Below are positions 1-64,000 of a stretch of DNA of 64,000 nt, in pieces (position 1 is the first letter of the stretch; every line of letters begins with the position of its first letter). The position numbers and the translations under genes were made by a program. The notes beneath the pieces were generated by a model that saw nothing but the letters and a program-made list of their open reading frames with translations, had not been told where the DNA came from and ran no database searches. The DNA lies in the NCBI RefSeq assembly GCF_003337555.1, contig NZ_QPJK01000006.1, positions 496,001 to 560,000 on the forward strand, written 5' to 3'. Origin of the DNA: Pseudorhodoferax soli. GTDB taxonomy: Bacteria; Pseudomonadota; Gammaproteobacteria; Burkholderiales; Burkholderiaceae_C.

Positions 1-20
1 AGCGTAGCGGTCGATGCCAT
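1..20 (-). CDS. 5' end of a gene running off the left edge
   Basis: An ATG on the minus strand at 18-20 is preceded by a near-perfect Shine-Dalgarno (AAGGAGG, 3 bases before the start codon) and opens the codons for M-A-S-T-A-T-L before the window ends. The same orientation and the strong ribosome site suggest it follows the DUF932 gene in one operon. In ICEs of this type the gene after a DUF932 gene is often a YqaJ-like recombinase, but seven codons cannot identify the product. Confidence 0.5.
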
Positions 21-319
21 GTTCCTCCTTGTGCGGGCTGCAAATACACAGCGGCTCGGCAACCGGATGGACGAGGCACTGCACTGCGGTGCAGCGGTGG
101 ACGTTGCGTGCGCCGGTGAGCAGCTTATGGCGCGGCATGCGGCATGGCGCATGCCGAGGGCGACCTCGGTGGAACGCTCGCCGAGAATTGACGAGGCCGG
201 CTTCTTTCGGTGTGGCGAAGGACAATCGCGTCTGGGTTGGGCAACGCTCAAGCGCAATGTCGGCCGCTTCGCCGGCACCTTGCGGTGCCGACGAAGCGGG
301 GTCTCCCTTGACCGACGAC

Positions 320-1378
320 CTAGGCCGTGGCCAGTTCAGCCCATTCCTTGGGTGTCAGATCGATGAGCCTGCCACCGATCTCCTCGAACTCCGTCGCGCG
401 GTCGTAGTCCTCGACCTCCTGGCTGTAGTGCGTGACCGCGTTGACCAGGCCGTAGCCGGAGAGGTCTGCGCCCTCGACCAGATGGCGCAGCACGCCGGTG
501 CGCTCGCCGTCGCTCATCGCGTACCGGTTGGCCAGTACCTCCACGCTCTTGACCGGATTGCCGGCCAGCCGAACACCCATCGTCGCCTGCATCTTGTGCG
601 CGGATTCCAGGAAGGCGGTCTCGGTGACCGTCGCCTGCACGACATCCCGCACCTTCATGAAGAAGGCCTGGTCGTCTGCGCGCAAGGTGTCGTCCTGGTA
701 GACCTTGAGGTCACCTTCCTCGCCGCCCAGCGCCCGGCCGATGTGGGTCTTGCGCAGTGCGCGGTCGGGGACGATCAACCCATTGCTGCAGACGAGGCGG
801 TAGAGCAGCGGCTGCACCGACAAGCTACCGTGGCCGACCTCCGAGTTGGTGATCACAATGCCTGCCTGCACGACATCGCCAGGCGACATCGTGTAGGCCA
901 GCGGCGGGACCACGACTTTCAGGTACATGCGCGTGTCGGTCAGCTCGACCGACTCGAACCGCATGTTCTCCAAGGTCCGCAGGATAGGGATGACCGCGTT
1001 GGCAAGGTCGTAGTTGTCCAGCCTGCGGTAGCGGTCGGACAAGACGGCCCGCGCCTGGCCATCCAGGGTGCGCAGCATCTTGCGGCCTTCATCGCATTGC
1101 AGCCAGGTGTTGACGTTGCGGTCCAACAAGGTGGGCTGCTCGGTCCGCATGCGTTCAAAGTAGGCATACGGGATGCTCAGCTTGCCGGCGAGCTGCCGGC
1201 GCGCCAACTCGGTCACGGCGAAGCTTCCGCCGTCCGGGTGGTCCACGATCAGGGCGGTGTCGCCGTGGTCGCTGGTCTCGTGCCGCATCATGGAAGAGTG
1301 CAAGACGAGGTCTCTCTTGGTCGCCAGCTGGCGCTCCAGTTCATGGGCCAGCTGCACGAGTGTTCGTCCGTTGCGCAT
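320..1378 (-). CDS. DUF932 domain protein, ICE/plasmid type
   Basis: The 352-residue product matches the DUF932 family of phage- and plasmid-borne proteins. These have no firmly established biochemical role but travel with conjugative elements. The body runs from about residue 30 to the C terminus and is full length. The start at 1378 was chosen over an upstream in-frame Met because GAGGAG lies about five bases before this ATG and the extra 60 residues upstream have no protein character. It lies in a minus-strand run with the TOPRIM gene and the 187-residue gene upstream, which fits an accessory module of a PFGI-1/ICEclc-like element. The 300 bases between it and the left-edge gene hold no convincing ORF. 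Confidence 0.85.
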   Translation of the reverse strand: MRNGRTLVQLAHELERQLATKRDLVLHSSMMRHETSDHGDTALIVDHPDGGSFAVTELARRQLAGKLSIPYAYFERMRTEQPTLLDRNVNTWLQCDEGRKMLRTLDGQARAVLSDRYRRLDNYDLANAVIPILRTLENMRFESVELTDTRMYLKVVVPPLAYTMSPGDVVQAGIVITNSEVGHGSLSVQPLLYRLVCSNGLIVPDRALRKTHIGRALGGEEGDLKVYQDDTLRADDQAFFMKVRDVVQATVTETAFLESAHKMQATMGVRLAGNPVKSVEVLANRYAMSDGERTGVLRHLVEGADLSGYGLVNAVTHYSQEVEDYDRATEFEEIGGRLIDLTPKEWAELATA

Positions 1379-1618
1379 GTCGATCTCCTCAGGTATGGCA
1401 AGGGCGCTCGTTGTCCCCGTTGGGGTGAGCGCCCCAGGGGGTTGATGTTTGACCCGGCAGTGCCGGGCCTTTGAGCGCGATCTGGAGATCGCGCGGTGGC
1501 GCTGCGTCGCAGCGTTCTCTTCATTGCGGCGTCTGCATGAAGGCGCCGCCATTGGCAAGCAGATGCGCGAGACTCTGGCTCCTCGGGAGGCGAGCCCCGT
1601 GGCTCGCCCCTGGAGCGC

Positions 1619-2629
1619 TCAAGCGGCGCGCTTCATGTTGCGCACCACGACCCACCAGACGTCGGCCCAGTCCGAGCCCCGCTTGCGCGGGATCAGGACC
1701 TCCACCTCACGTCGGGTCGCATGCCTTGCTTCCTTGCACAAGCGACGCGCCAATGCGAATGCACTGGCTTCGCCCTCGAAGTCGCCGTCGGCATCGTTGT
1801 CGCCATAGACGAGGACCCGCCGAACGGTCTCGGGGATCTGGACGCGCTCCAGGTTGCCCGCACTCATGGCCGCCCACGTCGGAACGTTGCGCAGCATCTG
1901 GACTGCCAGGGCGGTCTCAATGCCCTCTGCAATGGCCAGTTCTTCCGTCGGCGCGAACAGCCGGATTGCCGCGCCGTTCACGCCAGTGGACAGCAGCTTC
2001 TTCGCATCGGAGAGCGGCGCCTTGCGGCCTGCGCTCAGGTACGTGCGATGCAGCGTGACCATCCGGCCGTCCGGTCCGTCCACGCGGGCCAGCATCGCGG
2101 CGTACTCGCCGACGCGCTGGCTCTTGCCATCCCCGCTGCGTGCGTAATAGCCCAGGCGCGGATGGTGTCGAAGCGAGTCCGGGTAGCTGTCTCGGCCCAG
2201 TCCCCGGCCGGTCAGGTACCGGTCCACCGGGTCTCCTGGCTGGACAGGAACTGCTTCGTCCCAGATCCTGCGCGCCAGTGCAGCCATGCGCTCAGGACTC
2301 GCCACGGATTCTTGCCGCGGTGCCTCTCGAAGGCCGCCAACGCAGGCGTTCACCTTCTTCAATGTGGTGCCGAAGTCCCATCCGAAGATGGCCTGGGCCA
2401 GTTTGAAGCCGCCACCGGGCCCGCACTCGGGATTCCTGCAGTGGTAGTTTCCTTCCCCGAACCGGTCCGTGTACTGGAACCGGTCGGTCCCTCCACACAA
2501 CGGGCAGGCCATGTTCTTGCGGCGCAGGATGCGCTCATCGGCACCCAGGCACCGCAGGATCTCGTCCCAACGGCCGTGCGCGCGGGCTTGCACGTCTTCC
2601 ACGCGTATCGCGAAAGCTTGATCGTTCAT
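1619..2629 (-). CDS. Zinc-ribbon/TOPRIM primase-like protein (DUF7146 type)
   Basis: A 336-residue protein with the layout of mobile-element primases. An N-terminal zinc ribbon (CPLCGGTD followed by YHCRNPECG, about residues 41-70) precedes a C-terminal TOPRIM domain. In that domain LAIAEGIETALA supplies the acidic motif and VYGDNDADGDFEG the DxD motif. Such proteins act on element DNA replication, although no helicase domain is present. AGGAGA precedes the chosen ATG by six bases; the track-length ORF starts 21 codons earlier without a ribosome site. It is followed by the DUF932 gene after 240 bases. Confidence 0.85.
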   Translation of the reverse strand: MNDQAFAIRVEDVQARAHGRWDEILRCLGADERILRRKNMACPLCGGTDRFQYTDRFGEGNYHCRNPECGPGGGFKLAQAIFGWDFGTTLKKVNACVGGLREAPRQESVASPERMAALARRIWDEAVPVQPGDPVDRYLTGRGLGRDSYPDSLRHHPRLGYYARSGDGKSQRVGEYAAMLARVDGPDGRMVTLHRTYLSAGRKAPLSDAKKLLSTGVNGAAIRLFAPTEELAIAEGIETALAVQMLRNVPTWAAMSAGNLERVQIPETVRRVLVYGDNDADGDFEGEASAFALARRLCKEARHATRREVEVLIPRKRGSDWADVWWVVVRNMKRAA

Positions 2630-2719
2630 GTCACGGTCTCCTGGTGATCCGGCCCGGCCGCATGCTGTGGTGCGGTGGGGCGTTCGTCGCAACCTCGAGC
2701 GGGCTTGCCGGGGTGCAGG

Positions 2720-3283
2720 TCATGCGAACAGGTCGCCCTGTGCCGAGTGCCGATTGACTTGCTCATTGAGCCACTGGGGATTACGGCTGAGCTGCGCGTC
2801 CACCCAGTCCGGGTTGTTGGCGAGCGCATCCTTGATCCACTGCGGGTACCGGCTGAGCGATTCCTGCATCCACCGCCTGGTTTCGCGGGCGATGTGGTGG
2901 CGTACGTCCTCGCAGTCGATGGCGCCACAGTAGGGAATCGGCGACAGTGGACTGGAACCGACGACCTGGAGGCAGCTCGCGAACGAGAACGGCTGGCGAT
3001 CTTTCTCCGGCTCGGTGAAGACCCACCGCAGTGTGGCCAGCTTCTCGTCGAGCGGAGCGTCGGGATCGGCGAGCATCTGGACGTCCTGCAGCAGGCGCCA
3101 GTGCAGGTAGACGATCTCTTCTTCCGTCCATTCGCTGACGCCGTCAGGGGCGTGGACGTCAAATACGGACCAGTCGGGCGCCTCGATCACCGTGGCACCC
3201 GCCATGGCGGTGCTTGGGGCGATGAAGAACAGACCCGCAGGAACGGTGCCCTGCGGTGGTGCAGGTGCGAAGCCATGTCGCAT
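2720..3283 (-). CDS. Hypothetical ICE protein with C-terminal W-rich repeat
   Basis: A 187-residue protein that I do not recognise. The start is well supported by AAGGAGG five bases before the ATG. The last 60 residues carry three imperfect copies of a short unit of the form (L/A)xxxPxW(I/V/L): RYPQWIKDAL, NNPDWVDAQL and RNPQWLNEQV. These suggest a small repeat fold or binding surface. Two cysteines near residue 118-123 (PYCGAIDCEDV) and a nearby HH pair could bind metal, but this is conjecture. It is the first gene of the minus-strand ICE run, 90 bases upstream of the TOPRIM gene. Confidence 0.7.
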   Translation of the reverse strand: MRHGFAPAPPQGTVPAGLFFIAPSTAMAGATVIEAPDWSVFDVHAPDGVSEWTEEEIVYLHWRLLQDVQMLADPDAPLDEKLATLRWVFTEPEKDRQPFSFASCLQVVGSSPLSPIPYCGAIDCEDVRHHIARETRRWMQESLSRYPQWIKDALANNPDWVDAQLSRNPQWLNEQVNRHSAQGDLFA

Positions 3284-3764
3284 GGCGACCTCCTTGGTGG
3301 TGGAGAAGGCGCGCGGACCCTCGATGGGGCGGACGCCCCTCGGGGTGGATGACTTTCGGACGGGACCGCCCGAGACCTTCAGGGTCCTGAGACCCGGGCT
3401 GGCTGGGAGAAGGCGATTGATGCGCCTTGATCGGTTTGCCAGCTACCGATCGGAAGAAGCTTTCGGCGCACGGCGGGCGCCTGCCTCGAAAGCCGGTTCC
3501 GATGTTCCGCACTGGTGCATGCCGCGCGGCCGATGCTTCAGGGCTCGGGTTCGGAGCGTCTTCTCGATCGGAGGATCGCGGTGGTGTGCCCCACGGCCCA
3601 GCTGCCGTTGGATTGCACACTAGACGAGGTCACGGACAGGGTCAAGCGCGAATGGCGGTCAGCCCGCGCCGTTCTCGAAATCTGCCGCATATGGGCCCCC
3701 ATTCGAGGTGGCGTCGCACCAAGACGGCTTCGAAGATGGGGAACGATCAGCATCGGAGCCAACG
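3284..3764. other. Divergent intergenic region in the ICE segment
   Basis: About 480 bases separate two outward-facing starts (2720-3283 minus, 3765 plus). The ORFs reported here in other frames are rich in Arg, Pro and Ser and lack ribosome sites, so I see no gene. It should hold the promoters for both flanking units; I could not place a convincing -35/-10 pair. Confidence 0.5.
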
Positions 3765-4508
3765 ATGACCGACTTCCAGATGGTGAAGACCGATCAGGGT
3801 CGTGTGAACGCCCGCATCATGGCCAAGGAGGCGAAAGTGGACTTCAGGCGCGTGGAGGGCGCGAGTCTGAAGATCCAGACGCGCTTTGCGAGCGCGGAGG
3901 CCAAGCGTCTGTTCGTGCGCCTGTTCCAGACGCTGCAGCTCAATGCCTACTTCGTGTCGGTCATTGCACGCACGCGAGTGGAAGGCAAGGACATCGACGA
4001 GATGGAGAGGGCCCTGCGTAGCGACATCGACGCCGTGAAGAAGAGGCTGCACACAGCCATCGATGGCGCTGAAGCAAAGTTCAAGGCCCATGGCATCGGC
4101 TCCCTGGCCACCTACGACACACCGCCCCTGGACATCGAGGTCGGTGTCCTATCCTCCAGTGGCCGACGCTACCTCGAGCTGTTCAACCTGTTCGATCAGT
4201 TGATGCCGCTGCTGTTGACGCTGGAGATCCACGAGGTGATCACGGCGCAGGAGTTGGATCAGGAGCGCATGGCGTTCAAACGCCTGATCAAGAAGGTGGC
4301 TACGACAACGCGTCAACGTGCCGACACGATGCGGCGTCGCATGCACGCAGCGGTGCAGAACGCCGAGCGCGTGGTGGCGGACACGGGGCAGGGCGCGGCC
4401 AAGCAGGGCGTGGCGTCTGTGCCGCTCCGGCCGGAACACAGCGAGGTGCCAGCCGACCGCACGCTGCTGCCGGAAACAGCCCCAGTCGAGCCACCCGTAG
4501 CCGAATAG
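3765..4508 (+). CDS. AcaB/DUF1845-like ICE regulator
   Basis: A mostly alpha-helical 247-residue protein resembling the DUF1845/AcaB family carried by conjugative elements. Members studied in IncC/SXT-type elements help activate transfer genes, and here the role is inferred. The N-terminal half (FRRVEGASLKIQTRFASAEA) and the helix-rich middle (LFNLFDQLMPLLLTLEIHEVI) are the family-like parts. The last 40 residues are Ala/Pro/Glu-rich and probably disordered. The start at 3765 is preceded by GGAG; an in-frame ATG 19 codons upstream has no such signal. It stands alone on the plus strand. Confidence 0.65.
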   Translation: MTDFQMVKTDQGRVNARIMAKEAKVDFRRVEGASLKIQTRFASAEAKRLFVRLFQTLQLNAYFVSVIARTRVEGKDIDEMERALRSDIDAVKKRLHTAIDGAEAKFKAHGIGSLATYDTPPLDIEVGVLSSSGRRYLELFNLFDQLMPLLLTLEIHEVITAQELDQERMAFKRLIKKVATTTRQRADTMRRRMHAAVQNAERVVADTGQGAAKQGVASVPLRPEHSEVPADRTLLPETAPVEPPVAE

Positions 4509-4947
4509 AACCGATGTCCGGAGATTCGGCCATTCGATGTGGTGCCGTACATGCGAGGGCTTGCAAGAGCCCGCACGGCGCTGTTACCTTGTCTTCGCCT
4601 TCCCGCCTGGACGAGGAGATCGTCGAGCGGTCGTGGACAGCTGGATCCTGTGGCCATTCCAGCCCTGAGGTACCGAACGGCATCCTGCCGATCCGTGGGG
4701 TTGAACGCGCCCGAACGCGCTCATCGGTAGGATGGATGTGTTGTGCAACCATCGTGCGCTGCCGGTCCGTTCGGTCTGAACGCGGCCTGCCTGGCTCACA
4801 GAGGGAAGTTCCAAAGCGCATGCCAGGCGGACGCAGGCAGCGTGGTTCCGAGTGATGCGTCCTCCGCGTGGCTGTAATCCAGGCCTTAGCACGACGCAAA
4901 CGAGTCAGGTCGGCAAAGGCCGGTGCGAGCCGGTATGGAGTCGAGCC
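4509..4947. other. Intergenic region without a recognisable gene
   Basis: About 440 bases between the AcaB-like and AlpA genes. Overlapping ORFs exist on both strands, but none has a credible start or a protein-like composition. Confidence 0.45.
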
Positions 4948-5289
4948 ATGCTCAGTTCACCATCTTCTGCTGCTTCGCTGCCCGAGTCGGGCTATGTACG
5001 CCAAGCGAAGCTGCTGCAATTAGTTCCGTTCTCGAAGTCAACGCTCTGGCGGCGCGTCACCGACCGCACCTTCCCTCCGCCCGTCAAGCTGTCGCCGGGA
5101 GTGACGGCATGGCGCATTGAGGACGTGCGACGTTGGATGGCCCAGGTCGATATCCCTCTTGAGTCCGCGAACGCGGCGCAGGCTGTCGTCGGCAACCAAG
5201 CGACCAAATCGGCGGCTTGTGCTGGACCAGGGGTTGGCGGGCTGGCCAGCAGCCCGCGCCGGCTGTTCCGCAGTGGCAGGCCGGCCTAG
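4948..5289 (+). CDS. AlpA-family (MerR-like wHTH) regulator
   Basis: A 113-residue DNA-binding protein of the AlpA/prophage CP4-57 type. The core, roughly residues 14-60, reads VRQAKLLQLVPFSKSTLWRR then TFPPPVKLSPGVTAWRIEDV and RRWM. This is the standard winged-helix layout (helix-turn-helix, wing with xFPxPxKL, W-R-x-x-D-V-x-x-W). Such proteins control excision or integrase genes of islands. A tail of about 40 residues beyond the domain is low-complexity and may be drifted. The chosen start has GGAG seven bases upstream. The neighbouring HU and recombinase-like genes fit an island control region. Confidence 0.8.
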   Translation: MLSSPSSAASLPESGYVRQAKLLQLVPFSKSTLWRRVTDRTFPPPVKLSPGVTAWRIEDVRRWMAQVDIPLESANAAQAVVGNQATKSAACAGPGVGGLASSPRRLFRSGRPA

Positions 5290-5411
5290 GGGCGCGGTGA
5301 CCGACGGCGCCGCTGGGCGGCCCGCAGGCGCTGACGCACGGTCTGCACACTGGGCTTCTTTCTAGAATTGCCGTGCGCGACCTGCGCACTCACACTGGAA
5401 AGAACATAGAA

Positions 5412-5822
5412 ATGGCAACTGCGAAGAAGACCCCGGCAGCGAAGAAGAGCGCTCCTGTGAAGAGCGCTGCTCCGGCCAAGAAGGCTGCGAGCGGCCCCGT
5501 CACGCTCAAGCCAATCAAGACGGCTTTCAACAAGTCCACGCTGCAGGCCCACCTGGCCGAGGCCGCTGGCGTCGAGCCCAAGGCTGTCAAGGCCGTGATG
5601 GCTGCGTTGGAAGCCACCATGGTGGCTTCCCTGAACAAGAAGGGTCTGGGCGAGTTCACCCTCCCTGGCTTGTTGAAGGTCGTCTCCGTTGCCATCCCGG
5701 CCAAGAAGAAGCGCCGCGGCATCGATCCGTTCACCAAGGTGGAGCGTGAGTTCGCGGCCAAGCCTGCAACGGTGCGCGTCAAGGTGCGTTCGCTGAAGAA
5801 GTTGAAGGACGCCGCTCTGTAA
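5412..5822 (+). CDS. HU-family DNA-binding protein with Lys/Ala-rich N-terminal tail
   Basis: A 136-residue HU/IHF-like protein. Residues 1-34 form a histone-H1-like tail of Ala, Lys and Pro. The HU fold follows from about residue 40, with LKPIKTAFNKSTLQAHLAEA leading into helices and KKGLGEFTLPGLLKVVSV as the beta region. KKRRGIDPFTKVER is the DNA-inserting arm with its proline. HU-like proteins bend DNA, and a copy beside recombinase-like and AlpA genes may assist island DNA transactions. TAGAAT at 5363-5368 is a possible -10 element. GGAAAG lies before the start. Confidence 0.88.
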   Translation: MATAKKTPAAKKSAPVKSAAPAKKAASGPVTLKPIKTAFNKSTLQAHLAEAAGVEPKAVKAVMAALEATMVASLNKKGLGEFTLPGLLKVVSVAIPAKKKRRGIDPFTKVEREFAAKPATVRVKVRSLKKLKDAAL

Positions 5823-6080
5823 GGCAGAGCTTCGCAGCGCGCGGCTCGGCGGGGCCTGTGTATCGCTCTGGCGGGCAGGTGGGCCGCTACCGCCGCGGGC
5901 GGTGGCCGCCATGGTTGCCGATTCCCCTCGTGTGCCAGCGGCGGGCATCAGGCGGCGAGGTTGATGCGATCCTGAGACGGTCGTGAAATCGGCACCAATT
6001 CGGGCCGATTTCGGTGTAGCGATCGATCCCGACCTGCTGCAGCATTCCCAGCGCTTGAACTGCCTGGAGGGTGCACAGAC

Positions 6081-6992
6081 ATGGATGCGGAGCGTTTTGC
6101 CTTGTCGACTGCATTGTTGCGGTCGGTGCTCTCCGGCATGACATACGACGCTGCGGCCCGCGTGCACGGGCTGAGTCGCACCGCCGTGGAGCGGCGCGTC
6201 AAGGCACTCGTTCTTGAGCTTGTCCGCTCGGTTGGCATCGACGGCCTGAACGAAAGCCGGGCCATGTTCGTTCGCCAGTTGCGGGCCCATCGGGAGGGGA
6301 TAGAACGCGCGCTTGTGCGCTTCGAGCCGCACATCGACTCCGCTCCACCCTCGGAGAACCTCATCTTGTCGGATGACGACATACGCACAGCCGTGCGCCG
6401 TGTGAAAGCACGCACCCGTACGCCCGAGCGGGATGTGGCCATGGTGTGGATCCTCTTGGCGACCGGCCTGCCACCATTGGAAGTGGCGCGCCTGGAGGTC
6501 TCGGACTACCTGAACGCAGATGGCACGGTCCGGTTGGCTTCGACGGTTCGCGCAAGCGTCGCGGTCAATGGGCGCTCGCGTCCCTTGTACTTCTCAAGTC
6601 CTGCTGCGTGTGAGGCGATCGATGCCTATCTCGCCACGCGCGCACGGCCTGGCCCATCGATCCCGGGGTCGGATGCCTGCTTTCGCGGTCTTGATCCTCA
6701 GGGGGCGCTCTTTCTGACGCAAGCCGGCAACCCCTTCCATGTGGCCAGTGTTCCGTCGGGTAGCCGTGCACAGGCGCTGTGCCGTGAGGTGCACTACGCC
6801 TACCGCAAGATATTCCGCAGGATCGGCATTCCGGGCCTGTCGGCTCTCAGCTTGCGACAAACCGTCGTGGATCGCCTGCTGCGAAAAGGTGCGGAGATCG
6901 GCCAGATCGGCGAGTTGTTGGGGGTGCGTGATTTGAGGGTGCCGTCCAGGAAGCGGGTGAACCTACCCGATCTGATGCATGGCCTGGTGTGA
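6081..6992 (+). CDS. Tyrosine-recombinase-like protein, catalytically degenerate
   Basis: A 303-residue protein with an N-terminal helix-turn-helix (GMTYDAAARVHGLSRTAVER, about residues 19-38) and a C-terminal half shaped like a phage-integrase domain. At about residue 128 TGLPPLEVARLEVSDYL aligns with the usual TGLR-x-x-E-L motif, but the catalytic Arg is replaced by Pro. Near residue 255, LSALSLRQTVVDRLLRKG corresponds to the H-x-L-R-H motif: the second Arg remains, but both His positions are Ser and Gln. The terminal Tyr motif is not evident. The fold appears kept while chemistry is probably lost, so it may act as a DNA-binding accessory. It lies about 260 bases downstream of the HU gene. 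Confidence 0.6.
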   Translation: MDAERFALSTALLRSVLSGMTYDAAARVHGLSRTAVERRVKALVLELVRSVGIDGLNESRAMFVRQLRAHREGIERALVRFEPHIDSAPPSENLILSDDDIRTAVRRVKARTRTPERDVAMVWILLATGLPPLEVARLEVSDYLNADGTVRLASTVRASVAVNGRSRPLYFSSPAACEAIDAYLATRARPGPSIPGSDACFRGLDPQGALFLTQAGNPFHVASVPSGSRAQALCREVHYAYRKIFRRIGIPGLSALSLRQTVVDRLLRKGAEIGQIGELLGVRDLRVPSRKRVNLPDLMHGLV

Positions 6993-7477
6993 TGCGTTCC
7001 AGTGTGGCAGCGGCCGGCCCTTGCTCCGATCGTGTTTGGTTCTTTCGTCGGACTGCTCCTTGCATCGGGCCCTCGTGCAGTGTCGAAGCGTGAGGATGGA
7101 GTTGATCGGTGCACGACAACGGCATGTAGGTGATCGTGCGGAAACAAGGTCCTGAAAGACCGTATTTGCTCAATCTCGCGATCGAGGTTCTGCGGTGGCT
7201 CCGAGAGATTCTGGGCGTTGAAGGACCAGGCGTGCAGCCTTGAGGGCGCGCAAACGCACTGCCGCACTTCCTTCGCGATGCCTTCCAGTGCAGCGAACTG
7301 GAATTGCTGGGGCAGCCCGTGGTTCTTGCGATAGGACGCGCGAAGACCGGACAGTCCCTCCGCAAAGTGCGGACTTGGCGGGACAAGGTCGAGCGCTGGC
7401 CGGTCAGCCGGCCATTGGACGAGGCTGTCAGCAGCTTGTCCGCCATCTTGCTCGAGGAGGTCTACTGAGCATTCATC
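6993..7477. other. Possible gene remnant without a start codon
   Basis: A plus-strand frame runs from about 7127 to a stop at 7466-7468 and is broken by one TGA at 7241-7243. Its second part reads protein-like (for example LPHFLRDAFQCSELELLGQP, then an ending in SAILLEEVY) but has no ATG. It directly precedes the nucleotidyltransferase remnant and could be a decayed partner gene. I could not identify a family. Confidence 0.25.
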
Positions 7478-7808
7478 GTGGCTGGGCGTCGGGAAGTCGA
7501 CGGTCTGTCCTGGGTCGGCGTGGTCCGCCTGATCCCGCTCAAGGCCATTGCCTGGCTGGAACTCGCAGCGAGGAAGGAGCAGGGCGCTAAGGTAGACGCC
7601 AAGGACGTGCGCAAGCATATCTCGACGATGTGCCGCGCCTTCCACAACTGCTCACGCCCGCCTCACGCATTGCGATCGACCGGAAGATGGCGACGACATG
7701 ACGCGGTTTGTTGTTGCCGTCGCTGCCGACACGGCGATCGACGCCAAAGTGCTGCAGCTCGGCGACGTCGCCGTTGCGGAGCGGGTGGGCCGCATCGCCC
7801 AGAAATAG
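7478..7808 (+). pseudogene. Remnant of AbiEii/AbiGii-type nucleotidyltransferase toxin
   Basis: The stretch LIPLKAIAWLELAARKEQG with VDAKDVRKH matches the conserved (I/L)PLKA-x-A-x-x-DL-x-x-RK-x-x-G-x-x-VD-x-x-D-(I/V)-x-KH segment of AbiEii-like toxins. The reading frame then shifts near 7620 to continue as DDVPRLPQLLTPASRIAID, meets a TGA at 7699-7701, and shifts again to FVVAVAADTAIDAKVLQLGD until a stop at 7806-7808. The N-terminal catalytic half (G-S-x-x-D-x-D) is absent. It is therefore a 5'-truncated, twice frameshifted relic of a type IV toxin-antitoxin or abortive-infection gene. Confidence 0.6.
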
Positions 7809-8031
7809 GGGATTGAGCTGCCCGCGCGGGCGGCCGGATGACGGACCAGGAACTGAAGCCGAGCGGGCGGATGGCGAGCGTCCTTGAAGCGCAATCTGTG
7901 GGGTCCAGCAAAATTGAAGCGTCGGCGCGCCGACGGGCCGGTGGCGGAGATTTGTGGGAGCGCCGCTGCACTCCGCGGTCGCGGAGGGCAGGGCGTCCAG
8001 GGGCTGCGGTAGGTTCATCCGACGTTGCCGC

Positions 8032-8523
8032 TCAGGACTCGGGCAAGGTGCGCTCCGGATCCGGCGCGTCCGATCGGTCTGCGGCCTTGCGGGCACGCTC
8101 CCGCAACGACCGCCCCGCCTGCGCGTAGGCATCCCCCTCCATCAGCTGCCTGTGACGTCGATCGCCTTGGTCGTCGGCAGCATCGGGAAGACAGGCCGCC
8201 ATGAGGTGGCCCGCCTTCTTCGCAAGGTCCATCGCACAGAGCGGTAGTGCGATGAACACGGCGTTGAACATGCGTCTGGTGGCGTGCCCGATGCGCTGGT
8301 AGCGTGCTTCGCGGCTGTCGTTAAGCCGGATGCAGCGCTGACAGCACAGGTACAGGCCACGATGGCGCCGTCGCAACGTCTCGTCGCGTTCGAGCTCGGT
8401 CAGGATCTCCGCGGCCAAACTTGGGTCTTTTCGCGCCTGCGGATAAAACTCGAGCCACGTGTCTTCTTCTTGGCGCTCAAGCCGTTCGCGCTTGGTCAGT
8501 GCTGCCGGCCTGTCCTGCCACAT
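8032..8523 (-). CDS. Hypothetical island protein
   Basis: A 163-residue protein that I do not recognise. It is rich in charged helices (ALTKRERLERQEEDTWLEFY at the N terminus) with a CCQRC cluster near residue 53 that could be a metal-binding or redox site. A moderately hydrophobic segment, MFNAVFIALPLCAMDLA, sits near residue 84. The start at 8523 was preferred because the region upstream in frame is Arg/Pro-rich. A 60-codon ORF with a good ribosome site ends eight bases before it, so the two may be co-transcribed. Confidence 0.5.
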   Translation of the reverse strand: MWQDRPAALTKRERLERQEEDTWLEFYPQARKDPSLAAEILTELERDETLRRRHRGLYLCCQRCIRLNDSREARYQRIGHATRRMFNAVFIALPLCAMDLAKKAGHLMAACLPDAADDQGDRRHRQLMEGDAYAQAGRSLRERARKAADRSDAPDPERTLPES

Positions 8524-8530
8524 GCCGGCC

Positions 8531-8713
8531 TCAACGGTCAGGCGCGACGAGCGCCGTGTCGGACGAGGCTCCGGGCGCAGCCGAAGCGCAATGCTTCGGC
8601 GTTGACCTGGGAGCCCGGCAGAGGTAGGGCAACTTTCTGCGCGCCACCACCACGGCGATCCTTCCAAGCAGAACACCGCAGGTGCGCGGCTTGCTCTCTT
8701 CGTGCGAAGTCAT
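8531..8713 (-). CDS. Small hypothetical ORF upstream of the 163-residue gene
   Basis: A 60-codon ORF starting MTSHEESKPRTCGVLLGRIA. Its main support is GGAGAG six bases before the ATG and its position seven bases upstream of the next gene in the same orientation. No family is recognised, and it could be a leader peptide or a chance ORF. Confidence 0.33.
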   Translation of the reverse strand: MTSHEESKPRTCGVLLGRIAVVVARRKLPYLCRAPRSTPKHCASAAPGASSDTALVAPDR

Positions 8714-9361
8714 CGGTCTCTCCAGTGAAAGATGGGGAGGCCGCACCCGCGCGCGGGGAACTGGTTCCCCGGTTGGGTGCTTCGACATCGTCGAAGTGCT
8801 GGACACGTGCCTTTCGGCACGCGTTGGGAAGAGATCCGCGGTCCTTGCGGACCGGGACCTCGCTTCGACAGGCGCCTGGCGGTCGAGCCCGCCGGGTCCT
8901 GCATGCCGTGTGGCTGCGCTGGCGGCGCGGCATCACGGGCTTGAGCGCAGACTTGCGTTTGCGCATGCTGCGGCCATTCGCATGGCCTGGCCGGTTGGGT
9001 CCGGCCGCTTCAGGGCGGGTATCGACCGCAACGCCAGCGGTTTGCCGGACTTCAGTCGGCCTGAAGACAGGCCTCATGAAGGCTGGTGAGCTCGACGCTC
9101 ACGGGTAGCAGTCGCACTCTCGGCGAAAGCGAGGGCGATCGCAACACGGTTGGCCAGCAATACCACTTGCCGTGGCCGAAAGACGCCTCGATGCCCGGAC
9201 TTCGGTGTGGCGGCGGCGGTGCGTCGCATCCCTCGGAGATGCCGCGGGCAGACGGTTACCGCAACCGTGCCGTTGCCAAAAGCTCCGCGCAACAGGGCCT
9301 GTTTGCAGCTTGCCCCCGCCTGGAGCCTTGCCGACGATCAGTGGCCTGGCCAGGGCCGAAC
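8714..9361. other. Long gene-free stretch in the ICE segment
   Basis: About 650 bases with several overlapping ORFs on both strands, none with a ribosome site or a recognisable domain. Codon composition of the longest ones (Arg/Pro/Ser-rich) is that of shadow frames. It should contain the promoter of the DUF1173 gene. Confidence 0.4.
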
Positions 9362-10594
9362 ATGGATACCCAACGATTCGCCATCGCAGGCTGCGAGTTC
9401 GATGCTGACGACCCGGGGTTGCAGCCGGCGCTTGCGCGCGTGCACGAGTCGGCGGAGCGGCCCCGTTGCCTGTGCGTGCCGGGTGGCGTGGAGATGTACG
9501 TGGCACAGCATCGGCAACTGGTCGTCAAGCGCATGCCAGGGTCGGGCATGCGGCACCATCCGGGTTGCCCCTCCTACGAGCCCGACGCGCAGCAATCAGG
9601 CCTGGGCGAGCTTTTGGGCGAGGCGGTGCTGGAGCGCAGTCCGGGCAGCTTCGAGCTGCGTCTGAATTTTCCGTGGACGCGCGTGCAGAGGCGCGGGGTG
9701 CCCCGCGGCGAACCACAGGAGCCGGCCGAAGTCGTGGTTGCGCGCCGGCAGATGAGTCTGCGCGCGCTGATGCACTTTCTCTTTGATCGGGCGGGCATCA
9801 ACCGCTGGTCGCCGGCAATGGCAGGCAAGCGCAACCAGGGCGTGCTGCACAAGTACCTCATGGAGGCTGCGGACACCGTCACTGCGCGTGGCCTCACGCT
9901 TGCCGAACGGCTCTACGTGCCGGAGCCGTTTTCCGAGGCGGGACGTGACGGTGCCGCCCGGCGGCGCCGGGAGAAGCTCGCCGTGCTCCATCCTCGGGAC
10001 GGACAGAGTCCGCTTGCCATCGCGCTCGGGGAGCTCAAGGGCTGCGACAGCACCGCACAGGGCTGCCGCATCTGGATCAAGCACGCACCCGACGCACCGC
10101 TGCTGGCAGCAACCCGTACCTGGGAGCGCATCGAGCGCACGTTCGGGCCGCTGCTGGAAGCGCGCCATGCCGATACGGGGCATCGGGTGCGCTTGGTCAT
10201 GGCAGCCTTGATCCGGGCCCGACGCGAGCACACGTATGAGCTCGATGCGGCCAGCCTGATGCTGACCAATGAACAATGGATTCCATTGGACGGTGTGCAC
10301 GAGCTGGCGCTGGTGCAGGAGCTCATCGCCCAAGGGCGGCGCTTCATCAAGCCGCTGCGTTACGACGCGCGCACGGTGGCGGCGTTTCCAAACGCTCTGC
10401 TGCTCGACACAGGTGGCCAGCCCGTGCCGCTGCACGTCGTGAGCGCGTTCATGTCGGCGAAGGACCGTGCAGTGAAGGAAAAGGCCGCTCAGGATGCCGG
10501 CAAAGCCTGGGTGTGGCGCACCGACTCGCCAATGCCAGATCTGCCACCTGCACATCCGGTTTCGACGCGGAAGAGCGCATCGGTTTCGTCGTAG
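9362..10594 (+). CDS. DUF1173 domain protein
   Basis: A 410-residue protein whose beginning carries the DUF1173 signature: RPRCLCVPGGVEMYVAQHRQ then LVVKRMPGSGMRHHPGCPSYE, with Cys and His residues spaced like a zinc site. DUF1173 proteins are encoded on conjugative elements of proteobacteria and have no assigned function. The start at 9362 begins MDTQRFAIAGCEFDADDP; the track ORF extends 92 codons upstream without protein character. The C terminus after PMPDLPPA looks slightly altered, which may reflect decay, since the next gene is a pseudogene. It is roughly full family length. Confidence 0.8.
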   Translation: MDTQRFAIAGCEFDADDPGLQPALARVHESAERPRCLCVPGGVEMYVAQHRQLVVKRMPGSGMRHHPGCPSYEPDAQQSGLGELLGEAVLERSPGSFELRLNFPWTRVQRRGVPRGEPQEPAEVVVARRQMSLRALMHFLFDRAGINRWSPAMAGKRNQGVLHKYLMEAADTVTARGLTLAERLYVPEPFSEAGRDGAARRRREKLAVLHPRDGQSPLAIALGELKGCDSTAQGCRIWIKHAPDAPLLAATRTWERIERTFGPLLEARHADTGHRVRLVMAALIRARREHTYELDAASLMLTNEQWIPLDGVHELALVQELIAQGRRFIKPLRYDARTVAAFPNALLLDTGGQPVPLHVVSAFMSAKDRAVKEKAAQDAGKAWVWRTDSPMPDLPPAHPVSTRKSASVSS

Positions 10595-10794
10595 TGGTTC
10601 TTCGCGCAGCTGTCGGGTGCGCTGGAGCGGGGCGACCCCACTATCAAGGGCGCTTGGTGGCGGCGATACCGACCTTGTGCTCGCCAACCACTCTCTGGTT
10701 CTGGCACCTACTGCGTCCGGGACGAGCAGCACGTTGCTCAAACTGGGCTGCGTTCCCGCAAGGCAGCGCGCCGCGGCGATGCCAGTGGCATCCA

Positions 10795-11190
10795 GACTGC
10801 GAAGCTCGACGGCGATGTTCCTTGCATGTATCTCCGTTGAGGTCGACGAGCGACTGGCCCACGCGATCCGACGGATGCACGAGAAACCGGATGCATCGTG
10901 GACCGTCGCCCAGTCGCCCAGTTCGCGCGGGAAGCCGCGATGTCGCGGTCGGCGTTCTTCACCCGGTTCGGCCGACTCGTCGGTGGACGCCGATGGAGTG
11001 ACTGCTCAGATGGCGCATCGCGCTCGCAAAGCGCCTGCTCAGCCTGGCCGGCGCTACGGTCGCCGAGGTCGCTGGGCGCCCCGGGTACGGCTCCGCCAGC
11101 GCATTCAGCGTCGCATTCACGCGGCATGTCGGCGAGCCTCTAGCGCACTTTGCTCCCCGCGATCGTGAGACGCGCATGGTCCGGTCATAG
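10795..11190 (+). pseudogene. Frameshifted AraC-family regulator (C-terminal half)
   Basis: Three frames together spell an AraC/XylS DNA-binding domain. One frame gives DERLAHAIRRMHEKPDASWT, the next FAREAAMSRSAFFTRFGRLV, and the third, after an in-frame TGA in the PME(Y)LLRW motif at about 11000, gives LLRWRIALAKRLLSLAGATV and VAGRPGYGSASAFSVAFTRH. That completes both helix-turn-helix motifs. The cupin-like sensor half is not recognisable upstream. With two frame changes and a stop, it cannot make a normal protein. Confidence 0.75.
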
Positions 11191-11417
11191 GATGCCCAAT
11201 GGCCGCTCAGCAGCGATTGCCGCCGTTCGCGTCGCCGATATGAAAGTCATCTATGCAGGAGGTCACGCATTCGGGTCTCCCAATATTCGCCTTCAGATGA
11301 AATTGGCGGCTCGAGCATGGCCCCATGCATTGTCAGCTGCAGGGAATGAATCGTTGGGCTGCCGAGTGCTCAATTTTCAGATCGCAACCCCGCTTCAATA
11401 GATTTCCGGTGATCCGC

Positions 11418-13568
11418 TCACATCAAGTCGATCGAAACCGGCCTGCCGACATGCCAGCCCTGCGCATGGTCGACGCCGATCTCGCCCAGGGCCGTCATGG
11501 TGGCTTCGGTCTCTACCCATTCGGCCACGGTCTCGAGCCCGCACAGGTCGGAGATGCGCCGGATCGACTCGACGATGGCCCGATTCACCGGGTCTGTCAG
11601 CAGCGAGCGCGTGAAACTGCCGTCGATCTTGACCTGGTCGACTGGCAACTGCTTGAGGTAGCTGTAGGAGGACAGGCCCACGCCGAAATCGTCCAGCGCG
11701 AAGCGCACGCCGATTGCCTTGAGCGTGTGCATGAAGCGCAGTGCTGCCGCAAGGTCGCCCATGGTCGCGGTCTCCGTGATCTCGAAGCACACCCGTTCCG
11801 GTTTCAGATCCGTCTGTGCAAACAGGCCGGATACATATGCCAGGAATTCAGCGTCGCCGATGGACTGGCCGGACAGGTTGATCGAAGCCTCCACGCCGGG
11901 CCGGGCGACCAGCCATTCCAGCGTCTTGCGCACGACCCACCGGTCGATGGCCTGGATCAGGTTGTAGCGTTCGGCGGCCAGGATGTAGGGCGTGGGCGCC
12001 AGCAGCGTGCCGTCGTCGCCGCGCATGCGCAGCAACATCTCGCCGTGCTGCAGGGCACCCGGGCGCGGGGACAACCGGACGATCGGCTGGAAGCACAGCG
12101 CAAACCGGTCTTCGTCCAGCGCCCGCCGCACCTGGGCCACCAGGCTCATCTCCTGCCGCTGGGCCTGCAACTCCTCGTCGCCGCGGTCGAACACGTGGAT
12201 GCGGTTGCGGCCGCGGGCCTTTGCCGCGTTGCAGGCCAGGTCGGCATCTGCCATGCTGGTCGCCGCCATGCCGTCCTGCCCATGGACGAGCGAGATGCCG
12301 ATGCTCGCCGTCACCTGGAAGACCTGGTTCTGCCAGGAGAAACGGTGGGCCTCCAGCGCGCTGCGCATCCTTTCGGCCACGCGCAGGCCGGCGTTCAGCG
12401 AGCAGGCCGGCAGGATCAGGCCGAACTCGTCGCCGCCCAGACGGGCCAGGGTGTCGCTGGGGCGCAGGCTCGCCTGCAGGATGGTGGACACCTGGCGCAG
12501 TAGGAGGTCGCCCCCTGCATGGCCGACCGCATCATTGACCACCTTGAACTGGTCCAGATCCATGTAGACCAGCAGGTCGCTGTGTTGCTGCGAAGGCGAG
12601 CGGCGCCGTAGCAACGTCTCCAGGCGCCGCTCGAACTCGCGGCGGTTGGCGATGCCGGTCAGATGGTCGTGGCTGGCGTCGTGCGCCAGCTGGCGCACCA
12701 TGGCGCGCTCCTCGGTCACATCCCGACCGACGAACACGCTGCCCATGATCGCGCCCGTGTCGTCGCGGATCGGCGAGACCGTGCTGGACACCTGGCGTTC
12801 GCTGCCGTCGGGGCGGATCAAGGTCGCGTCGATCAGGCCGGCCTTCCACAACGCCTGTGGCTGGGGCTCGGGGTCGATCGGCTCCCGGGTGGCGGACCAG
12901 ACCATCTCGCCGAGCGCCTGCACCGTCTGCCCCATGACGTGGGCTTCCTCGACGCCGAACAGCTGCAGCGCGGTGGGGTTGATCGAGACGATGCGGCCGT
13001 CTGGACCGGTGGTGACGACCGCTTCCGCGATCGAGCGCAGGGTCACGCGCCATTGCTCGGACTGAAGAGACAGGCGCCGGTTGGTGGCGCGCAGTTCGGC
13101 AGCAGCGGCTTCCGCCTGGCGCTGCGCCTGCAGCAGTTCGCGTTCGTGGCGCCGTGTGGCGGTCGCATCGAAGACGGAGAAATTGACGACTGCCGCATCA
13201 CGCGAGTCCAGACGGCGGACGGCGCAGACGAGCACCGGCAGCCGCTCGCCATCGGGCCGGACGATCTCCAGCATCAGCTCGTTGACGATACCGTATGCCT
13301 CCAACAGCGGAACGCAGTGGGTCTCGTACATGATTCGACTCGCTGGTGCCAGCAGATCTTTGAAACGCCGGCCCGAAAGATCTTTGCCGGTGCGGGCAGA
13401 CCAGTCGGCAAAGCGCGCGTTGGCGCGGCGGATGCGCCCATCGGCCCATGTTTCCACCAGGCCGCAGGACGCGTCGATCTCCAAGGGCTCGAACGCGAGG
13501 GGATCGGTGTCAAGGTCGGGCACGGTCTTGAGGATCCGGGTCAGGGCGGGGATGGTGCTGGCGTTCAT
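11418..13568 (-). CDS. PAS-PAS-GGDEF-EAL cyclic-di-GMP enzyme
   Basis: A 716-residue cytoplasmic protein: PAS at about 30-145, a second PAS at about 170-290, GGDEF at 300-465 and EAL at 480-716. The cyclase motif GGDEF is intact at 378-382. An RxxD inhibitory site (RPSD, 369-372) lies five residues upstream, so feedback by c-di-GMP is expected. The EAL signature is EML, but the metal and catalytic residues look present (NLSGQS, FEITET, ALDDFG, VKIDGS, TVAEWVE), so phosphodiesterase activity is plausible. No transmembrane segment is seen. Its ATG overlaps the stop of the hydrolase gene (ATGA), indicating translational coupling and a signal passed through the PAS domains. Confidence 0.92.
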   Translation of the reverse strand: MNASTIPALTRILKTVPDLDTDPLAFEPLEIDASCGLVETWADGRIRRANARFADWSARTGKDLSGRRFKDLLAPASRIMYETHCVPLLEAYGIVNELMLEIVRPDGERLPVLVCAVRRLDSRDAAVVNFSVFDATATRRHERELLQAQRQAEAAAAELRATNRRLSLQSEQWRVTLRSIAEAVVTTGPDGRIVSINPTALQLFGVEEAHVMGQTVQALGEMVWSATREPIDPEPQPQALWKAGLIDATLIRPDGSERQVSSTVSPIRDDTGAIMGSVFVGRDVTEERAMVRQLAHDASHDHLTGIANRREFERRLETLLRRRSPSQQHSDLLVYMDLDQFKVVNDAVGHAGGDLLLRQVSTILQASLRPSDTLARLGGDEFGLILPACSLNAGLRVAERMRSALEAHRFSWQNQVFQVTASIGISLVHGQDGMAATSMADADLACNAAKARGRNRIHVFDRGDEELQAQRQEMSLVAQVRRALDEDRFALCFQPIVRLSPRPGALQHGEMLLRMRGDDGTLLAPTPYILAAERYNLIQAIDRWVVRKTLEWLVARPGVEASINLSGQSIGDAEFLAYVSGLFAQTDLKPERVCFEITETATMGDLAAALRFMHTLKAIGVRFALDDFGVGLSSYSYLKQLPVDQVKIDGSFTRSLLTDPVNRAIVESIRRISDLCGLETVAEWVETEATMTALGEIGVDHAQGWHVGRPVSIDLM

Positions 13569-14401
13569 GCGAGGCTCGCCAGGCCATCGGCCATTTGCTG
13601 ACCAATAGCCAGAGTCAAGAGGAACGTGCGGATCACCGCGGCCGTCTCGCACGGCGCACTCATGTGCGGGCAGTGGCCGGTCGCCTGCAGCCAGGTCAGC
13701 CGGGCGTGCGGCCAGCGGCGCTGCAGGTAGTCGCCGACCGCCGGTGGCGCCAGCGCATCGTCCCTGCACTGCACGATGAGCGTGGGCACGCGCAGCCCGG
13801 ACAACTGGCCGCGCAGATCGCTCAGGAAGGTGGTCCGTGCGAAATGCTTGGCCACGTCGGGCGCCATGCGGCAAAAGCTGTCGGCGAGCCCGCCGGCCAG
13901 ACTAGGTCGGTCGGGGTTGCCCATCACGACGGGAGCCATCATCCGGGCCCACTTGAAATGGTTGGCATCGAGCAGCTCCAGCAGGCTGTCGATGTCCTCG
14001 CGCTCGAAGCCGCCTGCGTAGCCGGCGTCGTTCAGGTAGCAGGGCGAGGGCGCCAGCATCACCAGCGCGGCGAACAGGTCGGGACGCGCCCGGGCGGCCA
14101 GCATGCTGCTCATGGTGCTGACTGAGTGGGCCACCAGCACCGTGTCCTGCAAGCCCGCGGCCTCGCAGACGGCGATGATGTCGTCGGCATGGCCCTGCAG
14201 AGTGGCATGGCGCTCGAAACTGTACGAGCCCGGAGCAGAACTGCCGCAACCGGCGTGGTCCATGAGCACGACGCGGTGGCTCTCGGCGAAGCCGGGCGCC
14301 AGGTCGCGCCAGACGTTCTGGTCGCAACCGTAGCCGTGGGAGAACAGCACCGGGGTGCCGCTGCCTGTCTGGCGCACGTTGTGGCGTTCGAGTGCATTCA
14401 T
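13565..14401 (-). CDS. RsbQ-like alpha/beta hydrolase
   Basis: A 278-residue alpha/beta hydrolase close to RsbQ and the plant D14/KAI2 receptors. The oxyanion region is FSHGYGCDQNVW. The nucleophile is Ser93 in LVAHSVSTMSSM, followed by an Asp in VQCRDDALAPP and the His in ATGHCPHMS. RsbQ in Bacillus works with a PAS-containing partner (RsbP) and is thought to make or deliver the ligand. Here the partner is the overlapping downstream PAS-PAS-GGDEF-EAL protein, so I infer a hydrolase-sensor pair feeding c-di-GMP. An MCP gene ends 19 bases upstream. The start at 14401 fits family length; the upstream extension is Arg/His-rich. Confidence 0.88.
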   Translation of the reverse strand: MNALERHNVRQTGSGTPVLFSHGYGCDQNVWRDLAPGFAESHRVVLMDHAGCGSSAPGSYSFERHATLQGHADDIIAVCEAAGLQDTVLVAHSVSTMSSMLAARARPDLFAALVMLAPSPCYLNDAGYAGGFEREDIDSLLELLDANHFKWARMMAPVVMGNPDRPSLAGGLADSFCRMAPDVAKHFARTTFLSDLRGQLSGLRVPTLIVQCRDDALAPPAVGDYLQRRWPHARLTWLQATGHCPHMSAPCETAAVIRTFLLTLAIGQQMADGLASLA

Positions 14402-14420
14402 GGGGTGATCCGCCCGCGCA

Positions 14421-16139
14421 TCAGATGCGTGTCCATCCGCCGGTGTCGCGGACCGTGGGTGCCATGGCGGTCTGCAGGCGCAGAGCGCGCGGGCTGGCAG
14501 CGCGGTTGCGCTGTGCCGATGCCGATGCCGATGCGGGCCACTGGGGCGCGTGCGCCTCGTGCGCATTGTTAGCTTCGTGCGCATCGAGCTTGAACATCGC
14601 CACCGTGTCGACCAGCTGCTGGGCCTGCTGCTTGAGGTTCTCCGCCGCGGCGGCGCTTTCCTCCACCAACGCGGCGTTCTGCTGCGTCACATGGTCCATC
14701 TGCGAGATCGCCTCGCCGACCTGCCCGACACCCTGGCTCTGCTCTGCGCTCGCCACGCTGATCTCGCCGACGATGTCGCTCACGCGCTGGATGGCGTCGA
14801 CGATCTCCTGCAGCGTCTCGCCGGCCTGGCCAACCTGCACCGAACCGTCGGCGACCTGCTCCACGCTGTCGGTGATCAGGGTCTTGATCTCCTTCGCGGC
14901 GTCGGCGCTGCGGCGTGCCAAGTTGCGCACCTCGGTCGCCACGACCGCGAAGCCGCGCCCCTGCTCGCCTGCACGGGCCGCTTCCACGGCCGCATTCAAA
15001 GCGAGGATGTTGGTTTGGAACGCGATGCCGTCAATCACGGTGATGATCTCGGCGATCTTCTTGGAGCTGTCGTTGATGCCGCGCATGGTGCTCACGACAC
15101 GCGAGAACGCGGCCCCGCCCTGCACGGCGATGCCGCTGGCATCCTGCGCCAGCTGGTTGGCCTGCTGGGCGTTGGCGGCGGTGTTGCGCACCGTAGTGCC
15201 CACTTCGTCCATGGTCGCGGCGGTCTGCTGCAGCGCTGCGGCCTGCTCTTCGGTCCTGCTGGACAGGTCGAGGTTGCCTTGTGCGATCTGCTCGCTAGCG
15301 GTGGCGATGCTATCGGCGGCGCCCCGCACCTGGCCGATGAGTGTGACCAACTGGCGCTGCATGGCACCCATGGAGGCGAGCACGCTACCCGCGGGCGCGT
15401 CGTCCACGCCTGGGACCGGGCCGAGGTCGCCCTGGGCGACACGCCGGGCCGCTGCGTTCAGTTCGGCCGGCTCGGCACCGAGCGCTGCAAACAGGCGGCG
15501 CACGATCAGCCAGCCCAGCAGCATCGCCATCGCGACGGCGCCCGCACTGACCGCGAGCAGCATCGTACGTTGCGATGCGTAGGCGGCGGCCGCCTCGTCG
15601 ACCTTGGCCGTCCCCTGCGACTGGATGTACGCGGCGTAGTCCCTCGATGTGGCCAGCAGCTGGGCCAGCAGGGGGCGGCACTCGACGTTGATCTTCTCGA
15701 CCGCTTCGGCCCGGCGATCGTTCGCGGCTAGCTGGACGATGGACAGCGCCACCGGTGCATAGGCCGATTCGACCTTGTCGATCGCCGCCACCATGGCGCG
15801 CTCGCGCGCCGAGATCCCGGCGCCCGCCACTTCCTGCTTGAGCGCCGCCATCGTGGACTGCAGCTCTTCATGGGACTTGACGGCCGCATCCTTGTGCTGG
15901 GCGATCTGGTCTGCCGAACGGACGAGCACCATGTCGCGCACGGCGGTCGCGCGAGCGCTGGCCAGGATGCGGACGTTGACGGCCAGGCTCTCGCGCCGGG
16001 CCTCGCCCAGGACGTAGTCGGCAAATTGCCGGTTGACCTCGCCCAAGCTGCCCAGGGCGAAGTAGCACACGAGCAAAACTAGCAGGGCCAGTGTGCCGAA
16101 GGCGATGGCAAGCTGCCGTTTGATGGATGGACTCTTCAT
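14421..16139 (-). CDS. Methyl-accepting chemotaxis protein
   Basis: A 572-residue inner-membrane chemoreceptor. TM1 spans about 11-31 and TM2 about 192-213, enclosing a 160-residue periplasmic helical bundle. HAMP follows to about 268, then the cytoplasmic coiled coil. Its hairpin tip is intact ([20 protein letters not shown], about 372-391, then [10 protein letters not shown]). It couples to CheA/CheW, which are not in this window. The low-complexity tail (Ala/Ser/Arg) has no NWETF-like CheR tether. It is the first gene of a likely three-gene operon with the RsbQ-like hydrolase (19-base gap) and the c-di-GMP enzyme, and is divergent from the response-regulator gene. Confidence 0.95.
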
Positions 16140-16207
16140 GGTGTGTGACCTCGGTGGAAAGCGGCCGGGAGATAAAATGCTCCTTTGCTACAAATTGTGC
16201 CACTCAA

Positions 16208-16236
16208 TCATTTATTCGCGATGAGCGAATAAATGA
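16208..16236. promoter_or_regulatory. 12-bp perfect inverted repeat (operator candidate)
   Basis: TCATTTATTCGC and GCGAATAAATGA flank a 5-base spacer (GATGA) in the divergent region between the MCP and the response regulator. It is AT-rich in GC-rich DNA and covers the upstream ATG (16233) of the regulator ORF. This favours an operator or promoter element and a start at 16272. Confidence 0.6.
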
Positions 16237-16271
16237 ATTGCGTGGAAAAGTCTTTGTTTTCCGGACCGTCG

Positions 16272-16958
16272 ATGCTTCCTACCACCCTTGCCTTGGTCGA
16301 TGACGACAGCGAGTACAGCGAATTTCTGTCGCAGTACCTGCGCGACCAGGGGGTGCAGGTCGACACCTTCGGGGACAGCAACGACCTGTTGGCGCACCAC
16401 GACGCCTATGGGTATGGCTTCTACGTGCTCGACCTGATGCTGCCTGGCGTCGACGGCGTGGAACTCGTCAAGGTGCTGCGGCGGCGCACGGATGCCGGCG
16501 TGCTGGTGGTGTCGGGCCGGGTCGCGCCGGACGTCTTCACGCAGGTGCTGGGTGCCGGGGCCGACATGTACCTGTCCAAGCCCGTTCAGTTCGACCAGGT
16601 CGCCCTGGCCATCCAGTCGATCCACCGGCGCACGGGCCCGGCGGGGCCCCAGGGAACGGTGTGGAAGCTGGACCGGCGCGCGCGCCAGTTGGTGGCGCCG
16701 GACGGCGCCCGGGTGGAGCTTAGCGAGACCGATGTCACGGTGATCGAGTGCTTCCTGGAGGCCGATGGCGAAGTCGTCAGCCGCGAGACCCTGCGTAGCC
16801 GACTCGGCAAGTCATCGGGTGCCGATGCGGCAGACGGCTTGAACGCCACCATTTACCGGCTGCGCCGCCGCATCGAACGGGCTACGCCCGAGCTGGTTCC
16901 GCTGCAGTCGAAGTCGGGCGTGGGGTACGTGTTCCGCGCAAACCTGAAAGCCTACTGA
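16272..16958 (+). CDS. OmpR-type response regulator
   Basis: A 228-residue two-component regulator. The receiver domain (about 1-115) has the acidic pocket VDDD, phospho-acceptor Asp54 in VLDLMLPG, a Ser in place of the usual Thr (VVSGR) and Lys in YLSKP. A winged-helix DNA-binding domain follows (about 135-228), with LNATIYRLRRRIE as recognition helix and VGYVF as wing. An ATG at 16233 would add 13 residues, but it lies inside an inverted repeat and the added residues are not domain-like. The gene converges on the histidine kinase gene 32 bases away, its likely partner although not co-transcribed with it. Confidence 0.9.
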   Translation: MLPTTLALVDDDSEYSEFLSQYLRDQGVQVDTFGDSNDLLAHHDAYGYGFYVLDLMLPGVDGVELVKVLRRRTDAGVLVVSGRVAPDVFTQVLGAGADMYLSKPVQFDQVALAIQSIHRRTGPAGPQGTVWKLDRRARQLVAPDGARVELSETDVTVIECFLEADGEVVSRETLRSRLGKSSGADAADGLNATIYRLRRRIERATPELVPLQSKSGVGYVFRANLKAY

Positions 16959-16990
16959 ACCTAGGGCGGGCCGCTGGCCTGCTCCGCGGC

Positions 16991-19036
16991 TCAATCGTCC
17001 AGCGACTGCTCGACGATCAAGCGCATGGTGCTGCCATGCGGAGTATTGCGCACCAGTTCGACACGGCCGCCGTGCAGCTCCATTACCCGGCGCACGATGT
17101 ACAGGCCCAGGCCGTGGCCCGGCTTGCCGGGTGGGTGCCGACCGCGGTTGCCGCGCTCGAACAGGCGACCCACCAGCTCGGCGTTGAAGCCGGGGCCCTT
17201 GTCCTCGACCTCGATCAGCAGCGCCAAGGGGTCGTCCGAATCGATCAACCGCACGACGACCGGCGCCTGCGGCGGGCTGTAGGTCAGCGCGTTAAGCAGC
17301 AGGTTGCGCAGCGCCAGGCGCAGCAGGCTCATATCGGCCGACACCGTGCGACTGGTCGCGATGCGCTCGACCCGGATCCGGTGGCGCTCCGCCGCGGGCA
17401 TGTCGGCCAGCACCACCGCCACAAGCGTGTCGATGTCGGTGTCCGCCCCTTCGACAGCATACTGGCGGGCCAGCAGCGACGCCCCGGCGAGGGTGTTATC
17501 GATGCTGGCCAGCACCTGCCCCATGACCGCCTGCGCGCGCCCCAGGCGCACAGACGCTGCCTGCTCGCCCACGTCCACCAGCACAGCAGCCGCGCTCTGT
17601 AAGGCCGCCGATGCGTTATTGAGCGGCTGCCTCACCTCGTGGGCCAGCACCTGGGTCATCTCCTCGCGCTCGCGCAGAAGCTCGCCGAGCGCCTTCGCAT
17701 GCTCCTCGATCTGCAAGCGCAAAGTCTGCTCGCGCAACAGTTCGGCCTTGCTTGTGCGGCGTTCCGTGATGTCCTGCACGGCCCCGGTCAGGCGCACCGC
17801 CCGGCCGCCTTCGCGTTCGACGTCGCCCACCAGCCGGACCCAGAGCTCCTTACCCTTGGCCGTGGTCAGGCGCAGCTCCAGGTCCCACGGCTTGCCCTCG
17901 GCAACGCTGCGGCGGATGGCTTCCTCGGCTAACGCGCGGTCGCCTTCTGCCAGGAAGCCGATCGCCTCGTCCAGGCTCAGGCGGTGACCCAGCTCGACCT
18001 CGTGGATGCGGCATGTTTCGTCCGACCAGCGCATGGCACCGGTCGCCAGATCGGCCTGCCAGCCACCAACGCGGGCAATGCGGCCCGTGCGGTCCAGGAA
18101 TGCCTCGCTTTCGCGCAACGCCAACTCGGCACGCTTGCGCGAAGTGATGTCCGTGCCAACACCGCGCAAGAGCCATCCATCGCCATCGCGTTCCCGTTGG
18201 CGATTGTTGGACCAGGAAACCCAGCGGTCCTCCCCATCTGGTCCGGTGCTGCGCGTCTCGCAGACGACGCTCTCTCCGCTGAGGAGGACGTGCTCTAACA
18301 CCCCTTGCACCATGGCCTGGTCGTCTTGACCCAAGAAAGCGAAAACGTTCGATCCGATGGCTTGCGCGGCATCGACGCCGTAGTAGCGCAGCCAAGCCGG
18401 GTTGGCATAGACGATCTCGCCGCGGTCGCGTACGAGTGCGACCAACTCACGCTGTTCCTCGACGAGTGCACGGTAGCGGGCCTCGCTCTGTGCAAGTGCT
18501 GCCTCGTACTTACTCCGGACGGACAAGGACCGGCGAATCAGGTCTCGTCTCATCATCAGCGCCTCGCCCACCATGTCGGCCAACATGCGCAGCATGCTGG
18601 CCTCGCGTTCACCCAGGTGCCCGGGCGTGCGGTCGATCACGCACAGCGTGCCGGCGCGGGAGCCGCCCGGCAGGATCAGCGGGGCACCCGCGTAAAACCG
18701 GATGTCCGGCGCCCCGGTAACCAGTGGGTTGTCGGCGAAGCGCGGATCGAGCGCAGCATTCGGCACCTCGAGCAGGCTGTCGCTCTGGATCGCGTGGGCA
18801 CAGAAAGCGACGTCGCGCGGTGTCTCGTTGACGCCGGGCAGGCCGACGTTGGCCTTGAACCACTGACGCTCTTCGTCGATCAGGCTGATCAAGGCGATGG
18901 GGGTGCCGCACAGCTCGGCGGCGAAACGCGCCATGAGGTCGAACAGCGGCTCTGGCGGGCTGTCCATGATCAGAAGATCGGTGAGCGCCGCGAGGCGAGC
19001 GGCCTCATCGGGGGGAAGTAACGGTGGTTGGCGCAT
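16991..19036 (-). CDS. GAF-PAS-PAS sensor histidine kinase
   Basis: A 681-residue soluble kinase without transmembrane segments. A GAF domain (about 25-160, starting near MDSPPEPLFDLMARFAAEL) is followed by PAS domains at about 185-300 and 310-425. The HisKA helix carries His466 in LAHEVRQPLNNA. The ATPase domain has the N box NLLLNALTYSPP, G1 DKGPGF and G2 GHGLGLYIV. Cytoplasmic GAF/PAS sensing suggests redox, light or small-molecule input. Convergence with the OmpR-type regulator gene argues that the two form a pair, although separate promoters are required. The start is supported by TGGAAAA directly before the ATG. Confidence 0.92.
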   Translation of the reverse strand: MRQPPLLPPDEAARLAALTDLLIMDSPPEPLFDLMARFAAELCGTPIALISLIDEERQWFKANVGLPGVNETPRDVAFCAHAIQSDSLLEVPNAALDPRFADNPLVTGAPDIRFYAGAPLILPGGSRAGTLCVIDRTPGHLGEREASMLRMLADMVGEALMMRRDLIRRSLSVRSKYEAALAQSEARYRALVEEQRELVALVRDRGEIVYANPAWLRYYGVDAAQAIGSNVFAFLGQDDQAMVQGVLEHVLLSGESVVCETRSTGPDGEDRWVSWSNNRQRERDGDGWLLRGVGTDITSRKRAELALRESEAFLDRTGRIARVGGWQADLATGAMRWSDETCRIHEVELGHRLSLDEAIGFLAEGDRALAEEAIRRSVAEGKPWDLELRLTTAKGKELWVRLVGDVEREGGRAVRLTGAVQDITERRTSKAELLREQTLRLQIEEHAKALGELLREREEMTQVLAHEVRQPLNNASAALQSAAAVLVDVGEQAASVRLGRAQAVMGQVLASIDNTLAGASLLARQYAVEGADTDIDTLVAVVLADMPAAERHRIRVERIATSRTVSADMSLLRLALRNLLLNALTYSPPQAPVVVRLIDSDDPLALLIEVEDKGPGFNAELVGRLFERGNRGRHPPGKPGHGLGLYIVRRVMELHGGRVELVRNTPHGSTMRLIVEQSLDD

Positions 19037-19319
19037 TTTTCCAGCTAGCGCTGCAGGTGCAGCAACGCTCGACTCTAACGTTGACTACAGCAGTTTGAAC
19101 CTGCCCGGGCGGTTCAGCGTGCGCTGCTCATCGCGGGGCTGGCAAAGCCTCCGCGAGTCCCCGGTACGATTCTGGCCGCCCCTTCGGTAGCGTCACTCCT
19201 TGGATCGCCAGAAAAGTACCTGGCCAGGCAGCTGACACAGATCCTCCACATTCTTGAGCCGCAGGTTTCTATAGTAGTGCGCACCCTTGTCAGGGGTGGA
19301 CCCAAATAGGAACTATGCG

Positions 19320-19430
19320 ATGCCACGATGGGATGGTGATGGCGAAAGCCCAGATGTGTTCAGCGTATTCATGATGGTGTCCATTTGGTTTTCGGTCTTC
19401 TTCCTGCTGTTCATCATCCTGGAGAGCTAG
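19320..19430 (+). CDS. 36-residue small membrane protein
   Basis: A short ORF beginning MPRWDGDGESPDVFSVF and ending in one strongly hydrophobic segment rich in Phe, Leu, Ile and Met (about residues 15-34) before LES. An AGGA lies about nine bases before the ATG. The acidic cytoplasmic head plus single membrane span resembles many bacterial small membrane proteins. It is isolated, with no homologue that I recognise. Confidence 0.4.
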   Translation: MPRWDGDGESPDVFSVFMMVSIWFSVFFLLFIILES

Positions 19431-19799
19431 TACCGACATTGGCTGCTACAGGTCCGCATCGATTGGAGGTTCGCTGCGCGGTCGGCGCGATGCATCAAGA
19501 GCACCGAGCAGCTCTCAGCCTGCTTCGATTTCGTACTGTCTTGGCGCCCAGTCACTCCACTGGGTGTCGCGAAGTCAGAGTCAAAAGACGGCCGGGCGTT
19601 ACGACCTTCACAATTTGACCCGACGCCCACGGGTGCAGCGGGTTAGCGCCGTCGCAGTCCTGGCCCCACCGTTGCAAACCATTGCTCCACATGAGCCCGT
19701 GGCGTCGGCCCGCCCTTCGCAAGATCAGCGGGCCTTTCCCTTTGAAGTGCGTCAAACATGGCGGAGCGACCCACGGCGCGCAGTGCCATCGGCCTTGGC
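19431..19799. other. Gene-poor spacer
   Basis: About 370 bases with only shadow-type ORFs on both strands. I see no RNA gene, repeat or convincing terminator. Confidence 0.4.
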
Positions 19800-19952
19800 T
19801 CACGCCTGCACCGTACTCAGCACTCTTAGGACGACGACGAGGACGATCACGGCGGCGACAGCGCCGCAGATGATCAGCATGCGCTTGTTGGCGTATCGGT
19901 TGCGGCTTGACGAGGTGGGGACTGCGCCGTTTTCGGGCTTCGTTTCGAGCAT
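19800..19952 (-). CDS. 50-residue single-span membrane protein
   Basis: The ORF starts MLETKPENGAVPTSSSRNRY, then shows a basic stretch (ANKR) and one membrane helix (MLIICGAVAAVIVLVVVLRV). The soluble head is polar and disordered. A longer start at 20003 is possible, but its extra residues (MRASNRAGMGHHSRKPS) are not convincing. No strong ribosome site is seen for either start. Function unknown. Confidence 0.45.
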   Translation of the reverse strand: MLETKPENGAVPTSSSRNRYANKRMLIICGAVAAVIVLVVVLRVLSTVQA

Positions 19953-20082
19953 GGAAGGCTTTCTGGAGTGGTGGCCCATTCCCGCGCGGTTTGATGCCCG
20001 CATCCGTGGGTCAACCAGCCGAAAGGGTGCAGGACAGGTCCCTGGCTGAGGTCAAATTGGAGACGCCGCCAACGTCCGGCCG

Positions 20083-20331
20083 CTACATGCGCATCAGCCA
20101 GCCCTGTCTGATGCAGTACCCAAGGAACGCGTGCGGGTGCATCGCTTCCTGGCCTGGTCCAGCTTCTTCGAGCGCTTCCGCTAGGACCCAGAAGCTCAGC
20201 GAGTCCACAGGTGCCGAGAACGCCGCTTCGACCTTGGCCCAGGCCGCCGCCCGTTTCCCCCGATACATGCGCGGCTGCCGGGCGATTCGGTAGTACCCGG
20301 TGTGGATTGAGTGATCGAAGAACAAGGTCAT
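20083..20331 (-). CDS. Hypothetical 82-residue protein
   Basis: A small ORF beginning MTLFFDHSIHTGYYRIARQP with a second helix-like part (LSFWVLAEALEEAGPGQEAM) and a normal amino-acid balance. It is followed on the same strand by the 50-residue membrane protein 130 bases on. It has no recognisable family and only a weak ribosome site. Confidence 0.42.
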   Translation of the reverse strand: MTLFFDHSIHTGYYRIARQPRMYRGKRAAAWAKVEAAFSAPVDSLSFWVLAEALEEAGPGQEAMHPHAFLGYCIRQGWLMRM

Positions 20332-21243
20332 GTGAAGGCCGCACCGGCAAGCCTTGGGCCAGCCCCTTCCAGGCCGACCAGCAATGACTCTGCCGCGGTC
20401 AGCTCCGCATTCACGGCCGCTTCAGGACGTCGATGCCGCGAGAATGGTGGTGCGCCAGACCCTGGCAGCCCGGACAGCAGCAGGTGTCGGCAGCAGTGCG
20501 GTCTCCACAGGGCTTGCATCCTGTCGTTGAATCTCTAGGAATGCGTTTCGGGCTGCTTTCGGCTGCAGGCCTGAGGTCACTAGGACCGTGCTCACAGCTG
20601 CGGCGGCGGCAGCAGAAGCAGCCATGTCACGTGGTTGTGAAGGCCTCGTCAAGTTGAGATCAGAGGTTGGCACGTCTTGCCTTTCGCCGTCATTTGTAGT
20701 CCAGCGATCTTGCGTGATATGCCCCGAGCCATCGTGGAGACATCGTGACAGGCTCAAACTGGCCACGGCGGCGCACATAACAGCAGGGCAGCACCCAGGC
20801 GGGCCAGCACCAGCAGGCCCGATGTACATCAACCGAACCCCGAGAGTTACGCCATGCTCGTGCAGACATCTGCATGACTGGAGGCACGCGGGACCGACTA
20901 CGTCATCGTGGTGGAAGGCCTCGGCCTGTCGCGCGAGAAAAACGGGCTGTCCGACGGACATGGCACGGACAAGCGCGATCGCCTGCTGGAGGTGTTGGTG
21001 CAAGCGCAGCGTCGCTACGGCTGCTGTTGACCGGTTTAGGCTTGACAGCCGAACGACGCGCTTTTCGAACGTGAATGGCAGGTTTCGCGAGCGGAGGTCA
21101 CTTAGCTCAAAAAGCTCAAGGGCAGCACGCAGTCTGAAGCTGACGGTCGCAGCTGACAGGCACGTGACAGCTCCCGCCCGGGAGCGGCATTTGACTTTGA
21201 AACCGCTAGATGGACGCAGCCCACGATGCGTCGTCTGGCAGGT
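20332..21243. other. 900-bp gene-poor region with possible relics
   Basis: No confident gene. One plus-strand frame, roughly 20770-21030, reads protein-like on both sides of a TGA at 20875-20877 (PESYAMLVQTSA before it, LEARGTDYVIVVEGLGLSRE after it) and ends at 21028-21030. It lacks a credible start. This looks like an eroded coding sequence rather than a live one. Confidence 0.3.
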
Positions 21244-21921
21244 TCATACGGCGGTGCCAGTGTTGGACGAACGCTGGCCGCCACGCCAGAGGCCGATGAA
21301 ATCCCGGGTGCCATTGATCGCCCTGGAATAGAGCCAGGTCGGTGTCAGCTTCTGATGCGGTAGCTTCCAGATGGGCTTGTAGCGGTGTACGTGTTCGTTG
21401 CCGATGAAGATGTATTCCTCACACGAGGCAATGATGGCCGCTTCGTCCACGCCCGTTTCGCTTCCTCCGGCACTGGGTGCCATGGAGTCGAAGCGGTGGG
21501 TTATTCAGCAGGCGATCACGACTTGTGGGCCGTGCTGTTCAACCGCGCGATGCGCATCCAGCTTCTCCACGTCCGGTCCATACGGGACGGTGGGTTGCCC
21601 GAGGCTTTGGTAGTGCGCCCTTATGGCTGGGTCTTCCTGTTGGCGGTTGTCGGTCGCCGCGATACCGAGCGTGCGCGCGAGAATACCTGTTCCCGCGCCG
21701 ATCTCTATGGCGGTGCGACCACCGATTCGGTCTCCTAGGAAGTCGCATAGTTCGGCCGTGGGTAGACCATACACACCGTGCCGAACGCAGAACAGCATTC
21801 GTTCCTCCGCTGAGGTTTCGGCCAGAACCGCCGCGGGTACGACCTGCAGCCGGCCGTGTGCATCAAGTAGCTCCCCTGAGATGTCGCGGACGCGTGCCGG
21901 GTCGAGGCAAAAACTTTCCAT
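21244..21921 (-). pseudogene. Methyltransferase-like gene interrupted by one TGA
   Basis: A 226-codon frame with one internal stop. The first part carries a SAM-binding glycine motif (AIEIGAGTGILARTLGI) after FCVRHGVYGLPTAELCDFLG. It reaches QVVIAC and meets TGA at 21505-21507. The same frame then continues THRFDSMAPSAGGSETGVDE and EEYIFIGNEHVHRYKPIWKL to a normal stop. A Trp codon (TGG) at the stop position would restore a complete protein, so a single G-to-A change is the simplest cause. Function beyond SAM-dependent methyltransferase-like is unknown. Confidence 0.7.
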
Positions 21922-22193
21922 GCCCCATTTTCCCGAATTGCCGGTCAGGCGCGATCAAGCGACGCACTAGAAACGCAAGACGCGAGGGGCAACAGCCCCG
22001 ATAGCTGCTGCCCGGCCGAGAAGGAGCACGACTCGCGGACACGTTCTCAACATCTGTTCAAAAGCACCCGAATGGACAAGCGGCGTTCGCCCTGAGTCGA
22101 GAATGGCGGGAACAGTTCAACGGACAGGGCGCGAACCATTGCAGTGGCGGTCTCATCTGGCGCCGCCCCTTGCATTTCGGCTTCTTGGCGCGC

Positions 22194-22895
22194 TCATGGA
22201 TCCGCGAAGTGCTGAAAGCTAGCGAACTCATGCACGGGCCGACGCGGTGTGGCCACCTGGTTGACAGGCATGTCGCGGTCGGGGTAGCCGAGTGACATGC
22301 CGCACACCGTCAGCTCGTACTCCGTGAAGGCCAGGTGCCGCGCGATGACCGGATGGAACCGCGCGAACGACACCTGCGGACAGGTGCCCAGGCCGCGCGC
22401 TGCGGCGGCAATCATCACGTTCTGGACCAACAGGCCCAGGTCGAGCCAGCTGTGGGGCGCCAGGCGCCGGTCGATGGTGAAGATCAGGCCGACCGGCGCG
22501 CCGAAGAACACGAAGTTCTTTTCGGTCTGCCGTATGCGGCTGGGCATGTCGGCGACGTCCACGCCAAGTGTCTTGTAGTAGGTCGTACCGAAATCGCGCT
22601 GCCGCTGGGCGTATTCGTCGGGCAGTGGGTCGGGGAAGTGCGGGGATGGCGGAAGCGTGTTGTCGCGGCAGGCGCGCACCAACGCGGCGCCCAGCGCTGC
22701 CAGGTGCGCACCGGCGACGGCGTGCACCTGCCATGGCTGGGTGTTGGAGTTGCTGGGCGCGCTCGATGCCACGTCCAGGACCTCTTCCAGCAGGGAACGC
22801 GGAACGGGGTCCGGCTTGTAGGCGCGCTGACTGCGCCGCGCCCGCAGTACACCGTCGACCACGCGCGTGGTGTGCGCGATGTCGCCCTGTGTCAT
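22194..22895 (-). CDS. pnbA: FMN nitroreductase, probable 4-nitrobenzoate reductase (PnbA-like)
   Basis: A 233-residue NfsB/BluB-fold nitroreductase. RRSQRAYKPDPVPRSLLEEV begins the FMN-binding region, SSAPSNSNTQPWQVHAV is the flavin phosphate site, and GLGTCPQVSF lies near the C-terminal FMN contact. PnbA reduces 4-nitrobenzoate to 4-hydroxylaminobenzoate with two NAD(P)H. The assignment rests on the gene overlapping a PnbB-type lyase by ATGA, as in the pnb system of Pseudomonas putida TW3. Family membership alone would not fix the substrate. GAGGAG lies five bases before the start. A paralogue with very similar motifs lies at 27254-27997. Confidence 0.72.
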   Translation of the reverse strand: MTQGDIAHTTRVVDGVLRARRSQRAYKPDPVPRSLLEEVLDVASSAPSNSNTQPWQVHAVAGAHLAALGAALVRACRDNTLPPSPHFPDPLPDEYAQRQRDFGTTYYKTLGVDVADMPSRIRQTEKNFVFFGAPVGLIFTIDRRLAPHSWLDLGLLVQNVMIAAAARGLGTCPQVSFARFHPVIARHLAFTEYELTVCGMSLGYPDRDMPVNQVATPRRPVHEFASFQHFADP

Positions 22896-23461
22896 GGCCG
22901 CTCCTCGGCCTGCGCTTCGACCGGTGGCGCGTGGTACGCAATGCGCCCGGCAGGCAGGTAGAACAAGGCGATGACCGCGCCGCCGCGGGCTTCCGGGTAG
23001 TGGTGGCTGCCCGGGCCGGGTGCCGTCCAGCCCGCTTCGCACCAGCCGTTGGGGCCTGCCAGCGCGGCGCCGGCGTTGAGGGGGACCACCATGTTCAGCT
23101 CTCCATAGGGATGCGCGTGGTACTGCCCGCGCAAGGTGTTGCCCGGGTTGCCCTGCGTGTTGGCCGTGCTGTCCATGTACACGGCCGTGATGCTGAACCA
23201 GTGCGTGCGCTCCGACGGCTCCACGAGGCGGCTGCGCCGGTAGTGCGGTCCGGTGATCTCGACGTTGGCGGCCCAGCCATCGTGCACGCCGGCCTTCACC
23301 AGGCGCGCGAGCTGCTCGTACACCGCGCTGCCCGGGCCATGGGACTTGTTCAGCCAGCGCTCGACGTCCGTGCCTGCGGTCATGTCCTTCACTTCGCCGA
23401 GGAAGGCGATGCTGCGCGCTATCAGTTCGTCACGGTCTTGGTTGCTGTCGTGGCTGTTCAT
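22892..23461 (-). CDS. pnbB: 4-hydroxylaminobenzoate lyase family (PnbB/DUF4863)
   Basis: A 189-residue protein of the PnbB (former DUF4863) family, which converts 4-hydroxylaminobenzoate to protocatechuate and ammonia. The cupin-like core includes GQYHAHPYGELNMVVPLNAG (two His and a Glu suitable for metal or substrate binding), followed by GWCEAGWTAPGPGSHHYPEA and GGAVIALFYLPAGRIAYH. The start at 23461 has AGAGGAG just upstream, inside the end of the Bug gene (gap of two bases). The stop overlaps the next ATG. Tight linkage to the nitroreductase supports nitroaromatic carboxylate breakdown. A ring-cleavage pathway for protocatechuate is not in the window. Confidence 0.78.
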   Translation of the reverse strand: MNSHDSNQDRDELIARSIAFLGEVKDMTAGTDVERWLNKSHGPGSAVYEQLARLVKAGVHDGWAANVEITGPHYRRSRLVEPSERTHWFSITAVYMDSTANTQGNPGNTLRGQYHAHPYGELNMVVPLNAGAALAGPNGWCEAGWTAPGPGSHHYPEARGGAVIALFYLPAGRIAYHAPPVEAQAEERP

Positions 23462-23463
23462 GG

Positions 23464-24453
23464 TCACTCCTCTGATGTGAAGCCGGAGGCCCGGACCACC
23501 GGGCCCCATTTGTCGCGTTCGGCCCGGATGTGGCTTTCGTAGGCCTTGGGCGTGAGCGCGAACAGCTCCATCCCGACCTCCTCGAAGCCCGCCACCAGGG
23601 CCGGGTCCTTGCTGGCCGCGAGCACGTCGTCGTACAGCTTCTTGACCACGGCATCGGGTGTGCCCGGGGGAGCGAAGACGCCGTAGGATTCAACGGCGGT
23701 GATCGCGGGGTAGCCCTGCTCGGCAAACGTCGGGACGCCAGGCATGGCGCGCGAGCGCCTGTCGCCGCTCACGGCCAGGATGCGCAGTTTGCCGCTCTGC
23801 AGATACGGCAGGAAGTCGGCAACAAAGCCCAGGTACGCGGGGATCTGGCCGCCGAGCAGGTCATTCATGGCCGGCGCGGAACCCCGGTAGCCCACGTGCT
23901 GCAGCTTGAGAGCCGCCGCCTCGGACAACTGGAAGCCGAGGAAGTGCGCCATGGAGCCCGCCGCCGGCGACGCGAACATGGCGCGGCTGGGAGCCTGTTG
24001 CGCCCACCGCACGTAGTCGGCGAGGGTCTTGACGGTCGCGGGGACGGCGTTGCTGACGGCCAGGGCGCAGGTCGCCGAGACGACCGGTGTGATGGGCACG
24101 AAATCGGCCACCGCGTCGTACGCAAGCTTGGTGTAGACGTGCGGGTAGATGCTGAGCGCCGAGGTGTGCGTGCACAGCAGCGTGTTGCCGTCTGCGCGCT
24201 CGCGCTTGAGCTGTGCGTTGGCCAGGCGGCCCGCGCCGCCGGGCCGGTTGTCGACGATGGCGGTGATGCCTTGCTTGCGCCATGCCTCGGCCACGCGGCG
24301 CGCGGTCTGGTCCAGCGTGCCGCCTGCGGGGTAGCCCACGATGATCCGTCGCGGGGGCGCCGGGGCTTGCGCCCAGCCCATGGTCTGCAGTGCCGAAGTG
24401 GCCAGCGTGGCGAGGCCGAGGGCGCCGAAGCGCCGGCGTGAGAGTGGGTTCAT
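23464..24453 (-). CDS. Bug-family periplasmic binding protein (TctC-like)
   Basis: A 329-residue solute-binding protein of the tripartite tricarboxylate transporter type. The N terminus NPLSRRRFGALGLATLATSA is a twin-arginine-like signal peptide ending near AQA at about 30. Family motifs follow: GYPAGGTLDQTARR, VDNRPGGAGRLANA and VGYRGSAPAMNDLLGGQI. Bug proteins bind small carboxylates, so a nitrobenzoate ligand is a reasonable inference. No TctA/TctB membrane subunits are present. It is the first gene of the bug-pnbB-pnbA operon, with GGAG eight bases before its ATG, and is divergent from the LysR gene. Confidence 0.9.
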   Translation of the reverse strand: MNPLSRRRFGALGLATLATSALQTMGWAQAPAPPRRIIVGYPAGGTLDQTARRVAEAWRKQGITAIVDNRPGGAGRLANAQLKRERADGNTLLCTHTSALSIYPHVYTKLAYDAVADFVPITPVVSATCALAVSNAVPATVKTLADYVRWAQQAPSRAMFASPAAGSMAHFLGFQLSEAAALKLQHVGYRGSAPAMNDLLGGQIPAYLGFVADFLPYLQSGKLRILAVSGDRRSRAMPGVPTFAEQGYPAITAVESYGVFAPPGTPDAVVKKLYDDVLAASKDPALVAGFEEVGMELFALTPKAYESHIRAERDKWGPVVRASGFTSEE

Positions 24454-24530
24454 GGGGGGGCTCCGCGAGGTTGCAAGGGGTTGAGGGCTCCATGATGGTC
24501 ATCCGTCGCCATGAACGGAATCGCCCGTTT

Positions 24531-24557
24531 TGCAAGAGCACAATGCACGCCGTGCAA
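24531..24557. promoter_or_regulatory. LysR-type operator candidate (TGCA-N5-TGCA)
   Basis: In the 121-base divergent region between the Bug and LysR genes, ATGCA-CGCCG-TGCAA (24543-24557) forms a dyad, and a further TGCA half-site lies at 24531. A nearly identical dyad occurs upstream of the second nitroreductase at 28081-28095, so both are likely bound by the LysR protein encoded at 24575. Confidence 0.6.
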
Positions 24558-24574
24558 TATCGGAGCCGCGCACC

Positions 24575-25543
24575 ATGAGCATCGGACGCATCGACCTGAA
24601 CCTCATCAAGGTGTTCGACGCGGTCTATGAAGACCGCAACCTGCTGCGTGCGGGCAAGCGACTGAACCTGAGCCAGTCGGCGGTCAGCCACGCACTCACG
24701 CGCTTGCGCGAGGTGGTGGGCGACGAGCTCTTCGTCCGTACGGCCAAGGGCATGGTGCCCACGGCACGGTCAGCGGCAATGGCCGACGGGCTGCGCAACT
24801 CGTTGCGCCGGATCGAGGCCACGCTGGGGGTGGAGCCCTTCGACCCGGGCAAGTCCACACGCCGCTTCGCGGTGGCCGCCAACGACCACCTGACGGCGGT
24901 GATGGTGGCGGAGCTGAGCCGGCTCATGGCGGTGGAGGCCCCCGGCATCGACCTGGTGGTGCGGCCGTCCACGCGCCTCGATCTTGCCGAGCAGATCGAC
25001 GTCGGCAAGATCGACATCGCCGTGGGCATCTTCGCCCAGGTTCCGTCGCGCCTGAGCACGCGCATCTTGATGACGCAGGGCGAGCTGATCGTTCTGCGCA
25101 AGGGGCACCCGGCTGCACGCCGCAAGCTGGCGCTGCGCGACCTGGCGCGGTACCCCTTGGTGACGGTGTCGGTGGGCGGCCAGGAGGAGGGCGCGGTCGA
25201 TGGTTTCATCCTGGAACGTGGCCTGGCACGACAGGCGGAGATGTTCGACCGCCATGCGCTGGAAGAGGCCTTGTCGGCCGACGGCCTGGCGCCGCGCTAC
25301 CGCACAACCGTGCCGCACTCCCTGGCGATCCCCGCGCTGCTGCACGGCTCCGACATGTTGTCCATCATGCCGTCCTCGCTGGCGCGCAGCCTGGCAGGTG
25401 CGGGCGAGTTGCTGGTGCGCGAGCCGCCCTATCCAACCGCGCTGTCCACGTTCCGCGCGGTCTGGCACAGCCGCAATGACCACGACCCCGCGCACGTGTG
25501 GCTGCAAGAGAGCATCGCGCGGGTGGCGCAACAGGTGGCCTAG
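24575..25543 (+). CDS. LysR-family regulator of the nitroreductase/lyase locus
   Basis: A 322-residue LysR regulator of the NodD/LinR-like subgroup. The winged HTH occupies 1-65 (IDLNLIKVFDAVYEDRNLLR, then LNLSQSAVSHALTRLREVVG and ELFVRT). The effector-binding domain runs from about 95. The start at 24575 (MSIGRIDLNL) is standard for the subgroup; an ATG 15 codons upstream is unlikely. It is divergent from bug-pnbB-pnbA across the TGCA dyad, the usual arrangement for autoregulation plus inducer-dependent activation. Its TAG overlaps the stop codon of the convergent HD gene. Confidence 0.92.
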   Translation: MSIGRIDLNLIKVFDAVYEDRNLLRAGKRLNLSQSAVSHALTRLREVVGDELFVRTAKGMVPTARSAAMADGLRNSLRRIEATLGVEPFDPGKSTRRFAVAANDHLTAVMVAELSRLMAVEAPGIDLVVRPSTRLDLAEQIDVGKIDIAVGIFAQVPSRLSTRILMTQGELIVLRKGHPAARRKLALRDLARYPLVTVSVGGQEEGAVDGFILERGLARQAEMFDRHALEEALSADGLAPRYRTTVPHSLAIPALLHGSDMLSIMPSSLARSLAGAGELLVREPPYPTALSTFRAVWHSRNDHDPAHVWLQESIARVAQQVA

Positions 25544-26250
25544 CCGTTTGCCGGGGGGTGTGGGTGGTCGTGGTGCGGGCAGCCGTCTGCGGCGTGGCAG
25601 ATGGTGCGGCGCGTCCAGTCCGAAGCAAGGATGATGCTGCACATGTCCACGCGCTGGAAGGCGGGGTCTTTGAAAGCCAGGACATCGTCGTTGAAGGTGC
25701 CGAACGTGCTGAGCGGGCGGTGTTGCATGCCTTCGTAGAACGCGTCGATGATGCCCTGCGCGAAGTCTGCCTCCCGCGGAGAGGCGGCGACCACGGCCGC
25801 GCGCTGCGCCTCGGAAAACTGGTCGTAGCCGCGGCCCGCCACGTCCATGCCTGCCCCGGCCTGGACCAGCGCGATCTCCGGGCGCATGAACTGCGGGATG
25901 CCCGGCGTGGTGTGCAGCGCAACGGCGTTCCAGACGGTCTCGATGTCGGCATCGCGCACGCCGTGGCTCCGGAGGAATTCCCGCGCGGCATTCGCACCGT
26001 CCACTTCGAAACGCAGCTGGCTGTCGCGGTAACGTGCGGTGAGGCCGATGTCGTGGAACATCGACGCCGCGTAGAGCAGCTCCGGATCGAAGCTCAAGCC
26101 CGTGCGGGCCCCGGTCAGGTAGCCCCAGCAATACACGCGCACGGAGTGGTGGAAGAGCAGGTCGCTCTCGGTGTCGCGGATGTACTGGGTCATCTCCCGC
26201 GCGAGCTGGCTGTCGGGTATGTAGAACTCAGGAATGGCTGAAGGCATCAT
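25540..26250 (-). CDS. HD-domain protein
   Basis: A 236-residue HD-superfamily protein. FHHSVRVYCWG supplies the first His, AASMFHDIGL the HD pair and NAVALHTT a further metal-binding His. The layout resembles the cyanamide-hydratase-like HD proteins more than nucleotide phosphohydrolases, so hydration or hydrolysis of a small molecule is possible. The C terminus (CHAADGCPHHDHPHPPANG) is His/Cys-rich and may bind metal. It is the last gene of a run with the AhpD-like, cupin and second nitroreductase genes; a 61-base gap separates it from the AhpD-like gene. GAGGA precedes the first of two tandem ATGs. Confidence 0.8.
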   Translation of the reverse strand: MMPSAIPEFYIPDSQLAREMTQYIRDTESDLLFHHSVRVYCWGYLTGARTGLSFDPELLYAASMFHDIGLTARYRDSQLRFEVDGANAAREFLRSHGVRDADIETVWNAVALHTTPGIPQFMRPEIALVQAGAGMDVAGRGYDQFSEAQRAAVVAASPREADFAQGIIDAFYEGMQHRPLSTFGTFNDDVLAFKDPAFQRVDMCSIILASDWTRRTICHAADGCPHHDHPHPPANG

Positions 26251-26311
26251 GGCGTGGTCCTCGTGCTGGTGGGTGTCGCTTGTGCGTGCGCGCTGCTGCA
26301 ATGGTTCCGAA

Positions 26312-26767
26312 TCACAGGGCGGCCAGGGCCTGGGGTGGGTTGCGGAATGCGATCGCCATCCGGTTGTAGGTGTTCATCAGACCGATCGCGATCGTCAGGT
26401 CCACGAGTTCGGGCTCGCCGAGCACGGAGCGGGCGGCGGCGAAATCGCTGTCGGGCACGCCGGTCTCTGCCACGCGGGTCACCGATTCCGCCCAGACCAG
26501 GGCAGCGCGCTCTTGCGCGTCGAAGAGCGCGCCCGCCTCGCGCCAGGCTTGCAGCAGGGCGATCTTTTCGATGGGCTGGCCCTTCTTCAGCAGGTCGCGC
26601 GTGTGCATGTCCAGGCAGTAGGCGCAGTTGTTGATCTGGGAAACGCGCAGGTACACCAGGTCGACGAGCACAGGCGACAGGCTGCTCGTCGTGATGTACC
26701 CATACACGCCGCCCAGCGCCTTGACGCCAGCCGGGGCGACCGTGTTGTAGTCGATGCGCTTGCTCAT
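26312..26767 (-). CDS. AhpD-like carboxymuconolactone decarboxylase family protein
   Basis: A 151-residue alpha-helical protein with the AhpD CxxC motif: Cys48 and Cys51 in NNCAYCLDMHTRDLL with His55 behind them. Such proteins are peroxidase- or disulfide-type redox enzymes rather than true decarboxylases. In a nitroreductase operon it may handle peroxides formed by flavin redox cycling. The gene overlaps the upstream cupin gene by ATGA and has AGAGGA before its start. The length is normal. Confidence 0.9.
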   Translation of the reverse strand: MSKRIDYNTVAPAGVKALGGVYGYITTSSLSPVLVDLVYLRVSQINNCAYCLDMHTRDLLKKGQPIEKIALLQAWREAGALFDAQERAALVWAESVTRVAETGVPDSDFAAARSVLGEPELVDLTIAIGLMNTYNRMAIAFRNPPQALAAL

Positions 26768-27210
26768 GGTCGTGATCCTCTGGTCGGTGATTGGATGGGG
26801 GTGGTGAGTGCCGTGTCGCCGCTGTCCACGACGAACACCGCCAGCAGTTTTGCGGGCCGGGTCTTGCTGGCATTCCGGCTGACCGAGTGCCGAGCGCCGG
26901 GAGGCTCATAGAAACTATCTCCAGCACGCAGGACCTGCCTGGGGCCTTCATTCACCTGGGACTCGATGGCGCCCGACACCACGTAGCCGTAGATGAACGC
27001 GGACTTCGCGTGCACATGGGAGGGCGAACCGGCGCCGGGCGCGTAGTCGACCACCAAGGCAACCAGCGACTTTCCGGGAATGTTCGCAATTTCCTGCCGC
27101 ATCACAGGGGTGACTTTCTCGCCGGCGCCGTGCGCGTGTGTGACCGCGGTCGTCAGCATGCCGACGGTTGCGGCGGTGAACGTGATGGCACGAAGCCATG
27201 GTGCGCGCAT
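26764..27210 (-). CDS. Exported cupin-domain protein
   Basis: A 148-residue single-domain cupin with a probable signal peptide (MRAPWLRAITFTAATVGMLT, cleavage near THAHA). The cupin motifs are PGAGSPSHVHAKSAFIYGYV and VLRAGDSFYEPPGARHSVSR, giving the His-x-His and distal His metal ligands. Its role is unknown. AAGGAGA lies before the chosen ATG, while the track ORF starts 18 codons earlier. It is translationally coupled to the AhpD-like gene and 43 bases downstream of the second nitroreductase. Confidence 0.85.
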   Translation of the reverse strand: MRAPWLRAITFTAATVGMLTTAVTHAHGAGEKVTPVMRQEIANIPGKSLVALVVDYAPGAGSPSHVHAKSAFIYGYVVSGAIESQVNEGPRQVLRAGDSFYEPPGARHSVSRNASKTRPAKLLAVFVVDSGDTALTTPIQSPTRGSRP

Positions 27211-27253
27211 TGATGTTCTCCTTGAAGGGAAATGGAGGGGGACGCGCTGAAGT

Positions 27254-27997
27254 TCAGCCGGCAAAACCGAGGATCTGCGCGAAGTCGTGCAAGCGCGCCC
27301 GTGGCATGACTGCCTGGTTCACCGGTGCCTGCGGATCGCCGTATCCCATGGACATGCCGAAGGCGGTGACGTCCTCCTCAGGCATCTGCAGGTACGACGC
27401 GATCTGATCGTGGAACTGTGCGAACGCCACCTGAGGACAGGTGTCAATCCCCCGTGCCTTGGCCGCAAGCATCACGGTCTGCGCGAACAGGCCGAGATCG
27501 ATCCAGCTGTGGGGCTTCAATCGACGATCGATGCTGAAAATGAGGCCGACAGGGGCGCCGAAGAAGGCGTAGTTGCGCTCGGTCTGGCGCGTGCGCGCCG
27601 CGGCGTCGGAGCGTTCGATGCCGAGCGATGCGTAGTAGCGGGCACCGAAGTCCTGCAGCCGGTCGCGAAACCGATCGGGCAAGGGCTCAGGGAAATGCGC
27701 CGGTGCTGGCGCTACGCCGGCGCGTGACGCGGTGACCAGCTCATGCGTCAAACCGTCCTTCACCTCGCCGCTGACCACATACACGCGCCACGGCTGGATG
27801 TTGGCGCCACTGGGGGCGCAGGCAGCCTCGGCGAGGATCTCCTCCACGGCTTCCCGAGGGAGAGGGGCGGCATTGAATGCGCGCGTGGCCCGGCGCGAAC
27901 GCACGACGCAAGAGACGCATGCTGCGATGGTTTTTGGCGACCATGGCGCAGCGGGGGCGCTCGGGACGTCGCGGTGTGGGGTGAGGGTTTCGGTCAT
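27254..27997 (-). CDS. FMN nitroreductase, paralogue of the PnbA-like enzyme
   Basis: A 247-residue nitroreductase sharing long runs of motif with 22194-22895: RRATRAFNAAPLPREAVEEI, ACAPSGANIQPWRVYVVSG, FFGAPVGLIFSIDRRLKPHS and FGMSMGYGDPQAPVNQA. This suggests duplication within the locus. It heads an operon with the cupin, AhpD-like and HD genes. The TGCA cluster 70-100 bases upstream matches the operator by the LysR gene, so the two nitroreductases are probably co-induced. Its substrate may be a different nitro- or halo-aromatic compound. Confidence 0.88.
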   Translation of the reverse strand: MTETLTPHRDVPSAPAAPWSPKTIAACVSCVVRSRRATRAFNAAPLPREAVEEILAEAACAPSGANIQPWRVYVVSGEVKDGLTHELVTASRAGVAPAPAHFPEPLPDRFRDRLQDFGARYYASLGIERSDAAARTRQTERNYAFFGAPVGLIFSIDRRLKPHSWIDLGLFAQTVMLAAKARGIDTCPQVAFAQFHDQIASYLQMPEEDVTAFGMSMGYGDPQAPVNQAVMPRARLHDFAQILGFAG

Positions 27998-28068
27998 CGT
28001 GTTCTCTTCTGATCGCTTGGAGAAACGCGATCTTCGAAGAGGTCCGACTTGAATGGAATTGATGTATT

Positions 28069-28100
28069 TGCAGATGCATATTGCAGGCGATGCAACTGCA
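28069..28100. promoter_or_regulatory. Cluster of TGCA half-sites, LysR operator candidate
   Basis: Five TGCA tetramers occur in 32 bases. The central pair forms TTGCA-GGCGA-TGCAA (28081-28095), matching the dyad at 24543-24557 in spacing and in nine of ten arm bases. It lies about 85 bases upstream of the second nitroreductase start. Confidence 0.58.
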
Positions 28101-28213
28101 GAGACTTGCCCTTAGGGGCTTGCCCATCGACAGCGGATCTACACCGACCTCAGCGCCCGCGGGGCGACGCCCATCCGAGAGCAACTACTTGCCAAAGCCC
28201 CGGCCGGCGTTGA

Positions 28214-28345
28214 TCACTGTGGGATGGCGGCGAACCGCTTGCGGAGATCTGCGAGGGTGATGCCGACTTGCCGCATGAACGCTCTGCGCAAGACGTCCGC
28301 ATCGGAGAACCCGGAGCTCACCAAGACCTGCTTCAGCGCCTGGCC
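28214..28345 (-). pseudogene. C-terminal fragment of an AraC/GlxA-like regulator
   Basis: One minus-strand frame reads ALGQALKQVLVSSGFSDADV, then LRRAFMRQVGITLADLRKRF before a stop. This is the second helix-turn-helix of AraC-family regulators (consensus GF-x-x-x-x-x-LRRAF-x-x-x-x-G-x-(S/T)-P-x-x-YR-x-RF). The first HTH and the sensor domain are missing, and the upstream frame is closed, so it is a relic. Confidence 0.48.
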
Positions 28346-28607
28346 AAGCGCTTGGAAAGACCTGTGGTCAGGGGCATGCGATCAGCAAGTCTTGCCGGGA
28401 GCTTCGTCAGCCTTGGCATCGTTCTCGGAGATGAAGGAGCGTTCGTGCTCCAGTGGTTGGTTGGCATCGCAAAGTCCGCCAAGCTGACCTTCCCCGCCGA
28501 TGTCATGGGCGCCGGAGCGGCCAAATCTGTGCCCGATGAAGCTTCACATCGCTTTCAGTGTGAAAACACTCGGGCGTCGGGAATGCCTTAAATGGCTTGG
28601 GCGGCGC

Positions 28608-29630
28608 TCAGGTGCTGGCCCGGGCGATGACCTCGAAGCCGATGTCCACCGTGCGCGCGCCTTGGTTCTCGCCGGACAGTCTCGCCAGCAGCATCTGCCC
28701 GGCGCGCTCGCCGATCTCGGCGCGGCGGATCTGCACCGTGGACAGCCGCGGCGAGGCGGCGCGCGCGATGGCCAGATCACCGAATCCCAATACCGCCATG
28801 CGGCCCGGCACATCCCAGCCGTGCTGGCGGCATTCGAACAGCACACCGGCTGCGAGCAGGTCGTTGTTGCAGAACACTGCCGTGACCTCGGGCCGCTGCG
28901 CGACGATCTGCGCCAGCCGAGGGCCGGCGTCGTCAATCAAGGCAGGCGGGCGGATCAGTTCGGCCGGCACGTCGGAAACGCCGTGCTCAGCCGCCGCCGC
29001 GCGAAAGCCTGCCAACCGCTGCTGCGAACGCGCCTCCTGCGCGCCGATGAAGGCCAGCGCGCGGTGGCCGCGCGCGATCAGATGTTCAGCGGCCGCACGG
29101 CCCGCATCGTGGTTGGAGAAGCCGACCTGCATGTCGATGGCCTCGCCACCCAGCTCCCAGGTCTGCACCACGGGCAGGCCGGCGCGGCGCAGCTTGTCGC
29201 GCAGGGCAGGGGGTTGGCCTTCACCGGTGAGCACCAGGCCGTCGACGCGTCGGCCAAGGAAGGTGTCGACCAGGGCTGCTTCGTCGCCGGCGCGGTAGCC
29301 GCTCTGGCCCAGCAGCAGCTGGTAGCCGCCATCAGCCAGCGTGCGCGTCAGCGCCTCGATGGTCTCGGAGAAGACCAGGTTGGAGATCGTCGGCACGATG
29401 GCCGCGACGATGCGTGAGCGCTTGCTGGCCAAGCTGCCGGCCATCAGGTTGGGCACATAGCCGAGCTGCTCGATCGCGGAGCGCACGGCACGCAACGTGT
29501 CGGGCTTCACGCGTTCCGGCTCGTTGACCACGCGCGAGACGGTCACCAGCGAGACGCCGGCCGCGCGCGCCACGTCGCTCATGCGCACGCTGGAAGAAGA
29601 GATGGGAGAAGGGGGCACGCGCGGGATCAT
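28608..29630 (-). CDS. LacI-family repressor of the sugar-acid operon
   Basis: A 340-residue GntR-like LacI regulator. The HTH is at about 17-40 (RMSDVARAAGVSLVTVSRVV), followed by the hinge (YVPNLMAGSLASKRS) and a periplasmic-binding-protein-like sensor. It lies directly downstream of the talarate/galactarate dehydratase (21-base gap), with an operator-like TGGAAGCGTTTTCA at 29641-29654 in front of its start. Three related palindromes upstream of the Bug and UxaA genes identify the regulon. The inducer is likely a hexarate or derived dehydration product. A shorter start at Met17 would remove residues that are not domain-like. Confidence 0.92.
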   Translation of the reverse strand: MIPRVPPSPISSSSVRMSDVARAAGVSLVTVSRVVNEPERVKPDTLRAVRSAIEQLGYVPNLMAGSLASKRSRIVAAIVPTISNLVFSETIEALTRTLADGGYQLLLGQSGYRAGDEAALVDTFLGRRVDGLVLTGEGQPPALRDKLRRAGLPVVQTWELGGEAIDMQVGFSNHDAGRAAAEHLIARGHRALAFIGAQEARSQQRLAGFRAAAAEHGVSDVPAELIRPPALIDDAGPRLAQIVAQRPEVTAVFCNNDLLAAGVLFECRQHGWDVPGRMAVLGFGDLAIARAASPRLSTVQIRRAEIGERAGQMLLARLSGENQGARTVDIGFEVIARAST

Positions 29631-29640
29631 AGCCGCGCGA

Positions 29641-29654
29641 TGGAAGCGTTTTCA
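29641..29654. promoter_or_regulatory. LacI-type operator upstream of lacI
   Basis: TGGAAGCGTTTTCA, an imperfect copy of TGGAAGCGCTTCCA, sits 11 bases before the LacI start and overlaps the end of the dehydratase gene. Autoregulation is implied. Confidence 0.6.
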
Positions 29655-30851
29655 GGGATGCTTGCCGAACTCTTCGAAGTCCGCGCGCCAGGCGATGGCC
29701 TGCTCGCTCAAGCTGTAGCCCAGGCCCGGCCGGTCGGACACGTGCATGCGGCCGTCCTTGAGCTGCATCTGCTCATTGAACATCGGGCCCAGCCACTCGA
29801 AGTGCTCCAGCCAAGGCTCGATCGGGTAGGCGGCTGCGAGATGCAGGTGGATCTCCATCGCGAAGTGCGGCGCAAGCTTGCGGCCCTTGAACGCGCCCAG
29901 CGCCATGATCTCCAGGAACGGCGTGATGCCGCCGACGCGCGGCGCGTCGGGCTGGATGAAGTCGCTGCCTTCGGCCATGATCAGCTGCGCATGCTCGCCG
30001 GCGCTGGTCAGCATCTCGCCGGTGGCGATCGCGGTGTCGAAGCGCGCGGCCAGCTGGGCGTGGCCTTCGAAGTCGTAGGCGTCCAGCGGCTCCTCGATCC
30101 AGGTCAGGTCGACGTTTTCGAAGGCGCGGCAGGCGCGCGTGGCCTTCTGCCGGTCCCATTGCTGGTTGGCGTCGACCATCAGCGGGAAATCGTGGCCAAG
30201 CAGGTTGCGCGCTGCGCCAACGCGTTCGATGTCGATGGCTAGGTCGGGCTGGCCTACCTTGAGCTTGATGCCGCCGATGCCGCTCTCGCGCGAGATGGCC
30301 ACATTCCTGAGCACCTGGTCCAGCGGCGTGTGCAGGTAGCCGCCCGAGGTGTTGTAGCACTGCACGGAGTCGCGCTGCGCACCCAGCAGCTTGGCCAGTG
30401 GCAGGTGGGCGCGCCTTGCCTTCAGGCCCCACAAGGCAATGTCGAACGGAGCGATGGCCTGCGTGGTCATGCCGCTGCGGCCCATGCTGGCGCCGGCCCA
30501 CAGCAGCTTGGTGAAGATGCGCGAGATGTCGTTCGGATCTTCGCCGATCAGGTTCGGCGCCAGCTCCTTGGCATGCGCATACATGCCGAGGCCCCCGGCA
30601 CGCTTGCTGTAGCCGAAGCCGATGCCCTGGAAGCCGTCGCGCGTGCTGATTTCGGCAAAGATGAAGGCGATCTCGGTCAGCGGCTTCTGCCGGCCGGTCA
30701 GCACCTTGGCGTCGGAGACGGGCGTGGCCAGCGGCAGGAAGATCAGCGAGACCTTGACCCACTCGATGCGGTCGCCGGTCTCGGCGGCGGTGCGGGCGCC
30801 GTCCGCGATCTGGGCGTACGACACGATGTTGGATTCGACGGCTTGTGCCAT
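29652..30851 (-). CDS. L-talarate/galactarate dehydratase (enolase superfamily)
   Basis: A 399-residue mandelate-racemase-subgroup enzyme. It closely follows the characterised Salmonella and Polaromonas TalrD/GalrD: TAAETGDRIEWVKVSLIFLP near the N terminus and VQCYNTSGGYLHTPLDQVL in the middle. The catalytic set is complete: KxK at Lys196/Lys198 (GIKLKVG), metal ligands Asp227, Glu253 and Glu279, and general acid/base His329 (PHFAMEIHLH). It dehydrates L-talarate and galactarate to 5-keto-4-deoxy-glucarate in the cytoplasm. It lies in the LacI-controlled operon downstream of the Bug gene, with 31 bases between them. Confidence 0.92.
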   Translation of the reverse strand: MAQAVESNIVSYAQIADGARTAAETGDRIEWVKVSLIFLPLATPVSDAKVLTGRQKPLTEIAFIFAEISTRDGFQGIGFGYSKRAGGLGMYAHAKELAPNLIGEDPNDISRIFTKLLWAGASMGRSGMTTQAIAPFDIALWGLKARRAHLPLAKLLGAQRDSVQCYNTSGGYLHTPLDQVLRNVAISRESGIGGIKLKVGQPDLAIDIERVGAARNLLGHDFPLMVDANQQWDRQKATRACRAFENVDLTWIEEPLDAYDFEGHAQLAARFDTAIATGEMLTSAGEHAQLIMAEGSDFIQPDAPRVGGITPFLEIMALGAFKGRKLAPHFAMEIHLHLAAAYPIEPWLEHFEWLGPMFNEQMQLKDGRMHVSDRPGLGYSLSEQAIAWRADFEEFGKHP

Positions 30852-30882
30852 GGTTGTGGACCTCGGGTTGCAGGGAGAAGAA

Positions 30883-31851
30883 TCAGTCAGGCTTGAGCCC
30901 GCCCTTGCGGATCACCTCGGCCCAGCGGGCACTCTCGTCGTTGACGAACTTCGTATAGTCAAGGGACTTGGAGGCAACGACGACGAAGCCGTTGCCTTCC
31001 AGCTTGGCCCGCGCCGCGGGCTCGTTGAAGGCCTTGACCATGGCCGCTTCCAGCTTGTCGACAATGGCCTGCGGCGTGCCCTTGGGGGCGGACAGCCCAG
31101 TCCATGACACGGCGCTGAAGCCCGCGAATCCGGACTCGGCCACGGTGGGCACGTCCGGGTACTGCGGGTTGCGCTCGACGCTGGTCACGGCCAGCGCGCG
31201 CATCTTGCCGGCTTTCACGTGTGGCAGCGCGGCATCCTGGTTGGTGAACATCAAGGGAATCTGGTTGGCCAGCACGTCCGTCATGGCCGGGCCGCCGCCG
31301 CGATAGGGAATGCCCACGATGTCGATGCCGGCCACCTGCTTCAGGTATTCGGTCGTCAGGTGGCCCGACGAGGCGGGCACCTGGCCGTAGTTGACCTTGC
31401 CCGGGTTGGCCTTGGCGTAGGCAATGAACTCCTTGAAGTTCTTCGCCGGGAAATCGGGGTTGACCACCAACACGTTGGGGCCGGCCGCCAGCTGCGAGAT
31501 GTGGACGAAGTCGCTTTCCTTGTAGCTGGGCTTGGGCGACTGGAAGCCATGGATCACCGCATTGCTGCCGATGCCCGACAGCAACAGCGTATAGCCATCA
31601 GCCGGTGCCTTGGCGGCCTGGTCCGAACCAATGGCGCCACCGGCTCCCCCCTTGTTGTCCACGATGAAGGGCTGCTTGAGCTGCTTGCCCAGTTCCTCCG
31701 CAATGAGGCGGCCCATGATGTCGCTGGTGCCGCCGGCTGGGAAGGGCACGATGATCTTGACAGGCCTGGTCGGGTAGTCGGCCTGGGCCTGTGCGGCAAA
31801 GGGCAGGGCAAGGCAGGCGAGGGCGGCGAGCAGCGAATGGCGTTTTTGCAT
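30883..31851 (-). CDS. Bug-family periplasmic binding protein
   Basis: A 322-residue TctC-like binding protein with a Sec signal peptide (MQKRHSLLAALACLALPFAA, cleavage after AQA). Mature motifs are YPTRPVKIIVPFPAGGTSDI, FIVDNKGGAGGAIGSDQ and IPYRGGGPAMTDVLANQIP. It probably captures a hexarate for the operon; the membrane subunits must be elsewhere. AGGAG lies seven bases before the chosen start. An operator-like TGAAAGCGCTTCCA lies 21 bases upstream, so an internal promoter under LacI control is likely. Confidence 0.92.
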   Translation of the reverse strand: MQKRHSLLAALACLALPFAAQAQADYPTRPVKIIVPFPAGGTSDIMGRLIAEELGKQLKQPFIVDNKGGAGGAIGSDQAAKAPADGYTLLLSGIGSNAVIHGFQSPKPSYKESDFVHISQLAAGPNVLVVNPDFPAKNFKEFIAYAKANPGKVNYGQVPASSGHLTTEYLKQVAGIDIVGIPYRGGGPAMTDVLANQIPLMFTNQDAALPHVKAGKMRALAVTSVERNPQYPDVPTVAESGFAGFSAVSWTGLSAPKGTPQAIVDKLEAAMVKAFNEPAARAKLEGNGFVVVASKSLDYTKFVNDESARWAEVIRKGGLKPD

Positions 31852-31871
31852 GAAGGTCTCCTGAAGATGAA

Positions 31872-31885
31872 TGAAAGCGCTTCCA
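31872..31885. promoter_or_regulatory. LacI-type operator upstream of the Bug gene
   Basis: TGAAAGCGCTTCCA between the GarD-like gene and the Bug gene matches the GGAAGCGCTTCC core with one changed base. It is placed to control a promoter for bug and the talarate dehydratase. Confidence 0.65.
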
Positions 31886-31971
31886 TTTGAAGGAGGCGTT
31901 GGCGGCAACTTCCTGGGGTTATCCCAGGGCCCGGGTGGTGGCGTCCCGCGGGTTGGGACGCGGCACAGCGG

Positions 31972-33561
31972 TCAGTCGGCGACGCCCAGCGGCCAGGGCA
32001 CGAATTCGTTGAGCCCCACGCCCAGCGCTTCGCTCTTGGTCGCCTCGCCAGAGGCGTGGCGCAGCACCTGCTCGAAGATTCGCTGGCCCATTTCCGCGAT
32101 GCTCGCCTCGCCGTCGATCACCGGGCCGCAGTTGATGTCCATGTCGCCGGCCATGCGCGCGTACATCGGGCTGTTGCTGGCCAGCTTGATGGTCGGCGCC
32201 GGCACCGACCCGAAGCACGAGCCACGCCCGGTGGTGAAGCAGATAAGGTTGGCGCCGCCGGCGATCTGGCCCGTGGCCGACACCGGGTCATAGCCCGGCG
32301 TGTCCATGAACACCAGGCCATGCTGCGTGACAGGCTCGGCGTATTCGTAGACCTCCATGAGGGGCGCGTTGCCGCCCTTCTTGGCGCCGCCCAGCGACTT
32401 CTCCAGCACATTGGCCAAGCCGCCGGCGTTGTTGCCTGGGCTGACCTGGCCGTTGATCTGCGTGTCGCGGCCCTTGTTGTAGTCCAGCCACCAGTCGATG
32501 CGGTCCACCAGCTTTTGGCCGATGGCCGGCGTACGCGCGCGCGCCGTCAGCGTGTGCTCCACGCCGTAGATCTCCGAGGTCTCCGACAGGATGGCCGTGC
32601 CACCGTGGCGGATCAGGATCTCCATCGCCGCGCCCAGCGCCGGGTTGGCCGACAGGCCCGAGAAGCCGTCCGAACCACCGCACTGCATGCCCACCATGAT
32701 GTGCTCGGCCGATACGCTCCGGCGCCGCGCCGTGTCGGCCAGCGGCAGCATGGCCTCGACCAGCGCGATGCCGGCGGCGATCGCCTTCCTGGTTCCTCCC
32801 ACCTCCTGGATCACCAGCGTGCGCAGCCTTGGGCCAGGTTCCAGCCGCTGGTGGGCGAGGAAGGCGCCGAGTTCGTTGTGCTCTTCGCCCAACGCGATGA
32901 CCAGGGCGCCGGCCGTGTTCGGGTGGCGGATGTAGCCGCCCAGCGTGCGGCGCAGCATGTCCATGGGCTCGCCACTTTTTTCCATGCCAGAGCCCTGCTC
33001 GTGGATATAGGGCACGACACCGTCGACATGGGGGTACGCGGCCAGCACCTCGGCGTCGAAGTGTTTGGCGATATGGCGCGCCACGGTGGCGCCGCTATGC
33101 GACACGATGAACACGCCCACGTAGTTGCGCGTGGCCACGCGACCGTCGGTGCGCACGATGCCCATGAACTGCGCGCGTTGATCGGGCGGCAGCAGGTCCG
33201 TCGGGACGTAGTCCTGGGCGTGGCGATAGTCCTTGACCAGATCGCCGAAGGCGATGTTGTGGCTGTGCATCCAGGTGCCGGGTTCAACGTCCTCCGCTGC
33301 GAAGCCGATCACCGTGGCGTACTTGAGCACGGGTTCGCCCTTGGCGATGAAACGCGTGGCCATCTTGTGGCCTGCGGGCACCTTCTGCAACGTCGTGGTG
33401 CCCTCGGCGGCAGCGGCCGTGCCGGCGGGCACCTCCAGGCGGGCGACGACGACGTTGTCCTTGGCATCCAGGCGGATGAAGGGGTTGCGCAGCATGGCTT
33501 GCGTCGGCGCAATGGTGGAGGCCAGCGCGGGGGTGACGGGCTTGGCGGTGGTGGACTGCAT
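31972..33561 (-). CDS. garD: UxaA/GarD-family hexarate dehydratase with SAF domain
   Basis: A 529-residue UxaA-family dehydratase. An N-terminal SAF domain (about 20-100, LRNPFIRLDAKDNVVVARLE onward) is followed by the two catalytic halves: GRVATRNYVGVFIVSHSG, VGMQCGGSDGFSGLSANPAL, ATGQIAGGANLICFTTGRGS and DINCGPVIDG. Cys residues in these segments resemble the metal site of galactarate/altronate dehydratases. Galactarate dehydration fits the neighbouring talarate/galactarate dehydratase. It lies 23 bases downstream of the second UxaA gene, in the LacI operon. Symbol by family and context. Confidence 0.82.
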   Translation of the reverse strand: MQSTTAKPVTPALASTIAPTQAMLRNPFIRLDAKDNVVVARLEVPAGTAAAAEGTTTLQKVPAGHKMATRFIAKGEPVLKYATVIGFAAEDVEPGTWMHSHNIAFGDLVKDYRHAQDYVPTDLLPPDQRAQFMGIVRTDGRVATRNYVGVFIVSHSGATVARHIAKHFDAEVLAAYPHVDGVVPYIHEQGSGMEKSGEPMDMLRRTLGGYIRHPNTAGALVIALGEEHNELGAFLAHQRLEPGPRLRTLVIQEVGGTRKAIAAGIALVEAMLPLADTARRRSVSAEHIMVGMQCGGSDGFSGLSANPALGAAMEILIRHGGTAILSETSEIYGVEHTLTARARTPAIGQKLVDRIDWWLDYNKGRDTQINGQVSPGNNAGGLANVLEKSLGGAKKGGNAPLMEVYEYAEPVTQHGLVFMDTPGYDPVSATGQIAGGANLICFTTGRGSCFGSVPAPTIKLASNSPMYARMAGDMDINCGPVIDGEASIAEMGQRIFEQVLRHASGEATKSEALGVGLNEFVPWPLGVAD

Positions 33562-33584
33562 GGTCGTTCAGGAGCCTTGGGTTC

Positions 33585-34811
33585 TTAGGCGAACACGCCG
33601 ATGGGCCAGGGCACGAACTCGTTCTCGCCCACGCCCAGTTCTTCGCTTTTGGTCGGCAGGCCGGACGCGTGCGCAAGCCAGCGTTCGAACACCACCCGGC
33701 CCATCTCCTCTACGCTGGCGCTGCCGTCCAGCACGGGCCCACAATCGATGTCCAGGTCGTCCTGCATGCGCACGAAGGTTGCCGAGTTGCTGGCCAGCTT
33801 GACGGTGGGCACGCCGGCCGCGCCAAAGCCCGAGCCCGTGCCTGTGGTCAGCGCCAGCAGCGTGGCGCCACCGGCCACCTGGCCTGTCGCCGACACCGCA
33901 GCGTAGGCGGGCGTGTCCATCACGACCAGGCCGCGCGCCGTGACCGGATGCGCGTATTCGTAGACCGCCTGCAGCGGCGTGCTGCCGGCGCGTTGCCACG
34001 CGGATCTCGCCTTCTCGGCCGCGCTGGCCAGGCCGCGCGCGTCGCTGTGCTTCTGTCGCGTGAGCTGCGTGTCACGGCCTGCTGTGTACTGCTTCCACCA
34101 GTGGATGCGCTGCGCGAGCTGCTCGGCCACGGCCGTGCTGGCGGCGCGCGCGCGGGCCTGGGCCTCGATGGTGGCCAGGTCGCTGGTCTCCGACAGGATG
34201 GCCGTGCCGCCGGCCTGCACCAGCAGGTCGACCGCCGCGCCCAAGGCCGGGTTGGCCGACAGCGCGGCCTGCGCATCGCTGGCGGCCGATTGCAGGCCGA
34301 CCACCAGGTGCGCCGCCGGGACGGTCTGCCGCACGCTCCGGTTGGCCAGCGGCAGCATGGCTTCGACCGCAGCAATGCCGGCCGCCACGGCGTTGGCCGT
34401 ACCGCCGATCTCCTGCAACACCACCATGTGCAGCAGCGGGCCGAGTTCCAGCTTTTCCTGCTCGAAGAAGCCACGGATGTTGTTGCGCTCGCAGCCCAGC
34501 GCGATGACCACGGCACCGGCGATGTTGGGATTGCGGATGGTGCCGGCGATCGTGCGGCGCAACAGGTTCATGGGCTCGCCCGTCATCTCCATGCCGCAGC
34601 CCAGCTCGTGCACGAAGGGGAGCACGCTGTCGACATTCGAGAAAGCTGCGATGCGCTTGGCGCTGAAGTGGTCGGCCACCATGCGTGCTGCTGTGGCGCC
34701 GCAGTTGCCGACAACGAAGATGCCGATGTGGTTGCGCGTGCCAACGCGGCCGTTGGGGCGCAGGTGGCCTTGAAAACCAGCGGCATCGAGGGTGGGGTAG
34801 GGCGGGTACAT
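33585..34811 (-). CDS. Second UxaA-family dehydratase, lacking the SAF domain
   Basis: A 408-residue paralogue of the adjacent GarD-like protein. It has HLRPNGRVGTRNHIGIFVVG, GCGMEMTGEPMNLLRRTIAG, ATGQVAGGATLLALTTGTGS and DIDCGPVLDG, but begins directly at the UxaA core without the 100-residue SAF region. The Cys-Gly-Gly-Ser-Asp motif of the paralogue is QSAASDA here, so one metal-site Cys is missing. It may be a partner subunit or a divergent enzyme. The ATG at 34811 is preferred over a TTG at 34844, because that TTG lies against an operator. It is the first gene after the double-operator promoter region. Confidence 0.78.
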   Translation of the reverse strand: MYPPYPTLDAAGFQGHLRPNGRVGTRNHIGIFVVGNCGATAARMVADHFSAKRIAAFSNVDSVLPFVHELGCGMEMTGEPMNLLRRTIAGTIRNPNIAGAVVIALGCERNNIRGFFEQEKLELGPLLHMVVLQEIGGTANAVAAGIAAVEAMLPLANRSVRQTVPAAHLVVGLQSAASDAQAALSANPALGAAVDLLVQAGGTAILSETSDLATIEAQARARAASTAVAEQLAQRIHWWKQYTAGRDTQLTRQKHSDARGLASAAEKARSAWQRAGSTPLQAVYEYAHPVTARGLVVMDTPAYAAVSATGQVAGGATLLALTTGTGSGFGAAGVPTVKLASNSATFVRMQDDLDIDCGPVLDGSASVEEMGRVVFERWLAHASGLPTKSEELGVGENEFVPWPIGVFA

Positions 34812-34845
34812 GGGGCCGGGGTGCCTTTTGATGGTCTCGAACAAG

Positions 34846-34859
34846 CGGAAGCGCTTCCA
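34846..34859. promoter_or_regulatory. LacI-type operator, perfect core palindrome
   Basis: CGGAAGCGCTTCCA contains the fully symmetric GGAAGCGCTTCC. It lies 35 bases before the UxaA ATG and 56 bases (centre to centre) from a second copy, a spacing that would allow both to face the same side of the helix. Confidence 0.72.
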
Positions 34860-34901
34860 TAAGTACTTACCAGAGCGACACTCCTATATTGCGGATGTTA
34901 A

Positions 34902-34915
34902 TGGTAGCGCTTCCA
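34902..34915. promoter_or_regulatory. LacI-type operator, distal copy
   Basis: TGGTAGCGCTTCCA (minus strand TGGAAGCGCTACCA) differs from the symmetric site by one base. With the copy at 34846-34859 it brackets the likely operon promoter. Confidence 0.68.
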
Positions 34916-35193
34916 TTTTGTCAATCACCGCTGGAAGGGTCCCTGGACTTAGGCTGCGTTCTGTTGCGATCCGGTCAGGGGCGGGGGGTCAGGTGATTCA
35001 CACGCTGCCTCGCCATCGGCGCGTTTGCGTTGCCCAACCCAGCGTGGCTTATCCCTGCCATCGGCGAATGCGCGCACCGTCTCCGGCTGTGCCTGCGGCA
35101 GCGGCGAGTCCGCGTAGCGCAGGCAATACCAAGACGCCACCTGGGCCGCACTGCGTCTCCGAGGCCTGACCGGGGCGCAGTCGACGGTGCTCA
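34916..35193. other. Spacer between aldehyde dehydrogenase and UxaA promoter
   Basis: About 280 bases. A minus-strand 93-codon ORF overlapping the end of the dehydrogenase is Arg/Ala-rich with no ribosome site and was not accepted. No terminator hairpin with a T-run was found. Confidence 0.4.
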
Positions 35194-36789
35194 TCAGGGC
35201 TGCTGCAGCGCGCCATCGACCAGGCGCCACAGCCCGAGCGGATTGCCCTGCTGCAGCGCCTCAGGCAGCAACGTGTCCGGGAGGTCCTGGTAGCACACGG
35301 GCCGCAGGAAGCGCTCGATGGACTCGGCGCCGACCGAGGTGAACATCGCGTTCGCCGTGGAAGGAGATGGGCCGCCATGCACCATGGCATGGCAGACCTC
35401 CACGCCGGTCGGAAAGCCGTTCACGAGGATGCGGCCGGCCTTGCGCTCCAGCACCGGCAGCAGGCGGCGCGCGTCGGCATGGTCCTCGGTGTCGAGTTGC
35501 AGCGTGGCGGTCAGCTGGCCTTCCAGGCGCTCGGCCACCTGCAGCATCTGCTGCACGTCGCGCGTGCGGATGACGATCGCCGCCGGGCCGAAGATTTCGT
35601 CGCTCAGCGCCGGCGTGGCTAGGAATTGCTCGGCATCGGTGATGTACAGCGCGGCCTGCGCAGCGTTCGGGCGCGCGCCGGCGTCCACGCCACTGGCGAC
35701 GCGTTCCACACCGGCCATGGCTTCCACCTGCTGCATGCCGGCCTGGTAGGCCGCATGGATGCCGGGTGTCAGCATGGTCTGCGCGGCATGCGTGGCCAGC
35801 GCGTCCCGCGTGGCCTGCAGGAAGGCGGCGAGGCCGGGGCTGTCGCAGGCCAGTACCAGGCCGGGGTTGGTGCAGAACTGGCCCGCGCCCAGCGTCAGCG
35901 AGGCGGCGAAGCCCTTGCCGATGGTCTCGGCTCGTGCGGTCAGCGCGGCAGGCAGCAGGAACAAGGGGTTGATGCTGCTCATCTCGGCATACACCGGGAT
36001 CGGCTGGTGCCGCGCGTTGGCGATCTTCTGCAGCGCCAGGCCGCCCTGGCGCGAGCCGGTGAAGCCGACGGCCTGGATGACGGGGTGGGCCACCAGCGCC
36101 TCTCCGAGCTGCCGGCCGCCGCCGATCAGGAGTGAGAACACGCCTTCGGGCAGGCCATGCGCCTTGACGGCCGCCTGCACGGCCCGACCGACCAGTTCGG
36201 ACGTGCCCAGGTGTGCGCCGTGCGCCTTGACGATGACGGGCGCGCCGGCAGCCAGCGCTGCGGCCGTGTCGCCACCGGCCACCGAGAAGGCCAGGGGGAA
36301 ATTGCTGGCGCCGAAAACCGCCACGGGGCCCAGGGGCACCTTGGCCAGACGCAGATCAGCGCGGGCCATGGGCTGGCGCTCGGGCTGGGCCGGGTCGATC
36401 GTGGCCTTCAGGAAATGGCCGTCGCGCACGACCTTCGCAAACAGCCGCAGCTGGCCCACGGTGCGGCCGCGTTCGCCCTGCAAGCGGGCCAAGGGCAGGC
36501 CGCTCTCGGCATGCGCACGCTCGATCAGCGTGTCGCCCAGCGCCAGGATGTTCTCGGCGATGGTTTCGAGGAAGGCTGCGCGCGTGGCCAGCGGCATGGC
36601 GCGGTAGGTGTCGAAGGCGACGTCAGCGAGTTGGGCCGCGCGGTCCACGTCGGCCGCGTCGCCCATGCCGAAGCTGGGCTCAGCGATCTCGGCGTTGGTC
36701 GCCGGGTTGAAGGCGCGCTGCGTGCCGGCGTTGCCGCGCACCGCGCTGGCGCCGATGAGCATGTCACCAGTGAGGGTGGTTTTGAGCAT
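35194..36789 (-). CDS. 2,5-dioxovalerate (2-oxoglutarate semialdehyde) dehydrogenase
   Basis: A 531-residue aldehyde dehydrogenase with the length and motifs of the KGSADH group. The NADP-binding loop is [20 protein letters not shown], the GxG region [10 protein letters not shown], the catalytic Glu lies in [10 protein letters not shown] and the catalytic Cys in [10 protein letters not shown]. It would convert 2,5-dioxovalerate to 2-oxoglutarate, the last step of hexarate catabolism. The preceding 5-keto-4-deoxyglucarate dehydratase is not found in the window. The start at 36789 gives [13 protein letters not shown], typical of the family. It sits between the UxaA promoter region and the Dabb gene. 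Confidence 0.88.
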
Positions 36790-36953
36790 GTCGTGATCGA
36801 TGGCGTTGGGAAGGTCGTTACTGCGTCGTGCGCTGAGGCGACCGACGGCCGCGGAGCAGGCCATGCTGGAGCACTCGCGCAACTGGCTTTGCCAGTCCGC
36901 TGGGTGCGCCCCTCTTCGCGCAGCAAAGGGGCGCGGGGCAGCCGCCTGGGGCG

Positions 36954-37247
36954 CTATACCGTGTAGTCGACAGCTGCCCAGTCGAAATAGGGCTTCAAAT
37001 CAGCCACGAGGGCCTGGTGCAGCGGGTGCAACAGATATGCGTCGAGCGCCTGGGCATCCTCGACCTCGGACTCCAGCACGTAGTCCCAGCTGATCGGCCG
37101 CACGAGTTCGTTCGCGGCCACGCGCCAGTGGCGGATTTCCGGGATATGCGCGCCCAGCGCGGCCATGCGCTCGGTCAAGGCGCCCTCAAGGTGCGCGTCC
37201 TTGTCGGCTCCGGCCTTGCGCTTGAACAGCACGACGTGGCGGATCAC
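36954..37247 (-). CDS. Dabb-family (stress-responsive alpha/beta barrel) protein
   Basis: A 97-residue ferredoxin-like barrel protein beginning [13 protein letters not shown], the hallmark of Dabb proteins, which dimerise and include small-molecule cyclases and monooxygenase-like enzymes. The start is GTG, overlapping the stop of the upstream gene (GTGA), with GGGGAG eight bases before. The core is complete. It follows SnoaL-like and RraA-like genes in one unit. Confidence 0.82.
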
Positions 37248-37702
37248 TTGGCGCTCCCCGCGCTTTTGAGTGCGTAGCCGCGGCCCTTGTAGTCGAAATC
37301 GACCAGTTCGTTGATCGGGGTGCCCTTGTCGGCCGGCGAGGCGTAGTAGGCGCGGATCTCCTTGATCTTGCCGTTCTCGAAGTCATACCACTCGGCGCCG
37401 CGCAGCGCTGTGCCGCTCTTGTTCTTCCAGTGCGTCCACTCGATCATGGCCTCAGGCTTGTCATGGCTGATCAGGATGCGCTCGATGGTCCATTGCGAGC
37501 CCAGCGTCTCGACGCACCAGATCCACTTCTTCGAGATGGTGTCGGCCGTGCGCCAGGGCACCTCGGGCAGGCCGGCCGGAAAGTAGTGCACGGCATCGGG
37601 CGTGAAGCAGTCCATCAGCGCCTGGTAGTCGGCCGCATTGCAGGCGTCGAAGTAGCGGCGAATCAGCGCGTCGTAGTAGTCGGGGGTGTAGGTGGTGGCC
37701 AT
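37244..37702 (-). CDS. SnoaL/NTF2-like protein
   Basis: A 152-residue cone-shaped NTF2-fold protein. YYDALIRRYFDACNAADYQA opens the helical part, DCFTPDAVHYFPAGLPEVPW the pocket, and IEWTHWKNKSGTALRGAEWY the beta sheet, with aromatic and acidic pocket residues. Such proteins isomerise or hydrate small substrates. GAGGGAGA precedes the ATG. It is 16 bases downstream of the RraA-like gene and overlaps the Dabb start, so the three are co-transcribed. Confidence 0.82.
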   Translation of the reverse strand: MATTYTPDYYDALIRRYFDACNAADYQALMDCFTPDAVHYFPAGLPEVPWRTADTISKKWIWCVETLGSQWTIERILISHDKPEAMIEWTHWKNKSGTALRGAEWYDFENGKIKEIRAYYASPADKGTPINELVDFDYKGRGYALKSAGSAK

Positions 37703-37718
37703 GTCGTCTCCCTCGGGT

Positions 37719-38546
37719 TCAACGTGTGCCAGCGGGCAGCGCGGGCTGGATGGCGGGCCGGCCGGCGGCCACCCATTCCTTGTGCTGGCGGCGCGTCGCG
37801 TCGCTGGGCGGGTACAGGCCCCACAGTGCCTCGCCGGCCTGCACGCGCAGCGCCAGATACGCCTCGATGTCGTCGCGCTTTTCGCAGAGGTCGGCCATTT
37901 CCTCCGCCAGGTGCGCTGGGATCACGGTGATGTTGTCGCCGTCGCCGTGGATCACGTCGCCCGGGTACACGGCCACGCCGGCGCAACCGATCGGCACCTG
38001 CAGGTCGGCGACGTGGTGGTAGCTGAGCCGCGTGGTCGCGGTAACGCCGGTGCACCAGATGGGAAAGTCCATTCCCGCCAGCTCGGTGCCGTCGCGAAAG
38101 CTGCCATCGGTGATCACGCCGCGCGCGCCGCGCATCATCATGCGGGTGATCAGCATGTTGCCCATGGAGGCGGCGCGGCCATCCTTGTTGCTGTCGATGA
38201 CCAACACGTGGCCGGGCTCGATCTGCTCCACGCCGACCCATTGCAGGTTCTCGGCCGAGGGCTCTGTCGTCAGGTTGCCGTAGGCATCGATGTCCTCGCG
38301 CGCCGGGATGAAGCGCATGGTGTAGGCGCGGCCGGCAAAGGGCTTGATCTTGCGGTTCAGTGGCGTCAGGCCGTGCAGCACGGGCTGGCGGAAGCCCTTG
38401 ATGTAAAGCTGCGTCGTCAGTGAGCCGCTGGTGGCCTTGGCCAAGCGGTCCAGCACGGCGTCTGAAACATATGGCGCGGGCGCCCGCTGCGGTATGGCGG
38501 CGAGGGGGGCGGGGTTGGAGGCGTTGGGGGCGTTGGAGTTGGGCAT
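37719..38546 (-). CDS. RraA-like aldolase/lyase family protein
   Basis: A 275-residue member of the RraA superfamily. The key loop is MMMRGARGVITDGSFRDG, giving the GxRG...RD signature used by HMG/CHA aldolases and oxaloacetate decarboxylases. IVIDSNKDGR-like sequence (LVIDSNKDGRAASMGNML) is the metal-binding region. Despite its family name it is more likely a C-C lyase on a 2-oxo acid than an RNase regulator. The start at 38546 is preceded by TTGAGACAAACC, which is mirrored before the divergent IclR gene. It heads the minus-strand unit with SnoaL-like, Dabb and perhaps the dehydrogenase. Confidence 0.85.
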   Translation of the reverse strand: MPNSNAPNASNPAPLAAIPQRAPAPYVSDAVLDRLAKATSGSLTTQLYIKGFRQPVLHGLTPLNRKIKPFAGRAYTMRFIPAREDIDAYGNLTTEPSAENLQWVGVEQIEPGHVLVIDSNKDGRAASMGNMLITRMMMRGARGVITDGSFRDGTELAGMDFPIWCTGVTATTRLSYHHVADLQVPIGCAGVAVYPGDVIHGDGDNITVIPAHLAEEMADLCEKRDDIEAYLALRVQAGEALWGLYPPSDATRRQHKEWVAAGRPAIQPALPAGTR

Positions 38547-38547
38547 G

Positions 38548-38693
38548 GTTTGTCTCAACATGTGGGAGACGATGCAACGTCGGCATCGCCGCTGCTGGCC
38601 TGCCAATCCTAGGAGATGGCCCGGAAATTAGAATCAGCGGGATCAGGCTCGCGCATCGTGAGTCCGGCCAAAAACCCACCAGTTGAGACAAAC
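38548..38693. promoter_or_regulatory. Divergent promoter with a 12-bp inverted repeat at both starts
   Basis: GTTTGTCTCAAC (38548-38559) next to the RraA start and GTTGAGACAAAC (38682-38693) next to the IclR start are exact reverse complements. They flank the whole divergent promoter region. Each places TTGAGACAAAC immediately upstream of an ATG, consistent with paired IclR operators or a shared leader. Confidence 0.55.
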
Positions 38694-40304
38694 ATGGCGA
38701 CATCTCAGGCGACAGCAACGGGCGAGGGAACCGGCGCACTCGAAAAAGCCCTGGACGTGCTGGACGCCATCGGCGCCGCGCCTGCCGGCTTAGGCCAGGC
38801 CGAGCTGGCTGAGCAGTTGGCGCTCCCGCGCACCACGGTCTACCGCCTGCTGGCAACGCTGGTCACTCGCGGCCTGGTGCGGCGCGACCCGTTGCGCAAG
38901 GTCTACTGCCTGGGCTTTCGCTGTTTTGAGATGGCGCGCCAGGCTTACGCCATGCCGGACCTGGTGGCTGCTGCCACTTTGGAGCTGCGCGCGCTGCGCG
39001 ACCTGACGGGCGAGACCACCTACCTCGCCACGCTGGACGGGCGCGAGGTGATCTCGCTGGAGCGTTGCGACGGCGCGCACAGCCAGCGCTCCGCGGCCGT
39101 GCTGGGCCAGCGCAAACCGGTGCACTGCACCAGCCAGGGCAAGGCCATCCTGTCGCAGATGACGGACGAGGCGCGCGACGCCATCGTCCGCGATGCGGTG
39201 CTGAAGGCCCTCACGCCGCTGACCATCACCGACCGACGCCGGCTGCAGGCCGAGCTGCGCATCACCAAGGCGCGTGGCTACGCCATCGACGACGAGGAGA
39301 TCGTGCTCGGCGTGCGCTGCGTAGGCGCGGCGGTGGTCGATGCCGCAGGTGCCGTGCGCGGCGCCATCAGCGTGGCCGGCCCGGCCTGGAGACTCACGCG
39401 TGCGCGGCTGGAGCTGCTGGGCCCCGAGGTGGCCGAGGCCGCGCGCCGCGTGGGCGCTCAGATGCAGCCGCAGCGCGAGCAGGCCGCCGAGCCCGGCGAG
39501 GCTGCGGTGCAGGCGCTGCCCGGCCCCTGGGCCTTCCACGGTGCGCATCCGCTGTGGTCGGCCGACGGCCAGCGGCTGTACTGGGCGGACGCGCTGGCGC
39601 CCTGCATCCGCGTGGTGGAAGACGGCGCAGATCGCAGCTTCTACCAAGCCGATGCACCGCTGGTCAGCCTGCTGCTGCGCGATGGTGCGTTGGTGGCGGT
39701 GACCGAGCATGGCGCACTCGCCCTCGATGGGCAGGGGGTACCGGCCGGCGCATTGCCCTGGCCGGCTGGTAGCACGCTCGCGGCCTGCTCCGGGGCCGAC
39801 GGTGCGCTTTGGGCGGCGCTTGCGCTGCCAGAGTCCGGTGCTGCCATCGGCCTAGTCCAGGCCGACGGGCGGCTGCAGGTTCACTGGCGCGTCAGCGAGC
39901 CGGTCGCCGCCTTGCGGTGGCGCGCGGGCGATGCGGCGCATGATGGGGCGCTGCTGGCGACGGCTCCGGGCTCCGGAGCCATCTTGCTGCTACAGCCGGG
40001 CCAGCACCAGGTGCGCCGGCTTGCCACCATGCCCAAGGGTTCAGGCCGGCTCGGCGGGCTGGCGTTCGACGAGCACGGCGGCGTGTGGGTGGCGTTGGCG
40101 GAGGGCTGGTCGGTCGTGCGCTTCACGCTTGAAGGGCAGCTCGACCGCGTGATCGGCCTGCCAGTGCCTAGCGCCACTGATCTGGCGTTTGATGCAGCCG
40201 GATCACATGGACGGCTGCACATCACAAGCGCGCGCAACAGCGTTCCGCTAGACGCGCTCGGGGCGGCACCGCTGTCGGGGCGGTTGCTGACAGTGGAGGT
40301 TTGA
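38694..40304 (+). CDS. IclR regulator fused to an SMP-30-like domain
   Basis: A 536-residue protein, about twice the usual IclR length. Residues 17-75 form the IclR winged HTH (ALEKALDVLDAIGAAPAGLG, then ELAEQLALPRTTVYRLLATL) and about 90-260 the effector domain (TSQGKAIL, GVRCVGAAVVD). From about 275 a beta-propeller-like SMP-30/gluconolactonase region follows, with HPLWSADGQRLYWADALAPC, GGLAFDEHGGVWVALAEGW and ATDLAFDAAG. The frame is open throughout, so it is a genuine fusion. It is divergent from the RraA-like unit. The propeller may sense or hydrolyse a sugar lactone, coupling metabolism to regulation. Confidence 0.88.
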   Translation: MATSQATATGEGTGALEKALDVLDAIGAAPAGLGQAELAEQLALPRTTVYRLLATLVTRGLVRRDPLRKVYCLGFRCFEMARQAYAMPDLVAAATLELRALRDLTGETTYLATLDGREVISLERCDGAHSQRSAAVLGQRKPVHCTSQGKAILSQMTDEARDAIVRDAVLKALTPLTITDRRRLQAELRITKARGYAIDDEEIVLGVRCVGAAVVDAAGAVRGAISVAGPAWRLTRARLELLGPEVAEAARRVGAQMQPQREQAAEPGEAAVQALPGPWAFHGAHPLWSADGQRLYWADALAPCIRVVEDGADRSFYQADAPLVSLLLRDGALVAVTEHGALALDGQGVPAGALPWPAGSTLAACSGADGALWAALALPESGAAIGLVQADGRLQVHWRVSEPVAALRWRAGDAAHDGALLATAPGSGAILLLQPGQHQVRRLATMPKGSGRLGGLAFDEHGGVWVALAEGWSVVRFTLEGQLDRVIGLPVPSATDLAFDAAGSHGRLHITSARNSVPLDALGAAPLSGRLLTVEV

Positions 40305-40394
40305 ACACTGAACAAGTGTCGGTTTCCAACTTCGAGAATGGCCCGTGTGCCCGAGGCGAAGGCCATGACCGGGCATATCTGCGCGGACTCGCTT

Positions 40395-41090
40395 CTGGGC
40401 TCCTTCAGAACTGAGGCTTCGCTTCAGGCGCGCCGCAGCTTCATATTGAACTGGAACTTGTCCGAGGGGTACAGATTTATCGAGGCCTCGGCCACCTCGC
40501 CGCGCGTGTGATGGCGCCGATCATCCTCACGTTCCTGCGGCGCTACCACCACGTGCATGTCGACCTGTTCACGGAGGGGCGGCTGGTCGATATCGTTGCG
40601 GCCGGCTTTGACATGGGCCTGAGGCCCGCCGATCTGGTGCCCAGCGACATGGTCTCTCTGTCACTCGGCCTGCATCGCAGCAACGCCGTTGTCCCATCGC
40701 CGGATTTCCTGCGCATGGCACGGCAAGCCCATCGTGCCGACCGACCTGTACCGCTTTCGCTGCATTCGCGCCCGGCTTCCTAACAACGCTTTGTTCCGTT
40801 GGCGGTTCGAAAAGGATGGGGAGGCCGTCCAGATCGACGTGCAGGGCTCCATCACGCTGGATGAGCCGAGCCTTGTGCGAATCGCCGCGCAAAGTGGAAT
40901 CCGGCTCGGCTACATCATGGGGGCGGATGTACGCGAGGAACTCGTCGCGTCTCGGCTGGTGCGCGTTCTTGAGGACTGGACGCCGGCCTTGGCTCCGTTG
41001 GCGCTGTACTACCCAGGTAGGAAAAATCCGCTGGCTGCGTTCCGTTCATTCATCCAAGTCGCTCGCGAGTTCGCTGAAGGCAACAGATAG
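40395..41090 (+). pseudogene. LysR-family regulator lacking its HTH, frameshifted
   Basis: The effector domain of a LysR protein is spread over two frames. The first gives VMAPIILTFLRRYHHVHVDL, FTEGRLVDIVAAGFDMGLRP and AVVPSPDFLRM. After a shift near 40715 the second gives GKPIVPTDLYRFRCIRARLP, ALFRWRFEKDGEAVQIDVQG and LVRVLEDWTPALAPLALYYP to a stop at 41088-41090. No DNA-binding domain occurs upstream before the IclR gene ends. It is therefore both 5'-truncated and broken. Confidence 0.78.
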
Positions 41091-41672
41091 AGGCGTTGGC
41101 GCGCGAATCGACGGGCTGGAAATGACGAAACGGCCTGGCTTCGTTCTGTTTAGAGAAATGGCGGGAATGCGCGCCGCAGCGGTCTCCGACTGCAATGCGT
41201 TGCAGGGCCGCTACGGGCGCACGGCCGCCGGCCCATGTAAACCCGCTGCCGGCTAGGAGCTTACGTTCGGCTTGCGCCGACAGACGACAGCACCATAGCC
41301 GGAACCGGTCCATCAGCGAGAACTCGTCGCCAGATCGCGCGAACGGCTGCTCGCGCAGTTGGGTGAGTTGGCGCTCTGCGCCCGCAACGGTCTTGCATTT
41401 AGCAGGATCCAACGACCGGTGTGGGCGCTTATGGAGAGCTCTCCATAAGCGCCCGTTGCAGCCCTTCGCGCCGCAGTCATGAGCGACAGCTCTACTCTTG
41501 CCAACCAGTGAATTTCTAGGCCCAGATAACGGCTGCGCAGCGCCGGTCGACCCTCAACCTTCGGCCTGCCGGTCGCGCTGGTATCGCCTGCCGAGAGCTC
41601 GGTGGAAGAAGATTGAATAAATTCAGCGAACTGCAAGAGCGGATTGCTTAACGGGTCATGCACGACTGCACG
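41091..41672. other. 580-bp region without a confident gene
   Basis: Short ORFs occur on both strands, none with a good start. The only strong signal is a 32-bp perfect palindrome at 41423-41454. The region separates the LysR relic from the acyl-CoA locus. Confidence 0.45.
41423..41454. repeat. 32-bp perfect palindrome
   Basis: GGGCGCTTATGGAGAG is followed without spacer by its exact reverse complement, CTCTCCATAAGCGCCC. No T-run follows, so it is not a standard intrinsic terminator. It could be a dimeric operator, a cruciform site or a scar of a mobile element. Confidence 0.75.
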
Positions 41673-42257
41673 TTATTCCGCGTGAGACGCAGTAGCACGC
41701 CGGTGCAGCGGCCAGATAGCTTGGAGTGCTTGGCCATCGCTGCGATAGGCCTGGCAGGTGTCGGCTAGCGCAGGGCGGGGTAGAGCGCCGGCTCGAACGT
41801 GCACCGCACGCAGGTCTTCCCGCTCACGTCCCAGTGCGAACCAGGTCTGCATGGCGGTCGTAGCCGCCGGCCCGATCAGCTCCGTAACATGCGTGCAGCC
41901 TTTGGCCCCGCCCACGAGGGCGCGGACGTTCCTGGTGAAGCCCGGGCCGATCTTCAGGCCGACCAGACTGTCGTAGACGGCGTTGCCCTCGGCGCACCAC
42001 GGCGTAGGGGCTGCCTCGGTGTGCACCTGGATGACGCGGAGCACCAGCCCGGCGTCCACGGTCAACACGAGGCGCATTCGGTGCAGGTCTTCGCCAGGAC
42101 CCAGCGGCTTGAAGAAGAGTTTCGAGCCGGCTGTTGAAATGTCCCGCATGCTGCTTTCCACGTCGACCAGGCCGTCGTCGCGCAGGTAGCCGTGGCAGAC
42201 GATCTCGCGGGTGTGGACCAGGCGGGGCGTGGCCGTGAGCGGTGGGTGCAAATCCAT
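41673..42257 (-). CDS. DUF2889 domain protein
   Basis: A 194-residue protein with the DUF2889 signature near the N terminus: RLVHTREIVCHGYLRDDGLV and DVESSMRDI. The central part includes GCTHVTELIGPAATTAMQTW with a conserved Cys and His. The family has no biochemical assignment but recurs beside acyl-CoA catabolic genes in betaproteobacteria. The ATG at 42257 (MDLHPPLTATPRLVHTREIV) fits family length; an ATG at 42299 is possible. It is divergent from the first ligase across 181 bases. Confidence 0.85.
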   Translation of the reverse strand: MDLHPPLTATPRLVHTREIVCHGYLRDDGLVDVESSMRDISTAGSKLFFKPLGPGEDLHRMRLVLTVDAGLVLRVIQVHTEAAPTPWCAEGNAVYDSLVGLKIGPGFTRNVRALVGGAKGCTHVTELIGPAATTAMQTWFALGREREDLRAVHVRAGALPRPALADTCQAYRSDGQALQAIWPLHRRATASHAE

Positions 42258-42438
42258 GGTGTCTGTGTCCTGTGGGTGTTGGGCAAGGTGTTGCTCCATG
42301 GTCGGCAAACCGTGCCACGCCGGCACCACCCCGGGCGGGTGGCCGGCGGCCAGGGGCCACCCGTTCGGGGTGGCGGCGGCAGCCCCGATGCACGGTCTAC
42401 TCGATGCACCAAGAGACGAGGCAGACCCGGAAGGCACC

Positions 42439-44244
42439 ATGCAAGCACCCCGCACCACCCACCCATGCCCCACGCCCGCAGGCGTGACCGAGCGCCCTAG
42501 CGGTGCCCTGCGCATCGCTGCGGCGCGCGCCCACGGCGGGCTGCCACGCGAGGCCTACATTCCCGAGACCAGCCTGTTTGCCAACCTCGAAACCTCGGCC
42601 CGGCGCTACCCGGCCAAGACGGCGATTCAGTTCTTCGGCAACGCCGTGCGCTATGCCGACCTGCTGGCGCAGGCCGAGGCCATGGCCGGCTACCTGCAGC
42701 AGGCATGCGGTGTGGCACCTGGCGACCGGGTGGTCGTGTTCAGCCAGAACTGCCCGCAATTCATCGCGGCCTACTTCGCCATCCTGCGGGCCGACGCCGT
42801 GTTTGTGCCGGTCAACGCGATGCTGGTGCATGACGAGCTGGCGCACATCGTGCAGGACAGCGGCGCGGTGGCCGCATTCGTGGCCAGCGAGCTACTGGAG
42901 CGCATCGCCCCACTGGTGGGCAGCGGTGCGCTGCGGCACCTAGTGGTGCATGCCTATGGCGACGCGCTGGGCGACGAGCCGGACGGCGACCCCGGCCTGC
43001 CGCCGCCCGACTGGGTGCGCGCAAGCATGGGTGGCCGTGCGTTGCCACCAGCCGCCGTGGCCTGGCAGGCCGCGCTGGCGCGGGCGCATGTGCCCGGCCC
43101 GAACCGCGCCGGCCCCGACGACCTCAGCATGCTGCCCTACACCTCGGGCACCACCGGCAAGCCCAAGGCCTGCGTGCACACGCACCGCACGGTGATGACG
43201 TCCTGCGTCGGCTCCTCGCTGTGGCGGCGCACACACCCGTCGTCGGTGTACCTGGCCGTGGCGCCGCTGTTCCACCTGCTCGGCCTGCAGAACAACATCA
43301 ACTCGGCGATCTTCTGGGGCGGCACCATCGTGTTGATGCCGCGCTGGGACCGCGAGGCTGCCGCGCTGCTGATCGAGCGCCACCGCGTGAGCTTCTGGGC
43401 GGCGCTGCCGGCGATGCTGGTCGACTTCTTCGCGCAGCCCGGCATCGAGGAGCGCGACCTGTCCAGCCTGGCCGTGGTGACCGGCGGCGGGGCCGCCACG
43501 CCGCAGCATGTGAACGACATCCTCAAGAACCGCTACGGCCTGGACTACATCGAAGGCTACGGCCTGACCGAGAGCGCCAACTTCCTGTGCGCCAACCCGA
43601 TGCACCAGCCCAAGAAAGGCTGCCTGGGTGTGCCGACCTTCGGCGTCGACCTGCGCATCCTTGATCCCGAGACGCTGGCCCCGGTGCCGCAGGGCGAGGT
43701 CGGCGAGATCGTCGTGCACGCCGCGCAGATCATGCTGGGCTACTGGAACCATGCGCAGGCCAATGCCGAGAGCTTCTGCGTGCAGGACGGCAAGCGCTTC
43801 TTCCGCACCGGCGACCTGGCCAGCATGGACGAGGAAGGCTACGTCTTCATGCGCGACCGCCTCAAGCGCATGATCAATGCGTCGGGCTTCAAGGTCTGGC
43901 CGGCCGAGGTCGAGGCCGCGCTGCATGCACACCCGTCCATCCTGGAAGCCTGCGTGATCGCCGCGCCCGACGCGCGCCGCGGTGAAACCGTCAAGGCAAT
44001 GGTCACGCTGCGCGCCGGCAGCCCCGACGACAGCGCCAGCCTGCTGGCCTGGTGCCGCGAACACATGGCGGCGTACAAGGCGCCGCGCATCGTGCAGATC
44101 GTCGACGCGCTGCCCAAGTCCGCCACCGGCAAGATCGCCTGGCGCGAGTTGCAGGAGCAGGAGACACGCACCGCCCAGGCGGCCGAGGCTGCCGGAGTTG
44201 CCGCGCTGGCAGACGGCGCCACGCAAGCGGCGCCCGCCCACTGA
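42439..44244 (+). CDS. Acyl-CoA ligase 1 (AMP-forming)
   Basis: A 601-residue ANL-superfamily ligase that activates a carboxylic acid through an acyl-adenylate to its CoA thioester. Motifs are the P-loop LPYTSGTTGKPKAC (about 233), GYGLTESANF, the hinge RTGDLASMDEEGYVFMRDRL followed by KRMINASGFKVWPAEVE, and the catalytic Lys in SATGKIAWRELQ. An Ala-rich tail follows. GGAAGG lies before the chosen start; the track ORF extends 76 codons upstream without support. It is first of a plus-strand run of ligase, ligase and acyl-CoA dehydrogenase. The broad substrate class cannot be narrowed from sequence. Confidence 0.9.
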   Translation: MQAPRTTHPCPTPAGVTERPSGALRIAAARAHGGLPREAYIPETSLFANLETSARRYPAKTAIQFFGNAVRYADLLAQAEAMAGYLQQACGVAPGDRVVVFSQNCPQFIAAYFAILRADAVFVPVNAMLVHDELAHIVQDSGAVAAFVASELLERIAPLVGSGALRHLVVHAYGDALGDEPDGDPGLPPPDWVRASMGGRALPPAAVAWQAALARAHVPGPNRAGPDDLSMLPYTSGTTGKPKACVHTHRTVMTSCVGSSLWRRTHPSSVYLAVAPLFHLLGLQNNINSAIFWGGTIVLMPRWDREAAALLIERHRVSFWAALPAMLVDFFAQPGIEERDLSSLAVVTGGGAATPQHVNDILKNRYGLDYIEGYGLTESANFLCANPMHQPKKGCLGVPTFGVDLRILDPETLAPVPQGEVGEIVVHAAQIMLGYWNHAQANAESFCVQDGKRFFRTGDLASMDEEGYVFMRDRLKRMINASGFKVWPAEVEAALHAHPSILEACVIAAPDARRGETVKAMVTLRAGSPDDSASLLAWCREHMAAYKAPRIVQIVDALPKSATGKIAWRELQEQETRTAQAAEAAGVAALADGATQAAPAH

Positions 44245-44264
44245 CCGAGCCCGAGGAACAAGCC

Positions 44265-45818
44265 ATGTCCATGACCCTCGCGCTGCAGCGCGCGATCCAG
44301 GCCACGCCCGAGCGCACCGCCACCGTGTTCCACCAGCGGCGCCAAAGCTTTCGCACGTTTGGCGACCGCGTGGCGCGCACCGCCGGCGTCTTGCAAACCC
44401 TGGGCATGCAGCCCGGCGACCGGGTCGGCCTCCTGGGTGTCAACTCCGACCGTTGGCTGGAGGCGCTGATGGGCGTGTGGTGGGCCGGCGGCGTGCTCAA
44501 CCCGGTCAACACGCGCTGGAGCGTGGCCGAGATCGTGTATTCGCTGGACGACTGCGACACCGGCATCCTCTTGGTCGACGACCACTTCCTGCACCGCGTC
44601 GAGGGCATTTGCGCCAGCGCCAAGCGCCCGCCGCGCATTGTCCATGTCGGCGATGGCCCAACGTCCGAGGGCATGCTGTCGCTGCAGGCGCTGGTCGCTG
44701 GCGGCGCGCCGGTCGACGATGCATCCCGCGCCGCCAGCGACCTGGCCTGCATCCTGTACACCGGTGGCACCACGGGCTTTCCCAAGGGTGTGGTGCACAG
44801 CCACGGCACGCTGTGGTCCATCGGCATCCAGCGGCTGGCGCAGACACCGATGCCCGGCGACAGCATCGCGCTGCACGTGGCGCCGCTGTTCCACATGGGC
44901 GGCATCGGCCGCGCGCTGGTGCAGTTCATCGCCGGCCAGACGCATGTGCTGGCCACCGGCTTCGACGCGCGCGAAGTGCTGCAGACCATCGAGCGCGAAC
45001 GCGTGACCGACCTGCTGCTGGTACCCACCATGCTGCAGGCGCTCATCACGCATCCCGAGTTCGACTGCTTCGACCTGAGCAGCTTGAAGCGCATGGTCTA
45101 TGGCGCATCGCCCATCGGCGAGTCGGTGCTCGAACGCGCGCTGGCGCTGCTGCCGGACGTGGAGTTCACGCACTCCTACGGCATGACCGAGCTGGGCAAC
45201 GCCACGTCCAACCCGCCGCAGAACCACGGTGTGCAGGGGCGCGCCAGCGGACTCTCGCGCTCGGCCGGCCGTGCCACCTTTGGCGTGGCCGTCAAAGTGG
45301 TCGACGAGACGGGCCAGGAACTGCCGCGCGGCGAAGTCGGCGAGCTGATCGCCTGTGGCCCCAACCTCATGCTCGGCTACTGGAACAAGCCCGCCGAAAC
45401 GGCGCGCGCCCTGCGCAATGGCTGGCTCTACACCGGCGACGGCGCCCGCATGGACGCCGGCGGCAACGTCTTCATCGTCGACCGCCTGAAGGACATGATC
45501 GTGAGCGGCGGCGAGAACGTCTACTCGGCCGAGGTCGAGAACGTGATCGCGCGCCATCCTGCCGTGCAGGCCTGCGCCGTCATCGCGGTGCCGGACGCCC
45601 GGTGGGGCGAAGCGGTGCATGCGGTGGTGGTGCCCAAGCCCGGCGGCCAGCTCGACGACGCGGCCCTGCTGGCGCATTGCCGCAGCCTCATCGCCGGCTA
45701 CAAATGCCCCAAGAGCTTCGAGTTCCGTGCAGAGCTGCCGCTGTCAGCGGCGGGCAAGGTGGTCAAGCGCGCCTTGCGTGAACCCCATTGGGCGGGTCAG
45801 TCCCGCAAAGTGAGCTGA
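44265..45818 (+). CDS. Acyl-CoA ligase 2 (AMP-forming)
   Basis: A 517-residue ANL ligase of the medium/long-chain acyl-CoA type. It has the P-loop ILYTGGTTGFPKG (about 164), HSYGMTELGNATSNPP, YTGDGARMDAGGNVFIVDRL with KDMIVSGGENVYSAEVE, and Lys in SAAGKVVKRAL. The spacing of 20 bases from ligase 1, with GAGGAA before the ATG, implies co-transcription. The two ligases differ in their acyl-pocket regions and probably activate different chain forms or successive intermediates. Confidence 0.9.
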   Translation: MSMTLALQRAIQATPERTATVFHQRRQSFRTFGDRVARTAGVLQTLGMQPGDRVGLLGVNSDRWLEALMGVWWAGGVLNPVNTRWSVAEIVYSLDDCDTGILLVDDHFLHRVEGICASAKRPPRIVHVGDGPTSEGMLSLQALVAGGAPVDDASRAASDLACILYTGGTTGFPKGVVHSHGTLWSIGIQRLAQTPMPGDSIALHVAPLFHMGGIGRALVQFIAGQTHVLATGFDAREVLQTIERERVTDLLLVPTMLQALITHPEFDCFDLSSLKRMVYGASPIGESVLERALALLPDVEFTHSYGMTELGNATSNPPQNHGVQGRASGLSRSAGRATFGVAVKVVDETGQELPRGEVGELIACGPNLMLGYWNKPAETARALRNGWLYTGDGARMDAGGNVFIVDRLKDMIVSGGENVYSAEVENVIARHPAVQACAVIAVPDARWGEAVHAVVVPKPGGQLDDAALLAHCRSLIAGYKCPKSFEFRAELPLSAAGKVVKRALREPHWAGQSRKVS

Positions 45819-45824
45819 GTTTTT

Positions 45825-47633
45825 ATGCCCTACATTGCCCCTTTGAAAGACATGTTGTTCGACATCGAGCATCTGGCCGGCATCGACCAGGTGGCCCGGC
45901 TGCCGAGCTTCGAGGACGCCGGCCTCGACACCACCCGTGCCGTGCTGGAGGAATGCGCGCGCTTCAACCAGGACGTGGTGGCACCGCTCAACGTGGCCGG
46001 GGACCGGCAACCATCGTGGTTCCAGGACGGCGCGGTGACGACGACGCCAGGCTTCAAGCAGGCATTCGCGCAGTTCGCCGCCGGTGGCTGGCAGGGCCTG
46101 CAGCACCCGCCCGCATACGGTGGGCAAGGCTTGCCCAAGACCGTGGGCGCCGCCTGCGCGGAGATGCTGCACGCCGCCAACATGAGCCTGGCCCTGTGCC
46201 CCATGCTGAGCGAGGCCGCCATCGAGGCCCTGCTGATGGCCGGCTCCGATGCACTGAAAGCCACCTACCTGGAAAAGCTGGTCACCGGCCAATGGACCGG
46301 CACCATGAACCTGACCGAACCGCAGGCCGGCAGCGACCTGGCGCTCATCCGCACCCGCGCCGAGCCGCAGCCCGACGGCAGCTACAAGGTCTTCGGCACG
46401 AAGATCTTCATCACCTACGGCGAGCACGACATGGCGCCGAACATCGTGCACCTGGTGCTGGCCCGCGTGGCCGGCGCGCCGCCGGGCGTGAAGGGCATCA
46501 GCCTGTTCCTTGTGCCCAAGTTCCTGGTGAACGCGGACAGCAGCCTCGGCGCGCGCAACGACGTGCAGTGCGTGAGCATCGAGCACAAGCTGGGCATAAA
46601 GGCATCCCCCACCGCCGTGCTGCAGTACGGCGACGGCATGGCGGGCAGCGCCGGCCCCGGCGCCGTGGGCTACCTGGTGGGCCATGAGAACCGCGGCCTG
46701 GAGACCATGTTCATCATGATGAACTCGGCCCGCTACGCGGTGGGCGTGCAGGGCATCGCCATTGCCGAGCGGGCCTACCAGCACGCCGTGGCCTATGCCC
46801 GGGACCGCGTGCAGGGCCGCCCGGTGGATGGCTCGGCCGACGCCAGCGCGCCCATCATCCACCACCCGGACGTCAAGCGCATGCTGATGACGATGCGCGC
46901 GCACACCGAAGGCTGCCGCGCCATGGCCAGCGTGGCAGCCACCGCCCACGACGCGGCCCACCGCCACCCCGATGCCGACACGCGCCAGCAGAACCTGGCC
47001 TTGTACGAATTCCTGGTGCCGCTGGTCAAGGGCTACAGCACCGAGATGAGCGTGGAGGTGGCCTCGCTCGGTGTGCAGGTGCACGGCGGCATGGGCTACA
47101 TCGAGGAGACCGGTGCTGCGCAGTACCTGCGCGATGCGCGCATCCTGACCATCTACGAAGGCACGACCGCCATCCAGGCCAACGACCTGGTGAGCCGCAA
47201 GACCGTGCGCGACGGCGGCCAAGTGGCCAGGGCCATCGCCGCGCAGGTGATGGCGACCGAAGCCGAACTGGCCGGGCAGGGCGGTGACGATGCCCAGGCC
47301 GTGCTCCAGTCGCTGAAGGCCGCGCGTGAGGCTTACGCCAAGGTCGTCGACTTCGTGGTGGGCCAGGCCAGCACCTTACCCGGTGCAGTTTTCGCGGGCA
47401 GCGTGCCCTACCTGCTGGCCACGGGCAAGCTGGTGGCCGGCTGGCAGTTGGCGCGCTCATTGCTGGTGGCGCAGCGGCTGCTTGCCACCTGCCAGGATGG
47501 GCCCTTCATGCAGGCCAAGACCGTCACCGCGCGCTTCTACGCCGAGCACATCCTGAACGCTGTGCCGGCCGTGGCGCAGAGCATCGTCGCGGGTGCGGCC
47601 AGCGTGACGGCGTTGCCTGCCGAGGCGTTCTGA
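45825..47633 (+). CDS. Large acyl-CoA dehydrogenase with extra C-terminal domain
   Basis: A 602-residue flavoprotein of the long ACAD class (DmdC/FadE5-like). Substrate/FAD segments are MNLTEPQAGSDLALIRTRAE and KIFITYGEHDMAPNIVHLV. GVQVHGGMGYIEETGAAQYL is followed by RDARILTIYEGTTAIQANDL, where YEGT carries the catalytic Glu. A further alpha-helical C-terminal domain follows at about 470-602. The start begins MPYIAPLKDMLFDIEHLAG, standard for this class, six bases after the ligase stop. It should catalyse alpha,beta-dehydrogenation of the CoA esters made by the adjacent ligases. Confidence 0.92.
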   Translation: MPYIAPLKDMLFDIEHLAGIDQVARLPSFEDAGLDTTRAVLEECARFNQDVVAPLNVAGDRQPSWFQDGAVTTTPGFKQAFAQFAAGGWQGLQHPPAYGGQGLPKTVGAACAEMLHAANMSLALCPMLSEAAIEALLMAGSDALKATYLEKLVTGQWTGTMNLTEPQAGSDLALIRTRAEPQPDGSYKVFGTKIFITYGEHDMAPNIVHLVLARVAGAPPGVKGISLFLVPKFLVNADSSLGARNDVQCVSIEHKLGIKASPTAVLQYGDGMAGSAGPGAVGYLVGHENRGLETMFIMMNSARYAVGVQGIAIAERAYQHAVAYARDRVQGRPVDGSADASAPIIHHPDVKRMLMTMRAHTEGCRAMASVAATAHDAAHRHPDADTRQQNLALYEFLVPLVKGYSTEMSVEVASLGVQVHGGMGYIEETGAAQYLRDARILTIYEGTTAIQANDLVSRKTVRDGGQVARAIAAQVMATEAELAGQGGDDAQAVLQSLKAAREAYAKVVDFVVGQASTLPGAVFAGSVPYLLATGKLVAGWQLARSLLVAQRLLATCQDGPFMQAKTVTARFYAEHILNAVPAVAQSIVAGAASVTALPAEAF

Positions 47634-47751
47634 GGCCATGGAGGTTGTGGCGCGCTGGACGGCTGGCGCGCCGATCTGCAGGCTGAGCGCCTCGCTTGCA
47701 GGGCCGTGCACGTTGCAGCGGGTGGGCCCTGCGCAACACGGCAGCCGACAT

Positions 47752-48540
47752 TCAGCCCTGAAACACCGGCGCTCGCTTGTCGATGAATGCCGCCACCGCC
47801 TCGCGGTGGTCCGCCGTCTGGTGCGCCATCACCTGGAACGCGGCCGACATTTCCAGCAACGTGTCCAGCCGCGAATGCAGCGCCTCGCGCAGCAGCCGCT
47901 TGGCCAGCCGCACGGCATGCGGCGGGTTGGCGGCGATCTGGTCGGCCAGGGCGCGCGCTGTCGGCATCAACTCGTCGCGTGGCACCACGCGCGACACCAG
48001 GTTCCACTCTGCCGCCTGCCGCGCGTCGATCGTCGCGCCGGTCAAGGTCAGCTCGGTCGCGCGTGAAAGGCCGATGATGCGCGGCAGCAGCCACGCACCG
48101 CCATCGCCCGGAATGATCCCGAGCTTGACGAAGCTCTCGGCAAACCTGGCCTCTTCGGCTGCCACGCGGATGTCGCACATGCAGGCCAGGTCCAGCCCCG
48201 CGCCGATGGCATGGCCGTTCACGGCCGCGATCACCGGCACTTCGAGGTTGAACAGCGCCTGCGGCAGTTTCTGGATGCCCAGCCGGTACTCGCGGCGCAG
48301 GTCCATGGGCGGCATCTCGGCGTAGCGCCCCATGTCGCGCACGTTGCCGCCCGAGGAGAAGCCCGGGCCCGCGCCCGTCAGGATCACCGCGCGCACCGTG
48401 TGGTCGGCATGGATGCGGTCGATGGCCGCCAGGAATTCAGGCACCGCCGTGTTGCCGGTGAGCGGATTGCGCCGCTCGGGGTCGTTCATCGTCAGGGTGA
48501 CGATGTGGCCGTCCTGCGCGTAGTCCAAGAAGTTGCTCAT
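47752..48540 (-). CDS. Enoyl-CoA hydratase/isomerase family protein
   Basis: A 262-residue crotonase. The oxyanion-hole segments are LTGAGPGFSSGGNVRDMG and VIAAVNGHAIGAGLDLACMC. In the usual PE-x-x-LG motif the first catalytic Glu (Glu144 of rat hydratase) is Phe here (ESFVKLGIIPGDGG), whereas the second Glu (SRATELTLTG) is kept. Isomerase or hydrolase chemistry is therefore as likely as hydration. Its ATG overlaps the stop of the upstream dehydrogenase. It is the last gene of the nine-gene minus-strand operon and converges on the large dehydrogenase gene. Confidence 0.88.
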   Translation of the reverse strand: MSNFLDYAQDGHIVTLTMNDPERRNPLTGNTAVPEFLAAIDRIHADHTVRAVILTGAGPGFSSGGNVRDMGRYAEMPPMDLRREYRLGIQKLPQALFNLEVPVIAAVNGHAIGAGLDLACMCDIRVAAEEARFAESFVKLGIIPGDGGAWLLPRIIGLSRATELTLTGATIDARQAAEWNLVSRVVPRDELMPTARALADQIAANPPHAVRLAKRLLREALHSRLDTLLEMSAAFQVMAHQTADHREAVAAFIDKRAPVFQG

Positions 48541-49523
48541 GCCACGATCTCCTGCATCACGAATTGCAGCACCGACGAGGCGGTGCCGCCGAGCAGCGTC
48601 TCGCCGACGATGCGGTTCCAGTACGTCTCCGAGCCATCGGCCATGCGCCATGCGTGCAGACGGCGGCTGTAGAGCTGCAGGTCGAACTCCTCGGTGACGC
48701 CAATGGCGCCGTGCAAGGCGTGCGCTGTGGCTGCCACCAGCGGCACCGATGCACTGGTGCGCGCCTTCGCCGTGGCGGCGGCCAGCAGGGCGGGCACATG
48801 CTCGCCGGGCTGGAAGGCCAGTTCGGCCGCCACGCCCGCGCAGGCCACATGTTCGGCCATCACGCTCAGCTGGTGCTGCACCGCCTGGAACCTGCCGATG
48901 GCCTTGCCGAACTGCGCGCGGTCGTTGCAGTAGGCGAGCGTCATCGAGAACATGCGTTCCATGGCCCCTGCCATGGCGGCGGCGTGCAGCGCGGCGCTGA
49001 ACACCGCCACCTGCGCGCCGTGGTCGCCGACCGGCGTGCCGATGGCGTCTGCCGGCCAGCGCAGCGATGCGGCCAGGCTGCCGCAGATGCCATCGTGCGT
49101 GCGCTCTGCCCGCGCGCAGTCGAGCAACACGAGTTGCCCATCGACATTGGCCAGTGCGTGGTCGGCGATGGCGCCGGAGGGCACGTTGCCCGCGCTGACG
49201 GATCCGTCCGCTGCGCGCCGCGCATGGCCCACCAGCGTGAGCATGCCGTGCGGTGCCGCCACGTCGCCCAGCAGCGCCCGCGCGGCGATGCTCTGCGCTG
49301 CCGGCACCGGCACCGCATGCCGGCCGAAGGCCACGAAGATCGGGAACACCGCCTCCAGGTCGAGCCCGGCGCCGCCGGCCTGCTCGCTGCCCATCAGTTC
49401 GAGAAACCCGCTCTCGGCCAGCGCATTCCACAGCGCCGTGGGCGGGCCGCCGTTCTCGATGGCGCGGATCGCGGCGGGCGTGCACTGGTCCACGAGGATC
49501 GCCTCGATGGCTTCTGTAAACAT
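48537..49523 (-). CDS. Acyl-CoA dehydrogenase, short subunit type
   Basis: A 328-residue ACAD-like protein with a shortened middle domain (about residues 110-170 lack the normal beta-barrel motifs). The C-terminal four-helix region is intact (YCNDRAQFGKAIGRFQAVQH, HALHGAIGVTEEFDLQLYSR). Such short ACADs pair with a full-length partner as alpha2beta2 enzymes. The partner here is probably the next upstream gene, 24 bases away. It overlaps the crotonase start. AGGAG lies before its ATG. Confidence 0.88.
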   Translation of the reverse strand: MFTEAIEAILVDQCTPAAIRAIENGGPPTALWNALAESGFLELMGSEQAGGAGLDLEAVFPIFVAFGRHAVPVPAAQSIAARALLGDVAAPHGMLTLVGHARRAADGSVSAGNVPSGAIADHALANVDGQLVLLDCARAERTHDGICGSLAASLRWPADAIGTPVGDHGAQVAVFSAALHAAAMAGAMERMFSMTLAYCNDRAQFGKAIGRFQAVQHQLSVMAEHVACAGVAAELAFQPGEHVPALLAAATAKARTSASVPLVAATAHALHGAIGVTEEFDLQLYSRRLHAWRMADGSETYWNRIVGETLLGGTASSVLQFVMQEIVA

Positions 49524-49547
49524 GAAGTGTTCTCCTGGAAGGGAAGC

Positions 49548-50711
49548 TCAGCGCAGACCCAGGCCGCGCGCGATCATGCCGCGCAGGATCTCGCGCGTGC
49601 CGCCACGCAGCGAGAAGGTCGGCGAGATCTGGCTCAGGTAGGCGATGGTGCGCATCAGCTCGGCATCGTCGGCCGCGCCGCGTGCCGGGTCGGCCGCCAC
49701 GGCGGCTTCGATGGCGGCGGGAATGGCCTGCTCGAACGTGGTGCCGATGTCCTTGACCAGCGCCGCTTCGACCACCGGGCTTTCGCCGCGCGCCAGCTTG
49801 GTGGTCACAGCCACCGACAGGCTGCGCAGCGTGGCCAGCTGCGTCGTGAACTCGCCCAGCAGCGTGGCGTCCGCTTGTGAGCAACCCGACTTGCGCAGGC
49901 TCTGCATCCAGGTGTCGAGCAGCACCACGCTGGAGTACAGGCGCTCGGGGCCGCTGCGTTCGAACGCCAGCTCGGCGTTCACCTGCATCCAGCCGCTGCC
50001 TTCGTCGCCGATCAGTGCATCGTCGCTGAGCAGCACATCGTCGAACGTCACTTCGGAAAAATGCGCGTCGCCCGTCAGGTCGACGATAGGGCGCACCTGC
50101 ACGCCGGGCAGCGAAAGGTCGACGATCAGCTGGGACAGGCCAGCTTGCCGGTCCTCTGGCGCGCCCGAGGTGCGCACCAGCGCGATCATGTAGTGGGAGC
50201 GCTGGGCGTTGGTCGTCCAGATCTTGCGGCCCGTCAGGCGCCAGCCGCCATCCACCCGCACGGCGCGCGTGCGCACGCTGGCCAGGTCCGAGCCCGCGTT
50301 GGGCTCGCTCATGCCGATGCAGAAGAAGGCCTCGCCGCGGCAGATGCGCGGCAGGTAGAAGTCCTTTTGCGCCTCGGTGCCGAACTTGTGCAGCAGCGGG
50401 CCGCTTTGCCGGTCGGCAATCCAGTGCGCCGCCACGGGCGCGCCCGCAGCCAGCATCTCCTCGACCAGCACGAAGCGGCGAAAGGCGTCCAGCCCGGCGC
50501 CGCCGTAGCGGGCGGGCAGGGTGATGCCGACCCAGCCGCGCTCGGCCAGGCGCCGGCTGAAGGTGGCGTCGAAGCCCATCCAGCTGCGCGCACGCACGGA
50601 TGGCGGTGCCGCTTCCAGATGCTCTGCCAGGAAGGCGCGCACCTCGTGGCGAAAGGCCTCGGCCGCGTCGGGCAGCCGGGCGAGACGGACGGCTTCGATC
50701 AGCTGGCTCAT
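49548..50711 (-). CDS. Acyl-CoA dehydrogenase, full-length subunit type
   Basis: A 387-residue ACAD. FAD/substrate motifs are FFCIGMSEPNAGSDLASVRT and GRKIWTTNAQRSHYMIALV, and the C-terminal segment is FSLRGGTREILRGMIARGLG. It has GGT instead of the EGT that carries the catalytic Glu in short-chain enzymes, as in many bile-acid/steroid-type ACADs. It starts one base after the SDR stop and probably forms a heteromer with the 328-residue subunit. Confidence 0.9.
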   Translation of the reverse strand: MSQLIEAVRLARLPDAAEAFRHEVRAFLAEHLEAAPPSVRARSWMGFDATFSRRLAERGWVGITLPARYGGAGLDAFRRFVLVEEMLAAGAPVAAHWIADRQSGPLLHKFGTEAQKDFYLPRICRGEAFFCIGMSEPNAGSDLASVRTRAVRVDGGWRLTGRKIWTTNAQRSHYMIALVRTSGAPEDRQAGLSQLIVDLSLPGVQVRPIVDLTGDAHFSEVTFDDVLLSDDALIGDEGSGWMQVNAELAFERSGPERLYSSVVLLDTWMQSLRKSGCSQADATLLGEFTTQLATLRSLSVAVTTKLARGESPVVEAALVKDIGTTFEQAIPAAIEAAVAADPARGAADDAELMRTIAYLSQISPTFSLRGGTREILRGMIARGLGLR

Positions 50712-50712
50712 G

Positions 50713-51651
50713 TCAGGTCTCCACGGCCGGAATGTCGCCGGTGGTCAGCGCGTTGGGCGCGGCCTTGGCCACCAGCGCGGGGATCAGGCCGCCAAGTTCT
50801 TCCACCGTCCAGCGCCCTTGCTTCTCGATGCGCGGGCCGGCGTGCCAGCCCTCGGCCACCGTGATGCGTCCGCCGCGCGCGCCGAACACGCGGCCGGTGA
50901 TGCCGCGCGATGCGCTGCTGCCCAGCCAGGCCACCAGCGGCGCGACGTTCGACGCATCGAGCGGGTCGAAGCCCGGCGCCTCGTTGCGCACCGCCTGCCA
51001 CTTGGCGCTGGCGAAGATGTCTTCCGTCAGGCGGCTCATGGCCGTGGGGTAGATGGCGTTCACCGTCACGCCATAGCGGTCCAGCTCGCGTGAGGCGATG
51101 ACCGACAGGGCGGCGATGCCGGCCTTGGCTGCGCCGTAGTTCGACTGGCCGGCGTTGCAATACAGGCCCGAGGACGAGCTGGTGTTGATGATGCTCGCAT
51201 CGCGCTGGCGGCCCGCCTTCGACTCGTTGCGCCAGTAGGCCGCCGCGTGGCGCGAGGGCGCGAAGGTGCCGCGCAGGTGCACGCGGATCACCGCGTCCCA
51301 GTCGTCCTCGTCCATGTTGACCAGCGTGCGGTCGCGCAGGATGCCGGCGTTGTTGACCAGCACGTCCAGGCCGCCGAAGTGTTCGATGGCCGTGTCGACC
51401 ATGCGCTTGGCGCCGGCCCAGTCGGCCACGTCGTCGCCGTTGGCCACGGCCTGGCCGCCCAAGGCCTCGATCTCGGCCACGACTTCCAAGGCCGGTCCGG
51501 TGGCCGCGCCGGGGCCGCCGTCGCCGCGCCCGCCCAGGTCGTTGACCACGACCTTGGCGCCGTGGCGTGCGAACTCGAGTGCGTACTCGCGGCCGATGCC
51601 GCGGCCCGCGCCGGTGATGACGACCACGCGGTCCTTGCAGAGTTGGTGCAT
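50713..51651 (-). CDS. SDR-family 3-hydroxyacyl-CoA dehydrogenase-like enzyme
   Basis: A 312-residue short-chain dehydrogenase. The cofactor loop is TGAGRGIG (13-20), with VVVNDLGGRGDG giving NAD preference. The catalytic Ser lies in INTSSSSGLYC and Tyr-x-x-x-Lys in SNYGAAKAG. Length and the DLGG motif resemble the dehydrogenase unit of peroxisomal-type multifunctional enzymes, so oxidation of a 3-hydroxyacyl-CoA is likely. GAGGA lies eight bases before the ATG, and 14 bases separate it from the Bug gene. Confidence 0.9.
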   Translation of the reverse strand: MHQLCKDRVVVITGAGRGIGREYALEFARHGAKVVVNDLGGRGDGGPGAATGPALEVVAEIEALGGQAVANGDDVADWAGAKRMVDTAIEHFGGLDVLVNNAGILRDRTLVNMDEDDWDAVIRVHLRGTFAPSRHAAAYWRNESKAGRQRDASIINTSSSSGLYCNAGQSNYGAAKAGIAALSVIASRELDRYGVTVNAIYPTAMSRLTEDIFASAKWQAVRNEAPGFDPLDASNVAPLVAWLGSSASRGITGRVFGARGGRITVAEGWHAGPRIEKQGRWTVEELGGLIPALVAKAAPNALTTGDIPAVET

Positions 51652-51665
51652 GTCCTTGTCCTCGT

Positions 51666-52649
51666 TCACTTCTGCGAGAGGTCGACCAGCTTGGCAAGGG
51701 CGCGGTAGCGCGCGCTTTCCGAGGCGATCATGTCGGCCATCTCCTTGCTGCCGACGGTGTAGACCTCCGCGCCCGCGGTGTCGGTCACATAGGTCTTGAA
51801 CTCCGGCTGGGCCATGGCCTTGAGCAGCGCAGCCTCCAGCGTCTTCACGGCCGGCTCCGGCGTCGTGGCCGCGACGCCCAGGCCGATCCAGACGTACAGG
51901 TCGTACTGGGGTTGGCCGCTCTCGCGCACGGTGGGCACGCTGGCCAGCTTGGGGTGGCGCTCCTTGCCGGTCACGGCCAGTGGGCGCAGCTTGCCGGCGG
52001 CGATCAGCGGCAGGGCGCCGCCGATGTCGAGCAACGCCAGGTCGACCTGGCCGCCCATCAGGTCGGTCTGCACCTGGCCCGGGGTCTTGTAGGGGATGTA
52101 GTTGAACGCGACGCCAGCGCCCTGCTGCAGCATCAGCGCGCCGATGCGGTAGTGGTTGCTGTAGCTGGCCATGCTCACGGCATTGGGCGCCTTGCCGGCC
52201 GCCGCCATCGCCTCGGCATAGGTCTTGTAGGGCGAGGCGGCGCCCGTCACCAGCACCGCGGCGCTGCGCAGCATGGTGGCCAGTGGCCGCAGATCCTTCT
52301 GCGCGTCGTAGGGCAGGCTGTCGTTGATGATGGGGTTGATCACCATCGAGGAAGGCGACAGCATCAGCACGCTGCTGCCGTCGGCCGGTGCGGCCAGCAG
52401 GCTTTGCACGGCCAGCACGGCGTCGCCGCCAGGCTTGTTCTCGATGAAGGTGGACTGGCCGCCCAGCTCCGGCGTGGCCAGCTTGGCCACCAGCCGCGTG
52501 ATGGTGTCCGAGCCGCTGCCCGGACCCAGCGGCACGATGAAGCGCACCGGGCGCGTGGGGAAGGCGTCGTTGGCCAGTGCCGGCGGCAGGGCGGCGGCGC
52601 ACAGCGAAGTCAGGGCGCCCAGCAGGCGCAGGGTGTGGCGGCGGTTCAT
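51666..52649 (-). CDS. Bug-family periplasmic binding protein
   Basis: A 327-residue TctC-like protein with a signal peptide (MNRRHTLRLLGALTSLCAAA, cleavage near ALA). Motifs are FPTRPVRFIVPLGPGSGSDT, FIENKPGGDAVLAVQSLLAA and NYIPYKTPGQVQTDLMGGQV. AAGGAGA precedes the chosen start; a much longer overlapping frame was rejected. Its place inside an acyl-CoA operon suggests it captures the carboxylate that the ligases activate. TctA/TctB are not present. Confidence 0.9.
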   Translation of the reverse strand: MNRRHTLRLLGALTSLCAAALPPALANDAFPTRPVRFIVPLGPGSGSDTITRLVAKLATPELGGQSTFIENKPGGDAVLAVQSLLAAPADGSSVLMLSPSSMVINPIINDSLPYDAQKDLRPLATMLRSAAVLVTGAASPYKTYAEAMAAAGKAPNAVSMASYSNHYRIGALMLQQGAGVAFNYIPYKTPGQVQTDLMGGQVDLALLDIGGALPLIAAGKLRPLAVTGKERHPKLASVPTVRESGQPQYDLYVWIGLGVAATTPEPAVKTLEAALLKAMAQPEFKTYVTDTAGAEVYTVGSKEMADMIASESARYRALAKLVDLSQK

Positions 52650-52678
52650 GAGGTGTCTCCTTTTGGTGTTCATCGAGG

Positions 52679-53803
52679 TCACAGGCGTGCCAGGCGCGCG
52701 GCTTGCGCGTCCACGTCGCCGAACAGCTGGTCGAGCACGTGGATGCGGCGCAGGCAGTGGCCCACGGCGTATTCCTCGGTCATGCCGATGCCGCCATGCG
52801 ACTGGATCGCCTGCTGGCACAGTGCGCGTGCATGGCGGCCGATGGCCAGCTTGGCGCGCGGCAGGTCGGTGGCGGCGCTGTCCGACGCCGGGTCGTCGGC
52901 GGCCACGGCGGCTGCGATGGACATGCTGCGCGCCATCTCCAGCGCGACGGCCATCTCGGCCACGCGGTGGCGCAGCGCCTGGTATTCGCCGATCAATCGG
53001 CCGAACTGCTTGCGCGTGTTGACGTAGGCGGTGGTCAGCGCGAAGGCTGTCTCCATCGTGCCCACCATGTCGGCGCAGACGGCGGCGGCGCCTGCGGCCA
53101 GCGTGGTGTGGATGGCGGTTGCGGCGCGTGCGTGGTCGCCGGCATCGCCCAGCGGCTCGGCAGGTGCGCCGTCGAATATCAGCTCGCCGGCCGGCGTGTC
53201 GTCCACCAGGCGGTAGCTGCGTAGCGGGGCATCGGCGGCATGCACCAGGAACAGCGCCAGGCCGGTTGCGTCGCCGGGCTCGCCGTGCATGCGCGCGCTC
53301 ACGACGAAGCGGCTGGCCGCAGCCGCGTGCAGCACCAGCGACTTGGCACCCTGCAGGCGCCACTGGCCTGCGTGGCATGTCGCACGCGTCTGCACCCACA
53401 TCGGGTCGTGGCGCGCCTGGGCTTCCTCATGCGCCCAGGCCATGCGCAGCGCGCCGCTGGCCAGGGTGGGCAGCAGGCCATCTTTCTGCGCCTCGCTGCC
53501 GGCCGACAGCACGGCCGTGGTGGCGAGCACGCTGCTGGCCAGGTAGGGCTCCAGCAGCAGGGCGCGGCCGAATGCCTGCATGACCGGCAGGCGGTCGACC
53601 GCGCCGCCGCCCAGGCCGCCGAATGCTTCAGGAATGCCCAGGGCTGTCACGCCCATTTCGGCCAGCTGGCCCCAGGCCGCTGCGCTCCAGCCCGCGTCCG
53701 AGGCCGCGATGGCGCGGCGTTGCTCGAAGCCGTAATGGTCGTCGAGCAGGCGTGCCAGGCTTTCGGCCAGGGCCTGTTGATCTGCGTTCAGTTCGAATTG
53801 CAT
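52679..53803 (-). CDS. Acyl-CoA dehydrogenase, second short-type subunit
   Basis: A 374-residue ACAD with a weakly conserved middle domain (GAKSLVLHAAAASRFVVSAR). The C-terminal helices are intact (YVNTRKQFGRLIGEYQALRH, AIQSHGGIGMTEEYAVGHCL). It ends without the GGT/EGT loop (HVLDQLFGDVDAQAARLARL), so it lacks the usual catalytic/adenine-binding end. This fits the accessory partner of a heteromeric ACAD. It lies three bases after the next upstream ACAD gene. Confidence 0.9.
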   Translation of the reverse strand: MQFELNADQQALAESLARLLDDHYGFEQRRAIAASDAGWSAAAWGQLAEMGVTALGIPEAFGGLGGGAVDRLPVMQAFGRALLLEPYLASSVLATTAVLSAGSEAQKDGLLPTLASGALRMAWAHEEAQARHDPMWVQTRATCHAGQWRLQGAKSLVLHAAAASRFVVSARMHGEPGDATGLALFLVHAADAPLRSYRLVDDTPAGELIFDGAPAEPLGDAGDHARAATAIHTTLAAGAAAVCADMVGTMETAFALTTAYVNTRKQFGRLIGEYQALRHRVAEMAVALEMARSMSIAAAVAADDPASDSAATDLPRAKLAIGRHARALCQQAIQSHGGIGMTEEYAVGHCLRRIHVLDQLFGDVDAQAARLARL

Positions 53804-53806
53804 GGC

Positions 53807-55000
53807 TTAGCCCAGCAGCGTCTTGGCCAGAATGTCCTTCTGCACCTCGCTGGAGCCACCGTAGATGGTGGCTGCGCGGAAGAAGAAGTAGCGCGAGGCC
53901 GCGGCGGCCAGTGGATGCAGCGCGGCATCGGAATCGCCGGCACCACCATCGTCTTCAGCGGCGCGGCGTTCCAGCCCGGCCGGGCCGGCGATGCGCGCGA
54001 TCAGTGCCGTCAGCTCCTGCATCAGCTCCGAGCCCTTGAGCTTGAGCACCGAGGCAAAGCCGGCGTTCTTGCGGCCGATCTCCGGGTCGAGCAGAAAGCG
54101 CCAGTTGGTCAACTCCAGCGCGCGCACCTCGGCGCCCAGCACCGCCAGCTCCGCGGCGAGCTTGGGGTCGTCGTGCAGGCAGCGCGCGCCCTGGCGGGTC
54201 TGCGCGGCCAGCTCGTGCGCATAGGCCAGGCGCTCCCAGCACAGGCCCACGTTGGCGATGTTGGTGCGCTCGCTCGCCAGCAGGTACTTGGCACAGTCCC
54301 AGCCGCGGCCTTCCTCGCCGACCAGGTTGGCCACGGGCACGCGGGCGTTGTCGAAGAAGACTTCGTTCAGGTGGTGCTGCCCGTCGATGGAGACGATGGG
54401 CCGCACCGACACGCCGGGCGTCTTCATGTCGATCAGCAGGAACGAGATGCCGTCCTGCTTTTTGGCCGACTGCTCGGTGCGCACCAGCGCGAAGATCCAG
54501 TCGGCGTGGTGGGCCGAGGTGGTCCAGATCTTCTGCCCGTTGACCACGTAGTCGCCGCCATCGCGCACAGCACGGGTGCGCAGCGAGGCCAGGTCCGAAC
54601 CCGCATCGGGCTCCGAGAAGCCCTGGCAGAACCACAGGTCCAGCCGCGCCAGCTGGGGCAGGAAGAAGCGCTTCTGCGCCTCGGTGCCGTAGCGCAGCAG
54701 CACCGGCCCCAGCATCGCGACATTGAAGGGCAGGGGATGCGGCGCCGCGGCGCGCTGCAGCTCTTCGACCAGGATCAGCCGCTCGGCCGTGCCCAGCCCG
54801 GCGCCGCCGTATTCGCGCGGCCAATGCGGCGCGGCCCAGCCGCGTTCGTGCAGGATGCGCTGCCAGGCCACGATGTCCTGCTTGCGGCCCGGGTGGCCCC
54901 GGTGCAGCCGCGCGCGGATGTCGGCGGGCAGGCGCTCGCGGATGAAGGTGCGCACCTCGTCGCGGAACGCCGCCTCGCTCGGGTTGAGTTGCAGGTCCAT
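53807..55000 (-). CDS. Acyl-CoA dehydrogenase, second full-length subunit
   Basis: A 397-residue ACAD: QGFSEPDAGSDLASLRTRAV for FAD/substrate contacts, GQKIWTTSAHHADWIFALVR, and ATIYGGSSEVQKDILAKTLL at the C terminus. WPREYGGAGLGTAERLILVE is the N-terminal helical region. It is closely coupled to the 374-residue ACAD downstream and 13 bases after the thiolase gene. The pairing repeats that of 48537-50711 and suggests two heteromeric dehydrogenases for successive steps or chain positions. Confidence 0.92.
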   Translation of the reverse strand: MDLQLNPSEAAFRDEVRTFIRERLPADIRARLHRGHPGRKQDIVAWQRILHERGWAAPHWPREYGGAGLGTAERLILVEELQRAAAPHPLPFNVAMLGPVLLRYGTEAQKRFFLPQLARLDLWFCQGFSEPDAGSDLASLRTRAVRDGGDYVVNGQKIWTTSAHHADWIFALVRTEQSAKKQDGISFLLIDMKTPGVSVRPIVSIDGQHHLNEVFFDNARVPVANLVGEEGRGWDCAKYLLASERTNIANVGLCWERLAYAHELAAQTRQGARCLHDDPKLAAELAVLGAEVRALELTNWRFLLDPEIGRKNAGFASVLKLKGSELMQELTALIARIAGPAGLERRAAEDDGGAGDSDAALHPLAAAASRYFFFRAATIYGGSSEVQKDILAKTLLG

Positions 55001-55013
55001 GGTGGCCGCGCTG

Positions 55014-56201
55014 TCAGTTCTGGCCGTACAGCGTCACCACGCAGGCGCCGCCCAGGCCCACGTTGTGTTGCAGGCCCAGGCGCGCGCCTTGCACCTGGCG
55101 CTGGTCCGCGCTGCCGCGCAGCTGGTGCGTCAGCTCATAGCACTGGGCCAGGCCGGTGGCGCCCAGCGGGTGGCCCTTGGACAGCAGGCCGCCAGAGGGG
55201 TTGACCACCACCTTGCCGCCGTAGGTGTTGTCGCCGTCGCGCACGAACTTCTCGGCGCCGCCTTCCGGGCAGAAGCCCAGCGTCTCGTAGGTGATGACCT
55301 CGTTCTGCGCAAAGCAGTCGTGCAGCTCGCACACGTCGATGTCCTCAGGGCCGACACCGGCCGCCTCGTACACGCGCTTGACTGCGGCATCGGTCATGTG
55401 CGTGCCGATCCAGCTCAGCATCGAGGGCGGCTCGAACGACTGCACCGGGTCGGTGACCATCGCCTGGGCGAGGATCTGCACGTCGCTGCGCAGCCCGTGC
55501 TTCTTCGCGAAGCGCTCGGACACCAGCAGCGCAGCGGCACCGCCGCAGGTGGGTGGGCAGGCCATCAGGCGCGTCATCACGCCGGGCAGGATCACCTGGT
55601 CGTTCATCACGTCCTCTGTCGTGACGATGGTGCGGAACAGCGCCAGCGGGTTGTTGGCGGCATGGCGGCTGGCCTTGGCGCGCACGGCGGCGAAGGTCTC
55701 CATGCCGCAGCCATAGCGCGTCATGTACTCGCGGCCGGCGCCGCCGAAGGTGCGGATGGCCTGGGGCATGCCCTCCATGTCGGCTGTCATGCCGCGCAGC
55801 ACCGGCATGAAGCGCTCGCGCGTGGGCGGGCGGTCGTCCCAGTGCGACTTGAGCGCGCCGGCCTGCATCTGCTCGAAGCCCAGCGCCAGCACGCAATCGG
55901 CATCGCCCGAGGCAATCGCCTTGCGCGCCAGATACAGCGCAGTGGAGCCGGTCGAGCAGTTGTTGTTGACATTGACCACCGGGATGCCGGTCATGCCCAC
56001 TTCGTACAGCGCGGTCTGGCCGCAGGTGGAATCGCCGTAGACGTAGCCCACGTAGGCCTCTTGCACGTCCGCGTAGCCGATGCCGGCATCGGCAAGCGCG
56101 CGGCGGGTGGCCTCGGCGCCCATCTCGGTGTAGCTGAGGCTCTTGCCCGGCTTGGCGAACGGGATCATGCCGACGCCGGCGACGATTACTTTGTCAGTCA
56201 T
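55014..56201 (-). CDS. SCP-x/lipid-transfer-type thiolase
   Basis: A 395-residue thiolase-fold protein of the SCP-x group. The nucleophile is Cys82 in VNVNNNCSTGSTALYLARKA. The other catalytic segments are CELHDCFAQNE and SGGLLSKGHPLGATGLAQCY. It would cleave the 3-ketoacyl-CoA with CoA. Steroid-type aldolases of this group need a DUF35 partner, which is not present here, so a normal thiolysis role is favoured. The start at 56201 (MTDKVIVAGVGMIPF) is typical. It is 23 bases downstream of the first ACAD of the operon. Confidence 0.9.
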   Translation of the reverse strand: MTDKVIVAGVGMIPFAKPGKSLSYTEMGAEATRRALADAGIGYADVQEAYVGYVYGDSTCGQTALYEVGMTGIPVVNVNNNCSTGSTALYLARKAIASGDADCVLALGFEQMQAGALKSHWDDRPPTRERFMPVLRGMTADMEGMPQAIRTFGGAGREYMTRYGCGMETFAAVRAKASRHAANNPLALFRTIVTTEDVMNDQVILPGVMTRLMACPPTCGGAAALLVSERFAKKHGLRSDVQILAQAMVTDPVQSFEPPSMLSWIGTHMTDAAVKRVYEAAGVGPEDIDVCELHDCFAQNEVITYETLGFCPEGGAEKFVRDGDNTYGGKVVVNPSGGLLSKGHPLGATGLAQCYELTHQLRGSADQRQVQGARLGLQHNVGLGGACVVTLYGQN

Positions 56202-56224
56202 GGGGGTGTGTCCTGTGGGTGGAA

Positions 56225-57364
56225 TCAAAGCTTGCGGGAGATCAGGTCGCGCTGGACCTCGCTGGTGCCGCCGAACACGCGCGTGATGCGGTAGTCGGTG
56301 AAGGCGCGGGCAATCGGGTACTCCAGCATGTAGCCGTAGCCGCCGTGCAGCTGCACCATCTCGTCGATGCACTTCCACAGCGTCTCGGTGGCGAACAGCT
56401 TGGCGATGGCGGCCTCCTGCACGCTGATGCGGCGCCTCATGTGCTCGCCGATGTAGTAGTCGACCAGCGTGCGCACCGCCACCGCCTGCGCCTTGATGTC
56501 GGCCAGCTTGAACTTGGTGTTCTGGAAATCCCACACCGTGCCGTCGAAGGCCTTGCGCTCCTTCACGTACTCCAGCGTCTGCTCCAGCAGGCGTTCGAGC
56601 TTGGTGGCGCAGTACACGGCGATGATCAGGCGCTCCTGCGCCAGCTCCTGCATCAGGCAGATGAAGCCCTTGTTCTCTTCGCCCAGCAGGTTGTCCACCG
56701 GCACGCGCACGTTGTCGAAGAACAGCTCGGTGGTGTCGGCGGCGGGCTGGCCCACCTTCGTGAGCTTGCGGCCGCGCCGAAAGCCCGCCCGGTCGACCTC
56801 GACCATGATCAGGCTCACGCCCTTGGCGCCGGCCGTGGGGTCGGTCTTGCAGGCCACCAGGATCATGTCGGCGTTCAGGCCGTTGCTGATGAAGGTCTTG
56901 CTGCCGTTGATGACGTATTCGTCGCCATCGCGCACGGCGCTGGTGCGGATCGACTTGAGGTCGGAGCCGGTGCCCGGCTCGGTCATGGCAATCGCCATGA
57001 TGTGCTCGCCGCTGCAGATCTTGGGCAGCCAGCGCTGCTTCTGCTCCTCGGTACCGAAGCGCACGATGTAGGGCGCGGTGATGTCCGAGTGCACCGACAG
57101 GCTGAAGCCCGAGACGCCCGAGCGGTGCAGCTCTTCCGCCAGCACGCAGGAGTGGCCGAAATCACCGCCGCCGCCGCCGTACTCGGTCGGCACGGTCACG
57201 CACAGCAACCCCTCGCGGCCGGCCTTGCGCCAGGTCTCGCGGTCGGTGCGGCCGGCCGCGTCCCACTCGGCCTGCCGGGGCAGGCATTCGCGCTCGAAAA
57301 ACCGCCGCGCGGTGTCGCGCAGCATCTCGTGGTCGTCGCGGTAGACGGTACGGTTGATGTTCAC
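56225..57364 (-). CDS. Acyl-CoA dehydrogenase, first gene of the operon
   Basis: A 379-residue single-subunit-type ACAD with all usual segments: IAMTEPGTGSDLKSIRTSAV, GSKTFISNGLNADMILVACK, QLHGGYGYMLEYPIARAFTD and RVFGGTSEVQRDLISRKL. It starts with GTG, preceded by AGGAG seven bases away. It opens the nine-gene minus-strand operon, so the operon promoter lies in the 178 bases shared with the divergent RelB-type gene. No regulator gene is adjacent, unlike the other catabolic blocks here. Confidence 0.92.
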   Translation of the reverse strand: MNINRTVYRDDHEMLRDTARRFFERECLPRQAEWDAAGRTDRETWRKAGREGLLCVTVPTEYGGGGGDFGHSCVLAEELHRSGVSGFSLSVHSDITAPYIVRFGTEEQKQRWLPKICSGEHIMAIAMTEPGTGSDLKSIRTSAVRDGDEYVINGSKTFISNGLNADMILVACKTDPTAGAKGVSLIMVEVDRAGFRRGRKLTKVGQPAADTTELFFDNVRVPVDNLLGEENKGFICLMQELAQERLIIAVYCATKLERLLEQTLEYVKERKAFDGTVWDFQNTKFKLADIKAQAVAVRTLVDYYIGEHMRRRISVQEAAIAKLFATETLWKCIDEMVQLHGGYGYMLEYPIARAFTDYRITRVFGGTSEVQRDLISRKL

Positions 57365-57542
57365 TCAGGTCTCCTGTGTCGTTGCTGGCGATTCTGGAAG
57401 CCGGGGCTGGGAAGCCCACTACCCTGATCGGGTGGCGGGGGCTGGTGGATGGCCCTGAGCCGCGCCGGCGCGCCAGGCTGCACGCGGGTTTTTGTCATTC
57501 ATGTGAACTACACTGAGCCTCCTTTCCAACGGACACGCTCCC

Positions 57543-57851
57543 ATGGCTCTTGCCAATGCCGTTGTGCAAACACGCATCGCCGCCGACGTGCGGGACCGCG
57601 CCGTCGAGGTGCTCGACGGCCTGGGGCTGACGGTCTCGGATGTGATGCGGATCGTGTTGACACGCGTCGCCAACGAAGGCGCGCTGCCGGTCGGCCTGGT
57701 CGCCGACACGAAGGCGCACGACGCGTGGTTCCGCGCGAAGGTGCAGGAAGCGCTGGACGACCCACGCCCGGCCATTGCGCACGAGGATGTGGAGGAGCAC
57801 TTTGCCAAGCGCCGCGCGGCGGCGGCGTCGCGCAAGGGCGTGAAGGGCTGA
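57543..57851 (+). CDS. RelB/DinJ-type antitoxin, no toxin gene adjacent
   Basis: A 102-residue ribbon-helix-helix protein of the RelB/DinJ family. VVQTRIAADVRDRAVEVLDG begins the RHH domain and GLTVSDVMRIVLTRVANEGA completes it. The C-terminal half (AFRAKVQEALDDPRP-like region, then EDVEEHFAKRRAAAASRK) is the usual toxin-wrapping segment. RelE/YafQ-type toxins normally overlap or follow the antitoxin, but downstream there is only the LuxR gene. It may be an orphan antitoxin or a regulator. Confidence 0.82.
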   Translation: MALANAVVQTRIAADVRDRAVEVLDGLGLTVSDVMRIVLTRVANEGALPVGLVADTKAHDAWFRAKVQEALDDPRPAIAHEDVEEHFAKRRAAAASRKGVKG

Positions 57852-57945
57852 GGAGCATTCAGCGCAAGGGTGGCCGCCTGGATTGCGCAGCGCCATGCCT
57901 CGCATGGCGCGGGCAGGTCTCCGCGCCCACAATCACGCCCGACGC

Positions 57946-60816
57946 ATGCCCACCAAACCACCCGCCCGCCTTCACGAAGCCGAACCGGCCGACTCCGTGT
58001 TGAGAGCCCTGGTCGCCACCAAGCTCGTGCCGCCCCGCAACGCTGGTCGCATGGTTGCGCGCGAGGCGCTGCTGGCGCGCCTGATGGAGGCCCGCCGCCT
58101 GCGCTGCGTGGTGCTGCAGGGCCCGGCCGGCAGCGGCAAGACCACCACCCTGGTCGCCTGGCGCCAGGCGCTGCTGCCGCTGGGCTTCGACGTGGCCTGG
58201 CTCAGCCTGACGCCCGAGGACAACGAGCCCAGCCGCCTGCTCGACTACCTGCTGGCCAGCGTGGCGCAGGTGGCGCCCGCCGCCACGCAGGAGGCGGCCG
58301 ACTACGCTGGGCGCGGCGTCGACAGCGAGGCGGTGGAGCGCGCGCTGATCGCGCTGGTGCGCGGCATCGCCACCCATCCGCGCGAGCTGGTGCTGGTGCT
58401 CGACGACCTGCAGCACTTGACCGACCCGCGCATCCACGAGGCGCTGCAGTGGTTGGCGGACTACGCGCCGGCCCGCTTGCACCTGGCCCTGGCCTCGCGC
58501 GGGGCGCTGCCGCTGTCGCTGGACCGCCTGCGCGCCGAGGGCGGGGTGCTTGAGATCGACGTGCGCGACCTGCGTTTCTCGCCCGCCGAGTCCGACCGCT
58601 TCCTGCGCGCGCAACTCGGCAGCATCGGCCCGCGCGACGCGCTGGCGCTGCACGCGCTGTGCGACGGCTGGGCCGCCGGCCTGCAGCTGCTGGCCATCAA
58701 CTGGAAGAAGCGCCGGCAGGAAGTGGCGGCGGGCCAGCGCGGCGCTGGTGGCGCCATCAGTGCGGGCAGTGTGGCCAATGGTTCAGCCCAGGCGCCCGAC
58801 GCCTTTGCGCGCGCCCACGTGCAGGACCCGCAGGCCTTCGCCGCCTACTTCGAGAAAGAGGTGCTGGCCCACCTGGCGCCCGCCGACCTGGAGCTGCTGA
58901 CCAGCGTCTCGGCCTGCAGCCGCTTCTGCGCGCCGCTGTGCGCGGCCCTGCTCGGCCGGCCGGTGGACGACCCCGCCATGGCGCCGCTGCTGGCACGGCT
59001 GGAGGCCGAGAACCTGTTCATCGTTCCGGTGGACAGCAGCGCCGAGCGCGAGACCTGGTTTCGCCTGCACCCGCTGCTGCGCGAAACGCTGCGCCAGCGC
59101 CTGACCCAGCGCAGCGAGGCCGAGCAACGCGCGCTGCACCACCGCGCCTGGCAGTGGTTTCAGGGCCGTGGCCTGATCGACGAGGCGGTGCGCCAGGCCG
59201 TGGCGGCGGGCGAGGGCGCGGCGGCCGCGGCGCTGGTGGAGAAATCGGCCCACGGCCTGGCCGTGCGCGGCGAATTGCGCAAGCTCGTCGCGCTGGTGCG
59301 CCAACTGCCGCCGGCGCAGGTGCAGGCGCGCATCGGGCTGCGGCTGTGGATGATCCGCGTCGAGCTGTTCGCGCGCGAGCTGGATGCGTTCTCCACCAAC
59401 ATCGCGCGCCTGCGCCCCGACATCCCGCCGGACGACGCCGCCAGCCAATACTGGCTGACCCTGCTCGAAGCCTCGCTGGCCCTGCAGCGCGACGACACCG
59501 ACGCCGCCCAGGCGCTGCTGCCGCGCCTGCTGGCCGCGCCCGAGGGCGTGGACGCACTGGCCACCGGCGCGCGCGACAACCTGCTGTCGTGGCTGTACAT
59601 GCACCGTGGCGACTGCGAGCGCGCGCGGCGCGTGCAGCAGGACCAGCCGATCCGCCTGGTCGACGGCGTGCCGCTGCGCGGCACCTCGTCGGGCAGCCTG
59701 CAGGGCCGCGCGCTGGTCGGCCTCAGCTATGCCGTCGAGGGCCGCATGACGCAGGCCGAGCGCATCTACCGCGAGGTGCTGCGCGAGGCCGGCGAAGGCG
59801 GCAGCGCCTGCGTGGACGCGGTCTACCTCTCCACCGCGCTGCTGGGCGAGGTGCTGTACGAACACGACGAGACCGAGGCCGTGGTGGCGCTGCTGGAAGA
59901 CCGCGTGGACGCGCTGGAGCGCGTTTCCATCCCCGATTCGGTATTGCGCGTGCACCGCTCGCTGGCGGCCGCGCACTGGGTCGCCGGCCGCAGGCTGGAG
60001 GCCATGGCCTGGCTGGAGCGGCTGGAGGACTACAGCACGTCGCTGGGCCTGGACCGGCTGCTCGTGTTCAGCCTCACGCTGCAGGTGCACTACCGCCTGC
60101 AGATGGGCGACGTGGCCGCCGCCGAGGTCGCGCTGCTGCGGGCCAACGAGATCGATGCGCGGCATGCGCACGCAGAGCACAGCGCACGCGGCGAGATCGC
60201 CGTGGTCTGCGAACGCGCGCGCATCCGCTGGGCGCTGGCGCGTGGCGACATCGACGATGCGGCACGGCGCATCGCGCCGCTGATCGCCAACATCGAGGCG
60301 CGCGGTCGGCAGCGGCTGGTGGCGCAGTTGAAGCTGCTGCAGGCTTTGATCGAGCGGCGGCGGGGCAGAGGAGACGCGGCGCGCCAATGCACGCTGGCGG
60401 CATTGCGCAGCGGGCACCGGCTGGGGCTGGTGCGCAGCCTGCTGGATGCGGATCCGGCGGTGATGGAACTGGTGCGCGACGTGGCGCAGGATGCGGGGCT
60501 GGACCCGGTGCTGGGGTTCTATGTGGAGAGGCTGGAGGGGGCGGGGCGGCGGGTGTCAGCGGCAGCGGAGACGACCGTTGCAGCAGGCGCGGATGCGGAT
60601 GCCGAGCGGCGCCCGGTCGAGCCGCTGAGCGACCGCGAACGCGATGTGCTGGACCTGCTGGTGCAGGCAATGCCCAACAAGAAGATCGCGTTGGCGCTGG
60701 GGCTGTCGATCGATACCGTCAAGTGGCACTTGAAGAATATCTACGGGAAGCTGGGGGTGGCAGGGAGGGATGAGGCGGTGGCTTGGGTGCGGGGCGTGGG
60801 AGTGCGTGGTGCGTAA
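57946..60816 (+). CDS. MalT-like LuxR-family ATP-dependent activator (LAL)
   Basis: A 956-residue STAND-type activator. A nucleotide-binding domain has Walker A GPAGSGKTTTL (about 59-69) and Walker B LVLVLDDLQH. A winged-helix region and a long TPR-like helical repeat section follow (about 400-850). The C-terminal LuxR HTH (about 885-945) is LSDRERDVLDLLVQAMPNKK then IALALGLSIDTVKWHLKNIY. It binds ATP, senses an inducer and activates target promoters. The start at 57946 (MPTKPPARLH) is favoured over an ATG 21 codons earlier. Orientation and proximity suggest it could regulate the acyl-CoA operon, which lacks its own regulator. Confidence 0.92.
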   Translation: MPTKPPARLHEAEPADSVLRALVATKLVPPRNAGRMVAREALLARLMEARRLRCVVLQGPAGSGKTTTLVAWRQALLPLGFDVAWLSLTPEDNEPSRLLDYLLASVAQVAPAATQEAADYAGRGVDSEAVERALIALVRGIATHPRELVLVLDDLQHLTDPRIHEALQWLADYAPARLHLALASRGALPLSLDRLRAEGGVLEIDVRDLRFSPAESDRFLRAQLGSIGPRDALALHALCDGWAAGLQLLAINWKKRRQEVAAGQRGAGGAISAGSVANGSAQAPDAFARAHVQDPQAFAAYFEKEVLAHLAPADLELLTSVSACSRFCAPLCAALLGRPVDDPAMAPLLARLEAENLFIVPVDSSAERETWFRLHPLLRETLRQRLTQRSEAEQRALHHRAWQWFQGRGLIDEAVRQAVAAGEGAAAAALVEKSAHGLAVRGELRKLVALVRQLPPAQVQARIGLRLWMIRVELFARELDAFSTNIARLRPDIPPDDAASQYWLTLLEASLALQRDDTDAAQALLPRLLAAPEGVDALATGARDNLLSWLYMHRGDCERARRVQQDQPIRLVDGVPLRGTSSGSLQGRALVGLSYAVEGRMTQAERIYREVLREAGEGGSACVDAVYLSTALLGEVLYEHDETEAVVALLEDRVDALERVSIPDSVLRVHRSLAAAHWVAGRRLEAMAWLERLEDYSTSLGLDRLLVFSLTLQVHYRLQMGDVAAAEVALLRANEIDARHAHAEHSARGEIAVVCERARIRWALARGDIDDAARRIAPLIANIEARGRQRLVAQLKLLQALIERRRGRGDAARQCTLAALRSGHRLGLVRSLLDADPAVMELVRDVAQDAGLDPVLGFYVERLEGAGRRVSAAAETTVAAGADADAERRPVEPLSDRERDVLDLLVQAMPNKKIALALGLSIDTVKWHLKNIYGKLGVAGRDEAVAWVRGVGVRGA

Positions 60817-61054
60817 AGGGTGGATGGGGGGATCGGACTGAGGTTTGACCTTGGGCGGTGAGGCCTGGAGCGACGGGTATGCGCCCTCTGGAGTCCGTTG
60901 CCACGCAGCCTTGGATGGGGGCTGTGCAGCGAAAGCGGGCCCTCTTGGTTTCCCCGTTACCGGCTTCTGCCGAACGCATTGCTGCCTTTGCCGAGCAAGT
61001 GCCCAATTCGTGAAGCTACTCGCAGACCAGTAGTCACGGGTAGCCGGCGTCGAT

Positions 61055-62974
61055 TCAGTTGATCAATTCAACCTCGCCTTGATCGAACCATCCGTACTGG
61101 AGGATGGCGTTACGAGCCAGTGCAGGATCCGGCGAGTAGTAGACGATGGCCAAGCTCTTCTCGGCCCGGCTGCATGTCACGTAGAACAGGCGGCGGGTGC
61201 GGTCTGAACCGGTCTCTCGGCCGGCGGCTTCATTCTCACGGTCAGCCTTCGACTTCTCCTTGGTGCCAAAAAACTTATCGTAGGCAAAAAGGAAGCCTCG
61301 CGCCTCGTCGTCGTTGATCACTACAAGCACACGTGGAAACTCAAGCCCCTTGACGCCCTGGTGTGTCCCGAACTGCGACTGTCCTCGCGCGTACAAGTCG
61401 TAGCGCTCGATCTGGCTCAGGGGGGCTTCAAGCGCTTTGCTCCATGCGCTCAGCTCAGAAGTCGTGTCTTCCTCTTCTCCTTCCTCGGCACTCTCCATCT
61501 GACTGCCGTGCCCCGCGATATCCTCCATCGCTGCTGCCTTGGTGTCACCGGCAACGAACGGAGCCAGCGCTTCCGGGATGACAAACAGACCCGTCTGCGC
61601 AACAAATTCAAGCACCACTTGAGCAGTGATCTCGCGCTGCTCTGTGATCAGAGCCAGGAGCCCATCGCATGCCGCCTTGGCCTTGCCGAACTGCGCGACC
61701 TGATTCGATCCAGCCTCTTGGAGCGCTGCGCGGTCCAGAAGCGGCGATGACGCCTTGATGATCGCCGTAGCCCCAAACCGATCGTTCGCGCGAAGCGCCT
61801 TGACTAGCGGCAACACGTCCCGAATGAAGAATCCAAGACCTGCGCCGGCGCCTTGGAGTAGGCTCGTCCTAAGTTTTTCGATCGTCCAAAGCGGCTCGAA
61901 GAATTCCACGAAGCCGAATCGCCGAGCAGACATCAGATGCTCAAGCGCAAGCGTCTTCACCATGTCAGAGTTCTGCCAGGCCGGGTCGTCGGCTATCGTC
62001 GCCATACGTTGGCGCACTGTCTCTTCGATGGCGAAGGGGGCGGCGCCCGCTTGGGGCGCGATGAAGACCCGCACCACGCCCTCTTCAGCGTCGCTGCGTG
62101 GGACCTGTTCCTCGCCATCCACATCGCGGCGGATGCTGTTGATTACCTCGATGACGCGAGACGGGCACCGGTGGTTCATCCGCTTGCGAGGCATGGCCCA
62201 CCTAGCCGGGATGGCCTTGTCCAGCCGCTCCTTTCCGTCCGAGTAGATGCGCTGCATCATGTCGCCGAACAGTCCCAGGCTGAACCGTCCATGGAACTCT
62301 TCCTCCACATGCAGGAACGCGTCCATGAGCGTCTTGTTTGTGTCTTGGCTCTCATCAATGAGCAAGACCGGACACCGGCTGACCAACATTCGCCGCAGCC
62401 CGGGCTTGCTGGTCAGGAAGGCCGCCGTCATGGCGATGACCTCTGAATGATTCAGAGAATCACGCGTGCGGTTGTCGCTGGTCGGGCTGTAGATGAACTT
62501 GACGATGGAATCCATCCGCGCCAGTCGGCGGCGCTTGCTCTCCATGGACCGAAGCCGCTCAGCGCCCGCCTTCGTGTTAGCTCGCCCCTTCTTGTGCAGT
62601 TCCTCAAGCTCAGCAATCTCATCTTCGAGATTCTTGGCGACCCATTGACGGATGTCGGCGTTGAAGCCGCCGATCAGCGACCACGAGAATGCGTGGATCG
62701 TCATGACCTCTACCCGAGGGTCGAACTCGAGACGTTGCTTGATTTCGTCGCAGGCGGCGTTGGTGTACGTGATGACGCCAATCTTCTTGCCAGTCAGAGT
62801 CAGCTGCCGGCCGTACTCGCCATCGATCGTCTTCCTGACGGCGCTGACCAACGACCGTGTCTTTCCTGATCCAGCGCCTGCGTACAGGAAGAAGCTTCTT
62901 GGCTTGCCCAGGTCAAGACACTCGATGATCGTTGCGTCGGCCTCGGCGTCGAATTGATCGTCGGCGGCCGTCAT
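61055..62974 (-). CDS. gajB: UvrD-like helicase, Gabija GajB type
   Basis: A 639-residue superfamily 1A helicase. Motif I is YAGAGSGKTRSLV (31-43), Ia ITYTNAACDEIKQR, II VLLIDESQDTN (203-213), III GDMMQRIYSDG, IV RCPSRVIEVIN, V THQGVKGLEFPRVLVV and VI RRLFYVTCSRAEKSLAIVYY. GajB works with the GajA nuclease to degrade DNA when phage infection depletes nucleotides. The gene follows the nuclease with an ATGA overlap, the order found in Gabija loci. It is longer than the roughly 500 residues of studied GajB proteins; the added length lies between motifs IV and V and includes an acidic stretch (EEGEEEDTTSE). Confidence 0.82.
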   Translation of the reverse strand: MTAADDQFDAEADATIIECLDLGKPRSFFLYAGAGSGKTRSLVSAVRKTIDGEYGRQLTLTGKKIGVITYTNAACDEIKQRLEFDPRVEVMTIHAFSWSLIGGFNADIRQWVAKNLEDEIAELEELHKKGRANTKAGAERLRSMESKRRRLARMDSIVKFIYSPTSDNRTRDSLNHSEVIAMTAAFLTSKPGLRRMLVSRCPVLLIDESQDTNKTLMDAFLHVEEEFHGRFSLGLFGDMMQRIYSDGKERLDKAIPARWAMPRKRMNHRCPSRVIEVINSIRRDVDGEEQVPRSDAEEGVVRVFIAPQAGAAPFAIEETVRQRMATIADDPAWQNSDMVKTLALEHLMSARRFGFVEFFEPLWTIEKLRTSLLQGAGAGLGFFIRDVLPLVKALRANDRFGATAIIKASSPLLDRAALQEAGSNQVAQFGKAKAACDGLLALITEQREITAQVVLEFVAQTGLFVIPEALAPFVAGDTKAAAMEDIAGHGSQMESAEEGEEEDTTSELSAWSKALEAPLSQIERYDLYARGQSQFGTHQGVKGLEFPRVLVVINDDEARGFLFAYDKFFGTKEKSKADRENEAAGRETGSDRTRRLFYVTCSRAEKSLAIVYYSPDPALARNAILQYGWFDQGEVELIN

Positions 62975-64000
62975 GGTGCAGCCCCCGGCCCTGGGCCCGC
63001 GGCGTTTGCTGCCGAAGCCGCGATGGCCGGCGCTGCCATCAAGATTTCCACCTGCTTCTTCTTCATCTGTTCCAGCAGCCACTCCAGACCCTCGGCGATG
63101 TACTGCGGCACCTTCAGACTGTTGAAGTTTTCCGCCATCAAGACGTCGAGGGCGAACTCTGCCTTCTTGCCTTCCTTAAGCGCCGTGTACATGCTGGCAC
63201 CAACTGCGGTTACACCGCCACCATTCGCGATGGCAGTCCGGAACTTGGCGTTCAGTCCCGGGCCGGCAAACGCAGCAAAGAAGTCCACGTTCTCGAACAC
63301 GAGCGCGTCCTCAAACGTGTAGGGGTAAGCAGTCTCCTTGGCAGCGGTGCCTGGCATCGTGACCTCAACGGGTTTCTGGTACGCCACTCGCACAGCGAAT
63401 AGCGTGTCGCCCGCATCTGCGATCGTCTTAGCTGCAGGCTTCGCATTGATGAGGGCATCGACGTCGTCCAGCGCTGGCACCCAGGTCTTAAGTGTGGCGT
63501 TGTTGGTTTTCTGCCCAGCGCCCAAAGCCGGTTGGACTGATGAGCCGCCCGTCGCTGTCAGGCTGTCCAGGTCCGTGACGATCAGCGTCGACAAGCCCAG
63601 ATGATCAATCAAAGGACGCAGACGATGGGCGTGGCTACCGCCAATCTCCAGCAAGGTGACGTAGCTCTGATGCAGCACCTTGTAGTGAGCCCGAATGAAG
63701 TTAGGGATGAGCATGCGCTCGGCTGGACCCTCGACGAGGATCGCTGCGTCGGCGAAGAACAGGTCGGCGTGCTGCGCACGCAAATACCGGCTTACGAAGC
63801 GTTCAGTCTCCGTACCCTCCCCGAACACCTGCGAAACGTTAATAACCGTCGACACCGGCACCTTGGCCACCATGCCGGCCGGCAGCCTCCGGAAGTACCG
63901 CAAGCTAGCGAAAGCCGTCTCGTGCGCAACGTGGCTCGAGTGCGTGCTGACGATAAGTTGCGTGCGCAGGGCGTCGCTTTCTCCCAGCTCTGGGCGCCGG
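62971..64000 (-). CDS. gajA: OLD-family ATPase/TOPRIM nuclease, Gabija GajA type (C-terminal part)
   Basis: The frame is open to the right edge and gives about 343 residues of the C-terminal end. It enters with LIVSTHSSHVAHETAFASLR, the STHS switch of OLD-type ABC ATPases. A TOPRIM domain follows: AILVEGPAERMLIPNF holds the catalytic Glu and LIVTDLDSLT the DxD pair. GajA is a nucleotide-regulated nicking nuclease. The ORF track begins at a TTG at 63903, which is not a real start. Overlap with the helicase gene supports a coupled two-gene defence operon. The Walker A region lies outside the window. Confidence 0.82.
   Translation of the reverse strand, partial: RRPELGESDALRTQLIVSTHSSHVAHETAFASLRYFRRLPAGMVAKVPVSTVINVSQVFGEGTETERFVSRYLRAQHADLFFADAAILVEGPAERMLIPNFIRAHYKVLHQSYVTLLEIGGSHAHRLRPLIDHLGLSTLIVTDLDSLTATGGSSVQPALGAGQKTNNATLKTWVPALDDVDALINAKPAAKTIADAGDTLFAVRVAYQKPVEVTMPGTAAKETAYPYTFEDALVFENVDFFAAFAGPGLNAKFRTAIANGGGVTAVGASMYTALKEGKKAEFALDVLMAENFNSLKVPQYIAEGLEWLLEQMKKKQVEILMAAPAIAASAANAAGPGPGAAP

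Follow-up and report, generated by a model that had tools for sequence, protein, structure and literature searches.

The right edge of the window, by which we mean the whole stretch of 64,000 nucleotides analysed here, very probably holds a Gabija-type system for phage defence, made up of two intact genes and belonging to the long-GajA form, in which a gene for an OLD/TOPRIM nuclease (gajA) is joined to a gene for a UvrD-like helicase (gajB). Gabija ranks with the most common defences against phage, and as a system the pair is ordinary, its long form being already indexed by PADLOC. Protection against phage by these two genes would be expected by analogy with published Gabija systems.

Gene pair and profile assignment

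The minus-strand open reading frames run over 61055..63082 (675 aa from a GTG) and 62971..63999, the latter running off the window edge; translated from the ATG at 62974, GajB has 639 aa, and the full gajA, which continues past the window edge to window-equivalent position 65325, encodes 784 aa. The sequence-only reading of this DNA had described an OLD/TOPRIM nuclease overlapping a UvrD-like helicase by four bases, and every element of that description was recovered, namely the ATGA junction at 62974-62971, the STHS, VEG and DxD motifs and the helicase motifs. Of the 48 relatives whose two genes are each covered to at least 90%, 31 have an overlap of exactly -4.

The assignment to Gabija, which the same reading had made from gene order, rests here on PADLOC HMMs and is borne out by them: GajA matches PDLC00093 at E 3e-275 (914 bits) and GajB matches PDLC00111 at E 2.3e-242 (804 bits), in both cases nearly end to end and with a strength far beyond chance. 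The models concerned have 736 and 752 positions for GajA (PDLC00093 and PDLC00095) and 625 and 632 for GajB (PDLC00111 and PDLC00143), and by the account in PMC8565338 the PADLOC Gabija models derive from the loci of Doron et al. At E 1e-100 the GajA model matched none of 14 control genomes; at a loose E of 1e-3 matches appeared in 10 (GajA) and 12 (GajB) of the 14, so that weak matches to either model are uninformative. Pfam recognises AAA_15 (8e-37) and OLD-like_TOPRIM (1e-17) in the full GajA, OLD-like_TOPRIM (2.7e-18) in the part of the nuclease inside the window, and UvrD-helicase (3e-18) in GajB. Among solved structures the nuclease comes closest to B. cereus GajA (E 2e-7; 1.2e-15 with a profile). 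Identity to the characterised B. cereus proteins is low (GajB phmmer E 0.002), and in a search with the profile of alignment A2 GajB scores lower than Rep, PcrA and UvrD.

Coverage of at least 90% was required per gene, which kept 51 of 57 relatives for either gene; alignment A1 comprises 43 of the 51 retained GajA sequences, and A2 the window GajB with 45 of the 51 retained GajB sequences. The features located in the window are collected in Table 1.

Table 1. Positions of the gene pair, its motifs and its compositional setting (window coordinates)
Feature	Positions	Strand	Basis
gajB, UvrD-like SF1 helicase, 639 aa	61055..62974	-	ORF list, Pfam, PADLOC PDLC00111 E 2.3e-242
gajA, C-terminal part (end of ABC ATPase and TOPRIM)	62971..64000	-	PADLOC PDLC00093 E 3e-275, Pfam
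ATGA, gajA stop/gajB start overlap (4 bases)	62971..62974	-	ORF reading
STHSSH, ABC switch-histidine motif, GajA 460-465	63931..63948	-	S, T, H, S and last H invariant (43 A1 sequences)
TOPRIM VEGPAERM, metal ligands E532 and E536	63712..63735	-	aligned to BcGajA E379/E383
TOPRIM TDLD, DxD = D585 and D587	63565..63576	-	counterpart of BcGajA D432/D434
TFEDAL (T670, E672, D673), proposed counterpart of BpOLD T506/E508	63301..63318	-	pattern match, not residue alignment
K721, proposed catalytic lysine (BcGajA K541/BpOLD K562)	63163..63165	-	matched by order only
GajB motif I AGAGSGKT (Walker A)	62858..62881	-	invariant in 46 A2 sequences
GajB motif II DESQDT (DEXQD type)	62339..62356	-	invariant in A2
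Acidic linker of varying length, motifs IV-V, GajB ~467-515	61430..61576	-	46 sequences compared
GajB motif V THQGVKGLEF	61337..61366	-	T, H, G, V, K, G, F invariant in A2
GajB motif VI RRLFYVTCSRA	61163..61195	-	R595, L596, Y598, V599, R603 invariant in A2
Low-GC stretch, GC ~0.60, approximate bounds	60830..64000, on to ~65500	.	GC scan

Conserved residues of the nuclease and the helicase

Read by residue, GajA carries GANNSGKT (30), EEPEAHLH (~419), STHSSH (460), VEG (531), TDLD (584), TFED (670) and GKKAEF (719). The full nuclease thus has the N-terminal ABC ATPase with a Walker A motif, GANNSGKT at 30-37, that the sequence-only reading had named as a check on its call; as for the GajA-like length named alongside it, the 784 aa exceed the 578 aa of the B. 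cereus protein, yet they fit the 736-position model. The C-terminal TOPRIM domain contains E532, E536, G563, D585 and D587, and the roles of the corresponding BcGajA residues E379 and E383 are described in PMC10822852. Active-site residues are invariant throughout the 43 GajA and 46 GajB sequences; the T, E and D of TFEDAL are invariant in the 43 GajA sequences of A1, as is K721 (K720 in the numbering of relative L003).

GajB carries AGAGSGKT (32), TYTNAA (69), TIH (92), DESQDT (207), GDMMQRIY (237), NHRC (267), THQGVKGLEF (537) and RRLFYVTCSRA (594). The helicase had been thought unusually long, an impression that comparison corrects: about 640 aa is common, given that GajB measures 576-651 aa in 14 of 16 pairs of a phylum sample (445 and 357 aa in the remaining two), and it is the B. 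cereus GajB that is short, with 494 aa. Among the best 25 of 47 PADLOC hits, moreover, 20 of 24 GajB models have at least 565 positions. The acidic stretch reported between motifs IV and V does exist; it is not conserved, however, spanning 22-51 aa with a net acidity of 0 to 13 (median 8) across the 46 sequences, and this variation in both length and acidity rules it out as a new domain and marks it as a linker. Nor was the UvrD-type GIG motif accepted as a conserved feature of long GajB, since 12 of the 46 carry the tripeptide and the window protein lacks it; it does occur in L096 and L097, two further UvrD-type helicases encoded in the host genome.

Relatives, selection and genomic setting

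The nearest GajA relatives are found in Duganella and a Comamonadaceae bacterium (~90% identity) and in Chitinimonas, Rubrivivax and Diaphorobacter (89%); in one search, 20 of 40 matches were extended. A GajB match accompanies GajA at 54 of the 57 relative loci, and the GajA and GajB distances correlate with r = 0.96 over 41 loci, a value that common descent alone could give. In the GajA tree a branch with support 100/99 sets off 25 of the 39 rows, the long GajA among them, at a split where long branches meet (as the tool warned) and with groups that were defined after a quick tree and many rows gathered by their likeness to the window GajA.

Horizontal transfer is the probable origin of the pair, which would have arrived as a compact cassette. 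Its GC content is ~0.60, as against 0.65-0.75 in the flanks, where a gene reading as LuxR/MalT-like ends at 60816 on the left and an OsmC-like gene (OsmC 4e-12) occupies window-equivalent positions 65578-66033 on the right. Distribution is patchy, with 7 of 200 genomes of the order matching at E 1e-100, the genome itself counted. At the search settings used, each family of open reading frames of at least 90 aa near the pair is common to at most 8 of the 57 loci, within flanks of up to 6 kb of which several were ended by contig ends. GajA relatives occur on 123 plasmid records, 86 of them spanning at least 80% of GajA, and two of the three plasmid records read place the pair next to genes for restriction-modification or for Abi and TIR proteins. 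The search for an empty site found none: the OsmC neighbour was matched in 5 of 40 related genomes and in 1 of 5 of the same genus, and that one, the only genome examined for an empty site, has no other flank in common; a search for flanking repeats as insertion ends returned short chance-like matches. An open reading frame of ~383 aa was considered as a conserved third gene and rejected, for it is present at only 8 of the 57 loci (once as a 109-aa piece) and the window pair has no copy next to it; a scan of a single copy gave no match in Pfam or PADLOC at the thresholds applied.

These observations bear directly on whether the pair might instead be a class 2 OLD/helicase system of DNA repair, handling broken host DNA in the manner of AddAB or RecBCD and with no role in defence. 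The helicase does match UvrD, Rep and RecB models weakly (DNA helicase II 6.5e-12, RecB 7e-11; far below the curated cut-offs), and the sections of PMC12407980 available link the function of both P2 OLD and PA14 Gabija to RecBCD; but the patchy distribution, the low GC with neighbours that change among the 57 loci, the company of restriction-modification or Abi/TIR genes on plasmids and the near full-length fit to GajA and GajB and not to repair models make a repair function very unlikely. A decayed, non-functional copy is less probable still. Split or partial relatives are on record (GajA of L027, L031, L053 and L056; GajB of L007 and L031), and a GajB match is missing at L048, L051 and L057; in the window pair, by contrast, neither open reading frame is broken and both fit the profiles at near full length, the catalytic residues are present, and dN/dS lies at 0.05-0.11 in 11 of 13 comparisons (those with defined dS) with chosen sets of 7 and 6 near relatives, so that the genes are under purifying selection. 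It is barely conceivable that a PARIS-like, Septu-like or Eco8-type retron effector merely resembles GajA, since the matches to the AriA profile (E 6e-40), to the retron Eco8 effector (1.1e-12; 47.4 bits against an NCBIfam cut-off of 250) and to PtuA (1.8e-9; 37.1 bits against 500) are far weaker than the 3e-275 of GajA, a single protein combines ATPase and TOPRIM and has a UvrD helicase adjoining, and no reverse transcriptase was recognised by eye among the neighbouring open reading frames.

Comparison with known systems and proposed mechanism

With Gabija thus the preferred assignment, the closest counterparts are the PADLOC long-GajA models, with which gene order and similar lengths agree, both genes matching over nearly their full length, and from which no separating feature was found. 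The characterised reference is Gabija of B. cereus VD045 (GajA 578 aa, GajB 494 aa; PDB 8jq9, 8sm3, 8tk1 and others), which has in common with the window pair the ABC ATPase, Walker A, switch histidine, TOPRIM glutamate and DxD, and an adjacent UvrD-like GajB with a DEXQD motif. The window GajA is ~206 aa longer, with ~131 aa of the excess between Walker A and Walker B, ~22 ahead of the TOPRIM glutamate and the remainder after it, and it lacks the lysine patch that B. cereus GajA carries after DxD: the ten residues following DxD contain no K or R in the window protein and 0-3 in 43 relatives, as against five in BcGajA. In GajB the motif IV-V span comes close to the one in E. coli UvrD, whereas PMC10822852 gives residues 306-416 as the 2B subdomain of the B. 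cereus protein. Gabija of P. aeruginosa PA14 shares the gajA-gajB order and the DESQ motif II, and requires both genes and their active sites, according to the available part of PMC12407980. Class 1 OLD proteins (P2 Old; T. scotoductus OLD 6p74, which matches the window nuclease at E 0.001, or 5.8e-10 by profile) also combine ABC ATPase and TOPRIM but, unlike the window pair, have no helicase partner in the account that PMC10568477 gives.

In the portions available of the literature found, experimental Gabija papers concern B. cereus, P. aeruginosa PA14 and L. salivarius, and structures of the GajA-GajB complex come from B. cereus. By analogy with these systems, GajA may form an ATPase-scaffolded oligomer that serves as a docking platform for GajB, its TOPRIM nuclease being restrained as long as nucleotide levels are normal or DNA ends are occupied by RecBCD; upon infection, the action of GajB on phage DNA, together with the lifting of the restraint exerted by nucleotides or RecBCD, would release GajA, which could then cleave phage DNA through its two-metal TOPRIM site. 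A dimerization insert in the ATPase domain and a 4:4 GajA:GajB assembly, both marks of Gabija as a class 2 OLD system, would be expected here as well. The data on restraint, complex and mutations behind this scheme stem from the available parts of PMC8136825, PMC10781630, PMC10822852 and PMC12407980, and we regard the chain as a whole as reasonably plausible for the window pair, with assembly, trigger, cutting and defence all modelled on those other systems.

Because the B. cereus-type specificity patch is absent, the window GajA would, on balance, be expected to cleave without sequence preference; published accounts of GajA specificity conflict, the available text of PMC13304284 presenting the B. 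cereus enzyme as specific and that of L. salivarius as non-specific. Long GajB, for its part, might truly unwind DNA, since its motif IV-V region equals that of true UvrD helicases in size, whereas B. cereus GajB, as the accessible text of PMC10681800 has it, possesses no UvrD gating helix, GIG motif or separation pin and shows no helicase activity. That the long-GajA clade amounts to a mechanistically distinct Gabija, pairing a sequence-indifferent nuclease with a GajB that may unwind DNA, is nonetheless doubtful. The distinct subtype suggested by the sequence-only reading stands insofar as the long GajA is part of a supported clade, but the idea is weakened by the common GajB length, the variable linker and the PADLOC models that already cover both genes. 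A long-GajA subtype was not met by name in the available parts of the Gabija literature searched and may still exist in print.

With a UvrD-sized motif IV-V region and no specificity patch, the long-form pair is potentially useful for comparison with the well-studied form, as a test of whether the helicase activity of GajB and the sequence preference of GajA are general or are traits of the model system. The same genome also encodes a second long Gabija pair and a short one, which provide a natural comparison.

Identity of the gene pair

The nuclease and helicase genes gajA and gajB are a genuine, intact Gabija system of a long form that is already modelled. Their four-base overlap on the minus strand, first noticed in the sequence-only reading, was borne out: the gajB ATG and the stop of the nuclease frame share four bases, and because 31 of the 48 relatives in which both genes are well covered preserve exactly this arrangement, an alternative GTG start giving a helicase of 675 aa is less likely. 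Extended rightward beyond the window, the nuclease proved a near end-to-end match to the PADLOC GajA model PDLC00093 (E 3e-275, with 1-762 of its 784 residues on model positions 1-730 of 736), with Pfam matches to AAA_15 (8e-37) and OLD-like_TOPRIM (1e-17), while the helicase matched UvrD-helicase (3e-18) and the PADLOC GajB model PDLC00111 (E 2.3e-242; 1-638 of 639 on 1-624 of 625). NCBIfam models for the retron Eco8 effector, PtuA, UvrD and RecB all scored well below their cut-offs against the pair. At E 1e-100 the GajA model matched none of 14 named control genomes, and at the loose threshold of 1e-3 the GajA and GajB models matched 10 and 12 of them, respectively; therefore, only strong scores count.

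The closest solved structures to the nuclease are Bacillus cereus GajA chains (E 2e-7 with the single sequence, 1.2e-15 with the 43-row profile). For the helicase, Rep, PcrA and UvrD rank ahead of GajB in the profile search, and Rep (0.0013) ahead of GajB (0.002) in the single-sequence search; this ranking argues that the helicase is no close kin of B. cereus GajB, but it is no argument against Gabija.

Coordinates of the genes discussed (window, G000:C6:496001-560000; L002, continuation to the right of the window; L067, L068 and L069, other loci of the same genome; L014, a relative's locus)
Feature	Position	Strand	Details
gajB helicase	window 61055-62974	minus	ATG at 62974; 639 aa
gajA nuclease	62971-65325 (window numbering)	minus	frame leaves window; 784 aa, completed from L002
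Second long Gabija pair	L067:7231-9624 and 9549-11570 (G000:C6 ~101-106 kb)		PADLOC GajA 7.6e-246, GajB 8.4e-213
Third Gabija pair, short, and next ORF	L069:6120-8054, 8051-9700, 9704-10843 (G000:C13)		PDLC00097 2.8e-267; PDLC00144 7.3e-233
Lone OLD nuclease	L068:6777-8543 (G000:C8)		588 aa; PADLOC Old 2.9e-71; Mrr-like protein nearby
Conserved ~383-aa ORF near long Gabija	L014:10328-11479		homologues in L011, L019, L032, L042, L043, L049, L053
EF-G-like ORF	L002:7359-8771 (window-equivalent ~67858-69270)		470 aa
RelB-type antitoxin gene	window 57543-57851		RelB 2.8e-12; PaaA2 1.2e-11
Acyl-CoA-dehydrogenase-like and LuxR/MalT-like arrangement (by eye)	window 56225-57364 and 57883-60816
Second such arrangement (by eye)	L002:13595-14734 and ~14861-17700

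Active sites and inferred function

The full nuclease carries Walker A at 30-37, STHS at 460, E532/E536, G563, D585/D587 and, as proposed catalytic counterparts matched by pattern and order, T670/E672/D673 and K721. These catalytic positions, together with the glycine and lysine of Walker A, do not vary among 43 aligned relatives. In the alignment, E532, E536, D585 and D587 fall on B. cereus E379, E383, D432 and D434, whose roles are treated in PMC10822852 and PMC10781630, and the switch histidine matches by motif H320, mutation of which is described as partly relieving ATP inhibition (PMC8136825). The helicase carries every helicase motif, as had been claimed; motifs I and II and the cores of V and VI are invariant in 46 sequences.

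By analogy, we infer that this Gabija would behave broadly like published systems: a 4:4 GajA-GajB complex is reported to be required for defence (PMC10781630), nucleotides to inhibit B. cereus GajA (PMC8136825), and P. aeruginosa Gabija to target linear DNA without RecBCD protection (PMC12407980). The B. cereus GajA, however, has five K/R among the ten positions that follow DxD, whereas the window GajA has none, and its 43 relatives have 0-3 (none in 15). Since mutation of this lysine patch is reported to make B. cereus GajA non-specific (PMC10822852), and because the patch is absent here, the window GajA is predicted to be a likely non-specific cleaver; the L. salivarius GajA is reported as a non-specific cleaver (PMC13304284). 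The UvrD-sized motif IV-V region of the window GajB, in contrast to B. cereus GajB, would leave space for the elements given as missing from the latter (PMC10681800), and with them for a possible helicase activity, although no conserved GIG motif supports this. The system is of modest value as a comparison with the B. cereus model.

The question of a distinct subtype

The proposal of a distinct subtype from a long helicase and an acidic insert did not hold on either count. OLD-like TOPRIM loci sampled from 150 genomes of the phylum gave 40 matches in 33 genomes; 20 were extended, picked mainly for a helicase nearby, and 16 yielded a nuclease-helicase pair. The N-terminally trimmed helicases measure 576-651 aa in 14 of these, and the window helicase is therefore of common size; the remaining two (445 and 357 aa) may be truncated. 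The motif IV-V span is 270 residues in the window helicase and 244-272 across the 46 aligned sequences, and by hand count on the alignment it is ~278 in E. coli UvrD versus 271 here between the same landmarks. With B. cereus GajB 2B placed at residues 306-416 (PMC10822852), the extra length would appear to lie mostly within this UvrD-sized region, where the acidic stretch is a variable linker of 22-51 aa. A GIG motif conserved in long GajB was not found: it occurs in 12 of the 46 sequences and is absent from the window helicase.

What stands is that the GajA belongs to a clade of long forms, which takes in 25 of 39 rows with support 100/99; as the split was picked once a quick tree had been made, many of the rows had been gathered for their resemblance to the window and the tree program warned that long branches meet there, the clade is supported, not its uniqueness. 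Length alone does not define it, given two outsiders of 736 and 713 aa, and PADLOC models, described as deriving from Doron loci for such systems (PMC8565338), already cover it.

Selection, setting and mobility

In 11 of 13 comparisons with chosen near relatives dN/dS is 0.05-0.11 for both genes, two comparisons being saturated with dS undefined. Among 57 relative loci from the genome collection 54 have a GajB match and a few are split or partial; no ORF family of at least 90 aa was found common to more than eight, many loci ending at contig edges. The segment between a gene reading as LuxR/MalT-like and an OsmC-like gene has a GC of ~0.60, flanked by 0.65-0.75 on the left and 0.67-0.73 on the right, and relatives with a GajA ~89-90% identical to that of the window are scattered over different families as well as genera (Duganella, Chitinimonas, Rubrivivax, a Comamonadaceae bacterium). 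An empty insertion site was not found in the one genome examined, out of five among 40 related genomes that match the OsmC neighbour. In the host order, 7 of 200 genomes, its own included, match the GajA model at E 1e-100.

Plasmid relatives number 123 records, 86 covering at least 80% of GajA, and 76 of the 123 are predicted conjugative; in three that were examined, the pair adjoins restriction-modification genes, lies near Abi and TIR genes, and adjoins a DEAD/DEAH-box helicase gene, respectively. Of two phage records matched, one covers both genes well and is an unverified faecal clone; eight IMG/VR loci of putative phage nature hold relatives.

The EF-G-like ORF matches the GTP-binding domain, domain II and domain III, the usual C-terminal part being absent. 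No toxin partner was recognised by eye beside the RelB-type gene. The acyl-CoA-dehydrogenase-like and LuxR/MalT-like copies on either side of the pair suggest a local duplication.

Other Gabija and OLD loci

With the lone OLD nuclease counted, OLD-like TOPRIM matches in the 8.16 Mb host genome number four, the highest count among the 150 phylum genomes. That nuclease has no adjoining helicase among the ORFs listed. The ~383-aa ORF, present in eight of the 57 loci (109 aa in L053), gave no Pfam or PADLOC match in the one copy scanned and is a possible accessory gene.

The GajA of the second long pair is 34% identical to the window GajA. Upstream of that pair, genes match Mu/TnsB-type transposase and TnsA weakly, at scores below the cut-offs; downstream, a WYL gene, JetA and JetB (PADLOC) and an ORF reading as JetC form a Wadjet-like operon. 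For the 379-aa ORF after the short pair, neither Pfam nor PADLOC gave a match at the thresholds applied, and the next ORF reads by eye as VirB4/TraC-like, which would suggest a conjugative element.
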